Shown: positions 1 through 64,000 of the stretch, one piece after another
Numbering within the stretch: the stretch's first letter is position 1
Layout: each line of letters opens with the position of its first letter
DNA from: an uncultured Acholeplasmatales bacterium
GTDB taxonomy: Bacteria > Bacillota_I > Bacilli_A > Acholeplasmatales > Anaeroplasmataceae
Direction of reading: 5' to 3'
Length of the DNA stretch: 64,000 bases
Assembly (NCBI GenBank): GCA_944323055.1
Contig: CALUQZ010000006.1
Location: 1 to 64,000, forward strand
Translations under genes and position numbers: made by a program
Notes under the pieces: generated by a model
What the model saw: the letters and a program-made list of their open reading frames with translations, nothing else
Databases searched by the model: none
Told to the model about the DNA's origin: nothing

Positions 1-50
1 AATAGCATACTACCTAAGGTTTTCAGCTTAGTTTGTAGTATGCTATGTTT
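1..50 (+). terminator. Rho-independent terminator of an upstream gene
   Basis: Two nested inverted repeats (outer arms ATAGCATACTAC and GTAGTATGCTAT, inner arms CTAAG and CTTAG) are followed by a T run. The gene it ends lies outside the window. Confidence 0.75.
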
Positions 51-354
51 TTGGACATATTTCATGCGTTTATCCTATTTAAATTATTTTATACAAACTA
101 TATTAATATTTGCCCTTTACAATTCATCCAATGTAAATAAATAACGATATTGACAATTATTTATTGTAAGTATAAAATATAGTTACAAGGTTGACATTAT
201 ATTATTTGTTATATTTTAATATAAAAAAGTTTAAGTTAGGGGGACATATTTTTACAAACAAATAATATAATAAGTTATGTGTACCCATAACATAAATAAT
301 GTTAAAAGGGGGTTAATATAATTAAATGGTACAGTTTAGTTATATATAATATTA
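51..354 (+). other. Non-coding 5' region of the secreted-protein operon
   Basis: No gene is seen. The stretch holds a good promoter at 150-178, a second TTGACA at 191-196 with weaker TA-rich -10 candidates about 15-18 bases on, a purine-rich GGGGG run near 240 with no start codon after it, a short inverted repeat (TTATGT at 275-280, ACATAA at 290-295), and a strong Shine-Dalgarno AAAAGGGGG at 304-312. That site is followed by a possible 7-codon reading frame (ATG 326, stop 347-349). Confidence 0.5.
150..178 (+). promoter_or_regulatory. Promoter of the secreted-protein operon
   Basis: TTGACA at 150-155 and TAAAAT at 173-178 with a 17-base spacer. It would give a leader of about 170 bases before the ATG at 355. 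Confidence 0.6.
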
Positions 355-657
355 ATGAAGAAAACAATATCTTTATTAATTTCATTATTGGTCATAGTTT
401 TATTATGTTCATTTGTAAATGTACCTACTGTAGAAGCTAATTCTAATATAAGTGTAGATAATTATGAACAAAATTATTGGGCTGGTTTATCACGTTATGG
501 TACAGTGTTTGAAAATAATTATTATAATAAAAGTGCAGGAAGTAATAGTTATGGTACTATTGATTTAGGTGGTTTACATAGTTGGTCAGCTTGGTTTCAA
601 TCTTGGAATCAATTAGCTAATACTAATTTATATGGTGATTGTGGAAAGGTAGAATAA
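355..657 (+). CDS. Small secreted protein, possible lactococcin-972-like bacteriocin
   Basis: A 100-residue protein with a clear signal peptide: basic start, hydrophobic core at about residues 5-24, and an alanine/asparagine-rich cleavage region near residue 29. The mature part is rich in Gly, Ser, Asn, Tyr and Trp, with spaced aromatic residues (YWAGLSRYG, NNYYNKS, SWSAWFQSW). That composition recalls lactococcin-972 family bacteriocins, whose genes also sit in front of a large membrane protein. I see no diagnostic residue, so the family is inference. The next gene starts one base after the stop, so the two are co-translated. No Shine-Dalgarno lies directly before ATG 355. The strong one at 304-312 is separated from it by a hairpin-forming sequence. 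It could also be a surface or adhesion peptide. Confidence 0.55.
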   Translation: MKKTISLLISLLVIVLLCSFVNVPTVEANSNISVDNYEQNYWAGLSRYGTVFENNYYNKSAGSNSYGTIDLGGLHSWSAWFQSWNQLANTNLYGDCGKVE

Positions 658-658
658 A

Positions 659-2203
659 ATGAAAAAAGTTAGAAAAATTTTATTTTATGTTGTAGCTATA
701 TTGTTTTTATCATTCTCTATGCCTTTTATAAATTTTGATGTGTCATATGCTAATTATTTAACTATTGTAAATAATGATATTAAAAGTTTTGCTTTAGAGT
801 ACATCGAACCTACTCGTTATGTTAGAGAGTATAGTCATCTAAGAGAACGTAGAAGAGAATTAAAGTTTGGAGAAATCAAACAATTAGAACAAAATATCAA
901 AGGATTTAACGCTAAATATCTTTTAGGTGAATATTACTTTGATGCTTATCAAATTAACCATCCTACAGATATAGAAGAATATTGGTTTGAATTATATCCG
1001 AATTATATAAATGATTCAGGTGAAGAAGGTGTAGTCGTATCAGATGTATATGTAAAAGAAGAATATGAATCTGGCAATATTGATGGAATGAAGGACCATT
1101 ATGAAAATGACACGGAACTTTTTAAAGATGTTATTAATAAAATAATTCACAGTATGAGAATTATTGGCGTTTACAAAAGGCCAAAATATCTTCCTAGTAA
1201 TATTTCACTAAATATGAGGTTTATATGCACGGATACAATTGTTGCTGGAGGAGTTGACCCATACGCTAAATCAACTATAACCTTAAAAACTGGTTCAAAA
1301 GAGATAGAAATTAAAAAAATTGGTAGCACTCTTTACGATGGCTATCATATTGGCGATATCTATATATCTGATGTTTCAACTACCCATTTACCTATTACAG
1401 GTTTTAAAATGAGTAAATATACATTTAACGAATTATTTGGTGTTGATATTAACGATTACATTGTTTATACAGATAATGGAGAACAAATAGTTGAAATTCC
1501 TGAACAGTTTTTTTATGATTATGAATTAACTATTACTTATAATGGGCATTTATATCCTGATGATAATTTAGATGACATACTTTATCCATTTAAATCTAAT
1601 ATGAATATGGTTCTTTATGGTGTATATGATGATTCTCATTCTTATCACGACACTTCAATTAGGGTTAGTGATAAAATATATCCTATAATTAATGATTTAT
1701 TAAATGGATATAGTAAGTTATATGCAACAGATTCTTTTGATGATTTAAATTATGTATTACATCAATTATATGATCTTAATATAATGCCTTCTTGTCATAA
1801 TGCATTAATAAGTATAGTTAAGGCTGAACATAGTTATTTTTTCTATTTAATTTCGTTTGGTATTTTTATAAGTTTAGTCATTTTAGGAATTATAATAAAA
1901 TATAGAAAAAATATAGTTAATAATATTAAGAATTATAAAGAATGTTTGTTACCTAATATAATTAAAATTATTATTTATACATTATCTTTAACAGTTATTA
2001 TGAGTTTAATTGCTCTTGTATTTTGTATTGTAGTAACTATTTGTTATAACAATATGTTTGTACCTTTTAGAGGCTGGGGAGATATAGACCCTTATGCTTA
2101 TATATTACCATTTAGCTTAACAAATATATTATACTTTTTCGTAGAAGGACTATTAGGTTCAATTTTATATTTCTTAGTTAAAAATAATAGATCATTAAAT
2201 TAA
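659..2203 (+). CDS. Membrane protein with large extracellular domain, possible bacteriocin immunity/export partner
   Basis: A 514-residue protein. It has an N-terminal hydrophobic segment (about residues 8-28), then about 360 mostly hydrophilic residues, then three C-terminal membrane segments (about 395-415, 435-465 and 480-508). A single large extracytoplasmic domain followed by a short multi-helix bundle resembles the bacteriocin-associated integral membrane proteins found with lactococcin-972-type peptides. It lacks the usual ABC ATPase neighbour. No catalytic motif is visible. It starts one base after the secreted protein gene and ends before a terminator at 2240-2267, so the two form a closed two-gene unit. 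Function is inferred from topology and context only. Confidence 0.5.
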   Translation: MKKVRKILFYVVAILFLSFSMPFINFDVSYANYLTIVNNDIKSFALEYIEPTRYVREYSHLRERRRELKFGEIKQLEQNIKGFNAKYLLGEYYFDAYQINHPTDIEEYWFELYPNYINDSGEEGVVVSDVYVKEEYESGNIDGMKDHYENDTELFKDVINKIIHSMRIIGVYKRPKYLPSNISLNMRFICTDTIVAGGVDPYAKSTITLKTGSKEIEIKKIGSTLYDGYHIGDIYISDVSTTHLPITGFKMSKYTFNELFGVDINDYIVYTDNGEQIVEIPEQFFYDYELTITYNGHLYPDDNLDDILYPFKSNMNMVLYGVYDDSHSYHDTSIRVSDKIYPIINDLLNGYSKLYATDSFDDLNYVLHQLYDLNIMPSCHNALISIVKAEHSYFFYLISFGIFISLVILGIIIKYRKNIVNNIKNYKECLLPNIIKIIIYTLSLTVIMSLIALVFCIVVTICYNNMFVPFRGWGDIDPYAYILPFSLTNILYFFVEGLLGSILYFLVKNNRSLN

Positions 2204-2239
2204 TATATTTAAGTTACTTATTATTTAATTAATAAATAA

Positions 2240-2267
2240 AAATCCGCACTTAAAGGTGCGGCTTTTC
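2240..2267 (+). terminator. Terminator of the two-gene secreted-protein unit
   Basis: Perfect stem CCGCAC / GTGCGG with loop TTAAAG, followed by CTTTT. It is one of the most GC-rich short stems in the region. Confidence 0.8.
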
Positions 2268-2308
2268 GCATAGTAGTAGATATAATAATTCTCAAGGTTG
2301 ATTTTTTA

Positions 2309-2324
2309 TTAGCCATTTAGCTAA
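2309..2324. promoter_or_regulatory. Possible operator upstream of the DUF1275-DtxR operon
   Basis: Inverted repeat TTAGC-N6-GCTAA about 60 bases before the promoter. It has the TTAG...CTAA outline of iron-regulator boxes and precedes an operon that encodes a DtxR-type regulator. Shorter than the usual 19-base box. Confidence 0.25.
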
Positions 2325-2379
2325 AATTGTATAAAACTATTATTTTTAATTGTGTTTGGTATATAATAGCCTAAAACTA

Positions 2380-2388
2380 TGCTATAAT
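2380..2388 (+). promoter_or_regulatory. Extended -10 promoter of the DUF1275/dtxR/aroF/tyrA/typA operon
   Basis: TGC-TATAAT at 2380-2388. No good -35 box at the usual distance. The next gene starts 45 bases downstream. Confidence 0.5.
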
Positions 2389-2432
2389 TATTAAGGCTTT
2401 AAATAGCTATTCTTAATTTATAGGGTGATATT

Positions 2433-3119
2433 GTGTCTAAAAATAAAGTTATTACACCGCTTATTTTAGCTTTTATTGGTGGCTTTTTTGATATATATGC
2501 TTTAATGTATAGAGGTGGTAAGTTTTGTTTCTTACAAACTGGTAATTTAATTTATTTAGCTCGTGATTTAATAGTTAGTGATTATAATAATGTATTGTTA
2601 TGTTTATTAATTTTTTTATTTTTTACAGTAGGGTTAGTATTAGCATATTTAATTAGTTATTTTTTAAGAATAAAAAATAAGGAAAGATATGTTAAATTAA
2701 TTCTTTTGATTAGTATTTTTATTTTAATTATACCTAATTATTTTTTTGGTCAAACAACAAATTTAGATTTATCTTATTTGGCTGTGTTTATGTTAAGTAT
2801 AATTGGTGGTATTTTATTAGAGTCGTTTAGGACTTCTTATGTTAGTTATACTTCAACTATGATGACTAATAATTATAAATTATTTGTACATAGTTTATTA
2901 ACGCGGGTTTTACTAAAAGAAAAAGGAGAAGGTAGAAAGTCTGTAATGTATTTATTTATAATTATCTCTTTTCTTTTAGGTGTATTATCCTATACTTTAT
3001 TCTATAAATATAATATAATTAGACAACAAATTATATTTGTTCCACATCTATTAATTTTAGTGTTAATAGTTTTAGAATATCTAGATATTAAAAAGGATGG
3101 TGTTATATATGAAAAATAA
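2433..3119 (+). CDS. DUF1275 (YoaK-like) family membrane protein
   Basis: A 228-residue integral membrane protein with about six hydrophobic segments. The N-terminal signature GGFFDIYALMYRGGKFCFLQTGNL is the DUF1275 pattern (a GG-x-D-x-Y segment followed by an aromatic-QTGN motif). Family members are six-helix proteins of unknown transport substrate. GTG start at 2433 with Shine-Dalgarno AGGGTGAT nine bases before it. It is first in a run of overlapping genes (DtxR-type regulator, aroF, tyrA, typA). Placement next to a metal-type regulator suggests, but does not show, a link to metal homeostasis. Confidence 0.75.
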   Translation: MSKNKVITPLILAFIGGFFDIYALMYRGGKFCFLQTGNLIYLARDLIVSDYNNVLLCLLIFLFFTVGLVLAYLISYFLRIKNKERYVKLILLISIFILIIPNYFFGQTTNLDLSYLAVFMLSIIGGILLESFRTSYVSYTSTMMTNNYKLFVHSLLTRVLLKEKGEGRKSVMYLFIIISFLLGVLSYTLFYKYNIIRQQIIFVPHLLILVLIVLEYLDIKKDGVIYEK

Positions 3120-3495
3120 TGAATCAATGGAAATGTATTTAGAAACTATATATTTAATTAGTAAAAGAGGCGTAAAAGTTCATTCAATTGATGTGGCTAC
3201 AGAAATGGGTTATTCAAAACCTAGTATTTCAAGAGCTATGAAATTGTTAGAAAAGAAGGAATACATTATTTTTCATCAAGATGGTGAAATTGAACTTACA
3301 GATTTAGGTCTAACAAGAGCTAAAGAAGTTTATGAAAAACATACCATTTTAACTACTTTTTTTGTAAGTTTAGGTGCTTCAAAAAAAAATGCGGAAGACA
3401 ATGCGTGTCGAATTGAACATATAATTTCTAATGAATTATTTGAAATAATAAAGGAGAAAGTTAACGATGATAGTAAGAATGAAAAAAACGGCTAA
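3109..3495 (+). CDS. Short DtxR/MntR-family metal-dependent regulator with iron-type ligands
   Basis: A 128-residue protein: winged-helix DNA-binding domain (residues 1-65, recognition helix near 36-48) and a short helical dimerisation domain, with no SH3-like third domain, as in MntR. Putative primary metal ligands are Met9, Cys100, Glu103 and His104, with Glu12 and His78 also kept. Met plus Cys at these places matches DtxR (Met10, Cys102) rather than MntR (Asp8, Glu99). I chose ATG 3109 because it sits about nine bases after the AAGGATGG ribosome site; an earlier in-frame ATG at 3097 lies inside that site. It overlaps the DUF1275 gene by 11 bases and aroF by 29. It probably senses Fe(II) or Mn(II) and may control its own operon. 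Confidence 0.8.
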   Translation: MKNNESMEMYLETIYLISKRGVKVHSIDVATEMGYSKPSISRAMKLLEKKEYIIFHQDGEIELTDLGLTRAKEVYEKHTILTTFFVSLGASKKNAEDNACRIEHIISNELFEIIKEKVNDDSKNEKNG

Positions 3496-4483
3496 TAAAG
3501 CCGAAATTAATGAATTCTTAGGTTATATAAAAAATAAAGGATTAAGCTATAAGGATGCATCTAGTAGTGATGTAATTCTTTATGGTATTATTGGTGATAC
3601 TAAAGCTATAATGGAATCAGATATATATGCTTTTAGTGCAGTAGAAAATATTACTCGCGTTCAAGAACCTTATAAATTAGCTAGTAAAAAATTTCATCCT
3701 GATAAAACAATAATTGATGTTGATGGTGTAAAAATTGGTGGTGATTCATTTGTTGTTATGGCAGGGCCATGTTCTGTAGAAAATGAAGAACAATTACTCA
3801 CTATTACAAAAGATGTTAAAGCTTATGGTGCTAGTGTTTTAAGAGGTGGGGCGTTTAAACCACGTACTTCCCCTTATGCTTTTCAAGGCTTAGGAATTGA
3901 AGGTTTAGAATTATTAAAAGAAGCTAAAGAAAAATATAATATTCCTATTATAACAGAAATTCAATCAGCTAGTATGATTGATATATTTATGGAATATGGG
4001 GTAGACATTTTTCAAGTAGGAGCTCGTAATATGCAAAATTATGATCTTTTAAAAGCTTTAGGCAAAATAAAAAAACCTGTTATGCTAAAAAGAGGAATGG
4101 ATTCTACTATTGAAGAATGGTTATTAGCTGCTGAATATATTTTAGCTGGTGGAAATCCAAATGTCATGTTATGTGAAAGAGGGATTAGAAATAGTGATAA
4201 ATATACGAGAAATTGTTTAGATATTCAAGCTGTTTTAGCTATAAAACAATTATCACATTTACCAATAATTGTTGATCCTAGTCATTCTAGTGGTAGGTAT
4301 GATATGATTGAAGATTTGGCAAAAGCTGCTTTAGCAGTAGGGGCAGATGGTATTATTGTAGAGGTTCATAATAAACCAGAATGTGCTTTATCAGATGGAG
4401 CTCAAAGTTTAAAACCAGAAAAGTTTGGTCATATGATGAATGAATTAGCTAAAATTGCTCCAATTGTAGGTAAAAAGTTATGA
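3467..4483 (+). CDS. aroF: 3-deoxy-7-phosphoheptulonate (DAHP) synthase, type I-beta with regulatory domain
   Basis: Condenses phosphoenolpyruvate and erythrose 4-phosphate, the first step of the shikimate pathway, in the cytoplasm. At 338 residues it has an N-terminal ferredoxin-like domain (about 1-70), as in the Thermotoga-type enzyme where it mediates feedback inhibition, then the TIM barrel. Motifs: AGPCSVE at 99-105 (metal-binding Cys102), KPRTSPY, and a C-terminal VDPSHSSG with the metal-binding His. Start ATG 3467 follows AAGGAG and lies inside the regulator gene. The stop overlaps the tyrA start as ATGA. With tyrA next, the pair covers the entry to aromatics and the tyrosine branch. 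No other shikimate gene is nearby. Confidence 0.93.
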   Translation: MIVRMKKTANKAEINEFLGYIKNKGLSYKDASSSDVILYGIIGDTKAIMESDIYAFSAVENITRVQEPYKLASKKFHPDKTIIDVDGVKIGGDSFVVMAGPCSVENEEQLLTITKDVKAYGASVLRGGAFKPRTSPYAFQGLGIEGLELLKEAKEKYNIPIITEIQSASMIDIFMEYGVDIFQVGARNMQNYDLLKALGKIKKPVMLKRGMDSTIEEWLLAAEYILAGGNPNVMLCERGIRNSDKYTRNCLDIQAVLAIKQLSHLPIIVDPSHSSGRYDMIEDLAKAALAVGADGIIVEVHNKPECALSDGAQSLKPEKFGHMMNELAKIAPIVGKKL

Positions 4484-5319
4484 AAATTTTAATAGTTGGC
4501 TTAGGTGTTATAGGAGCAAGTTTTGCTGAAGGTTTAAAACAAAAAGGTCATTATATATATGGGGTTGATAAAGATGAATCAACCCTTTCCTATGCTTTAA
4601 ACAAACATATTATCGATGAAGGCAGTACTGATATAAAAGATTTTATGCATGTTGCTAAATTAATAATTCTATGTGTCTATCCACGAGCTATTTTAGATAT
4701 TTTAAAAGAAAATAATTTCACAGAAGAACAAATTGTAACGGATGTATCAGGAGTTAAAGAAATTTTATTGACAGAAATAGAAAAATTACCTTTGAAAGCT
4801 AGTTATGTGTCTATTCACCCGATGGCCGGCCGAGAGAAAAAAGGTATTATGTATGCTGATAAAAGCCGCTTTATTAATGCTAATTATTTAATAATTCCTA
4901 CTAAATTTTCAACTGATGAAGCAATTAATGTTATGAAAGAAGTAGCTTGTGATTTAGAATTTGGGGAAATCACCATAATGGATAAAAAATATCACGACCA
5001 TATGATAGCTAAAACTAGTCAATTACCTCACGCTTTAGCAGTTGCTTTAGTTTTAGCAGATGAAGAAGTTGATACTGTTAAATATATTGGCGATTCTTAT
5101 CGTGATTTAACTAGGATAGCTATGATAAATCATGAGTTATGGATTGAACTTTTTTTAGAAAATAAAGATAACTTATTAAAAAATATTGCAATTTTTGAAA
5201 AAAAGCTAGATAATATAAAAGATTGTTTGAAAAATGATAAATTTGCTGAATTAGCTTTAATGTTTAAGCAATCTACAAAAAAAAGAGAATTAATGAATAA
5301 AGAAAAGGTGGCTAAATAA
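4480..5319 (+). CDS. tyrA: Prephenate dehydrogenase
   Basis: Converts prephenate to 4-hydroxyphenylpyruvate with NAD(P), the committed step to tyrosine. A 279-residue protein. N-terminal Rossmann motif GLGVIG at residues 7-12 followed by an acidic residue at the end of strand 2 (VDKD), which favours NAD. Typical features are SIHPMAG near residue 108 with the catalytic His, and a C-terminal helical dimer domain containing HD..IAKTSQLPH. No ACT domain, so feedback control probably rests on the aroF regulatory domain. ATGA overlap with aroF and TAATG overlap with typA show translational coupling through the operon. Confidence 0.9.
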   Translation: MKILIVGLGVIGASFAEGLKQKGHYIYGVDKDESTLSYALNKHIIDEGSTDIKDFMHVAKLIILCVYPRAILDILKENNFTEEQIVTDVSGVKEILLTEIEKLPLKASYVSIHPMAGREKKGIMYADKSRFINANYLIIPTKFSTDEAINVMKEVACDLEFGEITIMDKKYHDHMIAKTSQLPHALAVALVLADEEVDTVKYIGDSYRDLTRIAMINHELWIELFLENKDNLLKNIAIFEKKLDNIKDCLKNDKFAELALMFKQSTKKRELMNKEKVAK

Positions 5320-7148
5320 TGGATATTAGAAATATTGCTATTGTAGCTCACGTCGACCATGGCAAGACGACTTTAGTTGATCAATTGTTGCGTTTTTCTC
5401 ATACTTTTAGAGAAAATGAACAAGTTGCAGAAAGAGTAATGGATTCTAATGATTTAGAAAGAGAAAGAGGAATAACAATTTTAGCTAAAAATACAGCTAT
5501 TATGTACAACAATACTAAAATAAATATTTTAGATACTCCAGGACACGCTGATTTTTCAGGTGAAGTTGAAAGAATTATGAAAATGGTTGATGGAGTTGTT
5601 CTAGTAGTTGATGCTTATGAAGGAACTATGCCACAAACTAGATTTGTTTTAAAAAAAGCTTTTGAAGCTCATTTAAAACCGATTGTTGTAATCAATAAAA
5701 TCGATAAACCTAGTGCTAGACCAGAGGCTGTTTTAGATGAGGTTTTAGAATTATTTATTGATTTAGGATGCGATGAAAATGAATTAGATTTCCCAGTATG
5801 TTATACATCAGCTGTTAATGGTACTTCATCCTTGTCATCTAATCCTAATGATCAAAAATTAGGTATGGATCCATTATTTGATATGATATTAGCAAATATA
5901 CCAGCACCTAAAATGGATTTTGATTCACCACTACAGTTTCAACCATGTTTATTAGATTATAATGATTTTGTTGGTAGAATGGGAATTGGTCGTGTTAATC
6001 AAGGTGTTATTAAAAGTGGACAAATGGTTTCATGTTGCCGATTAGATGGTTCTATTAAACAATTTAGAGTTCAAAAATTGTTTACTTTTAAGGGGCTTGA
6101 CAAAGTAGAAGTAAGTGAAGTAAAAGCTGGAGATATGGCTTCAGTATGCGGAATTAACGATATTTGTGTTGGTGAAACATTATGTGAAGTTGGCAAAGAA
6201 ATGCCACTTGAAAAACTTCATATAAGTGAACCTACTGTTCAAATGACATTTGGAACTAACACTAGTCCGTTTTGTGGTTTAGATGGCAAATTAGTAACGG
6301 CTAGTAAAATAGAAGAGCGTCTATTTAAGGAAGTAGAAAAAGATGTATCTTTAAGAGTAGAAAGAATAGCCAAAACAGAAGAATGGATTGTTTCTGGTAG
6401 AGGAGAACTTCATTTAGGCATATTAATTGAAACAATGCGTAGAGAAGGTTTTGAATTACAAGTTTCAAGACCACGTGTTATCTTAAAAGAAATTGATGGT
6501 GTTATTTGTGAACCATATGAAGAAGCTATTGTTGATGCCCCTAGTGATTGCATCGGTTCTGTAATTGAATTATTAGGCCATCGACATGGTATATTAATTC
6601 ATATGACTAATACAGAAACCCAATCAAGAGTTATCTATCATATTCCTAGCCGAGGTTTAATTGGTTTTAATACTGATTTCATGACAGTTACTAAAGGTTA
6701 TGGTATTTTAAATCATAGTTTTTTAGATTATCGTCCACAAGAGGAAGTTAGTGTCGGTAAAAGAATTAATGGCGTTTTAGTTTCAATGGCCAATGGTTCA
6801 TCTACTGCTTATTCAATAGGTCAGCTTGAAGATAGAGGTACTATGTTTATCTTCCCAGGCGAAGATATTTATGAAGGTATGATTGTAGGTGTAGCTAATA
6901 AGGACCTAGATTTAGCAGTTAATGTAGTTAAAGCTAAACAACAAACTAATACTAGATCTGCTACTAAAGATATGACGGTTGTATTAAAAAAACCAAAAAT
7001 AATGTCTTTAGAAGCATGTCTTGAGTTTATTAATGATGATGAATTAGTAGAAGTTACGCCAAGACATATTAGATTAAGAAAGAAAATTTTAGATACAGTT
7101 GAAAGAAAAAAATATGACGCAAAAATGCGTCAAAGTGAAAATCTCTAG
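5319..7148 (+). CDS. typA: Ribosome-associated translational GTPase TypA/BipA
   Basis: A 609-residue GTPase of the EF-G family that binds 70S ribosomes and aids 50S assembly and stress adaptation. G1 is AHVDHGKT at residues 10-17, G2 lies in RERGITI, G3 is DTPGHADF, G4 is NKID. The C-terminal half has the EF-G III/V-like folds and the TypA-specific domain. Length is normal for the family. Its ATG shares a base with the tyrA stop (TAATG), and AGGTGG lies eight bases upstream. The stop codon falls inside the terminator hairpin at 7143-7172. Its place at the end of an aromatic amino acid operon looks like convenience rather than function. Confidence 0.97.
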   Translation: MDIRNIAIVAHVDHGKTTLVDQLLRFSHTFRENEQVAERVMDSNDLERERGITILAKNTAIMYNNTKINILDTPGHADFSGEVERIMKMVDGVVLVVDAYEGTMPQTRFVLKKAFEAHLKPIVVINKIDKPSARPEAVLDEVLELFIDLGCDENELDFPVCYTSAVNGTSSLSSNPNDQKLGMDPLFDMILANIPAPKMDFDSPLQFQPCLLDYNDFVGRMGIGRVNQGVIKSGQMVSCCRLDGSIKQFRVQKLFTFKGLDKVEVSEVKAGDMASVCGINDICVGETLCEVGKEMPLEKLHISEPTVQMTFGTNTSPFCGLDGKLVTASKIEERLFKEVEKDVSLRVERIAKTEEWIVSGRGELHLGILIETMRREGFELQVSRPRVILKEIDGVICEPYEEAIVDAPSDCIGSVIELLGHRHGILIHMTNTETQSRVIYHIPSRGLIGFNTDFMTVTKGYGILNHSFLDYRPQEEVSVGKRINGVLVSMANGSSTAYSIGQLEDRGTMFIFPGEDIYEGMIVGVANKDLDLAVNVVKAKQQTNTRSATKDMTVVLKKPKIMSLEACLEFINDDELVEVTPRHIRLRKKILDTVERKKYDAKMRQSENL

Positions 7149-7172
7149 TTTAATAAGACTAGAGTTTTTTAT
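7143..7172 (+). terminator. Terminator of typA operon
   Basis: CTCTAG / CTAGAG stem with ten-base loop, then TTTTTT. The typA stop codon is part of the left arm. Confidence 0.75.
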
Positions 7173-8062
7173 TATTTAATAATTTCATTATAAATAGTTA
7201 AAATATCTTCTAAAAAAGAATGATTTACAAAATCATTTAAAAAAACAATATTTATTGGTCTTATCATATTAAGACTAGCTATAGGCCTAATGGCCAAAGT
7301 ATTATTTTTATATTCATGATAACAAACACTTTTAGGCAAAATAGAAATACCTCTATTTTTTAATACTAAATCTTTGATTGTGCCTATATTATCAAGCTCT
7401 AAGATAATATTAAAATCATTTATAGATAGATTTATACTTTCTAGGGCACTTTGTAACAAACTTCTAGTTTGACTTTGAGTTGAGCGAAGTATTAAATTTT
7501 CATTTTTCAATTCGTTAATATTTAAAATTGATTTTTTAGCTAAAGGATGATCTTTAGCTAAAACGACAACAAGAGAATCGGTATCTAGCAAGATAGAACT
7601 AAATTTATTAGAAGGAATTTGTCCTTCTACTATAGCTAAATCAAGTGAATAGGAAGAAAGTTTATCATAAAGATTTTTTATAGAGTCAGAAATTATTTTT
7701 ATCTTTGTCCCTTTATTTTTTGAACAATAAACAGCTAAAACTTCAGCTATAACATTGCTTTCAGATGTATGACTAATACCAATAGTTAGTGTTTTTGTAT
7801 GCTTTTTTTCATCCTCTAATCTAGTTTTTAAAGTATCATATAGAGATAAAATACGTTTGCTGTATTTTAATAAAATTTCACCTGAACGGGTTAATATTAA
7901 ATCATTATTGTTTCTAATAAAAAGTTTAGTATTTAATTCGCTTTCTAATGATTTAATATGAGCTGAAACAGCTGGTTGAGTTAAATTAAGTGCTTTAGCT
8001 GTTAAGGTGAAATTATTTAGTTCACATAATTTAATAAAAGTTATTATTTTAGCATCTATCAT
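7172..8062 (-). CDS. LysR-family transcriptional regulator
   Basis: A 296-residue protein. N-terminal winged helix (residues 1-60; LTQPAVSAHIKSLE is the recognition region), linker helix, and a periplasmic-binding-protein-like effector domain from about 90. It is transcribed away from the CPA2 antiporter with 118 bases between them, the usual LysR arrangement for controlling a divergent target. A 14-base palindrome with the T-N11-A outline lies at 8085-8098 in that gap. The ribosome site AGGAGG lies six bases before its ATG. The effector is unknown; an ion- or pH-related signal would fit the neighbour but is inference. Confidence 0.88.
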   Translation of the reverse strand: MIDAKIITFIKLCELNNFTLTAKALNLTQPAVSAHIKSLESELNTKLFIRNNNDLILTRSGEILLKYSKRILSLYDTLKTRLEDEKKHTKTLTIGISHTSESNVIAEVLAVYCSKNKGTKIKIISDSIKNLYDKLSSYSLDLAIVEGQIPSNKFSSILLDTDSLVVVLAKDHPLAKKSILNINELKNENLILRSTQSQTRSLLQSALESINLSINDFNIILELDNIGTIKDLVLKNRGISILPKSVCYHEYKNNTLAIRPIASLNMIRPINIVFLNDFVNHSFLEDILTIYNEIIK

Positions 8063-8084
8063 ATAGGCCTCCTATAAATTTTAG

Positions 8085-8098
8085 TTATGTAGTCATAA
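8085..8098. promoter_or_regulatory. Candidate LysR box
   Basis: TTATG-TAGT-CATAA, a 14-base palindrome fitting T-N11-A. It lies between the divergent lysR and antiporter genes, about 34 bases upstream of the antiporter -10 box. Confidence 0.45.
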
Positions 8099-8131
8099 TT
8101 AAGTATTATTTTTAAAATATTTTTTAAGCGC

Positions 8132-8179
8132 TATAATGATAGCACCAAATGTAAAGATTGTAAAGATTTGAGGTGCTAT
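8132..8179 (+). promoter_or_regulatory. Antiporter promoter -10 box and inverted repeat covering the ribosome site
   Basis: TATAAT at 8132-8137. ATAGCACC (8139-8146) and GGTGCTAT (8172-8179) are perfect inverted repeats 25 bases apart. The right arm contains the AGGTG ribosome site, and the ATG follows one base later. The loop contains two tandem copies of TGTAAAGAT. As DNA it could be an operator just past the -10. As RNA it would hide the ribosome site, though a start point near 8144 would cut off most of the left arm. Confidence 0.4.
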
Positions 8180-8180
8180 T

Positions 8181-9458
8181 ATGAATTTAGATTTATACAA
8201 ATATTATGATGGTTTAGGTGGTACAACTATTTTGATTGCCTTAGCTATAATTTTAATGTTAGGATTTATCTTATCTAGAGTTACTAAACTATTAAAGTTA
8301 CCAAATGTTACAGCTTATATTATAGCTGGAGTTATAATAGGTCCTTATATTTTAGGACTAATACCAAACTCAATTATTGAAAATATGTCCTTTTTAAGTG
8401 ATTTGGCATTAGGTTTTATTGCTTTTGGGGTAGGTAAATTCTTTAAAAAAGAAGTTTTAAAAACTACCGGTTTTAAAGTTATAATAATAACGATTTTAGA
8501 AGCATTAATCGCTGGTGTATTAGTTACTTTGATTTGTGGAATTTTCTTTAAGAGTTTAGGTTGGCCATTTGCCTTATTATTAGGCGCAATCGCAACAGCT
8601 ACAGCTCCGGCATCAACTATGATGACTATAAATGAATATAAGGCGAAGGGCGAGTTTGTAAATATTTTACTACAAGTTGTGGCTTTAGATGATGTTGTAT
8701 GTTTATTAGTTTTTAGTATATCTTGTGCGTTAGTAAGTGGTATGGGAAATGGTAGTTTTAATATTATGAGTATACTTTTGCCTATTTTATATAATATTTC
8801 TTTTATTATTATAGGTGTCATTTTAGGTTTTATTTTACCTAAATTGATTAAAGGTAGGTCAAATAATTCTAAGTTAATATTAGTAATTGGAATAATTTGT
8901 ATTGTGAGTGGTATATGTTCATTTTTAGATATTTCTCCATTGCTATCTTGTATGTGCTTTGGGGCTAGTTATATTAATGTTAGTAAGGATGAAATGATTT
9001 TTAAACAAACGGAAGAATTTGCTGCCCCTATAATGTTGTTGTTCTTTGTGATGTCTGGTATGAATATGAATTTGCAGTCTTTTAAACTTATAGGTGTAGT
9101 TGGTTTTGTTTATTTTTTAGTTCGTATAATAGGTAAATATCTAGGTGCATATTTAGGTTGTAAAGTCACTAAAATAAATAAAAAAACAACTAATTATTTA
9201 GGACTAGCCTTAATACCACAAGCTGGAGTAGCTATAGGTTTAGCTTTTTTAGGGCAAAGACTATTGCCAAGTGAAGTAGGAGATACTTTTTTATCAGTAA
9301 TTTTATGTTCATCTATTTTATATGAGATGTTAGGACCTATTATGGCCAAAATAGCATTATTTAAGAGTGGAGCTATTAAGAAAGAAGAAAAAATAAAAGA
9401 TAAAGATATAAGTGAAGAAGAAACTAAATTAATTGCTAACTTAGTTAGAAATAAATAA
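8181..9458 (+). CDS. Monovalent cation:proton antiporter, CPA2 family
   Basis: A 425-residue membrane protein with about 12-13 hydrophobic segments and a short charged cytoplasmic tail (residues 395-425). Family features include the N-terminal AYIIAGVIIGPYILG segment and the transport-site Asp pair Asp170-Asp171 in ALDDVV, typical of electrogenic Na+/H+ exchangers of the NapA/Kef group. It has no RCK regulatory domain. It probably extrudes Na+ (or K+) against protons for pH and salt control. It stands alone between the divergent lysR gene and a shared terminator, with its promoter in the 118-base gap. Confidence 0.85.
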   Translation: MNLDLYKYYDGLGGTTILIALAIILMLGFILSRVTKLLKLPNVTAYIIAGVIIGPYILGLIPNSIIENMSFLSDLALGFIAFGVGKFFKKEVLKTTGFKVIIITILEALIAGVLVTLICGIFFKSLGWPFALLLGAIATATAPASTMMTINEYKAKGEFVNILLQVVALDDVVCLLVFSISCALVSGMGNGSFNIMSILLPILYNISFIIIGVILGFILPKLIKGRSNNSKLILVIGIICIVSGICSFLDISPLLSCMCFGASYINVSKDEMIFKQTEEFAAPIMLLFFVMSGMNMNLQSFKLIGVVGFVYFLVRIIGKYLGAYLGCKVTKINKKTTNYLGLALIPQAGVAIGLAFLGQRLLPSEVGDTFLSVILCSSILYEMLGPIMAKIALFKSGAIKKEEKIKDKDISEEETKLIANLVRNK

Positions 9459-9486
9459 AAAAGGTTGTGAGTACACACAACCTTTT
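9457..9486. terminator. Bidirectional terminator between antiporter and rpsD
   Basis: AAGGTTGTG / CACAACCTT stem with A-rich left flank and TTTT right flank, so it can act on both converging transcripts. Confidence 0.8.
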
Positions 9487-9523
9487 AACTATTACCAAAA
9501 GTAATGAATATTTAATATAAATA

Positions 9524-10123
9524 TTATCTATTATAGAACTCAACAATTAATTGTTCTTTAATTTCTGGTAAGAATTCATCACGTTCAGGAATTCTAACAA
9601 GAGTACCAACGTTCTTATCTGCATCAAATGCTAAATATTCAGCTCTTACAGTTTTAGCTTCTAAACTAGCTTTAACAACAGTTAGATTTTTAGAAGTTTC
9701 TTTTAAAGAAATTTGTTCACCAACAGAAACTGTGTAAGAAGGAATATCAACTTTTTTACCATTAACTAAGAAATGACCATGATTTACTAATTGTCTAGCT
9801 TGTGCTCTAGTAGCTGCAAAACCTAGGCGATAAACTAAATTGTCTAAACGCATTTCTAGTAATTGTAAGAAGTTAACACCAGTGTTACCTTTCATCTTAC
9901 TAGCTTTTGCAAAAACCTTTCTGAATTGTTTTTCTGATAATCCGTAAGTGAATTTAACTCTTTGTTTTTCTTGTAATTGAATACCATATTCACTTAACTT
10001 TACTCTTTTGTTACCATGTTGACCAGGTGCATATTTTCTTTTTGCGATTTCTTTACCTGTTTCACTAATTGAGTAACCTAAACGTCTACTTACTTTCCAA
10101 GTAGGACCAGTGTATCTTGACAT
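9524..10123 (-). CDS. rpsD: 30S ribosomal protein S4
   Basis: Primary 16S rRNA-binding protein that starts assembly of the small-subunit body. A 199-residue protein beginning [16 protein letters not shown], as in Firmicute S4 without the zinc motif. The S4 RNA-binding domain is at about residues 90-150 ([32 protein letters not shown]). It is monocistronic as in Bacillus. Ribosome site AAAGGAG ends six bases before the ATG. The upstream region contains a typical pseudoknot-forming S4 leader and a strong promoter, which implies repression of translation or transcription by free S4. Confidence 0.98.
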
Positions 10124-10289
10124 GTTTCTTTCTCCTTTTCTATATTTTTGGTAAAAGAGGATTTAGAATCATTTTGTTATGCTATTTATCTATCATTTAT
10201 ACTTTCACCATAAGCAGCTAAGATTACTAATATCCTCGCAAGGTTAAGATAAAATAGATAGCAAAAATGACAGCTGCTTTTACCCATGC
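10124..10289 (-). promoter_or_regulatory. S4 autoregulatory leader RNA
   Basis: On the minus strand AAGCAGCT (10279 to 10272) pairs with AGCTGCTT (10219 to 10212). A second helix, GCTAT (10262 to 10258) with ATAGC (10185 to 10181), crosses it, giving a pseudoknot. GGTAAAAG (10284 to 10277) can instead pair with CTTTTACC (10157 to 10150) close to the ribosome site, so two competing folds exist. This matches the known Firmicute and alpha-operon style of S4 control. The leader is about 165 bases. Confidence 0.75.
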
Positions 10290-10295
10290 TTAAGA

Positions 10296-10324
10296 ATGAT
10301 ATCACAAACTGTCTTTGATTGCAA
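10296..10324 (-). promoter_or_regulatory. rpsD promoter
   Basis: On the minus strand TTGCAA (10324-10319), a 17-base spacer and TATCAT (10301-10296) preceded by TGA, an extended -10. The start point would be near 10289. Confidence 0.65.
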
Positions 10325-10332
10325 GAAAAAAA

Positions 10333-10361
10333 TTTACTAATTAGTTAATTTATGCTACAAT
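10333..10361 (+). promoter_or_regulatory. thiI promoter
   Basis: TTTACT (10333-10338), a 17-base spacer and TACAAT (10356-10361) preceded by TGC. Divergent from the rpsD promoter. Confidence 0.65.
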
Positions 10362-10392
10362 ATGACGATTGATAAAGGAAAGGAATAGTAAT

Positions 10393-11634
10393 ATGTATGA
10401 TAGAATATTAGTTCGCTTTGGTGATTTAACATTGAAGGGTAAAAATCAAAGTGATTTCATTAGACAATTATATAAATTATTAGATGAAAAGTTAAGCGAT
10501 TTACCGGTTGAAATAGAAAAGAAACATGACCATGCGTATGTAATCCTAAATAATGTAAATTATGAAGATGTCATTGAAAGATTAAATTTAGTAGCTGGTA
10601 TATACTCTTATAGTTTAGTTAAAAAGATTGCTAGAGATTTAGAAACATTAAAAAGAGAAGCACTTAGTTATGTTAACGAATTAATTACTAAAACAACTAC
10701 TTTTAAAGTTGAAACTAAAAGAGCTGATAAAACATTTAACATGACAAGTATGGAAGTTTCTAAAGTAATATCGGCGTATTTATTAAAAAATAATTCTCAT
10801 CTAAAGGTTGATTTACATAATCCTGAATTTGAATTAAAAATTGAAATTAGAAGTGATGGTATCTACATATTTAATGGCCAAATTAGAGGTCTAGGAGGAT
10901 ACCCGACTGGTATTGCTGGCAAAGGTTTATTAATGTTAAGTGGTGGTATCGATTCGCCGGTTGCTGGTGTTTTAGCTATGAAACAAGGAATTAAAATTGA
11001 ATGTATTCACTTTGAATCAACACCATTAACTTCAATTGAATCTGCTCAAAAAGTTATAGATTTACTAAAAATTATGGCAAAATATGCACCAGGTAATAAA
11101 ATATTATTACATTTAGTACCATTTAAAGAACTACATATGGCTTTATTAGATAAAATCCCAGAGTCATATAATATAACAATAATGCGTAGAATGATGTATA
11201 GAATAGCTAGTAAGATTGCCCAAAAGCATGATGATTTAGTCTTAATAAATGGTGAATCAGTAGGTCAAGTAGCTAGTCAAACTTTACAAAGCATGGCTAC
11301 TATCAATGAAGTGACAAATATGCCAGTGATTAGACCTTTAGCAACCTACGATAAAGTTGATATTGTAGCTATGTCACGTAAAATTCAAACATTTGACATT
11401 TCAATTAGACCATTTGAAGATTGCTGTACTGTTTATGTCCCTAAGGCTCCCGCAACTGCTCCGAAAGCTTATAAAGCTAGAGCTTATGAAGAGGCTATCC
11501 CTTATCAAGAATTAGTAGATAAGGCAGTTTTAAACACTAAATCAGTATACATATCTAAAGATAGTGATTTAAATTTATCATTATACGGCCTAGAAGTTAG
11601 TGAGGCATTAGATGAATATAATAAAACTAAGTAA
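10393..11634 (+). CDS. thiI: tRNA 4-thiouridine synthase ThiI
   Basis: Adenylates U8 of tRNA and transfers sulfur from a cysteine desulfurase to form 4-thiouridine. It may also feed thiazole synthesis. At 413 residues it has an N-terminal ferredoxin-like region, THUMP domain (about 60-165), and PP-loop ATPase with SGGIDSP at 183-189. The length is that of forms without a C-terminal rhodanese domain. I chose ATG 10393, which gives the family start MYDRILVRFGDLTLKGKN and lies after AAAGGAAAGG; an upstream TTG adds nothing conserved. Its 3' end overlaps the methyltransferase gene by 23 bases. No partner desulfurase is adjacent. Confidence 0.95.
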   Translation: MYDRILVRFGDLTLKGKNQSDFIRQLYKLLDEKLSDLPVEIEKKHDHAYVILNNVNYEDVIERLNLVAGIYSYSLVKKIARDLETLKREALSYVNELITKTTTFKVETKRADKTFNMTSMEVSKVISAYLLKNNSHLKVDLHNPEFELKIEIRSDGIYIFNGQIRGLGGYPTGIAGKGLLMLSGGIDSPVAGVLAMKQGIKIECIHFESTPLTSIESAQKVIDLLKIMAKYAPGNKILLHLVPFKELHMALLDKIPESYNITIMRRMMYRIASKIAQKHDDLVLINGESVGQVASQTLQSMATINEVTNMPVIRPLATYDKVDIVAMSRKIQTFDISIRPFEDCCTVYVPKAPATAPKAYKARAYEEAIPYQELVDKAVLNTKSVYISKDSDLNLSLYGLEVSEALDEYNKTK

Positions 11635-12313
11635 AAATGAAATTACAAATATTAATAAACTATATCAAAGTAAATATCGAAAAGAAACTAATACTTTTAT
11701 TGCCTTAGGCCCCCATTTAACAGAAGAAGCTAAAAAAAGAAATGTTTTATTAAAAACATATACAATTGACCCTAAATATGAAGGCATTTTAATAAGTGAG
11801 TCTGATATGAAAAAAATAGCTTCTACAGATACACCTTCACCAACTTTAAATATTTGTAAAATTGATGAAAAACACGAACTATCTACTAAACTTTTAGTTT
11901 TAGATGCAGTTAGAGATCCAGGAAATATGGGAACATTATTGCGAACAGCTAGGGCATTTAATTTTAATACAATTATATTAGGAGATAATTGTGTTGATAT
12001 ATACAACGATAAAGTTGTAAGAGCGAGTCAAGGTGCAATTTTTAAGCTTAATTTTATAAGAACAAATATTTTAGATTTTATGAATGAACATCAAGAATAT
12101 GTTTATTATGGTACTTCATTACATAATGCTGTTTCTATTAATGATGTAACTATAAAGAAACCGCTAGCTTTAATTTTAGGAAATGAAGGTAAAGGAATAA
12201 GTCAAGATATATTAAATAAGACAACTAATAACATTTATATACCTATAAATGATACAGAGTCTTTAAATGTTAGTATAGCTGGCTCTATTTTGATGTATTT
12301 GTTAAATAATTAA
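11612..12313 (+). CDS. SpoU/TrmH-family RNA 2'-O-ribose methyltransferase
   Basis: A 233-residue SPOUT (alpha/beta knot) enzyme that uses S-adenosylmethionine to methylate a ribose in rRNA or tRNA. An N-terminal substrate-binding part (about 1-85) of the L30e-like type is followed by motif 1 DPGNMGTLLRTA, motif 2 LILGNEGKGIS, and motif 3 IPINDTESLNVSIAGSILMY forming the knot. The exact target base cannot be read from sequence; the YsgA/RlmB-like rRNA group is most likely. It begins inside the 3' end of thiI and ends at a shared terminator, so it is co-transcribed with thiI as a small RNA-modification operon. Confidence 0.9.
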   Translation: MNIIKLSKNEITNINKLYQSKYRKETNTFIALGPHLTEEAKKRNVLLKTYTIDPKYEGILISESDMKKIASTDTPSPTLNICKIDEKHELSTKLLVLDAVRDPGNMGTLLRTARAFNFNTIILGDNCVDIYNDKVVRASQGAIFKLNFIRTNILDFMNEHQEYVYYGTSLHNAVSINDVTIKKPLALILGNEGKGISQDILNKTTNNIYIPINDTESLNVSIAGSILMYLLNN

Positions 12314-12341
12314 AAAAATGGCTATATATGGCCATTTTTTT
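12312..12341. terminator. Bidirectional terminator between methyltransferase gene and def
   Basis: AAAAAATGGC / GCCATTTTTT stem with loop TATATATG. Symmetric A and T tracts serve both converging genes. Confidence 0.85.
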
Positions 12342-12933
12342 AATTTTCTTCCTCATCACTTTTAATTGTATATAAAGGGATAGCTGTTGTTTTTTCTGGT
12401 AAAACCATTTTATCAACATAAAGTATGCCATCTAAATGATCATATTCATGTTGAAATACAATAGCCGGATAACCTTCTAAAGTTTTAGTAATATATTTAA
12501 TTTTTTTAGTCGTTAAATCATATAGAGCTGCTTTAAATTTTATACTATAATATCTAGGCACAACGTAGCCTAAAGTATCTCTAGTAACACTTAAACAACC
12601 TTCACCATCTGGTAAATAAGTCATTTCATTACTGTGAGCAATTATTTTAGGGTTTATTACGCAATATGTATATTTTGTTAATTTTTCATCTAAAAAATCT
12701 ACACAATTCATCGCAAACATTCTTTTGTTTATACCTACTTGAGGAGCTGCTATTCCTACACCTGGTCTAATGTTATATCGTTTTGCTAATTCTTCATTTT
12801 CAGAAATAATTAAATATTGATATAGCTCTATTAAACAACTTTCATCATTAGAATTTAAAGGTATATTAACTTCTATACATTTAGTTCTTAATACTAAATT
12901 ACCCTCTTTACAAATATCTTTATCTAAATACAT
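12340..12933 (-). CDS. def: Peptide deformylase
   Basis: Removes the N-formyl group from nascent proteins at the ribosome exit. A 197-residue metalloenzyme with all three motifs: GVGIAAPQ (58-65), EGCLS (111-115, metal ligand Cys113) and HEYDH (162-166, ligands His162 and His166, catalytic Glu163). The insertion between motifs 1 and 2 fits the type 2 enzymes of low-GC Gram-positives. ATG 12933 is the only reasonable start because an in-frame TAA lies four codons upstream. Its ribosome site AAAGGAG (12970-12964) is 30 bases away, and a perfect 6-bp hairpin lies between them. It stands alone, transcribed towards the thiI operon. Confidence 0.96.
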   Translation of the reverse strand: MYLDKDICKEGNLVLRTKCIEVNIPLNSNDESCLIELYQYLIISENEELAKRYNIRPGVGIAAPQVGINKRMFAMNCVDFLDEKLTKYTYCVINPKIIAHSNEMTYLPDGEGCLSVTRDTLGYVVPRYYSIKFKAALYDLTTKKIKYITKTLEGYPAIVFQHEYDHLDGILYVDKMVLPEKTTAIPLYTIKSDEEEN

Positions 12934-12944
12934 ATCAAAAATTT

Positions 12945-12970
12945 ATCAACAATAGTTGATTAACTCCTTT
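12945..12970 (-). promoter_or_regulatory. def ribosome site followed by a hairpin
   Basis: On the minus strand AAAGGAG (12970-12964) is followed after three bases by ATCAAC-TATT-GTTGAT (12960-12945), then eleven bases to the ATG. Removing the hairpin leaves about 14 bases of spacing. Confidence 0.55.
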
Positions 12971-13054
12971 CTAAATTTGACAATTAAAATGAATATAGTT
13001 AATTATATCATATTTTTTGAAAATGTGTTATCATATTAGAAAGTTGGTGATATT

Positions 13055-13585
13055 ATGATCATTTTAGTAGGCCGTTCAGCTAGTGGTAAAACTTATCTAG
13101 GTAAATTACTAGAAAAGGCTGGATTTAAAAAAATTGTTACATATACTTCAAGAGAAAAGAGATTAAATGAAGTAGATAAAATTGACTACAATTTTATATC
13201 TAAGACGGAATTTGTTTCTAAAATACAAGAAGGTTTTTTCTTTGAATATGTTATATATAATGATAATTATTATGGTACCAGCAAACAATCAGTTACAGAT
13301 TTAAATACTTATATAATTCTTGAAGTAGAAGGGTTAAGTAAATATAAAAGATTAGAAAATGTCGTTTCATTTTACATAACATGTCCTAAAGATATTTTAA
13401 TTAAAAGAATGATTAATAGGCATGACCAAGAAAATGAAATATTAAAAAGAATAGCTAAAGATGATATTATTTTTAAAGATGCTGCTTTGTTATGTGACTA
13501 TACAATAGATAGCACAAAAGATGATGAAATTTTAGTAAAAGAAATAAAGGAGAAGTATTATGGATGCCTTAAGTTGGCAAAATGA
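13055..13585 (+). CDS. Guanylate-kinase-like protein
   Basis: A 176-residue P-loop kinase. Walker A is GRSASGKT at 6-13. The segment TYTSREKR followed by EVDKIDYNFIS matches the GMP-binding and lid regions of guanylate kinase (TTT/SR-x-x-R and E-x-D-G-x-D-Y-x-F). YGT at about residue 71 also fits the GMP site. It is shorter and more diverged than a standard Gmk (about 200 residues), and the acidic stretch after the lid is altered. It may therefore be the sole guanylate kinase in a reduced genome or a paralogue with another substrate. A YlbF-like gene starts 26 bases before its end. A TGT-TATCAT extended -10 lies at 13026-13034. Confidence 0.7.
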   Translation: MIILVGRSASGKTYLGKLLEKAGFKKIVTYTSREKRLNEVDKIDYNFISKTEFVSKIQEGFFFEYVIYNDNYYGTSKQSVTDLNTYIILEVEGLSKYKRLENVVSFYITCPKDILIKRMINRHDQENEILKRIAKDDIIFKDAALLCDYTIDSTKDDEILVKEIKEKYYGCLKLAK

Positions 13586-13886
13586 AATAGATATATATAT
13601 AAATACTTTAAAAAAAGATAAAGTATATTTAAAATTAAAAATTTGTTATGAAGATATCTTAAATAAATATCATATTTTAATTAGCAATTTTATTTTAGCT
13701 AAAGATAATCTTATAAGGGCTAATAAATATTATAAAGATTATGATAAGCTAAAAGAAGCTTATCAAATTGCTAAAACAAAATTGTATCAAAAAGAAGAAG
13801 TTCAAACTTATTTTAAACTTCAAAGAGAATTAGAAGAAAAAATTAATGGTGATATAGCTAATTTATATGAACCAGTAATTTTTTAA
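13560..13886 (+). CDS. YlbF/YmcA-family helical protein
   Basis: A 108-residue, nearly all-helical, charged protein. The length and the pattern of a central [13 protein letters not shown] helix followed by [33 protein letters not shown] match the YlbF/YmcA (RicF/RicA) group. In Bacillus this group acts with YaaT on RNase Y processing, competence and biofilm genes. Similarity is by pattern, not by catalytic residues. It overlaps the guanylate-kinase-like gene by 26 bases with its own AAGGAG site, so it is translationally coupled. No YaaT or YmcA partner is in the window. Confidence 0.6.
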
Positions 13887-13906
13887 CAACTGTCAAGAAA
13901 AAATAC

Positions 13907-13934
13907 TTGACATTGATTTAAACTATGGTATAAT
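13907..13934 (+). promoter_or_regulatory. rpsP promoter
   Basis: TTGACA (13907-13912), 16-base spacer, TATAAT (13929-13934) preceded by TGG. It is the best consensus promoter in the window, as expected for a ribosomal protein operon. Confidence 0.8.
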
Positions 13935-13965
13935 GTTGTCGTTTAGAAGAAAAAGGAGTGAAATA

Positions 13966-14217
13966 ATGGTTAAATTAAGATTACAAAGATTTGGTTCTCA
14001 TAAAGATCCAAAATATCGTATCGTTGCTGCTGATTCACGTAGTCCACGTGATGGTAAATTTATTGAAGTAGTAGGAACTTATAACCCTAAAACTGAACCA
14101 GCTACAGTTGTTATTAATAAAGAATTAGCTCAAAAATGGTTAGATAATGGCGCTATTCCTACAGTTACTGTAAAAAATTTATTTAAAGCAGAAGGCATCA
14201 CAAAAAAAGCAGAATAA
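13966..14217 (+). CDS. rpsP: 30S ribosomal protein S16
   Basis: Small-subunit assembly protein binding the 5' domain of 16S rRNA. An 83-residue protein starting [25 protein letters not shown], the universal S16 opening, with [12 protein letters not shown] at residues 29-40. ATG 13966 lies seven bases after AAAGGAG; an upstream in-frame TTG would add eleven unconserved residues. It is followed 12 bases later by khpA. The rpsP-khpA-rimM-trmD order of Bacillus is kept but interrupted here by addB-addA. Confidence 0.97.
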
Positions 14218-14229
14218 GAGGGGTAGTAG

Positions 14230-14472
14230 ATGATTAATTTTGAAGAGTTAATAAAAAGTTTAATTCTTCCTTTAGTCACTTATCCAGAAGATGTAGAAAT
14301 AGAGCTAAAAGATGATGAAACTATCTTACAATATGAAGTTAAAGTTAATAATAGAGACTTTGGTAGAGTAATTGGTAAAGGTGGTCACATAGCTCAAGCT
14401 ATCAGAACAATCTTATATGCAGGTGCTTCTAAAGAAGGAAAGAAAATCCATTTGGATATTATTAGTAAATAA
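14230..14472 (+). CDS. khpA: KH-domain RNA-binding protein KhpA
   Basis: An 80-residue single KH domain protein (YlqC family). The RNA-binding loop is GKGG at residues 49-52 within VIGKGGHIAQAIRTIL. In streptococci and lactobacilli KhpA pairs with KhpB/Jag and affects cell division and length through bound RNAs. It starts 12 bases after rpsP and ends at a terminator that is absent from the usual Firmicute operon, so rimM-trmD are probably not transcribed with it here. Confidence 0.93.
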   Translation: MINFEELIKSLILPLVTYPEDVEIELKDDETILQYEVKVNNRDFGRVIGKGGHIAQAIRTILYAGASKEGKKIHLDIISK

Positions 14473-14475
14473 TTT

Positions 14476-14505
14476 GCCTTTAGCTTTGTCTAAAGGCTTT
14501 TATTT
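14476..14505 (+). terminator. Terminator after khpA
   Basis: GCCTTTAG / CTAAAGGC stem with loop CTTTGT and TTTTATTTT tail. The tail runs directly into the next promoter. Confidence 0.8.
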
Positions 14506-14514
14506 TGTTATAAT
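14506..14514 (+). promoter_or_regulatory. Extended -10 promoter for addB-addA
   Basis: TGT-TATAAT placed directly after the T-tract of the khpA terminator. No separate -35 box is visible; the ATG is 15 bases downstream of the -10. Confidence 0.55.
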
Positions 14515-14529
14515 TAAGTAGGTGATTTT

Positions 14530-16803
14530 ATGCGACTTATAATAACAACTAACTCTAATAAAATGAATATTTTAAAAAACACTAAAGTTTTAATTCCACG
14601 AAGATTTATGTCTTTAAATGAATTAAAAGATAAACTATTAGGTAAATTTGATTTTAAAAGTATTTATTATATTTATAAAAATTATCAATTCAATTTGCCT
14701 TTTATTTTTAATATAGTTAAATATTTACCATATATTGATTTAAAAAAAGAATATAAATCAAATAAATTAAATGAACTAAAATTATTAAAAAATGATTTAT
14801 TATTAAATAAATACTATAGCTATGATAAACTATTTTTAGCTTATCTTAAAGATTGTCAAATAGAATTTATTAATTTAGATGATACATTAGAAAATCAAAT
14901 TATTTTAAATATATTAAAAGAAAATGATATTAAATATAGTATAAAAAACAATCAATATTTAAATAAAAAATATGAACTTAAAATAGCTAAAACAGAAGAA
15001 GAAGAAATATATTATGTTTTTAGTGAAATTAATAAATTGTTAAAAAAAGGTGTATTACCAGAACATATTAATTTAGTAAATGTTGATAGTACGTATTATC
15101 CGTTATTAAAAAGAGTTAGTTATATATTTAAAGTTGATATAGCTTTAACTAAAGAAGCTAGTCTTATTGATAAAGAAGAATTAAATACTTTTTTAAATAA
15201 TATAAATAATTTATTAGAAGCTTTGCAAAATATTAAAGATGAGGTTTTATATAAAGCTTTAGTCGATATCATTAATAAATATGATTTGACTAAAATTAAT
15301 GATATTAATTTTTTAAAAGATATTATTATTTATAGTATTAGAAATGTGAAATATCCTAATGTGACTTATGAACATGCTATAAAAATAGCTAATTTAAGCG
15401 ATAATTTTACAAATGATGATTATGTGTTTATTCTTAATTTTAATCAAAATTTCCCACATCTATTAGAAAATGATTATTTGATTGATGATGAACTACAAGA
15501 ACTTAATTTAGATACAATTAAAAGTTTAAATAATCAAATTATTAAAAACCATATTAATGATTTACATAAAGTTAATAATCTAGTTTTATCTATGCCCACT
15601 CTTTTTAATAATGAAAATAATTTCTTATCTGTATTAGCTTTAGAATTAGATATAAAAGAAGAAAAAATCAATTTAGAACTAGGATTAAATAAAATGTTTG
15701 ATGATATTTTACTTACTAGTTATTTAGATGATTTAGTTAACTACAATGTTGATAATGAAAATTTAAATAAATATGATATTAGTCATTTAAATTATTTAGG
15801 TTATGATAATAAATTTAAGCCTTTTCCTTTAGTTATTGATGATGAGATTAAAGTGTCTTATTCTAGTATGAAAACATATTTTTTATGTTCGTTTTACTAT
15901 TACCTTGATAATATTTTAAAGCTTAAAGTTAGTGAAGATACACAAGCTTCTAAATTAGGAACTTATGTTCATCATTTATTAGAAAGTAGTTATAATCAAG
16001 ATTTTAATTTTGAATCAATTAGTAAAGAAGCTAAAAAAGACTTTAATAAAAAAGAACAATTTTATGCTAGTAGATTTGATGAAGTTGTTAAAAGGCTGAT
16101 TCAATTTAATAAAGAACATGAAAATGAGAGTGATTTAACAACTGTTGAACGAGAACGTAAATATGAAGTTAAAAATGATTTTTTATTAGTTAAAGGTTTT
16201 ATTGATAAGACTCTAAAACAAGAAGATAAAGATAAAATTACTTTAGCGATTATTGATTATAAAACGGGACAAGATAAAGCTAGTCTTGATAATATTAATT
16301 ATGGTTTTAATATGCAATTACCAATTTATCTATATTTATTGTATAACACATATAAAGACAAAGAGATTGAGATATGTGGTCTATATTTACAAAAAGTAAC
16401 TTTAGATACTTTATCTTTAACTGAAGATGTATTTAGCCCTTTTAAACTTAATGGATATACTAATTTATTATACGCTGATAAATTAGATAAAAGTTATATG
16501 AATACTTCTTATATAGCCAATTTAAAGTTTAAAAAAGATGGTAGTTTAAGCAAAACATCTAAAGTTTTAACTAATAAAGATATTTTAGAAATATTAGATA
16601 TTGTTAATTCTAAATTAAACGAGATTAAAGATGCTTATATAAATAGTGATTTTAAGATTAATCCAAAAGTAATATCTAATGATGTCAATGCCTGCAAGTA
16701 TTGTCCTTATTCAGATATTTGTTATCACCAATATAAAGATACAATTATATTAGAAAATAAACCGTTTAATAAGGGGGAAGAAACAGATGAAATGGACAGC
16801 TAA
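14530..16803 (+). CDS. addB: AddB subunit of the AddAB helicase-nuclease (short form)
   Basis: Partner of AddA in resecting DNA double-strand ends for RecA-dependent repair. At 757 residues it is much shorter than Bacillus AddB (about 1170). The N-terminal P-loop is missing: the protein begins directly in a helicase-like fold with no GxxGxGK motif. The C-terminal PD-(D/E)XK nuclease is intact, with LGTYVHHLLE and IIDYKTG (Asp576, Lys578). It is framed by four iron-sulfur cysteines in the AddB pattern (Cys453, Cys722, Cys725, Cys731). addA starts 17 bases before its stop. Promoter directly behind the khpA terminator. Confidence 0.88.
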   Translation: MRLIITTNSNKMNILKNTKVLIPRRFMSLNELKDKLLGKFDFKSIYYIYKNYQFNLPFIFNIVKYLPYIDLKKEYKSNKLNELKLLKNDLLLNKYYSYDKLFLAYLKDCQIEFINLDDTLENQIILNILKENDIKYSIKNNQYLNKKYELKIAKTEEEEIYYVFSEINKLLKKGVLPEHINLVNVDSTYYPLLKRVSYIFKVDIALTKEASLIDKEELNTFLNNINNLLEALQNIKDEVLYKALVDIINKYDLTKINDINFLKDIIIYSIRNVKYPNVTYEHAIKIANLSDNFTNDDYVFILNFNQNFPHLLENDYLIDDELQELNLDTIKSLNNQIIKNHINDLHKVNNLVLSMPTLFNNENNFLSVLALELDIKEEKINLELGLNKMFDDILLTSYLDDLVNYNVDNENLNKYDISHLNYLGYDNKFKPFPLVIDDEIKVSYSSMKTYFLCSFYYYLDNILKLKVSEDTQASKLGTYVHHLLESSYNQDFNFESISKEAKKDFNKKEQFYASRFDEVVKRLIQFNKEHENESDLTTVERERKYEVKNDFLLVKGFIDKTLKQEDKDKITLAIIDYKTGQDKASLDNINYGFNMQLPIYLYLLYNTYKDKEIEICGLYLQKVTLDTLSLTEDVFSPFKLNGYTNLLYADKLDKSYMNTSYIANLKFKKDGSLSKTSKVLTNKDILEILDIVNSKLNEIKDAYINSDFKINPKVISNDVNACKYCPYSDICYHQYKDTIILENKPFNKGEETDEMDS

Positions 16804-19800
16804 TCAACAAGAAGCTATTGAAAAAAGGAATAATAACATTTTAGTTTCAGCTGGAGCTGGTTCAGGTAAAACAGCTGTTCTTTCGGAAAGAGTTTTAGAG
16901 TTTGTTAAAGCTAATAATAGTATTAATGATTTATTGATTTTAACATTTACTAAAGCAGCAGCTTTAGAAATGAAACAACGAATTTATAAAAAATTAAAAA
17001 ATGAAGGTTTAGATGAAGAGGCTAAGTTAGCCTTAAATGCTAACATAACTACTTTTGATGCTTATTCTTTAGGCTTAGTTAAAAAATATTACTATTATTT
17101 AGGGATTGACAAAAATATCGGAATAGCTGATAGTAATATTATTACTGAAGAAAAGAAAAATATTATTGTAGATATCCTTAATGAATTATATGAAAAGGAA
17201 GATAAGATATTTTATAATTTTTTAATTAAGGAAAATATTAAGGATGATACTAGTATTATTGATGGTATATTAAAGCTTTCTAATAAATTAGATTTGTTAG
17301 TAGATCCGGTTAGTTATCTTAATAGTTATTTAGATAAATATTATGATAAAGATTTTTTAAATAAGATAGTTGATGATTATAATAAATTAGTTTTATCTTT
17401 TTTCTTAGAAAAAATTGATAAATTAGTTGATTTAAAAAATTTATTAGATGAAGATAATATAGCAGTTATAGAATATATTGATAGTTTTGTTTATGATGCT
17501 AATCATTTAAATGGTTATGATGAGTTATATGATTTAATATCAAATTTTAAGATGCCAAGATTAAAACCTAAATCTGATGACAGTGTTAAAGAGGCTAAGA
17601 CTTTAGTAACTGCAGAAATAAAGAAATTATATAATGATTTTTTAGTTTCTTATCCAACTAGAGATTCAATACTTGCAGATTTAGAAAAATCTTATGATGA
17701 TGCTAGTTTTATTTGTAGTGTATGTCTTAATCTAATTAAAAGAATTACTGATTTTAAAAATAAATATTCATATTATACATATAATGATATAGCTAAATTA
17801 GCTATAAAATTAGTTGATAGTAATCATAATGTGAGAGAAGAATTAACTAAACAATTTAAAGAAATATTAGTAGATGAATATCAGGATACTTCTGATCTAC
17901 AAGAAACTTTTTTAAGTTATATTACAAATAATAATCTATATATGGTAGGCGATATTAAACAATCTATATATCGGTTTAGAAATGCTAATCCTTATATATT
18001 TAAAAATAAATATAGTCGTTTTAAAAATAATAATGGTGGTATTAAAATTGATTTATTAGAAAACTTTCGTTCACGAAAAGAAGTATTAAATTCTATTAAT
18101 GAAATATTTACTAATTTAATGACTGATGATTTTGGTGACTCTTCATATGAAAAAGATGGTAAGATGCGTTATGGCCTTAAGAGTTATGATGATTTTAGTA
18201 AAGGTGATTATAGGACAGAAGCTTTAGTTTATGAATATGATAAAGAAAGTGAATATGCTAAGGATTTTAAGAAAGATGAGATAGAAGTCTTTATATGTGC
18301 TAAAAAAGTAAAAGAATTAGTTGATAATACTTATTCTTTAGTTGGAAACAATCTAGTTAAAACCAGTTATAGTGATATAGCTATTATTGTTGATAAAAGT
18401 ACTAATTTTGTCTTATTTAAAAAGGTTTTTGAATATTTTGGTATTCCTCTGGCGATAGAAAGAGATTTAGATGTTAAAGATATTAGCTTAACTAAGACTT
18501 TAATAGCTCTCTTAGATGTTATAGTGGGAATTAAAGAAAATAAGTATGATATTCCTTTTAAACATGCTTTAGTTAGTGTACTTAGAAGTTTTATTTTTAA
18601 TATGTCTGATAAAGAGATATATGATATTATTAAAAATGCTAATTTTGATATTGATTTAGTTAATATAATTAAGAGTATAGATTTAAATAATGATGCTTTT
18701 AGTATCTATTACGAGGCTTTAAGTAAAGTAGATATTTATAAAAAATTAAGTTTAATTGGTAATATTAATACATCTTTAACAATTATAGATTATATTGCTA
18801 AATTATTATTAGATTATAATAAATTAGGTTATGATTTAAAAAAGAGCATCGTGTTTTTAAGCGACATTTTAGATAGTGATTATAAAATGAACTTTAAATC
18901 AGCTACTAATAAGGCTTGTGAAGTTAAACTTATGACTATTCATCATTCTAAAGGTTTAGAATATTCTTATGTTATTTGTCCTTTTCTTAATTCTAAATTA
19001 AATGATGATGATTTTAAATTGCCGTTTAATTTCAATTTAGATTATGGTTTATATGCTAAAAAAAGTGATCAATCAGGAGATAAAAGTGTTAAAGCTATCA
19101 TGTATAAGGCTAGTGAAAGTAAAAAACTATTATCAGAAAGAGTTAGGTTGTTGTATGTAGCATTAACTAGAGCTAGGGAAAAACTTATTTTAGTTTTAGA
19201 AAAAGATAATAAAAAAATAAGTAAAACTCAAGTTGTTACTTTTAAAGATATGTTAAATTATTCTAATGCTTTAAAAAAGTATGAAAAGAAAGTAGATATT
19301 TTAGAATTAGGTTTAACAAAAGATTATAATTCTTTAAAGAATACAACTATTATAAAAACTGATACTAAGACAGTTGATTATGAAGATATAGATTATCGTA
19401 GTAATATTTTAGTTAAAGGTAAAATATCTAAAGAAAACTATCAAATAATTGATGATAAAACACGTTATATTTTAGAACTTGGTACTAATATTCATAATGC
19501 TTTAGCTAATTTAGATTTAAAAAATCCAGATTATTCTAAGATAGATGTTAAATATCAAGAACCTATAAAAAAGATGTTAAATTTAGCTATTTTTAAAGAT
19601 ATTAATAAAGCTAATATTTATCAAGAATATGAGTTTTATTTTAATGATAAGGAATCATATTATGGTATTATGGATTTATTATTAGAATATGATGATCATT
19701 TTGTAATAATTGATTATAAATTAGCTGATTTGAATAAAGAAGAATATTTAAGACAGTTAGGTGTTTACAAAAAATATTTAAAAACATTAACTGAGAAGAA

Positions 19801-19864
19801 AATATATGTTTATTTAGTTAGTATTATGCGTTTGGAGGTTAAAGATTTAACAAATGAAATATAA
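16787..19864 (+). CDS. addA: AddA helicase-nuclease subunit
   Basis: UvrD-type superfamily 1A helicase and nuclease that unwinds and cuts DNA ends together with AddB. A 1025-residue protein, somewhat shorter than Bacillus AddA (about 1230). Walker A GAGSGKT at 23-29, Walker B VDEYQDT near 361-367, then GDIKQSIYRFR, ENFRS, THHSKGLEY-like motif V (IHHSKGLEYSYVICP) and VRLLYVALTRAREKL motif VI. The C-terminal nuclease site is GIMDLLLEYDDHFVIIDYK. AAGGGGG precedes its start inside addB. rimM begins 11 bases before its stop, joining repair genes to the tRNA and ribosome maturation pair. Confidence 0.95.
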   Translation: MKWTANQQEAIEKRNNNILVSAGAGSGKTAVLSERVLEFVKANNSINDLLILTFTKAAALEMKQRIYKKLKNEGLDEEAKLALNANITTFDAYSLGLVKKYYYYLGIDKNIGIADSNIITEEKKNIIVDILNELYEKEDKIFYNFLIKENIKDDTSIIDGILKLSNKLDLLVDPVSYLNSYLDKYYDKDFLNKIVDDYNKLVLSFFLEKIDKLVDLKNLLDEDNIAVIEYIDSFVYDANHLNGYDELYDLISNFKMPRLKPKSDDSVKEAKTLVTAEIKKLYNDFLVSYPTRDSILADLEKSYDDASFICSVCLNLIKRITDFKNKYSYYTYNDIAKLAIKLVDSNHNVREELTKQFKEILVDEYQDTSDLQETFLSYITNNNLYMVGDIKQSIYRFRNANPYIFKNKYSRFKNNNGGIKIDLLENFRSRKEVLNSINEIFTNLMTDDFGDSSYEKDGKMRYGLKSYDDFSKGDYRTEALVYEYDKESEYAKDFKKDEIEVFICAKKVKELVDNTYSLVGNNLVKTSYSDIAIIVDKSTNFVLFKKVFEYFGIPLAIERDLDVKDISLTKTLIALLDVIVGIKENKYDIPFKHALVSVLRSFIFNMSDKEIYDIIKNANFDIDLVNIIKSIDLNNDAFSIYYEALSKVDIYKKLSLIGNINTSLTIIDYIAKLLLDYNKLGYDLKKSIVFLSDILDSDYKMNFKSATNKACEVKLMTIHHSKGLEYSYVICPFLNSKLNDDDFKLPFNFNLDYGLYAKKSDQSGDKSVKAIMYKASESKKLLSERVRLLYVALTRAREKLILVLEKDNKKISKTQVVTFKDMLNYSNALKKYEKKVDILELGLTKDYNSLKNTTIIKTDTKTVDYEDIDYRSNILVKGKISKENYQIIDDKTRYILELGTNIHNALANLDLKNPDYSKIDVKYQEPIKKMLNLAIFKDINKANIYQEYEFYFNDKESYYGIMDLLLEYDDHFVIIDYKLADLNKEEYLRQLGVYKKYLKTLTEKKIYVYLVSIMRLEVKDLTNEI

Positions 19865-20339
19865 TATATGCGGTAAGATTTTAAAAACATTCGGGTTAAA
19901 AGGTGAAGTTAAGGTTTTAAATAGTAGTGATTTTAATCGATTTGTTAAAAATAAGGAATTATATTATTTGGAGAATGGCGTTTATAAAGAATTAAAGATT
20001 AAAGAGGTAAAAGATGGTAGTTCTTTAATTGTTAGTTTTTATGGTTATGATGATATTAATAAAGTATTACCATTAATTGGGTATGACTTATATGCAAAAA
20101 GAGAAAAAGAAGATCTAAAAGATAATGAATATTATTATAGCGATTTAATAGGTAAAGATGTATATAATGAAGACGGAGTGTTACGAGCTAAAGTTAAAGA
20201 TGTTAGAGAATTACCACAAGGTAAGTATTTATTGTGTGTCAAAGATGGAAAAAATAAATTAATTCCTTTTAATGAACATTTTATTAAAGATGTTTTAGAT
20301 GATCGAATAATTATTATGGAAATTGAAGGCCTTTTATGA
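19854..20339 (+). CDS. rimM: 16S rRNA processing protein RimM
   Basis: Ribosome maturation factor that binds S19 and helps fold the 30S head. At 161 residues it has an N-terminal beta-barrel with the family opening GKILKTFGLKGEVKV and a C-terminal PRC-barrel domain (from about residue 92, YYYSDLIGKDVYN). It starts within the 3' end of addA and overlaps trmD by four bases (ATGA), so all are one transcript. S19-binding glycines and the YxxDLIG motif are present. Normally it follows khpA or ylqD; the intervening addBA is the unusual part. Confidence 0.95.
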   Translation: MKYNICGKILKTFGLKGEVKVLNSSDFNRFVKNKELYYLENGVYKELKIKEVKDGSSLIVSFYGYDDINKVLPLIGYDLYAKREKEDLKDNEYYYSDLIGKDVYNEDGVLRAKVKDVRELPQGKYLLCVKDGKNKLIPFNEHFIKDVLDDRIIIMEIEGLL

Positions 20340-21067
20340 AAATAAAAATTGTTACTTTATTTAAAGAGATGTTCATTCCTTTTTTAGAAACATCTATAAT
20401 TAAAAGAGCTATTAATAATAAGCTAGTAGAGGTTGAGTTAGTAGATTTAAGAACTTATTCAAATGATAAACATAATCATGTTGATGATACACCTTATGGT
20501 GGTGGAAGTGGAATGGTTATTAGGGTTGATGTGGTTAAGAGAGCTTTAGATGATATTAAAAGTAGTGCTAGCAAAGTTATATTAACGACACCAAGAGGGA
20601 TAACTTATAATCAACAAATAGCTAATAAATTAAGTAAAGAAGAAGAAATTATCATTTTGTGTGGACATTATGAAGGATTTGATGAGCGAGTTTTAGATTA
20701 TGTTGATTATGAAATATCTATAGGTGATTATGTGTTAACTGGTGGAGAAATAGCGGCTATGACTATTTGTGATAGTATTATAAGATTATTAAAGGATGTT
20801 ATAAAAGAAGAATCATATAAAGATGATAGTTTTCAAACAGGATTATTAGAATATCCACAATATACAAGACCTTATATTTATGATGATAAGAAAGTGCCTG
20901 ATGTTTTAGTTAATGGAAATCATGAAGAAATACGTAAATACCGATTATATGAGAGCTTAAAACTAACATATTTAAGAAGAAAAGATTTATTAGATAAATA
21001 TAGTTTAAATAAAGAGGAAGAAGAATTACTAAAAAAAATTGAAAGAGAGACTTTACAAAAAAAATAA
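20336..21067 (+). CDS. trmD: tRNA (guanine-N1-)-methyltransferase
   Basis: Methylates G37 of tRNAs reading CNN codons, preventing +1 frameshifting. A 243-residue trefoil-knot enzyme: MKIKIVTLFKEMF opening, DDTPYGGGSGMV (residues 51-62), LCGHYEGFDERV, and ISIGDYVLTGGEIAAM with the knot and catalytic Asp, then the C-terminal helical domain. ATGA overlap with rimM. The ribosomal protein gene rplS, which follows trmD in most Firmicutes, is absent here and replaced by a small membrane protein gene. Confidence 0.97.
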   Translation: MKIKIVTLFKEMFIPFLETSIIKRAINNKLVEVELVDLRTYSNDKHNHVDDTPYGGGSGMVIRVDVVKRALDDIKSSASKVILTTPRGITYNQQIANKLSKEEEIIILCGHYEGFDERVLDYVDYEISIGDYVLTGGEIAAMTICDSIIRLLKDVIKEESYKDDSFQTGLLEYPQYTRPYIYDDKKVPDVLVNGNHEEIRKYRLYESLKLTYLRRKDLLDKYSLNKEEEELLKKIERETLQKK

Positions 21068-21098
21068 TTAAGTTTATACTTTTAATGAGGTGAATTTT

Positions 21099-21407
21099 AT
21101 GGCAACAAAAAAGACTACAACAACTACTAAGTCTAGTTCTATTAATTGGGGAAAGATTACAGGAATTTGTTCTTTCTTTGCTATTGTAATTGCTGGGGTA
21201 TTATTTATAATAAATGGTATATTGAGACTAGTAAATGCTAATATGAATGGTGGTATTTTAAATACAATTTCTACGGTTTTATTAGTTTTAGCAGTTATAA
21301 TACCTGGATGGCGTTTTGTTAGAACAAAGAAAATGTGGATTAGAATATTATTTTGGGTATGTGCTCTATGTTTAATCATTTTTGGAGCAATCACATTTAA
21401 TGTATAA
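21099..21407 (+). CDS. Small three-helix membrane protein
   Basis: A 102-residue protein of unknown family. A Thr/Lys/Ser-rich cytoplasmic tail (residues 1-16) is followed by three hydrophobic segments (about 19-41, 50-66 and 77-98). ATG 21099 is chosen because GAGG lies eight bases upstream; an in-frame GTG three codons earlier overlaps that site. It follows trmD by 31 bases with no terminator between, so it may belong to that transcript, and it ends at a terminator. I do not recognise it. Confidence 0.65.
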   Translation: MATKKTTTTTKSSSINWGKITGICSFFAIVIAGVLFIINGILRLVNANMNGGILNTISTVLLVLAVIIPGWRFVRTKKMWIRILFWVCALCLIIFGAITFNV

Positions 21408-21430
21408 AAAAAGGCTTAGGCCTTTTTTTT
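21405..21430 (+). terminator. Terminator after the small membrane protein gene
   Basis: A-rich left flank, AAGGC / GCCTT core stem, and a run of eight Ts. Confidence 0.75.
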
Positions 21431-21516
21431 ATGCATATTAGTTATAATTAAATATATTTAATAGTTATTTGTATATAATTTATAAATAATTTATAATAAT
21501 TTAGAGGTGATTAAGT

Positions 21517-22680
21517 GTGTTAGGAAATTTTGTATATTCAAATCCTACTAAATTATATTTTGGAGATAATAGTTTAAACTATTTAAATGAAGAATTACCT
21601 AAATATGGTAATAATGTATTATTAGTATATGGTGGTGGTTCAATTAAAAAGAATGGACTTTATGATGAGGTAATAGCTATTTTAAAAGCTAACGGTAAAA
21701 CTATATTTGAAGATTACGGTGTTATGCCAAACCCTACAGTAGCTAAATTGTATGAAGGATGCGAAAGATTGAGGGCTTGTAATGCAGATTTAATTTTAGC
21801 TGTAGGTGGTGGTAGTGTTGTTGATTATGCTAAGGCTTTATCAGTATCAGCTTATAGTGAAGAAGATCCATGGCAAAAGTATTATATAGAATTTAAAGAG
21901 CCAGATAATAAAATAGTACCAGTTGGCTGTATTTTAACTATGGTGGGTACAGGCAGTGAAATGAATGGGGGAGCTGTTATAACAAACCCAGAATCAGGTT
22001 TAAAAATCGGACATGTATTTGGTGATAATGTTTTCCCTAAATTTTCAATTTTAAATCCTAAGTATACATACACTGTCCCGATGTATCAAATGGTAGCTGG
22101 TATTTTTGATACAATGAGTCATATTTTAGAACAATACTTTTCTGGTGATGATGATAATACTTCTGATTACATTATGGAAGGTTTAATGCGTTCTTTAATA
22201 CATTCTGCTAAAATTGCTGTTAAAGACCCTTACAACTATGAAGCTCGTTCAAATATTATGTGGACAGCAACTTGGGCTTTAAACACATTAGTAGCTAAAG
22301 GTAAGAGTACGGACTGGGAAGTACATATGATAGGTCAAGCTATTGGTGCCGTTACAAACGCAACTCATGGTATGACTTTATCAGCAATTTCTTTAGCTTA
22401 CTACAAATTAATTATGCCTTATGGCTTAGATAAGTTTGTAAAGTTTGCTAAAAATGTCTTTTTAATTCAAGATTTAGCTACTAAAGAGGAAACAGCTTTG
22501 GCCGGTTTAGCTGCCCTAGAAGCTTGGATGAAAGAAATAGGTGTAGTAATGAACATAAGTGAATTAGGTGTTACTAAAGATATGTTTGCTGATATAATTA
22601 AGGCTACATTTATCAATACTACTGGTTATAAAACTTTAACTAAAGAAGATATTTACGCTATATTAGAAGCTAGTTTGTAA
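21517..22680 (+). CDS. Iron-containing alcohol dehydrogenase (butanol dehydrogenase-like)
   Basis: A 387-residue group III dehydrogenase reducing aldehydes to alcohols with NAD(P)H, a common fermentation step. Nucleotide-binding signature GGGSVVDYAKAL near residues 92-103, preceded by VYGGGSIKKNGLYDEV. Metal-binding region with FDTMSHILEQY and NATHGMTLSAI carrying the Asp/His ligands. The opening NFVYSNPTKLYFG is the BDH/YqhD type. GTG start at 21517 after GAGGTGA; another GTG two bases earlier is out of frame. It is single-gene, with a TA-rich upstream region. Confidence 0.92.
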   Translation: MLGNFVYSNPTKLYFGDNSLNYLNEELPKYGNNVLLVYGGGSIKKNGLYDEVIAILKANGKTIFEDYGVMPNPTVAKLYEGCERLRACNADLILAVGGGSVVDYAKALSVSAYSEEDPWQKYYIEFKEPDNKIVPVGCILTMVGTGSEMNGGAVITNPESGLKIGHVFGDNVFPKFSILNPKYTYTVPMYQMVAGIFDTMSHILEQYFSGDDDNTSDYIMEGLMRSLIHSAKIAVKDPYNYEARSNIMWTATWALNTLVAKGKSTDWEVHMIGQAIGAVTNATHGMTLSAISLAYYKLIMPYGLDKFVKFAKNVFLIQDLATKEETALAGLAALEAWMKEIGVVMNISELGVTKDMFADIIKATFINTTGYKTLTKEDIYAILEASL

Positions 22681-22686
22681 TATTTA

Positions 22687-22715
22687 TTGTTAATTCTTAT
22701 TTATAGTGCTATAAT
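22687..22715 (+). promoter_or_regulatory. Promoter of the 74-residue membrane protein gene
   Basis: TTGTTA (22687-22692), 17-base spacer, TATAAT (22710-22715) preceded by TGC. An inverted repeat ATTTACTT / AAGTAAAT (22714-22739) begins in the -10 box and encloses the ribosome site. Confidence 0.65.
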
Positions 22716-22742
22716 TTACTTACAAGAAGGGAAGTAAATTAG

Positions 22743-22967
22743 ATGGATAAAGAGTTTTATAAACTTAATAAGGTAGTACAAATACTTCTATTAGCTATTC
22801 CGTTTGTTAATCTTATTACAGAAATTGTTGTTAGAGGAAGTAAATTACTTAAAGATGCTAACCTAATAAATTTAGTTTTGTTAATTTTATCTATTATAAC
22901 AATCGGTATTTTTGGTTGGGTTGACGTTATATGTATATTGTTAACAGACAAATTATTAGGTGACTAA
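22743..22967 (+). CDS. Small two-helix membrane protein
   Basis: A 74-residue protein with two hydrophobic segments (about 10-30 and 40-68) and a short charged loop between them. Ribosome site GAAGGGAAG nine to eleven bases before ATG 22743. It has its own promoter and terminator, so it is a monocistronic small gene rather than a chance frame. No family recognised. Confidence 0.6.
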   Translation: MDKEFYKLNKVVQILLLAIPFVNLITEIVVRGSKLLKDANLINLVLLILSIITIGIFGWVDVICILLTDKLLGD

Positions 22968-22992
22968 AGAAAGCCAATTTTGGCTTTTTTTA
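22967..22992 (+). terminator. Terminator after the 74-residue protein gene
   Basis: AAAGCCA / TGGCTTT stem followed by a T run. Confidence 0.8.
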
Positions 22993-23053
22993 TTTAAAAA
23001 AATAATTGTATATTTTATACATTTATAATATAATAAATGTAGAGGTGATACAT

Positions 23054-24109
23054 ATGTTATTAAAATTGAAGTTAGAGAATGTTTTTAGTATTAAAAAAGC
23101 TGAGATTGATTTTACAAAAGCTAGATATTTATATAAAAGTAATATGTTATATAATGATTTGATAGTAAATCCAATAGCTATTTATGGTTACAATAGTTCA
23201 GGTAAATCTAGTATATTTAAAGCAATGGCTTTTTTAACTAGTTTTTTATTAGAAGGCGATAATTATCCTTTAGAAGTAAATATGTTAGAAGTTGCTAAAA
23301 AAATAAAAGAAAAACAAGAAGGGTATTCTACGTCCTATTTTAGACTTTATTTTAAGATTGATAATGATTATTATGAATATAATTTGGCTTATAATAATGC
23401 CTATATAAAAGAAGAATTAATTCAAAATAATAAAATGTTAATAAATAGGATTTTAGATACTTATACGATATATTTTTATGAAGGTAGAGCTGCTAAAACT
23501 AAATTGATAAATAAATCTATTTTATTAGAGTTAAAAGATAAAATAACTACTGTTTATGATTATTTAAGTAATATTAGTATAATACTAGATAATCGTATAA
23601 ATACAATTACTAAAATATTAACTAATAAAAATATTTATGATTTATTTTATGAAAATCAAGAAGCTATTTATAATTCGTTAAATGAATTACCATTTGTATT
23701 AAATTTTAAAATTGTTAAAGATAAATACACTTATCAATTAGAGTATGATAACAATTATTTACCGATTAGTTATTTGTCAAAAGGTACATTTAATGTGTTT
23801 TTAATTATGAGTTTAATACTTTCAAGTCCTAAAAATTCGTTATTATTTATAGATGACTTAGATAGTAATATTCACCCATTTATTTTAGATAGAATTATTA
23901 ATTTAGCTAATGATAATAATATTCAATTAGTGTTTAGTTCTCACAATACCCATTTAATGCAAATGTTAAGGCCTGATCAAATTTATTTTGCTAGCTTTAA
24001 TGAATCACATAGTTCGTATAAAAGATTGTCAGATATTAAAGATAATATTAGAGAAATAAATAATATTGAAAAAATGTATTTGTCTTATGTGTTTATAAAA
24101 GAAGTATGA
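23054..24109 (+). CDS. AAA ATPase of the SMC/RecF-like (AAA_15/AAA_21) group
   Basis: A 351-residue ATPase with the ABC-type layout. Opening LKLKLENVFSIKKAEIDF as in RecF/OLD proteins, Walker A GYNSSGKSS (45-53), signature-like LSKGTFNVF, Walker B LLFIDDLDSN (Asp267, Asp268), and a switch His in FSSHNTHLM. No TOPRIM or nuclease domain, so it is not a full OLD protein. Stand-alone versions occur in abortive-infection and RloA-like systems, usually with a partner gene; none is seen here. ATG 23054 follows AGAGGTGA by six bases; an earlier in-frame ATG at 23006 lacks a ribosome site. The stop lies inside its terminator. Confidence 0.78.
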   Translation: MLLKLKLENVFSIKKAEIDFTKARYLYKSNMLYNDLIVNPIAIYGYNSSGKSSIFKAMAFLTSFLLEGDNYPLEVNMLEVAKKIKEKQEGYSTSYFRLYFKIDNDYYEYNLAYNNAYIKEELIQNNKMLINRILDTYTIYFYEGRAAKTKLINKSILLELKDKITTVYDYLSNISIILDNRINTITKILTNKNIYDLFYENQEAIYNSLNELPFVLNFKIVKDKYTYQLEYDNNYLPISYLSKGTFNVFLIMSLILSSPKNSLLFIDDLDSNIHPFILDRIINLANDNNIQLVFSSHNTHLMQMLRPDQIYFASFNESHSSYKRLSDIKDNIREINNIEKMYLSYVFIKEV

Positions 24110-24124
24110 TGACTTCTTTTTTTA
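24097..24124 (+). terminator. Terminator of the AAA ATPase gene
   Basis: AAAAGAAGT / ACTTCTTTT stem with loop ATGATG containing the stop codon, then Ts. Confidence 0.75.
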
Positions 24125-24155
24125 AATGTGCTAAAATTAAAAAAAGGGGGCTTAT

Positions 24156-24407
24156 ATGAAGAAAAATGAAATAATGTCTAGTGATAAGGAATTATTCATT
24201 AAATATAGACGGGTAGAAATTATGTCAGTTATTATTTTAATAATAGGTTTTATAATAGCGGCATGTAGTGCTTTTTTTAGATTTAAAGGCGGCAATAAAT
24301 ATTATGTTTTTATCGCTATGATAGTTGTAGGGTTGTGCTTAATGCTGATTGGATTTATTATTTTTAGTATATTTTATTTTAAAATTAAGAGGTTAAAAGA
24401 AAAATGA
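24156..24407 (+). CDS. Small two-helix membrane protein
   Basis: An 83-residue protein with two strong hydrophobic segments (about 22-42 and 50-72) and basic ends. The ribosome site AAAGGGGG precedes ATG 24156 by six bases. Its last four bases overlap the GH28 gene start (ATGA), so it is translated in step with a pectinase gene. No family recognised; it may be a bystander or help localise a partner. Confidence 0.6.
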   Translation: MKKNEIMSSDKELFIKYRRVEIMSVIILIIGFIIAACSAFFRFKGGNKYYVFIAMIVVGLCLMLIGFIIFSIFYFKIKRLKEK

Positions 24408-25930
24408 AAGTTATATATGTAGGTACTAGATTTATTGTTTTAGAATTAGATAATCATTTACCATATTTTAATGATTCTTTATATGATATTTATGTAAATG
24501 ATAAGTTTTATCAAAAAAGTGACAAAAATGTTATTTCTTTATATGATTTGACGCCAAATACTAATTATAAAATTAAAGTTTTAGGAGAAGAATTAAGTGT
24601 TAAAACAGCTAAAGAAACTATTTGTTTAGAAACTGATTTATTTAATACATATAAAGACGGGATTAATGATGATACTATTAAGCTACAACAAGCTATTTTA
24701 GCATGCCCAGAAGGTGGAACAGTTTATGTAAATAAAGGAACTTATTTAATAACTAGTTTATTTTTAAAATCAAATTTTAATTTATATTTTGAAGATGGGG
24801 TTAAATTTATAACACAATATGATAGAAAACATTTTCCGGTTTTGCCAGGTATTATAAATAATAGTGAAAATGAATTAAATTTAGGTTCTTTTGAAGGACA
24901 AGAATTAAATACATTTAGTTCTTGCATCACCGGTATTAATGTATCTAATGTGACGGTTGCGGGTAAAGCAGATATAGATATGCAAGCTACTTTAGGTGAT
25001 TGGTATAAAAATCATAATGAAGTAAGAATAGCTTGTAGACCATATGGAGTATTCTTAAATAGATGTGATAATATTGTTATGGCGGGCTTTTTTATACATG
25101 ACACACCATGCTGGAATATTCATCCTTATTTTTCTTCTAATTTACAATTTTTAGATTTAAGAATTGAAAATCCGGTTGGCATGCCTACAACGGATGGGCT
25201 TGATCCGGATGCCTGTAGCGATGTGTTAATTTTAGGGTGTGAATTTAAGGTTGGTGATGATTGTATAGCTATTAAGAGTGGAACAATTGATTTTGCTAAA
25301 AAATATTTACGACCTTCTAGTAATATTACAATTAGGAATTGTTATATGGCTCAAGGACATGGTGGAGTTGTTTTTGGCAGTGAATCTAGTGGTGGTATTA
25401 AAAATGTTATTGTTAGTCAATCTCTTTTTGTTGGTACTGATAGAGGCTTAAGAATTAAGACAAGAAGAGGAAGAGGTAGATATGGTATTATTAGTAATAT
25501 AACATTTGATAATATTAGGATGGATGGTGTACTAACTCCTTTTGTGGTTAATATGTTTTATAATATGGGACCAAAAGGAGGACATGATCCTTTTGTTTGG
25601 TCACCTGATAAACAAAAAGTTGATATGAGTACGCCAATAATTGAAGATTTTACTTTTTCTAACATTATTTGTGATAATGTAGCATTAGCAGCTGGTGTAT
25701 TTTTAGGTTTACCAGAGGAACCGATTAAAAAAATAACATTCAAAAATGTTCATTTTAATTATAATCTTAATGCTAAACCGGGCTACCCTGTTATGGTTGA
25801 ACATAAAGAGTTGATGCAAAGAAAAGGTGTTGTGGCATCAAATGTTTTAGAAATTGTTTTAGATGATGTAACATTTAATGGTAATATAGGTTTAGAGGTA
25901 GAAAGCAATGGAAAAATTGAAACACTTTAA
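24404..25930 (+). CDS. GH28 polygalacturonase-family glycoside hydrolase, cytoplasmic
   Basis: A 508-residue right-handed beta-helix enzyme acting on galacturonan-type oligosaccharides by inversion. An N-terminal fibronectin-like domain (about 1-75) precedes the GH28 helix. Family motifs in order: TTDGLDPDACSDV (the NTDG-type Asp), GDDCIAIKSG (catalytic Asp pair), QGHGGVVFGSE (catalytic His) and RGLRIKT. No signal peptide, so it should work inside the cell on imported oligomers, like exo-acting or unsaturated-oligomer enzymes. It overlaps the 83-residue gene by four bases, and the DUF308 gene starts 23 bases before its end. A second GH28 gene lies at 35666. Confidence 0.9.
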   Translation: MKVIYVGTRFIVLELDNHLPYFNDSLYDIYVNDKFYQKSDKNVISLYDLTPNTNYKIKVLGEELSVKTAKETICLETDLFNTYKDGINDDTIKLQQAILACPEGGTVYVNKGTYLITSLFLKSNFNLYFEDGVKFITQYDRKHFPVLPGIINNSENELNLGSFEGQELNTFSSCITGINVSNVTVAGKADIDMQATLGDWYKNHNEVRIACRPYGVFLNRCDNIVMAGFFIHDTPCWNIHPYFSSNLQFLDLRIENPVGMPTTDGLDPDACSDVLILGCEFKVGDDCIAIKSGTIDFAKKYLRPSSNITIRNCYMAQGHGGVVFGSESSGGIKNVIVSQSLFVGTDRGLRIKTRRGRGRYGIISNITFDNIRMDGVLTPFVVNMFYNMGPKGGHDPFVWSPDKQKVDMSTPIIEDFTFSNIICDNVALAAGVFLGLPEEPIKKITFKNVHFNYNLNAKPGYPVMVEHKELMQRKGVVASNVLEIVLDDVTFNGNIGLEVESNGKIETL

Positions 25931-26471
25931 ATATAAACAAGATTTTAAACAAGAAATTGTCGTAGCTGTTATTGAAATTATTATTGGTATTTTACTTTTT
26001 GTTTTAAAAATTGAAAATTTAATACCTATTATGGCAGTTATTATTGGCGTTATCTTTTTGTTAAATGGCCTATTTAATCTTTTGTTTATAGATGGAATTA
26101 ATAATATATATAATAAATATGTTTTAATATTAGCAGTAGTGCAAATAATTTTAGGGATATTGTTAATTGTCTTTAGAGGTGGGATAGCTAATATAATTAT
26201 AGGTTCAATAATTTTAATTAGTTCAATTATTAAAATAGTTCTAGCAAATGACAAGGTAGCTATCTTAAAGAAAGAATTATTTACATTACTATTAGGTTTA
26301 TTTATTTTATTATTTGGTATTGGCAGTATTGTTGAAATAGTTAGATATATTGCGGCTAGTTTAATTATAATTTTTGCTATATATAATCTTTATTTAGCTT
26401 ATAAAGAGTATAAAGAAGCTAAAGAAAAAGATAATATTTTAGAGGCTGATTTTAAAGAAAGTAAGGAATAG
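25908..26471 (+). CDS. DUF308 (HdeD-like) membrane protein
   Basis: A 187-residue protein with six short hydrophobic segments arranged as three pairs, the DUF308 pattern, and a charged C-terminal tail (about 165-187, KEYKEAKEKD). In enterobacteria HdeD is linked to acid resistance; the molecular role is unknown. It starts within the 3' end of the GH28 gene, with a ribosome-site-like GAGGT ahead, and ends before a terminator. Confidence 0.7.
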   Translation: MEKLKHFKYKQDFKQEIVVAVIEIIIGILLFVLKIENLIPIMAVIIGVIFLLNGLFNLLFIDGINNIYNKYVLILAVVQIILGILLIVFRGGIANIIIGSIILISSIIKIVLANDKVAILKKELFTLLLGLFILLFGIGSIVEIVRYIAASLIIIFAIYNLYLAYKEYKEAKEKDNILEADFKESKE

Positions 26472-26478
26472 AATAAGT

Positions 26479-26520
26479 TTAGTCTGATTAATTTGTTTAA
26501 AAAATCAGACTATTTTTTTA
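26479..26520 (+). terminator. Terminator after the DUF308 gene
   Basis: TAGTCTGATT / AATCAGACTA perfect ten-base stem and a run of seven Ts. Confidence 0.85.
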
Positions 26521-26588
26521 TTATGAAATAGCAATATTGATAGATGTTATTAGATTATTATAATCTTATTTAGTTAGGCAAATATCCC

Positions 26589-26616
26589 TTGCAATAATAC
26601 TAATTTTTGTTATAAT
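26589..26616 (+). promoter_or_regulatory. degV promoter
   Basis: TTGCAA (26589-26594), 16-base spacer, TATAAT (26611-26616) preceded by TGT. Confidence 0.7.
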
Positions 26617-26654
26617 TATCTCAATAGCTTTTGAGAAAGGAATAGGAATTTTAT

Positions 26655-27530
26655 ATGAGTGTCGCAATTATGACAGATAGTAATAGTGGTATTACGCAAA
26701 GTGAAGCTAATGAATTAGGCATCAAGGTAGTTCCGATGCCATTTATGATAGATGGGGAAGAGTATTTTGAAGAGATTAATCTTACACAAGCTCAATTTTA
26801 TAAAAAATTAGAAGATGATTCAGTTAATGTTTGTACAAGTCAACCTAGTATAGGTTATGTTACATCAATGTGGGATGAATTATTAAAACAATATGATCAA
26901 GTTGTTTATATACCGATGTCATCAGGGTTGTCTATGAGTTGTGCAACAGCTAGAACGATGGCAGAAGAAAATTATCGTGGTAAAGTTTATGTTGTAGATA
27001 ATCATAGAATAAGCATTACACAAAAACGTTCTGTTTATGATGCATTAGCTTTAGCTAAAAAAGGCTATGATGCTAAAAAGATTACGGAAATTTTATTAAA
27101 GAATATGAGTAATTCAACTATTTATATACTAGTTGATACTTTAAAGTATTTATGTAAAGGCGGCCGTTGTTCAAAAGGGGTTTATCTTTTAGGTACTATT
27201 TTAAAAGTTAAACCTATATTACAAATTCATGGTGAAAAATTAGATACTTTTAAGAAGACTAGAACAATAGAGAATGCTAAACGCATAATGATAGACCAAA
27301 TTAAAAAAGATATAGAAGATATGTTAATGTTTGATGGCAGAAAAGATAATATTTATGTTGATATTGCTTATACTAAGGATGATACTGAGGCTTTAAAGTT
27401 CTTAGAAGAAGTAAAAGAAGAATTTAATAGAGATGATACTATGGTTAATCCTTTATCACTATCAGTTTCTTGCCATATCGGTCCAGGAGCATTAGCAATT
27501 GCTGCTACTAAGTATACTTTAGAAGATTAA
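26655..27530 (+). CDS. DegV-family fatty-acid-binding protein
   Basis: A 291-residue two-domain lipid-binding protein. The opening VAIMTDSNSGITQSEANELGIKVVPMPFMIDGEEY is the family signature, with TSQPSIG (about 71-77) and the fatty-acid-site Ser in SSGLSMSC (about 97-104). A C-terminal HIGPGALAIA segment matches the ligand pocket of DegV proteins. Bacillota paralogues (FakB) present fatty acids to the kinase FakA; no fakA is near. It has its own promoter and ends before a small hairpin and the ktrB gene. Confidence 0.9.
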   Translation: MSVAIMTDSNSGITQSEANELGIKVVPMPFMIDGEEYFEEINLTQAQFYKKLEDDSVNVCTSQPSIGYVTSMWDELLKQYDQVVYIPMSSGLSMSCATARTMAEENYRGKVYVVDNHRISITQKRSVYDALALAKKGYDAKKITEILLKNMSNSTIYILVDTLKYLCKGGRCSKGVYLLGTILKVKPILQIHGEKLDTFKKTRTIENAKRIMIDQIKKDIEDMLMFDGRKDNIYVDIAYTKDDTEALKFLEEVKEEFNRDDTMVNPLSLSVSCHIGPGALAIAATKYTLED

Positions 27531-27531
27531 T

Positions 27532-27551
27532 GGGCTAATAAGCTCTTTTTT
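27532..27551 (+). terminator. Short hairpin with T-run between degV and ktrB
   Basis: GGGCT / AGCTC with loop AATA and six Ts. Weak stem (one G-T pair). It ends four bases before the ATG of ktrB, so it may be leaky or act as an attenuator. Confidence 0.5.
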
Positions 27552-27554
27552 CTT

Positions 27555-28904
27555 ATGGTAGGAGGGATTTTTATAAAAAATATATCACCATATATAAAGA
27601 TATGTTTAACCTTTGCGGGGGTAATTCTTACAGGTGCTTTACTTTTAATGTTACCAATTTCAGTTAATGATGGGTATGAACCACTAAATTTTGTTGATGC
27701 CTTATTTATGTCAACTACTTCAGTTTGTGTAACAGGGTTAACTGTAGTTAGTAATATTGGATTAGAAATTAGCATTTTTGGTAAAGTTGTTTTGGCTCTA
27801 TTAATTGAAATTGGCGGTCTTTCTTTTATTACAATAGCTACTTTTTTTATTGTATTATCAGGTAAAAAAATTGGTATAAGTAATAGATTTTTACTAAAGG
27901 AAAGTTTAAATCGTGATTCCGTTTCAGGTGTAGTAGGCTTAGTTAAAAAAATAATTATAATGGCTTTAGTTATTCAAACGATAGGAGTAGTTTTAAACTT
28001 TTTAGCCTTTATGCCATATGATGATGATTTGCTTACAGTGTTTGGTGTTAGTTTATTTCATACAGTAGCTAGCTTTAATAATTCTGGACTTGATATATTT
28101 GGCGATTTAAGCTTAATAGGAGCTGCTGGTAATTCTTCAATGATTCCTTTTAGTGCCGATGTATTTGTCAATTTAAATACGATATTCCTAATTGTATTAG
28201 GTGGGTTAGGTTTTATTGTTATTGATGATCTTATTAGAACTCACAATTGGCGTAAATTTAATATTAATACTAAAATAGTTGTTATAACTACTTTACTATT
28301 AATTTTTGGTGGTGCTTGTTTCATTAAAATATCTAATAATGAGAATACTTGGTTAGAGTGTTTTTTAATGTCAGTATCTTCAAGAACGGCAGGTTTTCAA
28401 TCTATTCAATGTGCTGAGTTAAATGGTGGGGAATTTTGTATAATTAATTTCTTAATGTTTATTGGAGCTAGTCCAGGTTCAACTGGTGGCGGTATTAAAA
28501 CTTCAACTTTCTTTGTTATGATGGTAACGATTTTTGCTTATGCTATAGGTAAGAAACCGGTTGTTTTTAAAAGAACAATAGATAAAAATGTTATCATTAA
28601 AGCTCTAGCTTTAACTATAACAGCAATTTTATTTTGCTGTATAGCTATTTTCTTAGTTGCTGTATTTGATAGTAATTTAGGTGTAGACACAATTATATTT
28701 GAAGTTATATCTGCTTTCTCTACAACAGGTTTATCTATGGGTATAACACAAAGTTTAAGTTGGCCTAGTGAATTAGTAATAATATTTATGATGTATTTTG
28801 GTCGTTTAGGTCCGTTAACAGTTATTTCTATTATTAATAAAAATTGGAAGTTAAATAGAGAAAATGGCATTAGATATGTCGAAGAAAAGGTGGTAATTGG
28901 ATAA
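27555..28904 (+). CDS. ktrB: Potassium uptake channel subunit KtrB (Trk/Ktr family)
   Basis: A 449-residue K+ (Na+-linked) translocator with four M1-P-M2 repeats. P-loop filter segments are visible as TSVCVTGLTVV, TVASFNNSGLDIFG, SRTAGFQSI and SAFSTTGLSMGI. It forms a complex with the RCK subunit encoded next (28904 overlap TAATG). Start choice is uncertain. ATG 27555 has no ribosome site upstream, and the strong site AGGAGGG (27560-27566) lies inside the frame. It points to a non-canonical ATA at 27573 or ATT at 27567. No c-di-AMP riboswitch is seen upstream. Confidence 0.92.
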   Translation: MVGGIFIKNISPYIKICLTFAGVILTGALLLMLPISVNDGYEPLNFVDALFMSTTSVCVTGLTVVSNIGLEISIFGKVVLALLIEIGGLSFITIATFFIVLSGKKIGISNRFLLKESLNRDSVSGVVGLVKKIIIMALVIQTIGVVLNFLAFMPYDDDLLTVFGVSLFHTVASFNNSGLDIFGDLSLIGAAGNSSMIPFSADVFVNLNTIFLIVLGGLGFIVIDDLIRTHNWRKFNINTKIVVITTLLLIFGGACFIKISNNENTWLECFLMSVSSRTAGFQSIQCAELNGGEFCIINFLMFIGASPGSTGGGIKTSTFFVMMVTIFAYAIGKKPVVFKRTIDKNVIIKALALTITAILFCCIAIFLVAVFDSNLGVDTIIFEVISAFSTTGLSMGITQSLSWPSELVIIFMMYFGRLGPLTVISIINKNWKLNRENGIRYVEEKVVIG

Positions 28905-29563
28905 TGAAAAAGAGTTATGCAGTAATTGGCTTAGGAAGATTTGGCTATTCAGTAGCTAGAGAACTAGCTAATAATAATGCAGATATTTTAGCAATTGATA
29001 AAAATGAAGAAAATGTTGCAGCTGTAGCTGATTTTATAAACAATTGTGCTATTTGTGATTCTACTAAGAAAAAAGATTTAGAAGATTTAGGTTTTAAGTC
29101 AATTGATCATGCTATTATAGCAATAGGGAATAGTTTAGAAGCTTCTATTTTAACAACAATTAATTTAAAATCTTTAGGAGTTAATGAAATCACAGTTAGA
29201 GTAGATGATAGTGATTACAAAGAAATCTTTAAAACTTTAGGAGCTACTTCAGTAATTATACCTGAAGAAGCATCAGCAATTTCTTTAGCTAATCGTATTA
29301 TAAGTGATACTTTTTTAGATTTTTATAAGATTAATAGTGATTATAGCATTGTTCAAATTAAAGTGTCACAAGATTTTACAGAAGCTAGTATTATATCATT
29401 AGGGGTAAGACAAAAGTATTTAATTTCTATTATTGGTATTATTAGGGATGCAGTATTTAAAATTCCAGAAGGACAAGATAATATCAAAGGCGGAGATATA
29501 TTATTAGTAATAGGTAAAAAACAAGATATTCGCAAATTTGACAACTTTGTCAATGGTGAATAA
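28904..29563 (+). CDS. ktrA: Potassium channel gating subunit KtrA (RCK)
   Basis: A 219-residue cytoplasmic ring-forming regulator of KtrB. RCK_N Rossmann domain with GLGRFG at 9-14 and an acidic residue at the end of strand 2 (IDKNEEN), which binds ATP/ADP or NAD(H). RCK_C domain from about residue 135, the c-di-AMP-binding part in Firmicutes. TAATG overlap with ktrB gives a fixed ratio. The lipid kinase gene follows two bases after its stop. Confidence 0.93.
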   Translation: MKKSYAVIGLGRFGYSVARELANNNADILAIDKNEENVAAVADFINNCAICDSTKKKDLEDLGFKSIDHAIIAIGNSLEASILTTINLKSLGVNEITVRVDDSDYKEIFKTLGATSVIIPEEASAISLANRIISDTFLDFYKINSDYSIVQIKVSQDFTEASIISLGVRQKYLISIIGIIRDAVFKIPEGQDNIKGGDILLVIGKKQDIRKFDNFVNGE

Positions 29564-29564
29564 T

Positions 29565-30473
29565 ATGAAGGCTTTAATTTGTTATAATCCTTTTAGTGGT
29601 AAACAAAACTTTGAAAAACATTTAAATTATGTAATTAAAAGATTAAAAACCAAATATGATGAAGTTAAGGTCTATCGTTCGTTATATGAAAAGACTATAA
29701 CTACCTATATTAAAGGGTTTGGTAATAATTTTGATTTAATTATAGTTGTTGGTGGCGATGGCAGTTTAAACGAAGCTATTAATGGCTTAATGACTTTAGT
29801 TAAACGACCACCACTTGCCTATATTCCGATGGGAACGGTTAATGATGTTGGCCATCTATTGAAATTGAAGAAGAATATTAGAGGTGTATTAAACATCATT
29901 TTGAAAGGTAAAACGACTAAAATGGATGTTGGCAAAATAGAAGATAGGTATTTTGCATATGGTTGTGGAATTGGTAAGTTTACTAATGTTAGTTATGATG
30001 TTTCTATGAAACTTAAAAAGAAGTTTGGTCGTCTTGCCTATTTTATTGAGGCGGCAAAACATTTACAAACTACAGAAAAAATGAATTTAAAAATATACTG
30101 TAACGATGAAGAAATTAGTGAAGATTTTTATGTGGTTTTAATTTTAAATAGCGCTCGAGTAGCTGGATTTAGACCACATAGAGTTATTAAACCTAAATTG
30201 AATGATGGTATATTTGATTTAACTTTAGTTTCAAAGGCAATGATGAGATTATCTATTTATAATTTATTGTTATTTTTCCTGTTTGGTGAGCACTATAAAA
30301 AAGGTTTAAAGTACCGAAAAATGACAACTTGTAGAATAGTTAGTGAAGAAGAAATACCTTACAATGTTGATGGAGAATATGCATTTTCAAAAAAAGAGGT
30401 AACTATTGAAGTAATTAAAGAAGCTATTTCTATTATTGTTAATGAAAAAGTACTAAAAAAATATTTTATTTAG
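29565..30473 (+). CDS. Diacylglycerol/lipid kinase family protein (DagK/YegS-like)
   Basis: A 302-residue lipid kinase that uses ATP to phosphorylate a lipid head, most likely diacylglycerol from lipoteichoic acid turnover. The catalytic-domain signature VVGGDGSLNEAINGL is followed by PMGTVNDVGH, where NDVGH replaces the common ND(F/L)AR. The C-terminal beta-sandwich contains RVAGFRPHRVIKPKLNDGIFDLTLV and YNVDGEY. ATG 29565 is preferred over the upstream in-frame ATG 29538 because it has GGTGA six bases before it and gives the conserved opening KALICYNPFSGK. It is third in the ktrB-ktrA operon. Confidence 0.85.
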   Translation: MKALICYNPFSGKQNFEKHLNYVIKRLKTKYDEVKVYRSLYEKTITTYIKGFGNNFDLIIVVGGDGSLNEAINGLMTLVKRPPLAYIPMGTVNDVGHLLKLKKNIRGVLNIILKGKTTKMDVGKIEDRYFAYGCGIGKFTNVSYDVSMKLKKKFGRLAYFIEAAKHLQTTEKMNLKIYCNDEEISEDFYVVLILNSARVAGFRPHRVIKPKLNDGIFDLTLVSKAMMRLSIYNLLLFFLFGEHYKKGLKYRKMTTCRIVSEEEIPYNVDGEYAFSKKEVTIEVIKEAISIIVNEKVLKKYFI

Positions 30474-30497
30474 ACTAGTAAAGACTAGTCTTTTTTT
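30471..30497 (+). terminator. Terminator of the ktrB-ktrA-lipid kinase operon
   Basis: GACTAGT / ACTAGTC with loop AAAG, then seven Ts. Confidence 0.85.
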
Positions 30498-30559
30498 AGC
30501 TTTATTATTGTTTGAAAATGCGTTATAATGAGTAAAAGTTTGTAGATGGGTGAATTGTT

Positions 30560-31822
30560 ATGGAGTATTATAATTTATATACAGACATTTTAAAAAATGA
30601 ATTGATACTAGCAATGGGGTGTACAGAACCGATTGCACTTAGTTTAGCAGCTGCTAAAACTAGAGAAATATTAGGAGCTATGCCAACGAAAATAGAAGCA
30701 TATATATGTGGAAACATTATTAAGAACGCTAAGAGCGTTACAGTTCCTAATACATGTGGCTTAAAAGGAATTGAAGCTGCTATAGTAGCTGGTTTAGTAG
30801 CTAATAGGTCTGATTTAGATTTAGAAGTTTTAAGTAATTTGACAAAAGATGACTTACTTATAATCAATGAATTGTTAAATAAAAAAATAGTTAATGTTAA
30901 GTTAGCTACTAATTGTAAAAGTCTTTATATTAAATTAATAGCTTATAATGCGAGTGACTGCGTACAAGTTATTATAGAAGATTTGCATAACAATATTACA
31001 TATGTTAGTAAAAATGAACATATTTTATTAACTAAAGAGAATATTTTAGAAAAAAAGCAATTAGAATACGGGACATTAAATATAGCTAATATAATAGACT
31101 TTGCAAACAATGTGGATTTAAATATATTATATGATATTTTAAAGAGACAAATTGACTGTAATTATAAAATTGCTTGTGAAGGCTTAAGCGGTAAATATGG
31201 AGCTTCTATTGGTAAAATAATTTTAGAAAGTGCTACATCAACACGTGATAAAGCTAAAGCTTATACAGCTGCCGCTTCTGATGCTCGAATGGCAGGTTGT
31301 GATATGCCTGTAGTCATTATATCAGGAAGTGGGAATCAAGGTATAACAACATCAGTACCACTTGTTATTTATGCGATAGAAAACAATATTTCTGAGGAAA
31401 AATTACTTCGTTCACTTATCATAAGTGATTTAGTAGCTTTAGAAGAAAAAAAAGATATTGGTCGTTTATCAGCATTTTGCGGGGCAATTAGTGCTGGTGC
31501 TGCAGCATGTGCGGGGATAACTTATATGTTAGGCGGTGATGTTGAAGCTGTCTCTCACACGATTGTCAATGCACTGGCTATTAGTTCTGGTGTCATCTGT
31601 GATGGTGCTAAATCGTCATGTGCAGGGAAAATTGTTTTAGCTTTAGAGGCTGGTTTTATCGGTTATAGTATGTATTTGCATCACAAAGAATTTAAAGCAG
31701 GAGAAGGTATAGTCAAAAAAGGTGTTGATAATACTATTAAATCAGTCGGTCGTTTAGCTAGCAAAGGTATGGCTAGTACAGATAAAGAAATTTTAGCAAT
31801 GATGATTGAAAATGAAAAATAA
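30560..31822 (+). CDS. L-cysteine desulfidase / UPF0597 (CyuA/YhaM-like) iron-sulfur lyase
   Basis: A 420-residue protein of the UPF0597 family, related to the alpha subunit of iron-sulfur L-serine dehydratase. CyuA-type members degrade cysteine to pyruvate, ammonia and sulfide under anaerobic conditions. Likely [4Fe-4S] ligands are Cys21 in AMGCTEP and the C-terminal cysteines in AFCGAIS, AACAG, ICDGAKSSCAG. These place it among oxygen-sensitive lyases and support an anaerobic host. ATG 30560 has GATGGGTG upstream. A SIMPL-domain gene follows 12 bases later. Another substrate such as serine cannot be excluded. Confidence 0.85.
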   Translation: MEYYNLYTDILKNELILAMGCTEPIALSLAAAKTREILGAMPTKIEAYICGNIIKNAKSVTVPNTCGLKGIEAAIVAGLVANRSDLDLEVLSNLTKDDLLIINELLNKKIVNVKLATNCKSLYIKLIAYNASDCVQVIIEDLHNNITYVSKNEHILLTKENILEKKQLEYGTLNIANIIDFANNVDLNILYDILKRQIDCNYKIACEGLSGKYGASIGKIILESATSTRDKAKAYTAAASDARMAGCDMPVVIISGSGNQGITTSVPLVIYAIENNISEEKLLRSLIISDLVALEEKKDIGRLSAFCGAISAGAAACAGITYMLGGDVEAVSHTIVNALAISSGVICDGAKSSCAGKIVLALEAGFIGYSMYLHHKEFKAGEGIVKKGVDNTIKSVGRLASKGMASTDKEILAMMIENEK

Positions 31823-31834
31823 AGGAAGGTAAAT

Positions 31835-32467
31835 ATGGAAAGAACAATTGTAGTAAGTGGTAAAGCTAATTTAAATATAGAACCAGATTTAATAAGAATG
31901 TCTTTATTATTAACTAATAAATTAGAAAAATATGAGGAGGCTATTAACGAGGTTAGTGTTTTAACAAGTCAATTGAAAGATATATTAGTAAATTTAGGAA
32001 TATGTCGTAATGATATTAAGACCCATATTTTTAGTGTTGAGCCATACTATCAAAATAAAGATAATAATTATGTGTTGTCAGGATATAAATATAGAAATGA
32101 ATTAATTTTTAAATTTAAAAAAGATAATAAATTACTAAGTGATATTGTTAATGAAGTAGCTTTAAGTAATATTAATCCTTTTATAAATATATCATATGAA
32201 TTATCTAATAAAGATAAAATAAAAGATAAACTTATAGCTTTAGCAGTTAAAAAAGCTAAATCAGAAGCTAAAACTATAGCTAAGGCAGCTAATGTAGCAC
32301 TAGGAGAAATCATTAAAATAAACCATGTAACAGCAAATCTAGATTTTGGAGTTAATACATTAAGAAGTGAAGGAGTTAGTGCATTAAGTAAATCTATTAA
32401 TTTAGATATTGAAGCGGAAAATATTAATATTAAAGATGAAGTAGAAGTAGTTTTTTTAATTAAATAA
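31835..32467 (+). CDS. SIMPL-domain (DUF541) protein
   Basis: A 210-residue protein opening TIVVSGKANLNIEPDLIRMSL, the family motif (G-x-G/A...P-D). It has the alternating helix and strand pattern of the domain, including SGYKYRNELIFKFK and the KAKSEAKTIAKAANVALGEI helix. DUF541 proteins form oligomers and are linked to oxidative stress (YggE) in enterobacteria. Most have a signal peptide; this one does not, so it is probably cytoplasmic. It is co-transcribed with the cysteine desulfidase gene. AAGGAAGG precedes its start. Confidence 0.82.
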   Translation: MERTIVVSGKANLNIEPDLIRMSLLLTNKLEKYEEAINEVSVLTSQLKDILVNLGICRNDIKTHIFSVEPYYQNKDNNYVLSGYKYRNELIFKFKKDNKLLSDIVNEVALSNINPFINISYELSNKDKIKDKLIALAVKKAKSEAKTIAKAANVALGEIIKINHVTANLDFGVNTLRSEGVSALSKSINLDIEAENINIKDEVEVVFLIK

Positions 32468-32471
32468 TACT

Positions 32472-32506
32472 TTAATAGCGCCATATTTTAATGGCGCTAT
32501 TGTTTT
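32472..32506. terminator. Bidirectional terminator between SIMPL and ybaK genes
   Basis: AATAGCGCCAT / ATGGCGCTATT with loop ATTTTA; T-rich on the right and A-rich on the left. The right end overlaps the ybaK stop codon. Confidence 0.85.
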
Positions 32507-32966
32507 AATCTAAATCTATGAATTTAGCATTTATTAGTTTAGCTATATCCTTAGGATTAACTTTTACTTGATATCCGATTTTACCGGCAGATATATAAAA
32601 ATGAGTTAAATTTAAAGCCTCATTAGCTATAAAAGTAGGCCATAATTTTTTCATTCCTATTGGCGAACAGCCTCCTCTTTCATAACCTGTTAAGCTTAAT
32701 AATTCTTTAGTTGGTATTAATTCTAAACTTTTTTGACCAATATTTTTAGCTGCTTTCTTTAAATCGATTTCTTTTAATACAGGAATGACTAAAACAAAGT
32801 ATTTATTTTGATTCTTACAAACAATGGTTTTAAAGACTAAGTTTGGATCTAAATTTAAAGCATTAACTGTATCAAGTCCACTCTTAAATTCTTTTACTTC
32901 ATAGGCTAGTTCTTCATATGCTATTTTATGTTGAGCTAAAATGCGTATTACATTTGTTTTTAACAT
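32505..32966 (-). CDS. ybaK: YbaK/EbsC-family aminoacyl-tRNA deacylase
   Basis: A 153-residue trans-editing enzyme that hydrolyses mischarged Cys-tRNA(Pro). Family features are TVNALNLDPNLVFKTIV with the conserved Lys, LVIPVLKEIDLKKAAK, LTGYERGGCSPIGMKK (the GGxSPxG loop) and FISAGKIGYQVKVNP (G-x-R/K segment). ATG at 32966 has GGTGA five bases before it; an in-frame GTG four codons upstream lies inside that site. It is a lone gene facing the SIMPL gene. Cys-tRNA(Pro) editing is the usual role of the YbaK branch. Confidence 0.9.
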   Translation of the reverse strand: MLKTNVIRILAQHKIAYEELAYEVKEFKSGLDTVNALNLDPNLVFKTIVCKNQNKYFVLVIPVLKEIDLKKAAKNIGQKSLELIPTKELLSLTGYERGGCSPIGMKKLWPTFIANEALNLTHFYISAGKIGYQVKVNPKDIAKLINAKFIDLD

Positions 32967-33086
32967 GTTTATCACCAAATATAAAATTATATAATATTTT
33001 AAATAAAAATCAATTTATATTTGTGATTTTTTTAAAAAAGGTGTATAATCATTATGTAAGAAACATTATATATATGGGGTGATAAT

Positions 33087-33647
33087 TTGAGCAAAATACA
33101 ATTATTTAAGGGAATTAATTGTCCTGAAGTTTTTTTAAACGTTTTTCCTGATAATAACTATGAGGTTTTAGATGTGCCATTTGAGTTACGTTTAAATGAC
33201 ATAGATAAAATAAATAAAGACAATTTGCCGTTTGATGATTTAAATCTTTCTAATTTAGATAAATTTTATTTTATGTTTAGTTCTTTACTAAAAGCTAATA
33301 AAGATATACTAAAACATTTAAATTTAATTATGGCTCCTACTTTAAAATACTGTGATTTAACAGCTGATTATTTGATAATTAGACATAATAGAGTTTTATT
33401 AGTTGAATTTTGTTATGATCTAACTAGTAATAAAGATGATGATATGAAAGAATCAAAAGTAGTGTTTAAAATGAATAAATTAGAAAGTACTTTAAAAAAA
33501 TATCTACCTGTAGATACAGTTGTTAAAACACACTTGTTTTTTATTCGTAAAGGTAACAATAATTTTGAAATTGATAGATTAGCTAGAGCAATAGATGAGT
33601 TTTATTTAAGAACTACTAATAAAGATTTAATTAAGTTAATAAAATAG
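33087..33647 (+). CDS. Unrecognised protein, possibly nuclease-fold-like
   Basis: A 186-residue cytoplasmic protein starting at TTG 33087 with a strong GGGGTGAT site six bases upstream. No firm family match. The middle (about residues 88-107, TADYLIIRHNRVLLVEFCYD) looks like the core of a restriction-type fold, D-x-x-hydrophobic strand then hydrophobic strand plus E. The Lys expected after the Glu is Cys (EFCY instead of ExK), so a catalytic role is doubtful. It is flanked by a terminator and an unrelated pectin gene. Function unknown. Confidence 0.55.
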   Translation: MSKIQLFKGINCPEVFLNVFPDNNYEVLDVPFELRLNDIDKINKDNLPFDDLNLSNLDKFYFMFSSLLKANKDILKHLNLIMAPTLKYCDLTADYLIIRHNRVLLVEFCYDLTSNKDDDMKESKVVFKMNKLESTLKKYLPVDTVVKTHLFFIRKGNNNFEIDRLARAIDEFYLRTTNKDLIKLIK

Positions 33648-33669
33648 GCATCGCAAGATGCTTTTTTTA
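33648..33669 (+). terminator. Terminator after the 186-residue protein gene
   Basis: GCATC / GATGC with loop GCAA (a stable GNRA loop) and seven Ts. Confidence 0.85.
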
Positions 33670-33677
33670 ATTAATAA

Positions 33678-33686
33678 TGCTATAAT
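33678..33686 (+). promoter_or_regulatory. Extended -10 promoter of the pectin operon
   Basis: TGC-TATAAT nine bases after the terminator T-tract. It drives the 658-residue protein, GH28 and nucleotidyltransferase genes. Confidence 0.55.
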
Positions 33687-33708
33687 TAAGAGGTAAGAAG
33701 GTGTTAGA

Positions 33709-35685
33709 ATGAAATATTTATATAAAGAAGATTTTAGTGATTTTCCACTTGATGAATTTCCTTATGATATTAATCATAGTGCTTTAGGTGAATACCATAC
33801 ATTTACTATACCAGGTTACACTGGCAATTTTTATGACCCAATTAGTTTACATCAATGGCGCAGTAAGGACGGCAGTTGGTTAGTGACAAGTGATGGGACT
33901 AAAAATTACATGGAACAAAATAGAGCAAATGAGGTTAGTGGTGCTTTTTTAAGTTGTTATCCCTTATTAGTTTTAAAAGATTATATTTATAAACCTTATA
34001 CGATTAATTCAACATTCTTATTTTATTCTATTGAAGAATATGGCGGTTTATCTTTCTTGTATCAAACATCAAGAAATTTATATGCTTTATTATTTAAAGA
34101 AAATGAAATTAAGGTAGTTTATCGATATGATGAAACTTTTACTACTTTAGCTTCTAAAGAATTTAAAACAGAAGCATTAAAGGAATATAGGGTGAAAATA
34201 GATGTTGGTTATAAAAAAGTTATTGTATATGTTAATGACTTACAAATATTTGATTTAGATATCATCTTTAGAATTGGTAAAGTAGGACTTATTAGTAAAG
34301 TGGCTACTAGATATTATAATATTGATGTTTTATTGACAGATGAAATGTTTAAAGAGCATTTAACAGCTAAAGAAAGAGAAATTAATAGGCAAGAAGCAAA
34401 AATAAAGAAATATCCATCTTTAAAGTTAATTAATAAAATTAATTTAGGTAATTTTGCTTCTGGTAGACAACTAAGAATAGCTAGATATGATAATAAAACT
34501 TATTTTTTATTAGCTCAACATCAAAAAAGGATTATGCGTGATAGTTTTGCTAGACTTTCTTGTTTAACTTGTTTTGATTATGAAGGGAACATCTTATGGC
34601 AAAAAGGGAAACCACAAAATGATATTAATCATACGTTAATTAGTTGTGACTTACCTTTTCAAGTTGCTGATATTAATGGTGATAAAAAGCTTGAGGTTGT
34701 CTATAGTATGGATTTTAAAATATATGTTGTAGATTTATTGACAGGTAAATTAATAAAAGAAGGATTACCTCCAATTATCTATAAAGATCCTTTAGTTAAA
34801 AATGAGCCATTTTATTATCTAAATTTAGATGGTTTGCGGGTAGCTGACTTTGAAGGCTTAGGGTATAGAGGTAACTTAGTTGTTAAAGACAGATATCAAA
34901 ATGTATATGCACTAGATGAAAACTTTAAGGTTATGTGGCGTTATCATCATAAAAATACAGGTCACTTTCCTTATATTTATGATTTTAATAATGATGGTAA
35001 AGATGAAATGTTTGTAGGATATGATTATGTATCTTCTAAAGGGGAGATTATATGGTCTGCCCCTTATAATAGTGATCATACTGATGAAATAATTTATACT
35101 AATTTAGAGCCTAATGGTAAAAAATATTTAGTTTTAGCATCTGGCAATGAAGGCATGAATGTTTTAGATATGAATGGAAATGTTTATAAACATAATGAAA
35201 TAGGTCATGCTCAAAGAATTAGTGTAGCTGATTATGATTTAAATAGGTATGGATATGAGATAATAACAACTGCTTTTTGGGGTTCACCAGGTATTACGCG
35301 CACTTATGATTATCAGGGTAATATAATAGCAGAAAAAGAATTTTTATCTAATGGTAATTTAGTAGCTCCAGTAATGTATGACGGAGTAAATACGCTATGT
35401 TTATTAAATGCTTCTGAAATAGGCGGGTTAATGGATTCTAATTTAGATATAGTTGTTAAATTCCCTTTAGATAACCATCCGAGTTTGTGCGCTGAGGTTT
35501 TTGATATTGATGGTGATGGAATAGATGAAATTATTTGTTGGGATTTAAAAGAAATGTGGGTTTATAAAGCTTCATCTTACGTAAAGCCTAAATATGAATA
35601 TGATAAATATAGTGAAGATGCCTTTAGTAATTATAGAGGTGAATTCTTAGTGAAAAAAGGAGATAATGATGAAAAAAAGGATTAA
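33709..35685 (+). CDS. Beta-propeller carbohydrate-active protein, PL11 rhamnogalacturonan-lyase-like
   Basis: A 658-residue protein without signal peptide. Residues 1-215 look like a concanavalin-type beta-sandwich (GSWLVTSDGTKNY, GGLSFLYQTSRNLYALLF). From about 235 it is a propeller with repeated FG-GAP/EF-hand-type calcium loops: DINGDKKLEVVY, DFNNDGKDEMFVGYD, DIDGDGIDEIICWD. This layout is that of PL11 rhamnogalacturonan lyases and related Bacillota proteins. A GH28 gene overlaps its end by 20 bases, supporting a pectin role. The exact reaction (lyase or hydrolase) is not readable from motifs. The missing signal peptide implies action on imported oligosaccharides. Confidence 0.65.
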   Translation: MKYLYKEDFSDFPLDEFPYDINHSALGEYHTFTIPGYTGNFYDPISLHQWRSKDGSWLVTSDGTKNYMEQNRANEVSGAFLSCYPLLVLKDYIYKPYTINSTFLFYSIEEYGGLSFLYQTSRNLYALLFKENEIKVVYRYDETFTTLASKEFKTEALKEYRVKIDVGYKKVIVYVNDLQIFDLDIIFRIGKVGLISKVATRYYNIDVLLTDEMFKEHLTAKEREINRQEAKIKKYPSLKLINKINLGNFASGRQLRIARYDNKTYFLLAQHQKRIMRDSFARLSCLTCFDYEGNILWQKGKPQNDINHTLISCDLPFQVADINGDKKLEVVYSMDFKIYVVDLLTGKLIKEGLPPIIYKDPLVKNEPFYYLNLDGLRVADFEGLGYRGNLVVKDRYQNVYALDENFKVMWRYHHKNTGHFPYIYDFNNDGKDEMFVGYDYVSSKGEIIWSAPYNSDHTDEIIYTNLEPNGKKYLVLASGNEGMNVLDMNGNVYKHNEIGHAQRISVADYDLNRYGYEIITTAFWGSPGITRTYDYQGNIIAEKEFLSNGNLVAPVMYDGVNTLCLLNASEIGGLMDSNLDIVVKFPLDNHPSLCAEVFDIDGDGIDEIICWDLKEMWVYKASSYVKPKYEYDKYSEDAFSNYRGEFLVKKGDNDEKKD

Positions 35686-36982
35686 AATTGACTATTTAAA
35701 TTATAAAGAAGATGCAATTCAACAAGCTATAGATACTTTGTATGAACTAGGTGGTGGGACTGTTGTCATACCAAAAGGTATATATATTTCTAAACCTATT
35801 GTTTTAAAAAGTAATGTATGTATAGAAACAAAAAAAGGAACTTTAGTTATTTTTGAAAAAAGAAAAGAATGGTATCCTTTAATACTTACAGAATTTGAAG
35901 GGGTTAAAAGAATAAGAACTGTTTCGCCTATTAGTGCTAATTCTGCTAAAAATATTAGTATAATAGGTAAAGGTGTATTTGATGGTGATGGTTTTAAATG
36001 GCGTCCTTTAAAGAAATTTAAGGTTACTGAGAGATTTTTTAATAATACCTGTTTAAAAATATCTAATGATACTATTATGCCGACTAAAGAAGGTGGGATT
36101 TGGTATCCAACTAAGTCTAGTTATGAGTTGGCTGTTGCTGGAGATGAACCAAGTCCTACTAAAGAAAATATTGAAAAGTATAAAGATAACTATGATTATT
36201 TTAGACCTGTTTTTGTATCTCTTGTAAAATGTACAGATGTTTTATTAGATGGTCCGACTTTTAGAAATAGTCCAGCTTGGAATATTCACCCTTTATTTAC
36301 TAATAATTTAACAATTAAAAATTGTTATATTTATAATGAATCTTACGCGCAAAATGGTGATGGTCTAGACATTGAATCATGTCAAAATGTTTTGATAAAG
36401 GATAATATTATTAGTGTTGGTGATGATGGTATTTGTTTAAAAGCTGGTAAAAATAGAGAAGCTAGAATGACACCTATTCCAACAAAAAAAGTAGTAATTA
36501 AAGGAAATAAAGTGTATAATGCTCATGGTGGTATTGTTTTTGGTAGTGAAATGAGTAGGTCTATTATTGATGTATATTGTGAGAATAACACTTTTATTGG
36601 TACAGATATTGGTCTTAGATTTAAGACACAGTTAGGTAGAGGCGGAGTTGTTTCTAATATAACTATTAATAATACATATATGCATGACATTTTAGGAGAA
36701 GCTATTATTATGACATGTGGATATGAATTGTATAGAATGGAAAATGAATCTAGAGACATTGTTAATGAAATAGCTGAAGATGATTACCCGGAATTTAAAG
36801 ATATTACAATAGAAAATTTATATTGTACAAAAGCAAATATAGGAATTTCTTTAAAAGGTTTAAAGGATAAACCTATTAAAAATATCACTTTTAAAAACAT
36901 TGATATTAAAGCTAAAAATGCTTTGATAGAAGAAAATGTTTTAAATATTAATTATGATAATGTAAATATAGTGGAGGAGTAA
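35666..36982 (+). CDS. GH28 polygalacturonase-family glycoside hydrolase, cytoplasmic
   Basis: A 438-residue beta-helix enzyme. GH28 motifs in order: NGDGLDIESCQNV, GDDGICLKAGKNREAR (catalytic Asp pair, with Gly for the usual Cys), NAHGGIVFGSEMS (catalytic His) and IGLRFKTQLGRGG. It lacks the fibronectin-like domain of the first GH28 gene, and there is no signal peptide. Two adjacent ATGs (35666 and 35669) follow AAAAAGGAG. It overlaps the propeller gene and is followed one base later by the nucleotidyltransferase start region, forming a three-gene unit. Likely rhamnogalacturonan or unsaturated galacturonan oligomers. Confidence 0.88.
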   Translation: MMKKRIKIDYLNYKEDAIQQAIDTLYELGGGTVVIPKGIYISKPIVLKSNVCIETKKGTLVIFEKRKEWYPLILTEFEGVKRIRTVSPISANSAKNISIIGKGVFDGDGFKWRPLKKFKVTERFFNNTCLKISNDTIMPTKEGGIWYPTKSSYELAVAGDEPSPTKENIEKYKDNYDYFRPVFVSLVKCTDVLLDGPTFRNSPAWNIHPLFTNNLTIKNCYIYNESYAQNGDGLDIESCQNVLIKDNIISVGDDGICLKAGKNREARMTPIPTKKVVIKGNKVYNAHGGIVFGSEMSRSIIDVYCENNTFIGTDIGLRFKTQLGRGGVVSNITINNTYMHDILGEAIIMTCGYELYRMENESRDIVNEIAEDDYPEFKDITIENLYCTKANIGISLKGLKDKPIKNITFKNIDIKAKNALIEENVLNINYDNVNIVEE

Positions 36983-36986
36983 GTTG

Positions 36987-37892
36987 ATGAAACCAACATT
37001 AGTAATTTTAGCTGCAGGAATGGGAAGCCGCTATGGTGGTTTAAAACAAATGGATTCAGTTGATGAAGCTGGTAATAAGATTATTGATTTTTCAATGTAC
37101 GATGCTTTAAGAGAAAATTTTGATGAGGTTGTTTTTATAATAAAAAAAGCAATTGAAAAAGATTTTAAGGAAGAAGTAGGTAATCGAGTAGCTAAACATA
37201 TGAAGGTTACTTATGTTTATCAAGAATTAGATAAATTACCTATTGGTTATAAATTATCTGAAAATAGATTAAAACCATGGGGAACAGCACACGCTTTATT
37301 ATGTTGTAAAGATGTTATAAATAAGCCATTCTGTGTCATTAACTCTGATGACTTTTATGGTAGAGATGCCTTTAAAACTATTCATGATTTTTTAGTTAGT
37401 ACTAAAGATGATGATAAAATGCATTTTGCCATGGTAGGTTATGAACTAAACAAAACTTTAACTGATAACGGAACAGTTACAAGAGGTGTATGTTTAGCTG
37501 ATGAAAAAGGTTATTTAACAGATATTAAAGAAACTAAAGATATTAAAAAAGATGGTTTAAATGGTTTATATAAAGAAAATGATAAATGGATTAGCTTAAA
37601 AGGAGATACTTTAGTTTCTATGAACTTTTGGGGCTTTACACCAGCTATTTTTCCTTATCTTGAACAAGGTTTTATTGACTTTTTAAATTCAACTAATGAT
37701 TTAATTAAAGATGAATTTTATATTCCTATTTTTGTTGACACTTTAATTAAAAGAAATCTTTGCGATGTCTTAGTACTATCTACTAAAGAACAATGGTTTG
37801 GTGTAACTTATAAAGAAGATAAAGAAAATGTTGTTAATTCAATTAAAGCACTTAAAGAAAAAAATGTATATCCTAAGGTATTATGGAATTAA
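36987..37892 (+). CDS. Sugar-phosphate nucleotidyltransferase
   Basis: A 301-residue GT-A-fold enzyme. NTP-binding signature LAAGMGSRYGGLKQMDSV at about residues 7-24, with the G-x-G-x-R and later Lys. Gly-Thr-Ala-His in PWGTAHALLCCKD, and the metal-binding VINSDDFYG. Such enzymes activate sugar 1-phosphates or choline-type head groups with NTP; the acceptor cannot be told from sequence. ATG 36987 follows GGAGGAG by six bases; TTG directly before it is less likely. It is last in the pectin operon, before the tRNA-Lys promoter. Confidence 0.8.
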   Translation: MKPTLVILAAGMGSRYGGLKQMDSVDEAGNKIIDFSMYDALRENFDEVVFIIKKAIEKDFKEEVGNRVAKHMKVTYVYQELDKLPIGYKLSENRLKPWGTAHALLCCKDVINKPFCVINSDDFYGRDAFKTIHDFLVSTKDDDKMHFAMVGYELNKTLTDNGTVTRGVCLADEKGYLTDIKETKDIKKDGLNGLYKENDKWISLKGDTLVSMNFWGFTPAIFPYLEQGFIDFLNSTNDLIKDEFYIPIFVDTLIKRNLCDVLVLSTKEQWFGVTYKEDKENVVNSIKALKEKNVYPKVLWN

Positions 37893-37900
37893 AAAAATAC

Positions 37901-37929
37901 TTGCATTAAGTTATAGCTTTTGCTATAAT
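37901..37929 (+). promoter_or_regulatory. tRNA-Lys promoter
   Basis: TTGCAT (37901-37906), 17-base spacer, TATAAT (37924-37929) preceded by TGC. Confidence 0.8.
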
Positions 37930-37946
37930 TTAATTCGCAAGTAAAT

Positions 37947-38022
37947 GGGCCCTTAGCTCAGTTGGTAGAGCAACTGACTCTTAATCAGTGGGTCAAGAGT
38001 TCGAGTCTCTTAGGGCCCACCA
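37947..38022 (+). tRNA. tRNA-Lys, anticodon CTT
   Basis: A 76-base gene with encoded CCA. Acceptor stem GGGCCCT / AGGGCCC, D-arm with GGTAGAGC, anticodon stem ACTGA / TCAGT enclosing loop CTCTTAA (anticodon CTT at 37980-37982), and T-arm with GTTCGAGTC. It reads AAG. Its 3' end marks the boundary between core genes and the accessory region. Confidence 0.97.
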
Positions 38023-38032
38023 CGCAAAAAAT

Positions 38033-38097
38033 AAAATACATAAAAAATAGAGTTTTATCGAATAAAACTTGTAATTAAACAATATATTATGTATTTT
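38033..38097. repeat. Nested inverted repeat directly after tRNA-Lys
   Basis: Perfect 11-base outer arms AAAATACATAA (38033-38043) and TTATGTATTTT (38087-38097) enclose a perfect 8-base hairpin AGTTTTAT-CGA-ATAAAACT (38051-38069). There is no good T-tract, so it is a poor terminator. It could be a recombination or attachment site, or a cruciform. Confidence 0.6.
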
Positions 38098-38106
38098 CTA
38101 CTATAT

Positions 38107-38156
38107 AAAGGGTGATTTTAGAAATATTATTTTCTATGATACCCTTTATTTTTTTA
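38107..38156 (+). terminator. Terminator after tRNA-Lys
   Basis: AAAGGGT / ACCCTTT outer stem with an inner TAGAAA / TTTCTA stem, then a run of Ts. Confidence 0.7.
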
Positions 38157-38178
38157 CAAAAAAATTACAAAAGAATAT

Positions 38179-38329
38179 ATGATTCATGATGAAACAAATA
38201 CAATGAGTGCCGAAGAAGAAAAAAATTATAACAAACATAATTAATACAACATCAAGAGAAAAATTAAATGATTATTTTAAATATTACCCTTGGTTCAAAG
38301 ATAAATGTGATAAATTAGGATTAATTTAA
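38179..38329 (+). pseudogene. Frameshifted remnant of a small gene
   Basis: ATG 38179 opens a frame of 21 codons ending at 38244. Just after a GAAGAAGAAAAAAA run near 38214-38226 the reading continues in another frame for about 30 codons to the stop at 38329 (ending KLNDYFKYYPWFKDKCDKLGLI). Together they would encode about 50 residues. A one-base change in the A run is the simplest explanation. Programmed slippage on the A run is a less likely alternative. No family recognised. Confidence 0.4.
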
Positions 38330-38356
38330 TGGTTTGTCATAGGTGTTCAGTTTATA

Positions 38357-38431
38357 GTGAGAAAAGCAATGGAAAAAGGAATGTTTAAGCTTGCTAAAGA
38401 ACATAGACTTATGTTTGAAAGGTGGCGCTAG
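38357..38431 (+). CDS. Possible very small gene or 3' remnant
   Basis: A frame of 24 residues from GTG 38357 (or ATG 38369) ending three bases before the 72-residue gene, basic and helical (KAMEKGMFKLAKEHRLMFERWR). It may be the tail of a lost gene that was translationally coupled to the next one. Confidence 0.25.
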   Translation: MRKAMEKGMFKLAKEHRLMFERWR

Positions 38432-38434
38432 GAT

Positions 38435-38653
38435 ATGGCTATTAAACCTTGTGAAAATTATATATATCAAAAAGTGGACTGGAAAAATCAAAAAATCAGA
38501 CCAGAAATAAAGAAAAAAATTGATGATTGGGAAGATTTAACCCGAGAAGATTATGAAACTATGACCTATGGTGAATGGTTTTATATTTGGAATGGTTTTA
38601 CTTTAGAAGATTGTGAATCAGGCAAAACCAAAGGTCATTATGTAATTGGTTAA
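38435..38653 (+). CDS. Small acidic protein of unknown function
   Basis: A 72-residue, Trp- and Tyr-rich soluble protein (VDWKNQKIRPEIKKKIDDWEDLTREDYETMTYGEWFYIWNGF in outline). AGGTGG lies eleven bases before ATG 38435, and a terminator follows at 38665-38692, so it looks like a real gene. No family recognised. It lies between tRNA-Lys and the helicase operon in a region of remnants typical of mobile-element cargo. Confidence 0.55.
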   Translation: MAIKPCENYIYQKVDWKNQKIRPEIKKKIDDWEDLTREDYETMTYGEWFYIWNGFTLEDCESGKTKGHYVIG

Positions 38654-38664
38654 AATATCTTACG

Positions 38665-38692
38665 AACACGTGTAAAAACGTGTTTTTATTTT
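38665..38692 (+). terminator. Terminator after the 72-residue protein gene
   Basis: AACACG / CGTGTT stem followed by TTTATTTT. Confidence 0.7.
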
Positions 38693-38712
38693 AGACAAAA
38701 GAGGCGTTTTAA

Positions 38713-38889
38713 ATAAACGATAATGATAAAGGAAAAGAACTAGATAAATTAGGGCTTGCAATAGGTGTATTTGTTAGTGGTTTGGTAGTCGGTTTTTTAA
38801 TCGGCTTTTTATTGCTCATAATTTGGCTGTTTAAGCATTATTTATGTAAAGTGATATTTGTGCTAATTAAGCTAAAACATTGCTTATAA
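38713..38889 (+). pseudogene. Membrane-protein reading frame without a normal start
   Basis: An open frame of 58 codons with a convincing single membrane helix (GLAIGVFVSGLVVGFLIGFLLLIIWLF) and a basic end. The frame begins after a stop at 38710 with no ATG or GTG before the helix. A purine-rich GAGGCG site at 38701 precedes ATA at 38713. It looks like a small gene whose start codon has decayed, or one using ATA. Confidence 0.35.
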
Positions 38890-38919
38890 CTAAAATTTCA
38901 TAGGTAAAACAAGGATAGT

Positions 38920-39075
38920 ATGAGAGTTTTTACTTATAAATCAAAAGATAAAAAGAATTCAATAATAAAATATAGTTGTGATATAGCTATAGTTAATAAT
39001 TACTTTATAAAAATGGTACCAAGAAAATTGTTTAATTTAATAAAAAAGCATAATTTTTACGAACGGCACGAATAA
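38920..39075 (+). CDS. Small basic protein, unknown
   Basis: A 51-residue basic protein (MRVFTYKSKDKKNS... ending KKHNFYERHE). AAGGA lies four bases before ATG 38920. Composition fits a nucleic-acid-binding or remnant protein. No family recognised. Confidence 0.35.
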   Translation: MRVFTYKSKDKKNSIIKYSCDIAIVNNYFIKMVPRKLFNLIKKHNFYERHE

Positions 39076-39287
39076 CAACCATCATCATATTATAAATTTT
39101 GGATAGAGTAGAATTATTAAATGAAAACAATTTATGAAATGAGGTAAGAGAAGTTTATTTGGTCAAGAAAAATTATGATGATAGTCCTATAATAAAAAAA
39201 TCTCATTCACTTAGTTCCGAAGTTGTGAATGAAGTTTATCCTAGAAATTTTACTGTTAAGAATATTTATTATTTATATTTATTAACT
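39076..39287 (+). other. Remnant-like stretch before the helicase operon
   Basis: No convincing gene. A frame opens at TTG 39159 (VKKNYDDSPIIKKSHSLSSEVVNEVYPRNFTVKN...) and runs into the terminator at 39288, so it is probably the tail of a decayed gene. Confidence 0.3.
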
Positions 39288-39328
39288 AAAATAGTCTACA
39301 AAATAGCTTTAATTGTAGGCTATTTTTT
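39288..39328 (+). terminator. Terminator directly upstream of the helicase operon
   Basis: AAAATAG-T-CTACAA / TTGTAG-G-CTATTTT with an eleven-base loop and six Ts. It insulates the operon from upstream transcription. Confidence 0.8.
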
Positions 39329-39336
39329 GTTATAAT
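39328..39336 (+). promoter_or_regulatory. Extended -10 promoter of the four-gene helicase operon
   Basis: TGT-TATAAT beginning in the last T of the terminator. A start point near 39343 leaves about 58 bases before ATG 39401. Confidence 0.55.
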
Positions 39337-39400
39337 TAGAATTAAGTAAGAGGAGCTTTTTTAAATTTTTGTTATATTTTTTTAGTTCGGGAGGATATGC

Positions 39401-40864
39401 ATGAATAAGGCGTTTGATACTTTAAAAAATAAAATAGTTTCTTCAACCGAAACTGAAATTAAATACACAGTCAGAGCTAATGATAAACGCTTTATTTGTC
39501 CTTGTTGCGGAGAATATGTCACCTTAACTAAAGTTGGTCATAATATTCAGCACTTTAAACATAAAAAGAAAGATGATACTGAGTGTGACTATCGATTAGA
39601 AAATACTAATTATCAAATATTGCGTTATTATGACGCAAAAACGCTATTTGCTTTACCTATATATTTAGTTAAAAGCAGAATATGGTCATTAAATTTAGGC
39701 ATCCTTATGACTAAATCAGCTAATTGTAAAGTAAAGTATAGTGATGATTCCACTAAGTATGATTTAGTTGATATTGATATTACCAAAACTAAAAGATTTT
39801 ATTATTTTCACTTATTTCATTTTTCTAGTACATATTACGTCTCATTTTCTAATGATAAGATTGCCTATGGTGAAGGTATTAAAGATTTAAATATGTTCTA
39901 TGTTAAAACTGGAAGACTCATAAGAGAAGAAGAAAAGATATATAGCAATGAAAGCTATTATTTTACAATAAACACGGAGTATAAACATTGTTCACTTATT
40001 TCTAATGTGTTAGAAGATAAATATAAGGCACTTTCAATTGGTAATCTTGAAGCTGATAATGGCACTTTAAAAATTTTTTACGTTGAAGCAAAAGCTAAAG
40101 AACTTAAAGTATATATAGCTAAATTAATGAATAAAACATTAAGTGTAAGGAAAGCTCAAATAACTTTTTATTGGCCGCTACATTATAGAGAACAAGATAA
40201 AGTCTTTTTCTTTTATGATAATGAAATATTATTTAATATAGATAACACAAAAACATTAAATAATTTAGATGGTGAAATTATTTCGAATGTTACACATTAT
40301 ATCCCTAAAAATCATGATGCCATTATAGGGAGTAGTGATGAAGATGGTTTTGTTGCTAATACAATTTTGAGTAACCAAATTTCTTATAGTAATAAATTTT
40401 CACCATCTATTAAGTTGACTGATATAAATAGTGCTAATATTATGGATGAAGAAGCACTAATTTTAAAAGACTTTAGAGTTGTATCTAATATAAAATGTAA
40501 AGTTGTTTTATTTGGTAAAGAAGTAAAAGTTTTAAAGCCTACGTATTCAAAAGGTGGTTTTTTTGAATATCAAGTAAACATAGTTGATGATGATTATTTT
40601 ATTTCAATAGTTTATCAAAATAGAGTTTATAAGCGACTATTTGTTAAGAAAAAAGATAACAAAGTTATAACTAAGTTATCCTTAAATAAGATTTTATTAT
40701 TAGCTAGAAATTGTGATTTAGTTCCAGTAAATAAGGAAAAGTTGTTTTATATATTTAACAAAATAAATAATTTATATATTAAAAGAGTAATTTATAAATA
40801 TATCAAAAAAGGCTTTATTTCAAGAAAATTACAAAATTATATTATAGAAAGTGGAGTGTTATAG
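39401..40864 (+). CDS. CoiA-like zinc-finger protein, first gene of the helicase system
   Basis: A 487-residue protein. Residues 30-64 form a zinc-finger-like module as in the N-terminus of CoiA-type proteins: Cys33 and Cys36 (FICPCCG), HFKH (His51, His54) and Cys62. The remaining 420 residues are rich in beta strands (several YYVSFSND, YFTINTEY, KLFYVEAKA type strands) and basic near the end. I see no nuclease or ATPase motif. In CoiA proteins the finger sits before a nuclease domain; here that part is not recognisable. GGGAGG lies seven bases before ATG 39401. The next gene starts three bases after its stop. It probably binds DNA and recognises the target for the helicase; this is inference. 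Confidence 0.6.
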   Translation: MNKAFDTLKNKIVSSTETEIKYTVRANDKRFICPCCGEYVTLTKVGHNIQHFKHKKKDDTECDYRLENTNYQILRYYDAKTLFALPIYLVKSRIWSLNLGILMTKSANCKVKYSDDSTKYDLVDIDITKTKRFYYFHLFHFSSTYYVSFSNDKIAYGEGIKDLNMFYVKTGRLIREEEKIYSNESYYFTINTEYKHCSLISNVLEDKYKALSIGNLEADNGTLKIFYVEAKAKELKVYIAKLMNKTLSVRKAQITFYWPLHYREQDKVFFFYDNEILFNIDNTKTLNNLDGEIISNVTHYIPKNHDAIIGSSDEDGFVANTILSNQISYSNKFSPSIKLTDINSANIMDEEALILKDFRVVSNIKCKVVLFGKEVKVLKPTYSKGGFFEYQVNIVDDDYFISIVYQNRVYKRLFVKKKDNKVITKLSLNKILLLARNCDLVPVNKEKLFYIFNKINNLYIKRVIYKYIKKGFISRKLQNYIIESGVL

Positions 40865-40867
40865 TAT

Positions 40868-42892
40868 ATGAAATCAATTGCCATTACGGTTATTAATAAT
40901 GTAACTAATTCGCGTAATATAAGAAGAATGTTTGATATTGAAAAAGATAAATTAGTTTCTAATTTTACGTATTACAAAGAAGTTATAAACTTTATGATAC
41001 CTACACAATATTATCAAAATGCAACCGATGGTGATATGTTTGTTATTGACTGGGAATGTATTTCATCCGAAGATTTTGATACTAGAACAGTGGTAAACTC
41101 AGTAACTGATGCTAATTCAGTATTGTGTGAAATACTAGATATTGAATGTAAATTAACTCCTGATATTTTGCTAACTGGTATCGAAATGGATTGGCGACCG
41201 ACTAATAGGTTTTTTGTTTTAACTGGCATGTCTTCTAGCAATGACTATGAAGCAGTTAAGTGTAATATGAATTATTTTTTGAGAACAAGCGAGTCTATTA
41301 AATTAAAAGATAAAATAAACAATAAGTATTTAGTTAGATTAGAAAAGTGCTATATTCCGAAAACAGATTTAAAGTCTAGTACATTGTGCCCAGGCAGAAA
41401 ATTCTATTCATCTGTTGATGTGACTTTGCTAAAGGATGCGAGTTCATCTTTTTTAATTAATGATGGTTCTGTTATATTAACTGAATATTACAAAAGAGTA
41501 TTAGAAAATCGTAAAAAAGAATTAGGTATAACTCATAGAGAAATTAGTGATTTTACAAATAAATTATTAGCAGCTATGAATGAAGGTAAAAATAGCACTG
41601 ATTATTTAGTTTCCTATGGCTATACTGAAAAAGAAGCTGAAGAACTAGTAAAAAAAGAAAGTGATAAAGTTATAAGTTTGTTATTGCTTCAAGATGATAA
41701 CCTTGATGCTATACAAAACATAATTTTAAATTCTTCTAAGGTTCGTATGAAATACCTTGATATTGTAAATGATATATATGTTAAAAAAAATCACGAAAGA
41801 TTAGATAAGATAGAACAAGAATTTAAAGAAAAAGAAGAAATTTTAAATAGATTAAATGCAAATATTGACGCTAAAAAAGTACAGTATGATAGTTTCAGTA
41901 AGGATTTAGATGATAAAAAGGCCAAGCTAGATGAAGAAAAAAATCTCATTTTATCTTATCTTGAGAACTTGCCAGCGAAGGTTAGTGATTATGTTATTAA
42001 TAGTGAATTATTAAAAAAATTTAAAACTAACATTAATGTTGAGCCAATAGTAGGTAATTGTAACACAAACCCTAATGTTGTAATTTATGGCGACAACGTA
42101 GATAGAAAAGACATTGATAAAGAATATCTTCTTGAAATTCTTAGTACAGAATCTAAAACGCTTGGAATTATACCTAAATATCAAAAAGATATTGTTGATT
42201 GTGTTTTAGATGTCATAAAACTAAAAATGAACTTTATTGTTGAGTCATCATGCGCTTTAAAATTTGCTAAATTTTTAAACACCTTTTGTTACAACAAAAA
42301 ATTGAATATTTTATATGTAGATACTTCAACAACTGTAACAGATTTAGCAAATTTGAATTTATTAAATAATGAATTATACCTTGTTTATGGAGTTTTTGAA
42401 AAGCTAGATATTCATCTAAATCAAACAATATCTAGTTTATATCCAACAAGTACATTTGTATTTGCTATAGATGATGCAAAGTTATTAAAACTATTCCCTA
42501 CAACTTTATGGTCAAATAATTTTTATTTTTCATATTCATTTTTCGCTACGTATAATGGCTATATTGTGCCAACAGAAGATAATCAAAATTATTATAAATT
42601 TAATATTAATCAGACTACAAATAGCTTCAATTCAGACTTGTTTATGGATTATTTTTCAATTGATATTGCTGATAAATCAGTACTAAAAGATAACTATTAC
42701 TTTGTATCTAATCTGATAAAAAAATTCAATATAGTATCTAGCAAAACTGGGAATCTTAATGAATTTTATGTTATGCAAATTATGTTAATTTTAAATTCTT
42801 TAGGCCTAACTTTAGAAAATGATGTAAATTTTAATGGCATAAATGACAGCTTAAGTTCATATGTGGAGAAATTTTTAGCACATGACAACTAG
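40868..42892 (+). CDS. Coiled-coil protein with a possible inactive ATPase domain, second gene of the helicase system
   Basis: A 674-residue protein of no recognised family. Residues 1-225 are mixed alpha/beta. About 300-362 is a charged coiled coil (HERLDKIEQEFKEKEEILNRL, KAKLDEEKNLI). The C-terminal third resembles an AAA-type core: a strand MNFIVESS near 455 where a P-loop would stand but with no GxGK, LNILYVDTST, and a Walker-B-like FVFAIDDAK (Asp535, Asp536). If this reading is right the ATPase has lost nucleotide binding and acts as a scaffold. It starts three bases after the CoiA-like gene, and the 320-residue gene begins 11 bases before its stop. Confidence 0.5.
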   Translation: MKSIAITVINNVTNSRNIRRMFDIEKDKLVSNFTYYKEVINFMIPTQYYQNATDGDMFVIDWECISSEDFDTRTVVNSVTDANSVLCEILDIECKLTPDILLTGIEMDWRPTNRFFVLTGMSSSNDYEAVKCNMNYFLRTSESIKLKDKINNKYLVRLEKCYIPKTDLKSSTLCPGRKFYSSVDVTLLKDASSSFLINDGSVILTEYYKRVLENRKKELGITHREISDFTNKLLAAMNEGKNSTDYLVSYGYTEKEAEELVKKESDKVISLLLLQDDNLDAIQNIILNSSKVRMKYLDIVNDIYVKKNHERLDKIEQEFKEKEEILNRLNANIDAKKVQYDSFSKDLDDKKAKLDEEKNLILSYLENLPAKVSDYVINSELLKKFKTNINVEPIVGNCNTNPNVVIYGDNVDRKDIDKEYLLEILSTESKTLGIIPKYQKDIVDCVLDVIKLKMNFIVESSCALKFAKFLNTFCYNKKLNILYVDTSTTVTDLANLNLLNNELYLVYGVFEKLDIHLNQTISSLYPTSTFVFAIDDAKLLKLFPTTLWSNNFYFSYSFFATYNGYIVPTEDNQNYYKFNINQTTNSFNSDLFMDYFSIDIADKSVLKDNYYFVSNLIKKFNIVSSKTGNLNEFYVMQIMLILNSLGLTLENDVNFNGINDSLSSYVEKFLAHDN

Positions 42893-43844
42893 AGAATTAA
42901 TAATAGTTAAAATGAAACAACAATTCACATTTCCTGATGTTGAAAGTGTTGATGATTTAATTATTAACACTTACTTATCATTATTGTTAATGATGTATTG
43001 TGTTGAAATTAATGATTATACTGAAAATACATCTAAAATAAGTGACTTAAGAAAGATTGCTAATGAGATTATTTATGCTGATAGAGGATTAGTAAATGAC
43101 AAAAATGTAGATAATGTGAAAAACATCTTGGCAAAATTAGTTGATTTTGGCCATATATTTCACATTATGGATGATAAATTGTATAAAACAAAATATATTA
43201 CAGCTAATCAAACTTATCATTATAAAGATTTATATTTTCAAATGGGTTTACCTAAAAACTTAAAAGACACAATTTTGTCAGGTAATACATTTATAGTTAA
43301 CGAAATAAACCCTTTTGCTGAATATGATTTAAATCCAGGTATAGATTTAAAATTGCTAGAAGCATATTATAGGGAGCAATTTGTTAATTTGGATACCTAT
43401 AAAACTGAATGTTTTAACATAAATTTAAAATCTAGCTATTCATCTAACAAATGGATTTCTATTATAGATTCTTCTGATTTTGATTTAAACATAGCAAGAA
43501 GAGAAGAAAGTAACCACTATATATATTATTTATGTCAAAAGAAGAGTGATGTTTTAAAAGGTAAAAATATTGACGAAAATTTTTCAATTAAGGAATTGGA
43601 ACAATTTCGGTGGATATTTTATATAATGTACCAGAATAACAATGTTTTAACTGCGACTATTGTTAATATAGATAATTATTTTGTTAAAATAAATTTACCA
43701 TATAGACTACCACTATTCGAAAAAAATGTTCTAGCAAATATTGGTTTTGAAATATCTAATATTTGCTACATAGTTAGAAAAGAATTTTTGACTTTAGTCA
43801 AAAATTTATTAAAAAATTGTTATTTAAACATAAACTTGAGGTGA
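42882..43844 (+). CDS. Unrecognised protein, third gene of the helicase system
   Basis: A 320-residue soluble protein. The first third is helical and contains a possible winged-helix segment (about 85-118, NVKNILAKLVDFGHIFHIMDDKLYKTKYI). The rest is mixed, with many aromatic residues. No metal-binding or catalytic motif is apparent. It overlaps the 674-residue gene by 11 bases and ends four bases before the helicase gene (TGA, then ATG), so all are made together. Possible adaptor between the DNA-binding and helicase subunits; not supported by motifs. Confidence 0.5.
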   Translation: MTTRELIIVKMKQQFTFPDVESVDDLIINTYLSLLLMMYCVEINDYTENTSKISDLRKIANEIIYADRGLVNDKNVDNVKNILAKLVDFGHIFHIMDDKLYKTKYITANQTYHYKDLYFQMGLPKNLKDTILSGNTFIVNEINPFAEYDLNPGIDLKLLEAYYREQFVNLDTYKTECFNINLKSSYSSNKWISIIDSSDFDLNIARREESNHYIYYLCQKKSDVLKGKNIDENFSIKELEQFRWIFYIMYQNNNVLTATIVNIDNYFVKINLPYRLPLFEKNVLANIGFEISNICYIVRKEFLTLVKNLLKNCYLNINLR

Positions 43845-43848
43845 TTAG

Positions 43849-46800
43849 ATGAACGATAATTTAGGGATTGAAGAAATACATCAAGCTCTTTTAAATAAAT
43901 TATTAAATTATATTAAAGCTGAATATTTAGGCAAGAACATAAATTTACTAGAAGCTTGTGAAAAGAAGCTGACTAAAAAAGGTGTTCTTTACCAAGACTT
44001 TATGGTTGAAGCAAATCGTGGCTATGAACAAGCTAAAGATGCAATTTATGATATCTTTAATGATAAAAAATTAAAACATATTCTAGAAAGTTTAGTTGAT
44101 GCTAATATTGGTTTTTTTAAGTATCCATATTTACATCAAATAGAATCATTAAAGGCCTATTTTGCGGGTAAAGATTTACTAATCTCAACTGGTACTGGTT
44201 CAGGTAAAACTGAATGTTTTTTGTGGCCTATTGTACTAAAGATGATTTTAGAAGCGATAAATAATAGCAAGTCTTGGAATACTAGAGGTACAAGAGTAGT
44301 TATACTTTATCCAATGAACGCCTTAGTCTCTGATCAAGAAGCAAGATTAAGGAAAATGATAGGTTGTGAAGAATTTAAAAATGTTTTTAGTGATTTAACA
44401 GACTCTAGTCGAAGACCACAATTTGGTATGTACACTGGTCGCACTAAATATTCTGGCAGTCACACAAAGGACAAAGATAAAAAATTAGCCAATATTTTAG
44501 AAAGTGCTTATATTAATACAAATGGCTCATCTAAGAAAGAAGTAATAATTAATGAATTAAAGGAACGGGGGAAATATCCAGCTAAAAAATCTTTAAGCAA
44601 TTTTATCGAAAATCTAAGGAATGGTAATCATTATACAGATCCTGATGATGCTGAACAAATTACAAGATTTGAGATGAAACAAGTATGTCCTGACATTCTA
44701 ATTACAAACTATTCAATGCTCGATTATATGCTTATTAGAAATGAAGAACAATCTATATGGGATAGTACAAAAAAATGGCTTAATTGTGACAAAAATAATA
44801 AATTATTGTTTGTTATTGATGAAGCACATATGTATAAAGGCTCAGCAGGGGCTGAGGTGGCTTTATTAATTAAAAGATTTATTTCATTTTTAGGTATTTC
44901 TAGAGATAGAGTTCAGTTTATTTTAACTAGTGCATCATTCCCACAAAATTCTGAAAGTGATGTGCAAAAATTTTCTAATGACTTAAGCGGTGGCAATACT
45001 CAATTTGTTATTATTAATGGTAAACATAAAGAATTTCATAATCAAATTGAATACAAAATAAATATTCCTAATAATTTTGATTATGACATTAAAGAATTAT
45101 ATAAGGATAAAATCAATGTTATAAATAGTAAGTTTGCAGAATTAGGAATAAATTTAAAGCCTAATGATAAATTGACTTCAGTAGCAACTTTGGGTGATGA
45201 GCTTTATAATTTATTGCCTAAAATAAAAGAAGTTAGAGATATTATTTCTTTAACTAAAAATAACGCCATTTCAGTAGAAAAAATTAGTAAAAGTGTATTT
45301 AATAATAATTCGTTAGTTTCTAAACATATAATTGAATTTTTGTTAGTTTTATTACCATTTGCTAAAAACAAATTAGGCCAGGCACTATTCCCAACAAGAA
45401 TTCATATGATGTTTAAAGGGATTGATGGCATTTATGCTTGCTCTAATCCAAATTGTAGCGCTAAAGAACACAATTTGCCATTCGGAGAAATCTTTATTAA
45501 TAGGAAACTAGATAGATGCCCAGTTTGTCACAGTAAGGTTTATGAACTAACTAATGATAGAAGATGTGGAGCTCTTTATTTTAAAGGCTATCTTCAAGAT
45601 AATGATAATTTTTTCTGGAATAGTCAGGTCTATACCAATGGTTTAAAAGAAATTAGTGCTTATATTGTATCAGGTAATGAAATGGGTGAAGATTCGACCT
45701 CAAAAAAGAAAATTAAAGACAAAGTTTATTATTTAGATTGTCAAACCGGAAAGCTTTTAAATAAACAAAACAGTAATACTTTATCCGTAATTATAGGTGA
45801 TAATCTAGATAATATTAAATGCCCTAAATGTCATAGCGATAATATAACTGTTACTGATTTTATTACTAAAGGGAATGAACCTTTCTACAACTTAATTTCT
45901 GCTCAATTTGACTTAGAACAAGTTGAAACACCAACTGATAAAAAGTTGCTTTTATTCTCTGATAGTAGAAATAAGGCTGCTAAACTAGCGCTTGATTTAA
46001 CAATGGCAGCCGATAGAAATGCTAGTCGAACAATTATAGTTCTAGCAGCTAAAAGGTTGTTAGAATCAGCAACTAAATTTAATTATCAAGCGCAAATGCG
46101 TTATCTATACATGGCATTTTTAGATGTTGCCTGTGATAAAAAAATAAATTTTTATTATGGTGATGAATATAATAAATTTGATGAAGAAAAGGAAAAATTT
46201 CTTACAAACAAGTCTGATTATTTACAGGGCTCAAATGATATATTAAATTATCAAGAATTTTATAATGATTATTCTCAAGATGAAACATCTTTTTTTCAGG
46301 AAGAATTATTATATCATTTATGTGACAAGTACAAATCTTTAACTGGTTTAAAATTGGCTTATATTAAACCTGTAAACTCTATAATTAATAAGTTTAAAAA
46401 AACGGGAATGTATTTAAATCATAAATTGTCAGAAGTTGAATTTGTAAGTATTTATAGCGCCTATATGCGTTATCTTTTAATTAGATACATTGGTTATAAT
46501 AAAGATATTTCTGAAAAAATAAGGGATAATGTTTCCACTTACACTAAACAACAAATGACATCATCATTTAGCAAAGATTTTGTGAACTTACTTAAGAATC
46601 GACTAAGCGATTCTGAAATTAATGATTTATTTTTAATTGTAAAATTAGGGTTACAAGATTCTAATGGACTTTATGTTGATCCTAGTAAAAATATATTAGT
46701 CATTGATGATAGTATGGATTGGTATATTTGTCCTAATTGCGGTGGTGTTTTTAAATTCACATTTGATAATAAATGTTTGGTTTGTCAGTCTTCAGAGCCA

Positions 46801-48942
46801 AGGAAAATAGAAGCTAGGGATTTAAAAAAATTTGATTTCTATACAAAAGAAGTAATAAACAATTTAAATTACACTAATGCTTCAGTAACAACTATTAATA
46901 CAGTCGAACATACAGCTCAGTTAAGTGCAACTGAAGAAACAGACGATGAAATGTGGACTCAAACAGAAAAATATGAAATGAAGTTTCAAAATTTATCATT
47001 AGATGATGACAATGCATCTATTGATATACTAAGTTGTACAACAACAATGGAAGTAGGTATTGATATTGGCTCTCTAACTGCTATAGGTTTAAGAAATGTG
47101 CCACCAAGAGTAGAAAATTACCAACAACGAGTTGGTCGTGCTGGTAGACGTGGTTCATCAATATCAACTATAACAACATTTATTGAACATGGCCCGCATG
47201 ATAATTATTATTTCAAAAATCCTGAAGAAATAATCACAGGTCCAATGAGTCGACCATGGATTGATGTCAATAATATTAAATTAATTGGAAGGCATTTATC
47301 ATTATATTTATTTAATATATTTTTCTTACGTAGTAAAAAAAGTATATATGATACTAAAATTGATGATTTCTTTGCTCATTATTTAAGTAAAATTATCGAT
47401 TTTGTAAAGGAATCATTAGATGATACTAAGCTTTATAATGCTTTAGTTCCTTTTAATTCAACATTCAATAAAAAAAAATACTTTGAAGAATTAGTTAAAA
47501 AGCTAAATGATATTAAAGTTAAATTCAATAATATTCAATCATTATTTAAAGATGATAATAATGAATTCATTTCAGTATTAAACACATTCACTACTGAAGG
47601 TGTTTTCCCAACTTATTCATTTCCTAAAAATGTTGTTAGTTTCTATATTCCAAACACGAAAAATCCAAGCAAAATTGAACATGCTCCGTCACGTTCTATT
47701 GATGTTGCATTAAGTGAATATGCTCCGGGTAAGGTTATTGTTGTAGATAGGAAAACTTATAAGTCAGCTGGGCTTTATACTAAAAGGCAAAATGAAATTT
47801 TAATTAACAAATTTTTAAGTGCAAATGAATATAATAAAGAAGTATTTGTTTGTGATAACGAAAAATGTAACTGGTTAGACAAAGAAGAGCCAGCTAAAGA
47901 GTCATGTCCGTTTTGTGGTAGTTCAATAAGCAAAAGAAATTTAGTAAAACCATGGGGCTTTGGACCGGAGAAGGGGCGTTATTCAAAAGATAGTGCTAAT
48001 GTGGATGTTTATACAAATTCTACTGAGCCAATATATGCAATTGTTTCTAATGATGATAATATGATAAATGTTACATCATACCAAAACGTAAAAGTTGAAA
48101 ATAAATTTAATGAATTTATTTCTATAGTAAACACTGGTAAAGATAATAGTGGCTTTGATCTTTGTAAAAAATGTGGTGGTATGACTGTAGCAGTTGGTGA
48201 TGCTAAAATTACTGCACCAAGTATTGAAAATTGTCCACATAGGAAAACCACTAATGTATTTTTGGGGACAGCTGATATTATTACTGATATGGCTTTATTC
48301 CAAATTAAATTAGATACTAAGGAAATAAATTGTGATTTAAGCTATTATTGGTTAAAATTGGCTGCTACAACTATGGTTCAAGCAATAATCTTGTCAACTT
48401 CTAGACTACTTGATATTGATTTTAAAGAATTAAATGGTGGTTATAGAGTTCGAAATGACTCTGATACAAAAATTTTGGAAATATATATTCTTGATAGCTT
48501 AACTAGTGGTGCTGGGTATAGTTCTCTTGTTGCTAAAAGAGCTAAAGAAATATTGGATGGTGTAAGAAAGTTATTAAGCGATTGTAACTGCGATTCATCA
48601 TGTCATAATTGTTTAGAAAACTTCAGTAATCAATATATTGCTAAATATTTAGATAGATTTAGAGCTTTAGAATTACTTGACTATATGCAAACAAAATCAT
48701 TACCAAAATCTTTATCAAAATTAGAAAAAGTAGGACTTGCTAAACATATCAATGATTTATTTTCTAACAATAATCAATATATTGATGAAAATTTAGATTT
48801 CCACAATGGTAATAATGTTAGGAAGGTTAATATTTATCCAGGTATGCTAGCTAAAGAAAGCCAACCATCAAACACCATCAATATACCAGATTATTATATT
48901 GAACATGCTGAATCACTGGTTTATAAAGAATTATTAAAATAA
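43849..48942 (+). CDS. Giant DEAH helicase with DUF1998-type C-terminus (DruE/DrmA/MrfA-like)
   Basis: A 1697-residue superfamily 2 helicase. Q-like LHQIES near 95, Walker A GTGSGKTE (115-122), motif Ia LYPMNALVSDQ, PDILITNYSMLDYMLIR (281-297), DEAH box at 324-327, motif III TSAS (360-363), LLFSDSRNKAAKLAL, and motif VI QQRVGRAGRRG (1092-1102). Zinc modules: Cys531/536/557/560; a ribbon Cys961/964/976/979; Cys1335/1340/1353/1356; and Cys1439/1442. The C-terminus has EIYILDSLTSGAGYSS and the four-cysteine cluster Cys1579-x-Cys1581-x3-Cys1585-x2-Cys1588, as in DUF1998/MrfA helicases. Size, layout and last place in the operon match DruE of Druantia, but the partners differ. GAGGTGATTAG precedes the ATG. 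Probable DNA translocase of an anti-phage system. Confidence 0.88.
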   Translation: MNDNLGIEEIHQALLNKLLNYIKAEYLGKNINLLEACEKKLTKKGVLYQDFMVEANRGYEQAKDAIYDIFNDKKLKHILESLVDANIGFFKYPYLHQIESLKAYFAGKDLLISTGTGSGKTECFLWPIVLKMILEAINNSKSWNTRGTRVVILYPMNALVSDQEARLRKMIGCEEFKNVFSDLTDSSRRPQFGMYTGRTKYSGSHTKDKDKKLANILESAYINTNGSSKKEVIINELKERGKYPAKKSLSNFIENLRNGNHYTDPDDAEQITRFEMKQVCPDILITNYSMLDYMLIRNEEQSIWDSTKKWLNCDKNNKLLFVIDEAHMYKGSAGAEVALLIKRFISFLGISRDRVQFILTSASFPQNSESDVQKFSNDLSGGNTQFVIINGKHKEFHNQIEYKINIPNNFDYDIKELYKDKINVINSKFAELGINLKPNDKLTSVATLGDELYNLLPKIKEVRDIISLTKNNAISVEKISKSVFNNNSLVSKHIIEFLLVLLPFAKNKLGQALFPTRIHMMFKGIDGIYACSNPNCSAKEHNLPFGEIFINRKLDRCPVCHSKVYELTNDRRCGALYFKGYLQDNDNFFWNSQVYTNGLKEISAYIVSGNEMGEDSTSKKKIKDKVYYLDCQTGKLLNKQNSNTLSVIIGDNLDNIKCPKCHSDNITVTDFITKGNEPFYNLISAQFDLEQVETPTDKKLLLFSDSRNKAAKLALDLTMAADRNASRTIIVLAAKRLLESATKFNYQAQMRYLYMAFLDVACDKKINFYYGDEYNKFDEEKEKFLTNKSDYLQGSNDILNYQEFYNDYSQDETSFFQEELLYHLCDKYKSLTGLKLAYIKPVNSIINKFKKTGMYLNHKLSEVEFVSIYSAYMRYLLIRYIGYNKDISEKIRDNVSTYTKQQMTSSFSKDFVNLLKNRLSDSEINDLFLIVKLGLQDSNGLYVDPSKNILVIDDSMDWYICPNCGGVFKFTFDNKCLVCQSSEPRKIEARDLKKFDFYTKEVINNLNYTNASVTTINTVEHTAQLSATEETDDEMWTQTEKYEMKFQNLSLDDDNASIDILSCTTTMEVGIDIGSLTAIGLRNVPPRVENYQQRVGRAGRRGSSISTITTFIEHGPHDNYYFKNPEEIITGPMSRPWIDVNNIKLIGRHLSLYLFNIFFLRSKKSIYDTKIDDFFAHYLSKIIDFVKESLDDTKLYNALVPFNSTFNKKKYFEELVKKLNDIKVKFNNIQSLFKDDNNEFISVLNTFTTEGVFPTYSFPKNVVSFYIPNTKNPSKIEHAPSRSIDVALSEYAPGKVIVVDRKTYKSAGLYTKRQNEILINKFLSANEYNKEVFVCDNEKCNWLDKEEPAKESCPFCGSSISKRNLVKPWGFGPEKGRYSKDSANVDVYTNSTEPIYAIVSNDDNMINVTSYQNVKVENKFNEFISIVNTGKDNSGFDLCKKCGGMTVAVGDAKITAPSIENCPHRKTTNVFLGTADIITDMALFQIKLDTKEINCDLSYYWLKLAATTMVQAIILSTSRLLDIDFKELNGGYRVRNDSDTKILEIYILDSLTSGAGYSSLVAKRAKEILDGVRKLLSDCNCDSSCHNCLENFSNQYIAKYLDRFRALELLDYMQTKSLPKSLSKLEKVGLAKHINDLFSNNNQYIDENLDFHNGNNVRKVNIYPGMLAKESQPSNTINIPDYYIEHAESLVYKELLK

Positions 48943-49147
48943 TTGGAATGATAAGTCGTAGAAATACGGCATATCTTTACCGCTTACATTTTTTGTTGAA
49001 TATAACTATATATAATAAAAAAAGAATTATACTAGCGTAGAGCGCCACTATCACGATTTAGGATATACCCGCATCGGCGTATTATTTATGCTTCGTAGTA
49101 TAATTCTTTTTTTATAGAAACAGCTAATAAAGTTTATGAGTTATTAA
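48943..49147. ncRNA. Structured non-coding stretch ending the helicase operon
   Basis: About 205 bases without a gene. GTCGTA-GAAA-TACGGC (48955-48970) is a hairpin with a GNRA tetraloop. A perfect 18-base inverted repeat, AAAAAAAGAATTATACTA (49017-49034) and TAGTATAATTCTTTTTTT (49096-49113), encloses 61 bases that are visibly more GC-rich than the surroundings and contain further short arms (CGCC / GGCG). It can terminate both converging genes. The large, distinct loop suggests a small RNA, a palindromic repeat element or a MITE. Confidence 0.45.
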
Positions 49148-49909
49148 TTATTTAGTTAAAGTATAATCAGAATGTAGATTAAAATAGTTAGACATTAGTT
49201 CTTGTAAATCATTACACATTTTTTCGATACATTCTTTTTTTGATAATGAATAATCAGGATAGTAAGGAGGTAAAAAATTTTGTTTAATCATTGGTTTCTT
49301 TTTCCAAAAGTAAATACCTTTAGGTTTATGAAAAGTAAAACAAATAGGAATAATAGGAACTTTAGCTATATAAGCTATATGAAAAGCTCCAGGCATAAAT
49401 TTTCTAATGTGATCACTGTAGGGAATTAAATGGCCTTCTGGATAGACATGAATAAATTTTCCTTTATTTAATTCTTTTTTAGTATCTTTTAAAAATTTCA
49501 TCATTAATTTAGGTTCTCTAGGAATTGGAACTGCCCCACATAATCTTAAATAAGTACTAGCTAGTCCAAAGCCTAGATTAGTTTCTAACATTGTAACATA
49601 AGTCTTTCTAGGAAATAATGAAGGAACATTTATAAAAGCATCTTGAATTAAACAATGATTAGAAATAGTTATAGCCCCTTTAATTCCTTTTATATTTTTT
49701 TTACCTGTTTGTTTATAACCCCATAAGATGTGTTTAGCAAAGAAACAACCGATAATGGTTAAGATAATAACTATTTTAGAACATAAAACAAAAAAGAAAT
49801 TATGATTATAAAAAGGGTAATCATCTTTTAGTTTTACTTCTCTAGGTTTAAAATTATTTTGATATTCTTTTTCTTCATCTTGTTGTTCTAAAGTTTTTTC
49901 ATCTAGCAT
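49148..49909 (-). CDS. plsC: 1-acyl-glycerol-3-phosphate acyltransferase
   Basis: Makes phosphatidic acid by acylating lysophosphatidic acid at the membrane. A 253-residue protein with a hydrophobic segment at about 40-58. Catalytic HX4D is His85-CLIQ-Asp90, with AVPIPRE and FIHVYPEGHL (PEG near 157-159) further on. A charged N-terminal tail (1-30) is longer than usual. AGAGGTG lies before ATG 49909. It is divergent from nadD, with two palindromes in the 86-base gap. It ends at the large hairpin after the helicase operon. Confidence 0.88.
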   Translation of the reverse strand: MLDEKTLEQQDEEKEYQNNFKPREVKLKDDYPFYNHNFFFVLCSKIVIILTIIGCFFAKHILWGYKQTGKKNIKGIKGAITISNHCLIQDAFINVPSLFPRKTYVTMLETNLGFGLASTYLRLCGAVPIPREPKLMMKFLKDTKKELNKGKFIHVYPEGHLIPYSDHIRKFMPGAFHIAYIAKVPIIPICFTFHKPKGIYFWKKKPMIKQNFLPPYYPDYSLSKKECIEKMCNDLQELMSNYFNLHSDYTLTK

Positions 49910-49924
49910 ACTCGCACCTCTTTG

Positions 49925-49957
49925 TTATGATATCATAAAACTAGTTTTAAAACTAGT
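49925..49957. promoter_or_regulatory. Two palindromes in the plsC-nadD divergent promoter region
   Basis: TTATGATATCATAA (49925-49938), which contains the plsC extended -10 (TGA-TATCAT on the minus strand), and the perfect 18-base ACTAGTTTTAAAACTAGT (49940-49957), which covers the -35 place of the nadD promoter. Both look like dimeric repressor sites. Confidence 0.5.
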
Positions 49958-49964
49958 AAAAATA

Positions 49965-49973
49965 TGCTAGAAT
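49965..49973 (+). promoter_or_regulatory. Extended -10 promoter of nadD-nadE-mnmA-recD2
   Basis: TGC-TAGAAT at 49965-49973, 22 bases before ATG 49996. Confidence 0.5.
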
Positions 49974-49995
49974 AAACAAAAGTAGGTGTTTTTTT

Positions 49996-50562
49996 ATGCT
50001 TATAATTTTTGGTGGTTCTTTTAATCCTCCGACTTTAGCTCATAAAGAGTTAATAGATATAATTAAATTAAAATATAATAATGCTAAAATAATAATAGTT
50101 CCTGTATCTTGTAAAAATTATACATGGAAGCATAATTTAATTAATGATGAAGATAGATATAATATGTTAAAATTAATGTTCAATGATATGGAAATATCTA
50201 GATATGAATTTATAATAGATAAATATGAAGGAACTTATAAACTATTATCAGATTTTAAAAAGATAGATAAAGATATTTATTTTTTAATAGGTTCTGATAA
50301 TTTGGCTCAAATGCCTTTGTGGTTAAACTTTAATAATTTAATTAAAGATTTTAAATTTATCGTTGTCAAAAGACCTAGTGATGAGATTGATTTTAAAGAA
50401 TTTAAAGGATATGAAAATAATTTTTCTATTATTGAAATGAATAGTACAATTTCATCTACTAAAATAAGAGAAAATGTTTTAAAATATCACAATTGGTTAG
50501 ATGTAAAAGTTTTTAAATATATAAAAGATCATAACTTATACGAGGTGAATAGTAAATGTTAA
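49996..50562 (+). CDS. nadD: Nicotinate-nucleotide adenylyltransferase
   Basis: Adenylates nicotinate mononucleotide to deamido-NAD. A 188-residue Rossmann-type nucleotidyltransferase: GGSFNPPTLAH at 6-16 with the (H/T)xGH-equivalent site, FLIGSDNLAQMPLW, and C-terminal STISSTKIRENV (the ISSTxIR motif). AGGTG precedes ATG 49996. It overlaps nadE by seven bases, so the last two steps of NAD synthesis are coupled. No nadABC genes are near, which suggests salvage from nicotinate or nicotinamide. Confidence 0.92.
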   Translation: MLIIFGGSFNPPTLAHKELIDIIKLKYNNAKIIIVPVSCKNYTWKHNLINDEDRYNMLKLMFNDMEISRYEFIIDKYEGTYKLLSDFKKIDKDIYFLIGSDNLAQMPLWLNFNNLIKDFKFIVVKRPSDEIDFKEFKGYENNFSIIEMNSTISSTKIRENVLKYHNWLDVKVFKYIKDHNLYEVNSKC

Positions 50563-52412
50563 ATCAAGGGTTTTTAAAGGTGGCGTGTGTAACACCTACA
50601 TTAGAGGTAGGTAATCCGCTATTTAATATTAAAGAAATAACAAAATTAAGTAATTTAGCTAAAAGTAGTATTACTGTCTTTCCGGAACTATGTATAAGTG
50701 GTTATACATGTGGTGATTATTTTTATCAAGATAGTCTTTTAAAAGATGTTTATTTAGCTATTGATTACTTTAAAAACAACAATAAAAATGAAGGTATTGT
50801 CATTTTAGGGGCTCCTTTAATTTGTGAAGGTTCTTTAATCAACTCGGCGATTGTCTTTAGTAAAAATAAAATATTAGGTGTTGTTCCTAAAAGGACTTTA
50901 CCTAATAATCATGAATTTTATGAAAAAAGATGGTTTAAATCAGCTAAAAATTTAAAAAGTACGTCTATTTATATTAATGGAGATTTCTATCCTTTAGGAC
51001 AGATTTTGTTTCATGATTGGTCACATAATATTCATTTTGGTATAGAGATTTGTGAAGATATGTGGGCTAGCATAACACCAGCTAATAATTTAGCTTTACA
51101 TGGTGCTAATATGACTATTAATTTATCAGCTTCTAATGAAGTGTTAGGTAAATCAGAAATAAGAAGAAATAGTGTATTAGAAAATTCTAGACGCAATTGT
51201 GGAGCTTATATTTATGCCTCAGCAGGAGTAAATGAATCGACATCTGATACTGTTTATAGTGGACATAATATTATTGCAGTTTGTGGTAACTTATTAAAGG
51301 AAACTGAAAATTTTTCAATGACTTCTGAGATAATTTATGCAGATATTGACATTAATATGATTGAGTTTAATAGACGTAATCAAACAGATATGCATGATGA
51401 TATTAATGGGAATTATGTTTATCAAGAAGTAGATTTTAATTTAATAGAAAGTGAAAATTATTGTTTTGAAGAGGGCTTAGATAGTACACCTTTTGTTCCT
51501 AAAAAAGATGAATTAAAAGCCTTCAATAAAATTGCTAGTCTGCAAGAATATGCTTTATATAAAAGATTAAAACATACAAATGCTAAAACATTAGTAATAG
51601 GTGTTAGTGGAGGATTAGATTCAACTTTAGCTTTATTAGTAGCTGTTGAAGCATTTAAACATTTAAATTATGATTTAAAAGGTATTATAGCTGTTACTAT
51701 GCCTGGTTTAGGAACTTCTGATAGGACTAAAAATAATGCTTTAAGTATGATGGAAAAATTGGGCATTACAGTTTTAGTAAAACCGATAAAAAATGCAGTA
51801 TTACAACATTTTAAAGATATTGAGCATGATATTAATCTAAAAGATGTAACTTATGAGAATGCCCAAGCGAGAATACGAACTTTAATCTTAATGGATTTAG
51901 CTAATAAATATAATGGGCTTGTATTAGGTACAGGTGATATGTCAGAATTAGCTTTAGGATGGTGTACATATAATGGTGATCAAATGTCTATGTATGGCAT
52001 TAATGCAGGTGTTCCTAAAACTTTAGTTCGTTTTATGATTAAATATTATGCTTTAACTAAGTTTAAGGAATTATCTACTGTTTTAGAAGATATTATTGCT
52101 ACACCTATTTCGCCAGAATTATTAGATACAGATCAAAAAACAGAAGATAGTATTGGAAAATATGAAATAAATGATTTTATATTATATCGTTATTTAAATT
52201 GTGGTGATGATGAATTGAGAATGATTTATCTATTAAAATCAGCCTTTAAATTAAATGAAGAAGAAGCTACTAAATATGTTAAGAATTTCTTTTTCCGTTT
52301 TTTCACACAACAATTTAAACGACAAGCTACTCCAGATGGTCCAAAAATTTTAAATGTTTCGCTTGCTCCTAGAGGCGATTACCGGATGCCTAGCGATATA
52401 AAAAGGTGGTAA
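50556..52412 (+). CDS. nadE: Glutamine-hydrolysing NAD synthase
   Basis: Amidates deamido-NAD to NAD, taking ammonia from glutamine. A 618-residue two-domain enzyme. N-terminal nitrilase-type glutaminase has Glu in [14 protein letters not shown], Lys in [14 protein letters not shown] and the nucleophile Cys in GIEICEDMW. The C-terminal synthetase carries the PP-loop [13 protein letters not shown] and [17 protein letters not shown]. The gene fits the long glutamine-dependent form and overlaps nadD. mnmA follows three bases after the stop. Confidence 0.96.
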
Positions 52413-52414
52413 AA

Positions 52415-53551
52415 ATGGCTAAAGAAAAAGTTATTTTAGGCCTTTCAGGTGGTGTTGATAGTAGTGTGGCAGCTATTAAACTACTTGAGGAAGGTTATGA
52501 TGTTGAAGGCATGTTTATGCGCAATTGGGATAGCGCTACTAACAACGATATTTTAGGAAATCCTGATTTATTAGATGATGTTTGCCCACAAGAAAGAGAT
52601 TATCAAGATGCTAAAAAAGTGGCTGATAAATTAGGTATTAAATTACATAGAATTGATTTTATAAGTGAATATTGGGATTATGTTTTTACCTATTTTATTG
52701 ATGAATATAAAAAAGGAAGAACTCCTAATCCTGATATTATGTGTAATAAATATATTAAATTTAATACTTTTTTAACAGAAGCTTGTAAATTAGGAGCTGA
52801 TTATATAGCGATGGGTCATTATGCTAGAGTGAAACATTACCATGATCATTCTATTTTGTTAAGAGGTATTGATAACAATAAAGATCAAACATATTTTTTA
52901 TGTATGATTAATCAACAACAATTGCAAAAAAGTCTGTTTCCTATTGGCGATATGTTAAAAAAAGAAGTTAGAGAAGTAGCTAAAGATTATGATTTAGTAA
53001 CAGCTACAAAAAAAGATTCAACTGGCATTTGTTTTATTGGCGAAAGAAATTTTAAACAATTTTTAAAAAATTATTTACCTGCACAACCAGGTAATATTAT
53101 AACTAGCAGCGGTAATATTATTGGTAAGCACGATGGATTAATGTATTATACAATAGGCCAAAGGAAAGGTTTGGGTATAGGTGGTAATCATGATTATTTA
53201 AATGAAGCTTGGTTTGTTATTGGTAAAGATTTAGCTAATAATAATTTAATAGTTGGACAAGGTGATGACAACATTTACCTTTATTCAAATAGGTTGATAG
53301 CTAGTAATTTAAATTTTATTTATAAAAAACCAGAAGAAGGTAAAATATATCAAGCTAAATTTAGATATCGTCAAGCTGATATAAAGGTAGAAGTTAAGTA
53401 TCTAGATAATGAACGATTAGAAATAATTTATAAAGATAAAGCTAAAGCTGTAACACCAGGCCAAGCTGCTGTTTTATATGATGGTGAAGAGTGCTTAGGT
53501 GGGGCTATTATTGACGCGGTTTATCTAGATGGGGAAAAGAGAAGGTATTAA
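52415..53551 (+). CDS. mnmA: tRNA-specific 2-thiouridylase MnmA
   Basis: Adds sulfur to U34 of Lys, Glu and Gln tRNAs. A 378-residue protein: PP-loop LSGGVDSS (residues 10-17), catalytic Cys in [12 protein letters not shown], second active Cys in [11 protein letters not shown], and GMFMRNWD and GHYARV family segments. ATG 52415 is chosen because AGGTGG lies five bases before it and it gives the usual [13 protein letters not shown] opening. It shares TAATG with recD2. The tRNA-Lys gene in this window reads AAG (CTT), so it is not itself the main target. Confidence 0.96.
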
Positions 53552-55701
53552 TGGAATTAAAGGGTATTTATATTCAAGAGATATTTAGAGCTTCTGATTC
53601 AAATTATAGGATTATTTTAGTTGAAACAGAAACAGAAAAAGTAATTGTTAGTGGTAGTTTTAGTAATATTGAGATAGGCCTTAGCTATGCCTTTATTGGA
53701 GATTATTATATACATGCTAAATATGGCAAGCAGTTTAAGGCAACAACTTATAAAAAAAGTACAGATACTAAAACAGGTTTAATTACTTATCTTTTAAGTG
53801 ATAAATTTGTGGGTATAGGTATAAAAACAGCTACTAATATTGTAGATACTCTTGGATTAGATGCCCTAAATTTAATAGTAAAAGATAAAACCGTTTTAGA
53901 TAAGGTTCCTAATTTATCTAAAACAAAAAAAGAATTGCTTTATGAAATATTAAAATCTAAAAGTGAAGAAGATAGTGTTTATATTGAGTTGTACAATATG
54001 GGACTATCTCCTAAAATGGCTAAAAAGATATTTGAAAATTATGGCTTAATGGCAGTAAATATCATTAAAGAAAACCCTTATAGATTAATATATGAAGTTG
54101 ATGGATATGGTTTTAAAAAAGCTGATGATTTAGCTCTAAGTTTAGGGTTTGAAAAAGACAATAAAATTAGAATAATGGAAGCTATTTTATACTGCTTAGA
54201 TAATTTATGTTATAAAAATGGCAATGTATTTATTGAAGAAAACGATTTAATTAAAGAAGTTATTTCTTATTTAGATATTGCTAAAAATTTAATAGATAAT
54301 TGTTTTATTACGTTAGTTAATAATAAAAGAGTAGTTAAAATCAACAATAATATATACTTAAATTCTTTATATAATGCCGAGATTAAAGTAGCAAATTTTT
54401 TAAAATGTATTAAGGATGTACCTATAAAAAAATATAAAGAAGAAATCTTAGATAGCAATTTAATATCATTAGAAAAAGAATTGAAATTCACTTATACTCC
54501 TTTACAAAAAAAAGTAATTAAGGCAGTATTAAATGATAAAATTGCTATTATTACAGGTGGTCCTGGTACAGGTAAAACAACTATTGTTAAGGGGATTATT
54601 AAATTATATTTAAAAGTAAATAAATTAAAAAATAGTGATGGCATTTTATTATTAGCTCCAACCGGTAGAGCTGCTAAAAGATTACAAGAAAGTTGTAATG
54701 TTGAGGCAATGACTATACATAGAGGTTTAGGTTATGATTATAATGGCGTTTTTGCTTTTAATGAAAATAATTTATTGCCATATAATTTAATAATTATTGA
54801 TGAAGCTAGTATGATTGATATTGAATTAGCTTATAGACTTTTATCAGCTGTCAATTATAAAAGTCAAATTATTTTTATAGGAGATGAAAATCAGTTGCCT
54901 AGTGTGGGACCTGGTGAGTTTTTACACGATATTATTGCAGCTGATTGTTTTAAAGTTTATCGTTTATTTGAAGTTATGAGGCAAGTTAAGGATAGTAATA
55001 TTATTAAACTAGCTAATATGATTTTAGAAGAGAAAATAGAACCAAACATTTTTAAAGAAAAAAAAGAGGTATATAACTATAATTTATTTAATAATAATTT
55101 AAAATATAAAATTAAGCAATTATTAGATAATTATTTAAGTAAAGGAAATGATTTAGCTAATATACAAATATTAATTCCACTTTATAGTGGTGTCAATGGT
55201 ATTGATGAAATCAATAAATTTGTCCAAAACGAATATAATAAGAATAAGGATAAATTTTTAAAATATAAGGATAATATATATTATCTAAATGACCGAGTAT
55301 TACAACTACAAAATAATCCTGAAAAACAAATTATGAACGGTGATATAGGTTATATTATTGAAATTTTAGATAATAGTTTAACGATTAATTTTAATAATAA
55401 GATAGTAGAACTTAATAAAAATGATTTAGATAATTTAACTTTAGCTTATGCTATATCTGTTCATAAATCACAAGGTTCAGAATATGATAATGTTATTTTT
55501 CCTCTTTTAAGTTCATATTCTATTATGTTAAAAAGAAAATTAATATATACAGCTATTACCAGAGCTAAAGCAAAATTAATCATAATTGGTGATATTAATT
55601 TTATTAATAAAAGGATAATGTTAAAAGAGAAATTACGAAATACATCTTTAATGGAGTTATTAAAAGAAGAAAAAGAAGTTACGCCGTATGATTTTTTGTA
55701 G
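53551..55701 (+). CDS. recD2: RecD2-type DNA helicase
   Basis: A 716-residue 5'-3' superfamily 1B helicase without RecBC partners, involved in replication-fork and mismatch repair. The N-terminal OB-like region and helix-hairpin-helix region (about 85-190) are typical of RecD2. Walker A GGPGTGKTT near 336-344, LLAPTGRAAKRL, IIDEASMIDIEL, FIGDENQLPSVGPG, and C-terminal VHKSQGSEYDNVIF and YTAITRAKAKLIIIG. mnmA-recD2-alaS order is as in Bacillus. ATG overlaps the mnmA stop. Confidence 0.95.
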   Translation: MELKGIYIQEIFRASDSNYRIILVETETEKVIVSGSFSNIEIGLSYAFIGDYYIHAKYGKQFKATTYKKSTDTKTGLITYLLSDKFVGIGIKTATNIVDTLGLDALNLIVKDKTVLDKVPNLSKTKKELLYEILKSKSEEDSVYIELYNMGLSPKMAKKIFENYGLMAVNIIKENPYRLIYEVDGYGFKKADDLALSLGFEKDNKIRIMEAILYCLDNLCYKNGNVFIEENDLIKEVISYLDIAKNLIDNCFITLVNNKRVVKINNNIYLNSLYNAEIKVANFLKCIKDVPIKKYKEEILDSNLISLEKELKFTYTPLQKKVIKAVLNDKIAIITGGPGTGKTTIVKGIIKLYLKVNKLKNSDGILLLAPTGRAAKRLQESCNVEAMTIHRGLGYDYNGVFAFNENNLLPYNLIIIDEASMIDIELAYRLLSAVNYKSQIIFIGDENQLPSVGPGEFLHDIIAADCFKVYRLFEVMRQVKDSNIIKLANMILEEKIEPNIFKEKKEVYNYNLFNNNLKYKIKQLLDNYLSKGNDLANIQILIPLYSGVNGIDEINKFVQNEYNKNKDKFLKYKDNIYYLNDRVLQLQNNPEKQIMNGDIGYIIEILDNSLTINFNNKIVELNKNDLDNLTLAYAISVHKSQGSEYDNVIFPLLSSYSIMLKRKLIYTAITRAKAKLIIIGDINFINKRIMLKEKLRNTSLMELLKEEKEVTPYDFL

Positions 55702-55779
55702 TTTATTAACGATATATAACAGAAAAAGTATTTAATTTTTATAAAGTTTTGTAGTATAATACCTTTGTTTATTACTTAG

Positions 55780-55810
55780 AAAGGAGTAAATAATTAATTT
55801 ATTAATTATT
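55780..55810 (+). promoter_or_regulatory. alaS ribosome site followed by a perfect hairpin
   Basis: AAAGGAG (55780-55786) is followed after TA by AATAATTAAT-TT-ATTAATTATT (55789-55810), then nine bases to ATG 55820. The linear distance is 33 bases; with the hairpin folded it is about 11. An in-frame TAA at 55787 excludes an upstream start. Confidence 0.6.
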
Positions 55811-55819
55811 AGATATAAT

Positions 55820-58420
55820 ATGAAACATTTAAGTTCAAAAGAAATAAGACAAATGTGGTTAGACTTTTTTAAAAGTAAAGGTCATAGCATTGAACCATCA
55901 GCTTCATTAATTCCGGATAATGATCCGACATTGTTATGGATAAATGCTGGTGTAACTCCATTAAAAAAATATTTTGATGGTCGTGTTACACCTACAAATA
56001 GAAGAATAACTAATGCGCAAAAATGTATTAGGACAAATGATATTGAAAATGTTGGTAAAACAGCTAGACATCATACTTTCTTTGAAATGTTAGGAAACTT
56101 TTCTATTGGTGATTATTTTAAAAAAGAAGCCATAGCGTTTGCATGTGAATTGTTGTTTGATGAAAAGTGGTTTAATTTTAGTAAAGATAAAATATATATA
56201 ACATACTATTCTGATGATTTGACAGCACGCGATTTATGGCTATCACATGGCATTCTAGAGAGTCATTTAATCCCTTTAAGAGATAACTTTTGGGAGATAG
56301 GTGAAGGTCCTTGTGGTCCGGATACTGAGATGTTTTATGACCGTGGTGAAAAGTATGACAAACGAGGGAAAGAATTAATTGAACAAGACATAGAAAATGA
56401 TCGTTTTATTGAAATATGGAATATCGTGTTTAGTCAATATAATTCTAAAGCAGGACTTAAAAGAGAAGATTATGAAGAATTACCTAGTAAAAATATAGAT
56501 ACTGGTTGTGGTCTTGAAAGATTATGCTGTGTAATGCAAGAAGTTGATACAAATTATGATACTGATTTATTTAGGCCAATAATAAAGAAAACAGAAGAAA
56601 TTTCTAATGTAAAATATGAAGGTCAAATGGCCTTTAAAGTTATTGCTGACCATGTTAGAACAGTAACCTTTGCAATTGCTGATGGGGCTACTTTATCTAA
56701 TGAAGGTAGAGGATATGTCTTAAGAAGAGTATTACGTCGAGCTATGAAATATGCTAAACAAATTGGTTTAAATAAACCATTTATGGCAGAGTTAGTTGAT
56801 GTTGTAATAGCTATTATGGGTGATTTTTATCCACAATTAATTGATAAAGTTGATGTTATAAAACAAATAATTACAAATGAGGAAAATAAGTTCTTAGAAA
56901 CTTTAAATATTGGGGAAAAGAGATTAGCAGAAATAGTAAAAAAAGGCGAAAACATTTCAGGTGTAGAAGCTTTCACTTTATATGATACTTATGGTTTTCC
57001 ACTTGAATTAACTTTAGAATATGCTAGTGATTATGGGCTTAAAGTTGATACTGAAGGGTTTAAATTAGAGATGAATCGCCAAAAAGAAAGAGCGCGTAAT
57101 TCTCGAAAAGATGTTGAATCTATGAAAAGCCAAAATGAAGAATATATGCATTTTACAGCTGACTCTTTATTTGTAGGTTATGATACATTTAAAATTAACA
57201 CTAAAATTATTAAAGTGTTTGCTGAAGGTATTGTTTTAGAAAAAACACCATTTTATGCTACTTCAGGTGGTCAAGTTTGTGATAAAGGATTTATTAATGA
57301 TATACCAGTAAAAGATGTTATAGGATTACCTAATGGTCAACATCTACACATATTAGATACAACTAATTTAAAAGAAGGTATGAATGTAGAAGCTAGAATA
57401 GATGAAGATTATAGAGCTAAAATCACGAGAAACCATTCGGCTGCCCATCTATTACAAAAAGCTTTACAAGTAGCACTATCTAAAGATAGTCATCAACAAG
57501 GCCAATTAGTTAATGATAAGTTTGTGCGTTTTGATTTTAACAATTATGAGCCATTAACGGATGAAAAATTATTAAAAATAGAAAAGTTAGTTAATGAATA
57601 TATAAATGAAGCTCATCAAGTGAATATTAATTATATGAGCATTGAAGAAGCTAAAAAGACTGGAGCTATGGCATTATTTAATGAAAAATATGGCAATGTA
57701 GTAAGAGTTGTAGATATGGGTGTATCTAAAGAATTATGTGGTGGTTGTCATGTTAAAAATACTAGTGAAATTAAACAATTTATGATTGCTAGCTATGAAT
57801 CAATTGGTTCAGGTATTTTTAGAATAACAGGTGTAACAGGACCTAATGCTTTAGATGTTCTTAAAGAAAGTTTAAGTAATGTCTATCAAGATATAGATGG
57901 TTTAGTTAATAAAGGAAATAAATTAATTAACCTTCATAATGATTTAAAATCAGAAAATAAAGTAGAATTTATTGAACCTACAAAGACAGGTTATGAACTT
58001 ATTTTAGCTTTAAGATTAGAAAAAATTAGATTATCTAAAGCCTTACGTAATTTAGAATTAGAAATAAATGATAGAAATAGAGAAAATTCAGTTAAAGATT
58101 TTGGTAAATATAAGGATTTAGTTAAAAATAATTGTTTAGTTACTATAGTAGATGTTCCTAAAGATTTATTAAAAGAGTTAGCTAAAACTTTATTGAATAA
58201 TCTATCTTTAAATGTTTGTTTTTTAGCATATAAAGATGAGAAAAGCATAACATTTGTTTGTTCATGTAAAAAAGGTTATAATGCAGTTGATTATATTAAA
58301 AAAGCTACAAGTATAACTGGTGGCGGTGGTGGCGGTAAGCCAGATATTGCTCAAGCTGGTGGAAAAGATATAACTAAACTTGAAATGGCTTTAGAGGCAG
58401 TTAAAGATTTATGCGCATAA
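55820..58420 (+). CDS. alaS: Alanyl-tRNA synthetase
   Basis: An 866-residue class II synthetase charging tRNA-Ala. The catalytic core opens LSSKEIRQMWLDFFKSKGH and includes GRHHTFFEMLGNFSIGDYFK-type motif 2 (TARHHTFFEMLGNF). The editing domain has HSAAHLLQKAL (zinc ligands His) and the CGGCH site. C-terminal DHHA1-type oligomerisation domain with glycine-rich GGGGGGKPDIAQAGG. Start ATG 55820 gives the conserved opening; its ribosome site is 33 bases away across a hairpin. TATAAT at 55755-55760 is the likely -10. No T-box element is seen. ruvX starts ten bases before the stop. Confidence 0.97.
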   Translation: MKHLSSKEIRQMWLDFFKSKGHSIEPSASLIPDNDPTLLWINAGVTPLKKYFDGRVTPTNRRITNAQKCIRTNDIENVGKTARHHTFFEMLGNFSIGDYFKKEAIAFACELLFDEKWFNFSKDKIYITYYSDDLTARDLWLSHGILESHLIPLRDNFWEIGEGPCGPDTEMFYDRGEKYDKRGKELIEQDIENDRFIEIWNIVFSQYNSKAGLKREDYEELPSKNIDTGCGLERLCCVMQEVDTNYDTDLFRPIIKKTEEISNVKYEGQMAFKVIADHVRTVTFAIADGATLSNEGRGYVLRRVLRRAMKYAKQIGLNKPFMAELVDVVIAIMGDFYPQLIDKVDVIKQIITNEENKFLETLNIGEKRLAEIVKKGENISGVEAFTLYDTYGFPLELTLEYASDYGLKVDTEGFKLEMNRQKERARNSRKDVESMKSQNEEYMHFTADSLFVGYDTFKINTKIIKVFAEGIVLEKTPFYATSGGQVCDKGFINDIPVKDVIGLPNGQHLHILDTTNLKEGMNVEARIDEDYRAKITRNHSAAHLLQKALQVALSKDSHQQGQLVNDKFVRFDFNNYEPLTDEKLLKIEKLVNEYINEAHQVNINYMSIEEAKKTGAMALFNEKYGNVVRVVDMGVSKELCGGCHVKNTSEIKQFMIASYESIGSGIFRITGVTGPNALDVLKESLSNVYQDIDGLVNKGNKLINLHNDLKSENKVEFIEPTKTGYELILALRLEKIRLSKALRNLELEINDRNRENSVKDFGKYKDLVKNNCLVTIVDVPKDLLKELAKTLLNNLSLNVCFLAYKDEKSITFVCSCKKGYNAVDYIKKATSITGGGGGGKPDIAQAGGKDITKLEMALEAVKDLCA

Positions 58421-58830
58421 TAGGTTTAGATTTAGGCGCTAAAACTTTAGGAATAGCTATTTCTGATGAACTTGGTATAATCGCTAGAAGTTTAACTACT
58501 TTTCGTTTTGCTGAAGATAAATATGATGAAGCAATTGCTTATTTAATAAAAATTTGTAATGAATATCAAGTTAAAACGGTCATTTTAGGACTGCCTAAAC
58601 ACATGAATGGTGATTTAGGGATACGAGCTAATATTTCTATTGATTTTAAAAAAGCAATTGAAGAAAAGACAGATATTAAAGTTGTTTTATTTGATGAAAG
58701 ACTAACAACATCTTTAGTTGATAAAGCAATGTTAGAAACTAATATAAAACGTAAAGATAGGAAAGCTAAAAAAGATGAGTTAGCTGCTCAAATTATATTA
58801 CAAAATTATTTAGATAGGAGTAAATTATAA
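58411..58830 (+). CDS. ruvX: RuvX/YqgF-family nuclease
   Basis: A 139-residue RNase H-fold protein, proposed Holliday-junction resolvase and 16S rRNA 5'-end maturation factor. Motifs: LDLGAKTLGIAISD (first catalytic Asp), VILGLPKHMNGDLG, and DERLTTSLVDKAM (acidic residues), and a C-terminal DELAAQIILQNYL. Overlaps alaS by ten bases and the DUF1292 gene by one base (TAATG), keeping the Bacillus order alaS-yrrK-yrzB. Confidence 0.95.
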   Translation: MRIIGLDLGAKTLGIAISDELGIIARSLTTFRFAEDKYDEAIAYLIKICNEYQVKTVILGLPKHMNGDLGIRANISIDFKKAIEEKTDIKVVLFDERLTTSLVDKAMLETNIKRKDRKAKKDELAAQIILQNYLDRSKL

Positions 58831-59189
58831 TGGAATATATTATTATTACAGTTGATGGAAAAGAAACAAAATGTCCGATTATTTTCACTTTTGATTCAAA
58901 AGAGTTTAATCACAAATATGTAGTATTTCAACATGGCGATAGCGAAGAAATTAGCGCTATGATCTATGAAGAAAAAGATGCTACAAGCGGTACATTAATG
59001 CCTATTGAAAGTGATGAAGAATGGGATCATGTTGAAGAAGTAGTTAATCAATATTTTGATGAACATGAAAAACATCATCACCATCACGAAGGTTGCCACT
59101 GTGATGATTGCGACGGTTGTGGTTGTGGTGAAGATTCAGCTTGTGGTGGCGATTGCGATTGTAATTGCGATTGCGAACATCATGAATAG
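58830..59189 (+). CDS. yrzB: DUF1292 protein with an unusual Cys/His-rich tail
   Basis: A 119-residue protein. Residues 1-75 are a normal DUF1292 domain (IFTFDSKEFNHKYVVFQ, IPIESDEEWDHVEEVVNQYF in outline), small and acidic, of unknown function, conserved beside ruvX in Firmicutes. Residues 79-119 form an added tail with ten cysteines (89, 91, 94, 97, 99, 105, 109, 111, 113, 115) and nine histidines, including five in a row (82-86), spaced by Asp, Gly and Glu. Such a tail should bind zinc, copper or nickel. TAATG overlap with ruvX; trmR starts inside its last codons. Confidence 0.88.
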   Translation: MEYIIITVDGKETKCPIIFTFDSKEFNHKYVVFQHGDSEEISAMIYEEKDATSGTLMPIESDEEWDHVEEVVNQYFDEHEKHHHHHEGCHCDDCDGCGCGEDSACGGDCDCNCDCEHHE

Positions 59190-59775
59190 TATATTAGAAA
59201 TTAAACAATATGCAAAAGAGAATAATGTTCCTATTATAACAGATGAAGGTATTGCTTTTTTGCTAGAACAAATTAAACAATATAAGGTTAAAGAAGTATT
59301 AGAGATAGGTACTGCTATTGCCTACTCTTCTTCTTTGATGGCTTTAGCTGGTGTTTCTGTCACTACGATAGAAAGAGATTTAAATATGTATAATCAGGCA
59401 CTTATTAATATTAATGACCTAGGTTTAAATGATAAAATAAAAGTAATATTTAAAGATGCCCTAGAAGCTTATTCATTAGTAGAAGATAAGAAATATGATT
59501 TAATTTTTATTGATGCTGCTAAAGCTCAATATGAAAAGTTTTTTAATATGTATACTCCTTTATTAAATGAAGGTGGAATAGTAGTTTGTGATAATCTTGA
59601 CTTTCATGGCTTAGTTAAAGAAAAAGATTTGACCTCTTATTCTAGAAATTTACGTTCTATGATAAAAAAGATTCGTTTATTTAGAAGTTTTTTAGAAAAT
59701 AATGAAAATTATACTACTAAAATTTATAATATTGGAGATGGAATGAGTGTTTCAATTAAAAAAAAGTTTAATTGA
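59182..59775 (+). CDS. trmR: O-methyltransferase, TrmR/YrrM-like
   Basis: A 197-residue class I SAM methyltransferase of the COMT-like family. In Bacillus, TrmR methylates 5-hydroxyuridine at position 34 of tRNA. SAM motif VLEIGTAIAYSSSLMA (the E-x-G-T pattern), metal-binding FIDAAKAQYEKFF and DNLDFHG (Asp-Asn) are present. ATG 59182 overlaps the DUF1292 stop by eight bases and gives the family opening. Longer in-frame starts at 59056 and 59062 only read the DUF1292 tail in another frame. No ribosome site is visible, so it relies on coupling. mltG, which normally lies between, is absent. Confidence 0.88.
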   Translation: MNSILEIKQYAKENNVPIITDEGIAFLLEQIKQYKVKEVLEIGTAIAYSSSLMALAGVSVTTIERDLNMYNQALININDLGLNDKIKVIFKDALEAYSLVEDKKYDLIFIDAAKAQYEKFFNMYTPLLNEGGIVVCDNLDFHGLVKEKDLTSYSRNLRSMIKKIRLFRSFLENNENYTTKIYNIGDGMSVSIKKKFN

Positions 59776-59805
59776 AACATTTTCTTTTATTTTAATTAAA
59801 AATAA

Positions 59806-59841
59806 TTGAATATTTAATAATTATGTCGTATAATGACATAA
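59806..59841 (+). promoter_or_regulatory. marR promoter with operator palindrome
   Basis: TTGAAT (59806-59811), 17-base spacer, TATAAT (59829-59834). The -10 box lies in the centre of a perfect inverted repeat TTATGTC (59821-59827) and GACATAA (59835-59841). This is the size and symmetry of a MarR dimer site, so the regulator should repress itself. Confidence 0.75.
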
Positions 59842-59855
59842 AGAGGTGTTGAATA

Positions 59856-60284
59856 ATGGATGTTATTAAAAGAAAAGAGATAATTGAAAATATTAAAGAA
59901 TTATCGTATTATTTTGACAAATGTAAAGATAAACTATGTGAACCATATGGCTTATCTAGTGTTCAATCAAAAGTAATTTTAGATGTTTATCATAATGAAG
60001 GAACTAAAATTACAGGTATTTGTCAGAGATTGAATAAAGAAACTAATACTATTTCGCCTTTAATTAATCGTTTAATTAATCATGAGTATTTAGTAAAAGA
60101 AAATGATAAAAATGATCGTAGAATTTATTATATCTATTTGTCAGAAAAATCTAAAAACATTATGGAAAGTTTAGTTAAAGATATTGAAACTATGACTTGG
60201 CCACTATTTGATTCAATTAGTGAAGAACAAGCTAATATGATATATGAATCTTTAAAAATATTAATAGATATAACGAGGAAATAA
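59856..60284 (+). CDS. MarR-family transcriptional regulator
   Basis: A 142-residue winged-helix regulator. Recognition region GICQRLNKETNTISPLINRLINHEYLVKENDKNDRRIYYIYLSEK with the Asp-x-Arg wing motif (DRR). Flanking helices form the dimer. It follows an operator-promoter at 59806-59841 and is co-transcribed with the phosphodiesterase gene two bases downstream. Ligand and other targets unknown; no efflux or oxidoreductase gene is adjacent. AGAGGTG precedes ATG 59856. Confidence 0.88.
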   Translation: MDVIKRKEIIENIKELSYYFDKCKDKLCEPYGLSSVQSKVILDVYHNEGTKITGICQRLNKETNTISPLINRLINHEYLVKENDKNDRRIYYIYLSEKSKNIMESLVKDIETMTWPLFDSISEEQANMIYESLKILIDITRK

Positions 60285-60285
60285 A

Positions 60286-60816
60286 ATGAAATATTTAATT
60301 GCTTCAGATATTCATGGAGCATATGAAGAAGCTAAGTTTATTTATGATACTTTTGTAGTTGGCAACTTTGATAAATTAATTTTATTAGGTGATATTTTAT
60401 ATCATGGTCCTAGAAATGATTTGCTAATTGATTATAACCCTAAAAAAGTAATAGCTTTATTTAATGAGATAAGTTCTAATATTATTGCTATTAAAGGTAA
60501 TTGTGAAGCTTATGTTGATCAAATGGTTTTAAATTTTAAAATTTTAGATGAACACTTTATTGATATTGCTAATAGAACATATTATTTATGTCATGGCCAT
60601 CTTTTAAAATTTGATGAATCAGATGCTTTAAAAAATAATATAATATTATATGGACATTATCATATTCCTAGTATTAAAAAAACATCTAAAAATGTTTATA
60701 TTAATGTAGGAAGTATAGCTTTACCTAAAGAAAACAGTCCTAAAACTTACGCTGTTTTAGATGAACAAGGTATTACGATATATAGTATTGATAATGATGT
60801 AGTTTTAACATATTGA
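60286..60816 (+). CDS. YfcE/MJ0936-type metallophosphodiesterase
   Basis: A 176-residue calcineurin-like enzyme with a two-metal site: SDIHGA (Asp, His), LGDILYHGPRND (Asp), KGNCEAYVD (Asn), CHGHLLK (His) and YGHYHIP (GHxH). YfcE homologues hydrolyse artificial phosphodiesters; the in vivo substrate is unknown. It starts two bases after the MarR stop with GAGGAAA as ribosome site and ends in a terminator, so the pair is a complete unit under MarR control. Confidence 0.88.
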   Translation: MKYLIASDIHGAYEEAKFIYDTFVVGNFDKLILLGDILYHGPRNDLLIDYNPKKVIALFNEISSNIIAIKGNCEAYVDQMVLNFKILDEHFIDIANRTYYLCHGHLLKFDESDALKNNIILYGHYHIPSIKKTSKNVYINVGSIALPKENSPKTYAVLDEQGITIYSIDNDVVLTY

Positions 60817-60841
60817 TTGTCTTTTTTGACAATCTTTTTTA
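60814..60841 (+). terminator. Terminator of the marR-phosphodiesterase unit
   Basis: GATTGTC / GACAATC with loop TTTTTT, then six Ts. Confidence 0.85.
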
Positions 60842-60899
60842 ATTTTTATTCTTTTTTGACTATTATATTATGAAAGTACAAAAAAGGAGATATTAACTA

Positions 60900-61370
60900 A
60901 TGATAAAAATTTATTTTATTTTTTTAGCAATTATAGCTTTAACATTAGGTTTTATAAATAAACCACAAGAAAAAAATGTTGTTAGTCCAGAAGAGATAGT
61001 TTACATAGAAGTAGAAGTTGATGGATATTGTAAAAGGCCAGGAACTTACAAAATACCTGAAAAAACATCAAAAGAACAGTTATTATCACTAGTAGGAGTC
61101 TATGAATCAGCCATATATAAAGATTTTACTATAGCAAACGGAACATATATTTTATTTTATGAACCACCAACTAATCCAATTGTCATATCAAAAGCTAGCC
61201 TTGAAGAATTAGATAGTTTGCCAGGAATAGGTGAAGCTAAAGCTCAAACTATTTTAGATTATTTAGCTAATAATCAAGTGTTTGATACTTGGGATGAATT
61301 CTTTGATTTAGTAAAAATAAGAGATGAAGATGCAAAGTTTAAAATTAAATCTGCAGCAGTGCTCAGATAA
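60900..61370 (+). CDS. comEA: ComEA, DNA receptor of competence
   Basis: A 156-residue membrane-anchored DNA-binding protein for transformation. N-terminal membrane segment (3-20), SLBB domain (about 36-80, VEVDGYCKRPGTYKIPEKTSKEQLL), and a helix-hairpin-helix domain (about 98-155, ASLEELDSLPGIGEAKAQTILDYL). The spacer is shorter than in Bacillus. AAGGAG lies ten bases before ATG 60900. It overlaps comEC by 47 bases. Confidence 0.92.
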   Translation: MIKIYFIFLAIIALTLGFINKPQEKNVVSPEEIVYIEVEVDGYCKRPGTYKIPEKTSKEQLLSLVGVYESAIYKDFTIANGTYILFYEPPTNPIVISKASLEELDSLPGIGEAKAQTILDYLANNQVFDTWDEFFDLVKIRDEDAKFKIKSAAVLR

Positions 61371-63402
61371 ATATCATTTTGTTGTTATAGGAATTGTTTT
61401 ATTAGCTATTAGTTTATATATAAACCTTATATTTGTTTTCTTTTTGTTATACTCTTATTTTATTATTAAAAGAAAATATTTAAACAAAATCTTAATTATA
61501 ATTTGTTTTATATTAAGTTTATTACTAATTATTTTCTTTTATTTTTATAACTATGTACCATCATATTTAAACACTAATATTTATGTAAGTGAAGTTAAAG
61601 AAAACTACTTTACTTTTTATGTAGGATTTAATAAATATTTATCATACGATAAAATAGGTGTTAAACCTGGTGATATTTTATATATTGAAGGAAGTGTAAA
61701 TGAATATTTAGAGCCATCTTATGACGGGGATTTTAATACAATTACTTTTTTAAGGGGCAAACTAGTAAAAGGAATATATCATATTGATTATTATGAAATT
61801 AAATCATATATTCTTACTTTTACTAGACTAAAATGTTTAATTTTAGAATATTATCAGAGTAAAATTAGTAGTGATTATTTTGATTTATTTTCTTGTCTAG
61901 TCTTTGGTGAGAATGTAGCATTAGATACAACTAATTATGCTAAATTAAATATTTTACATGTATTAGCTTTGAGTGGGTTTCATCTTATCTTAATATACAA
62001 ATTTTTGTTTAGTTTTCTTTTTAAAATAACCAAAAAATATGTTTTATCAGAAAATATAGTTTTAGTTTTATTATTTTTTTATACAGCATTATGTGGTTTT
62101 CAAGTTTCTTTAAATCGCTCATTGATATTTTTAATTATATCTAAATTCAATGAGAGATATAATGTTAGATTAGCAAAATTAGATTTATTTAGTATTACTT
62201 TTTTAGTAGAATTAATCAATCCTCTAATTATTTACAATACTGGCTTTATATTTTCACAAATTTCTAGTTTTGGTTTATTATATATTAATGAATTTATTAA
62301 TGCTAAAAATAAAATCATTAAACAACTATTAGAAGGTATCTATTTTTTGGCCTTATGTTTTCCTTTTATGACCAATTTTACTAACGAACTTAGTTTTTTT
62401 ACTATAATATCATTTTTATTTACAAATATAATATCTGTTATCTTTATACCCCTATGTTTTATATTTTTAATAATACCTAATTTAAGTTACTATTTATCAT
62501 TTTTATTAATTGGATTCAATTCTAATTTGACTATTTTAGCAAATAGTCTAACTTTTATTACTCCTTATATGAACAACTATATAAAAATATTTTATTATAT
62601 AGGATTAATATATATACTATTTCTAATAAGTAGTAAAAAAAGGGTAATTAAAGGTGTTTTTTTATTTATATGTATTATTTTATTATATTTATTTATTCCT
62701 AATATTACTAATAACTATATAGTGTTTTTAGATTGTTCGCAAGGCGATTCATGTTTAATTAAGGCAAATTATAAATATTATATGATAGATTGTTATAATA
62801 GTTATGATTACTTAAAGAAAAAAGGAATTAAGGAAATAGAAGCTATTTTTATATCACATGCTGATAGTGACCATTTTGGTGACTTATCTTTAATTGCAAA
62901 TGATATAGATGTTAAAATGGTGTATTATTCAGCTACTGACAATGAAATAAGAACAAAATTAGAAGATATAAATGTTAAAAGTAAAGCCTTAAATTATGAT
63001 GATATTATTGAATATCCCAATTTAGTTTTTGATATATTGAGTGGTAGAAAAGAATATGATAGTTTAAATGATAATTCTCTAGTTATTTTAATTAGCTTTT
63101 TAAATAAAAAGTTTTTATTTACGGGAGATATTAGTATTGAAGTAGAATTAGATTTACTACCTTGTTTGTCTGATATTGATGTTTTAAAGGTTGCTCATCA
63201 TGGTTCAGATACATCTACGTCAATTGATTTTTTAACTAAAACAAAACCGGAAATAGCTATTATTTCTTGTGGTTATAATAATAGATATAATTTTCCTAGT
63301 GATAGTACAATAAAAAAGCTTAAAAATTTGACTACTTATTATATAACTTATGAAACAGGTAATATCATTTTTTATCATAATAAGATTAAAACTTATCACT
63401 AA
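61324..63402 (+). CDS. comEC: ComEC, competence DNA channel and nuclease-like protein
   Basis: A 692-residue protein carrying single-stranded DNA into the cell. N-terminal membrane segments and an OB-type loop (about 75-150), competence domain with about eight further helices (residues 190-460), and a C-terminal metallo-beta-lactamase-like domain with HADSDHFGD (the HxxxDH pattern) and VAHHGSDTSTS. The start at 61324 gives a 47-base overlap with comEA. A slightly later start is possible because no clear ribosome site precedes it. The domain looks intact, so a functional uptake channel is plausible. Confidence 0.9.
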   Translation: MKMQSLKLNLQQCSDKYHFVVIGIVLLAISLYINLIFVFFLLYSYFIIKRKYLNKILIIICFILSLLLIIFFYFYNYVPSYLNTNIYVSEVKENYFTFYVGFNKYLSYDKIGVKPGDILYIEGSVNEYLEPSYDGDFNTITFLRGKLVKGIYHIDYYEIKSYILTFTRLKCLILEYYQSKISSDYFDLFSCLVFGENVALDTTNYAKLNILHVLALSGFHLILIYKFLFSFLFKITKKYVLSENIVLVLLFFYTALCGFQVSLNRSLIFLIISKFNERYNVRLAKLDLFSITFLVELINPLIIYNTGFIFSQISSFGLLYINEFINAKNKIIKQLLEGIYFLALCFPFMTNFTNELSFFTIISFLFTNIISVIFIPLCFIFLIIPNLSYYLSFLLIGFNSNLTILANSLTFITPYMNNYIKIFYYIGLIYILFLISSKKRVIKGVFLFICIILLYLFIPNITNNYIVFLDCSQGDSCLIKANYKYYMIDCYNSYDYLKKKGIKEIEAIFISHADSDHFGDLSLIANDIDVKMVYYSATDNEIRTKLEDINVKSKALNYDDIIEYPNLVFDILSGRKEYDSLNDNSLVILISFLNKKFLFTGDISIEVELDLLPCLSDIDVLKVAHHGSDTSTSIDFLTKTKPEIAIISCGYNNRYNFPSDSTIKKLKNLTTYYITYETGNIIFYHNKIKTYH

Positions 63403-63843
63403 ATGTGGTATAATTTGTATGGTTTTAATATGAGATACATAATTTAGTGGTGTGTTTCTTATCTTTAATGACTAGTCAGTAAGAAGCGAGTTTTTAAATA
63501 GATTGCAATATTAATTTTAATCTTAAAATATAGATAACATGAGTTATTTAAAGTAAAATTATTTAGCTTTGTAAGATATAGATATTATGGATATTTGATA
63601 ATTTAATCATTACAAAGTTTTACTAAATTAGTTGTTGAAACCTATGGTATTAATATATAGTTTATAAAGAGTTAATTGATTTATAAAAAATTAGCAAATT
63701 ATAGATTCATTTAAATTTATAAGACTAAAACTATATCTACTTTATTGTTAAAATTTATAGTAAAACTTTATATAGTTTTGTGATGATATGTAGATAAATA
63801 CAGCAAAAGGGTGTGAAAATCGAGTTTAGTCTGCTCGAAAAAT
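63403..63843 (+). other. Hairpin-rich non-coding region with its own promoter between comEC and holA
   Basis: No gene in 441 bases. TGG-TATAAT at 63406-63414 is an extended -10 box. Inverted repeats: TTCTTA (63456-63461) / TAAGAA (63480-63485) around the palindrome TGACTAGTCA; CTTTGTAA (63567-63574) / TTACAAAG (63610-63617); AAAACTATAT (63727-63736) / ATATAGTTTT (63770-63779); CGAG / CTCG (63821-63836) just before holA. It may be an independent RNA or a long leader. Confidence 0.45.
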
Positions 63844-64000
63844 ATGATAAACAACAATTTTATTATTTATGCTACTGAACAAATTAAAGTAGAAGAACAA
63901 ATTAAAAATATTTTAAATGATTTAGATATAAATACAGAGATTGAATACTACGATCTTAAAGAAGATGGAATAAGTCAAATATTAGGTGTTTTAAATACGC
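63844..64000 (+). CDS. holA: DNA polymerase III delta subunit, N-terminal part (cut by window end)
   Basis: The first 52 residues (MINNNFIIYATEQIKVEEQIKNIL..., then LNDLDINTEIEYYDLKEDG) match the opening of the clamp-loader delta subunit: a short strand, then a helix where other members have a GEE-type segment. The position directly after comEC is the standard Firmicute place of holA. The gene runs off the window. A weak AAGGGTG site lies about 30 bases upstream, with a CGAG / CTCG hairpin between it and ATG 63844. Confidence 0.7.
   Translation, partial: MINNNFIIYATEQIKVEEQIKNILNDLDINTEIEYYDLKEDGISQILGVLNT

What the first reader, a model, noticed from the sequence alone, without database searches (positions are those of the whole stretch)
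39401..48942. Four-gene operon with a giant DUF1998-type helicase: candidate new Druantia/DISARM-like defence system
Seen: four genes with 3-4 base gaps or an 11-base overlap, flanked by terminators and lying after a tRNA with gene remnants. The last gene encodes a 1697-residue DEAH helicase with zinc modules and a C-terminal MrfA-type Cys cluster. Known: DruE of Druantia is a giant DUF1998 helicase that ends its operon, and DISARM uses DrmA/DrmB. Here DruA (DUF4338), DruH, methyltransferases and phospholipase D genes are absent. Instead there are a CoiA-like zinc-finger protein, a coiled-coil possible pseudo-ATPase and an orphan. Inference: a new subtype or a separate system against incoming DNA.
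Basis: partly seen in the sequence, partly recalled or inferred. Interest (0 to 1): 0.88.

Follow-up and report, generated by a model that had tools for sequence, protein, structure and literature searches.

The report
Druantia defence operon lacking DruA
This is a four-gene anti-phage defence operon, a DruA-less form of the known Druantia type I system found mainly in gut Bacillota, and it suggests that the protein usually listed first in that system is not part of its core machinery.

Summary
In detail: four intact, tightly packed + strand genes (39401-48942) lie in an 11-kb insertion between tRNA-Lys and an acyltransferase gene. The last gene is a full-length DruE1 (1575 bits, 1697 aa). The three "orphans" are very divergent DruB, DruC and DruD in canonical order. 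PADLOC models barely see them, but profiles of 55-62 relatives that exclude the window find them (E 2e-30, 1e-26, 4e-19), and clade-only profiles also find E. coli DruB/C/D. The missing fifth gene, DruA (DUF4338), is a real absence: it is nowhere in this genome. In a survey of 80 relatives, BCDE cassettes without DruA form one DruE clade (UFBoot 95), mostly gut Bacillota. Whole-genome PF14236 searches found DruA in 0 of 35 such genomes and in 6 of 6 positive controls. A 10-member subclade carries a D12 adenine methyltransferase right after DruE. Best reading: a DruA-less lineage of Druantia type I, a helicase-centred block on phage DNA replication in which DruB-C-D-E is the core and DruA an accessory. 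Defence itself is inferred, not shown. New variant of a known kind; interest about 0.5.

The parts
39401..40864 (+). DruB homologue (487 aa): CoiA_N-type zinc domain (family-invariant C33, C36, H54, C62) followed by a strand-rich region; AF2 pLDDT 79
   Evidence: CoiA_N 1.6e-6; window-free DruB-family profile E=2e-30 over residues 1-482; the clade profile also finds E. coli DruB at 2.9e-11; invariant residues; model
40868..42892 (+). DruC homologue (674 aa): N-terminal beta-rich part, long coiled coil (about 290-376), C-terminal alpha/beta domain with a degenerate P-loop (pseudo-ATPase-like)
   Evidence: window-free DruC-family profile E=1.2e-26 over residues 14-646; clade profile finds E. coli DruC at 1.2e-9; model pLDDT 69; weak AAA+-like fold hits, none significant; Walker A in 1 of 57 family members
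42882..43844 (+). DruD homologue (320 aa), no known domain
   Evidence: PADLOC DruD1 5.6e-4; window-free DruD-family profile E=3.8e-19 over residues 71-315; clade profile finds E. coli DruD at 7.9e-13; no Pfam family
43849..48942 (+). DruE1 (1697 aa), YprA/MrfA-type SF2 helicase with Walker A, DEAH, motif VI and MZB/DUF1998 four-Cys cluster intact
   Evidence: PADLOC DruE1 1574.9 bits over 2-1688, versus DruE2 563, DruE3 517, DruE4 511, DrmA 50; Pfam; motifs
37947..38022 (+). tRNA-Lys(CTT), left border of the variable site
   Evidence: the same tRNA lies 70 bp from the acyltransferase gene in a congeneric genome without the operon
39288..39330 (+). stem-loop plus T-run upstream of the operon, likely terminator of older DNA
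   Evidence: fold -13.5 kcal/mol
49015..49115 (.). 20-bp perfect inverted repeat (61-nt spacer) between druE and the convergent acyltransferase gene; possible bidirectional terminator or small repeat element

Best explanation
The operon is a DruA-less Druantia type I-related anti-phage system (druB-druC-druD-druE) belonging to a monophyletic branch of DruE1 systems found mostly in gut Bacillota. Shown by computation: identity and order of the four genes, absence of DruA from the genome, the clade, and insertion at a variable tRNA-Lys site. Inferred: DruE is an ATP-driven DNA helicase that acts on phage DNA and is held or targeted by a DruB-C-D complex. In that complex DruB would be a zinc-finger adaptor, DruC a coiled-coil scaffold with a dead ATPase fold, and DruD a further subunit. 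No intact nuclease domain was found in any of the four proteins by family search. The block is therefore more likely remodelling or stalling of phage replication intermediates, possibly with host nucleases such as AddAB, than direct restriction. DruA would then be an accessory or regulatory factor of the canonical branch, not part of the core.
For: DruE1 is full length at 1575 bits, nearly three times any other DruE model. DruB/C/D are identified by profiles that exclude the window and reach E. coli DruB/C/D. The B-C-D-E order recurs in about 50 loci, with no DruA beside any of them except the canonical Pseudomonas reference. DruA is absent from the whole genomes G000, G007 and G049 and from 35 of 35 survey genomes with a DruA-less cassette, while 6 of 6 DruA-locus genomes score. 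The clade is monophyletic: 54 tips with SH 0.94 and no DruA inside, UFBoot 95. In 392 sampled genomes of the window's phylum, 5 carry DruE1 and none has DruA over the cut-off. Defence-type context: directly after hsdMSR (L013), next to hsdM/S (L014), beside Eco47II-type R-M in L021, L022 and L055. Accessory in the genus: 2 of 8 genomes carry DruE; the site is empty in one congener. Mechanistic precedents: Druantia III DruE engages ssDNA-containing replication intermediates with RecBCD involvement (PMC13192584); DruH-DruE blocks phage DNA circularisation and replication (PMC13316683); type I DruE has only an inactivated Vsr domain (PMC12458937).
Against: No phage data were found for any member of this clade. 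The window copy sits on a long branch (1.2 substitutions/site) with 9-20% identity to relatives in B, C and D, so it could have changed function. The DruC and DruB structure models are of moderate quality and have no convincing fold match. DruA elsewhere in incomplete MAGs cannot be wholly excluded, although several of the 35 genomes are isolates and the control recovered all DruA loci.
Confidence: 0.78

Rival explanations
1. A degenerate or decaying Druantia type I locus that simply lost druA and no longer works.
For: Low similarity and long branch; druD is frameshifted in the congener G007; remnants lie upstream.
Against: All four window genes are intact, with catalytic motifs kept. The DruA-less state is shared by a whole clade with conserved gene order in at least 35 genomes and by no DruA-bearing tip. 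Decay would not preserve 1700-aa helicases clade-wide.
Confidence: 0.08
2. A truly separate defence system that shares only the helicase with Druantia.
For: Single-protein scans with PADLOC, Pfam and NCBIfam find little in genes 1-3; DruA is absent.
Against: Genes 1-3 are DruB, DruC and DruD homologues by window-free profiles, in canonical order.
Confidence: 0.05
3. A DNA-repair or competence-related operon (MrfA-type helicase plus CoiA-like protein) rather than defence.
For: MZB/MrfA domain and CoiA_N domain.
Against: Patchy: 2 of 8 genomes in the genus; inserted at a variable tRNA site; neighbours are R-M systems in relatives. The DruE1 model beats all other helicase models by more than tenfold. 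No CoiA nuclease domain.
Confidence: 0.07

Closest known systems
Druantia type I (DruABCDE; E. coli locus L106, Pseudomonas putida plasmid pKF715A locus L018)
   Same: DruB, DruC, DruD and DruE homologues in the same order; DruE1 model matched end to end; helicase motifs and MZB cluster kept
   Different: no DruA (DUF4338) in the operon or genome; B, C and D so divergent that PADLOC models barely or do not score; separate DruE clade, mainly Bacillota
Druantia type III (DruH-DruE)
   Same: YprA-family DruE helicase as the last gene
   Different: no DruH; DruE3 scores three times lower; type III DruE carries a predicted active PLD nuclease (PMC12458937), none found here
Druantia types II and IV (DruMFGE; DruE-DruF-DruL)
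   Same: DruE-type helicase
   Different: no DruM, DruF, DruG or DruL match; DruE2 and DruE4 scores about a third of DruE1
DISARM (DrmA/DrmB) and ARMADA (YprA helicase + BrxHII + PglX)
   Same: helicase of the same YprA family
   Different: DrmA about 50 bits only; no BrxHII-like helicase gene and no methyltransferase in the operon
MrfA/MrfB repair helicase-nuclease
   Same: SF2 core and MZB/DUF1998 zinc module; YprA/MrfA (PDB 6znp) matched at 3.7e-16
   Different: 1697 versus about 750 aa; no MrfB; four-gene island

Membership tests
Druantia type I | DruE of subtype 1 (giant YprA-family helicase with MZB/DUF1998) | tested here: met
   1574.9 bits over 1687 residues, next best DruE2 562.6; motifs
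Druantia type I | DruB | tested here: met
   window-free profile 2e-30; clade profile hits E. coli DruB 2.9e-11; no PADLOC DruB1 hit on its own
Druantia type I | DruC | tested here: met
   1.2e-26; E. coli DruC 1.2e-9. Coiled coil could inflate scores, but the window match spans residues 14-646
Druantia type I | DruD | tested here: met
   3.8e-19; E. coli DruD 7.9e-13; PADLOC DruD1 5.6e-4
Druantia type I | DruA (DUF4338, PF14236) | tested here: not met
   0 matches in G000 even at E<=1; 0 of 35 genomes with DruA-less cassettes, 6 of 6 positive controls. Hence filed as a DruA-less variant, not type I in the strict sense
Druantia type I | operon order A-B-C-D-E | tested here: inconclusive
   B-C-D-E order met; A missing; compare L106 and L018
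Druantia type I | protection against phages | not testable with these tools
   needs a plating assay
Druantia type III | DruH next to DruE3 | tested here: not met
   no DruH model hit in the four proteins; DruE3 516.7 versus DruE1 1574.9 bits
Druantia type II/IV | DruF (with DruM/DruG or DruL) | tested here: not met
   no such PADLOC hits
DISARM | DrmA plus DrmB | tested here: not met
   DrmA 49.8 bits at best, no DrmB among the hits shown; DISARM DrmA NCBIfam 10.8 bits against cut-off 950
[quoted passage not shown]
   operon has only B, C, D, E; definition from PMC12458937

The most novel reading that the evidence does not exclude
DruB-C-D-E is the complete interference core of Druantia I, and DruA is a replaceable targeting or self-recognition add-on. 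In the DruA-less branch other modules, such as the D12 adenine methyltransferase fixed in one 10-member subclade or neighbouring R-M systems, would supply self/non-self discrimination, making this a distinct functional subtype.
Probability: 0.3. Interest if true: 0.68.

Novelty: new variant of a known kind. Interest (0 to 1): 0.52.

Why it matters
The functions of DruA to DruD are unknown, and type I is defined in the papers found here as DruA to DruE. A large natural clade that keeps B, C, D and E and never has A is a ready-made experiment: it predicts that DruA is dispensable for the core mechanism and narrows where the attack on phage DNA must come from. It also shows that model-based annotation can miss these systems, because the window's B, C and D fall at or below detection. 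The methyltransferase-bearing subclade offers a test of self-recognition.

Tried and rejected
Looking for DruB/C/D by single-protein scans (PADLOC, Pfam, NCBIfam) gave only weak hints, and direct BLASTP to a relative in the same order failed; only family profiles resolved it. A genome-contig scan with DruD alone found nothing. A phylum sample with DruD alone found only the window. Searched for a gene that replaces DruA next to druB throughout the clade: none is universal; HTH_26 genes or R-M genes occur in some. Looked for an att-like duplication of the tRNA-Lys 3' end: none, so no simple tRNA-integrase origin. Structure search of the DruB model gave only unspecific beta-sandwich hits with TM-scores near 0.15, so I draw no function from it. 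The DruC model gave AAA+-like hits, none below E 0.001, used only as weak support. Solved-structure search with the DruD family: nothing. Rfam: only the tRNA. Literature search for DruA-less type I systems found none, but the library lacks most subscription journals, including the original Druantia paper.
Full report
OBSERVATION. The four genes are real and exactly placed: 39401-40864, 40868-42892, 42882-43844 and 43849-48942, all +, with gaps of 3 and 4 bases and an 11-base overlap. They lie downstream of tRNA-Lys(CTT) 37947-38022 and upstream of a convergent acyltransferase gene. In a congeneric genome (L123) the acyltransferase and the tRNA are 70 bp apart, and another (L122) has 1.8 kb with a different gene and short ORFs there. 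The operon is therefore an insertion of about 11 kb at a variable site. The tRNA 3' end is not duplicated. Full-length DruE is present in 2 of 8 genomes of the genus, so it is not a fixed core locus.

GENE 4. The 1697-aa protein matches PADLOC DruE1 over 2-1688 at 1574.9 bits. DruE2, DruE3 and DruE4 reach 511-563 and DISARM DrmA 50. Pfam finds DEAD, Helicase_C and MZB. Walker A, DEAH, motif VI and the four-Cys cluster are intact.

GENES 1-3. Single-model scans give only hints (DruC1 0.0046, DruD1 0.00056, CoiA_N 1.6e-6). Two relatives in the same order and genus (G049 locus L013, G007 locus L014) have four genes in the same order, and the L013 gene 3 is a clear DruD1 (6e-23). I fetched 80 further DruE relatives from species-representative genomes and built iterated profiles of each upstream gene. 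With the window left out, the profiles find window gene 1 at 2e-30 (residues 1-482), gene 2 at 1.2e-26 (14-646) and gene 3 at 3.8e-19 (71-315). Profiles made only from the DruA-less clade also find E. coli DruB 2.9e-11, DruC 1.2e-9 and DruD 7.9e-13, taken from the annotated druABCDE locus L106. So the window operon is druB-druC-druD-druE.

DruA IS ABSENT. PF14236 gives no match in G000, G007 or G049 at E<=1. In the survey, B-C-D-E stands in order in about 50 loci; apart from the canonical Pseudomonas reference L018 none has DruA beside it, and the other DruA loci lie outside this branch. Whole-genome searches of 41 survey genomes found DruA in the 6 with a DruA locus and in 0 of 35 others.

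TREE. The DruA-less cassettes form one clade of 54 DruE tips with SH-like support 0.94, no DruA-bearing tip inside and the window on a long branch. IQ-TREE with 43 tips gives the clade UFBoot 95. There the DruA-bearing haloarchaeal DruE (L019) is its sister (100) and DruA-bearing lineages look paraphyletic (nodes 61 and 53), which would mean one loss of DruA; FastTree instead groups them (0.96), so direction is unresolved. A subclade of 10 (support 1.0) has a D12 N6-adenine methyltransferase directly after druE in all 10.

MECHANISM. DruB keeps an invariant zinc-binding set (C33, C36, H54, C62) and is otherwise strand-rich in the model. DruC has a long coiled coil and a C-terminal alpha/beta domain whose P-loop is degenerate: one of 57 members, and not E. 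coli DruC, matches Walker A. DruD is unassigned. No nuclease domain is found in B, C or D by Pfam; published work holds that the C-terminal Vsr domain of type I DruE is inactivated (PMC12458937). In type III, DruE acts on ssDNA-containing replication intermediates and depends on RecBCD functions (PMC13192584), and DruH-DruE blocks phage DNA circularisation and replication (PMC13316683). I therefore favour a helicase-centred attack on phage replication intermediates, perhaps finished by host AddAB (an AddB/AddA-like pair is at 14530-19864). The DruE chemistry follows from its family; complex formation, phage targeting and host-nuclease help are inference. DUF4338 has been described as GNAT-like in another context (PMC10853773), which would fit DruA as a modifying accessory; this is a guess.

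CLASSIFICATION. By published definition type I has DruA to DruE (PMC13316683, PMC7251935). DruA fails, so this is not type I in the strict sense but its DruA-less sister or derived lineage. That Doron et al. used DUF4338 as an anchor, which would hide such loci, is from memory. No paper found describes a DruA-less type I, within the limits of the library. The survey took the 80 best DruE relatives of a Bacillota query, so it says nothing about the overall frequency of the two branches.

Noticed in passing
L036, L037, L045, L047, L053, L054, L056, L067, L069, L075: first gene downstream of druE (e.g. L054:9738-10640): A D12-class N6-adenine methyltransferase (PF02086; PADLOC PD-Lambda-5_B 380 bits) follows druE in all 10 members of one DruE subclade.
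   Followed up: partly
L021:2586-4635, L022:3490-5417, L055:3624-5532: An m5C methyltransferase (HTH_26-fused in L021) plus Eco47II-type restriction enzyme pair sits directly upstream of druB.
   Followed up: partly
L026, L036, L047, L056, L058, L077, just upstream of druB: A small Cro/C1-type HTH_26 gene, likely a regulator, precedes druB; the window has none.
   Followed up: partly
L057, L062, L066, L074, L084, L089, L091, L092 downstream of druE: Related PD-(D/E)XK (PDDEXK_1, tested in L091) nuclease genes follow druE in eight loci of the DruA-bearing branch.
   Followed up: no
druE C-termini of L013, L014, L043, L046, L064: The DUF1998 four-Cys zinc cluster is lost in a Bacilli subclade of DruE, although it otherwise marks the family.
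   Followed up: partly
L014:7473-8526 (-): druD of the congeneric G007 is split by a frameshift after an A-run; could be decay, programmed frameshift or assembly error.
   Followed up: no
L020 (MT836687.1) 2862-10849: A contig deposited as 'Bacteriophage sp.' carries druB, druC and part of a DruE-type gene without DruA; mobile element or mislabelled host DNA.
   Followed up: no
window 49015-49115: A 20-bp perfect inverted repeat with a 61-nt GC-richer centre between druE and the acyltransferase gene.
   Followed up: partly
window 14530-19864: AddB/AddA-like pair (PDDEXK_1 protein and UvrD-type helicase).
   Followed up: no
L057, L060, L062, L089: In these loci on the DruA side of the tree a druD homologue lies about 2.5 kb upstream of druE, a gene order unlike canonical type I.
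   Followed up: no
L019:3364-14418: In a Haloplanus plasmid DruA is divergently transcribed from druB, and a single 611-aa gene stands where druC and druD would be.
   Followed up: no
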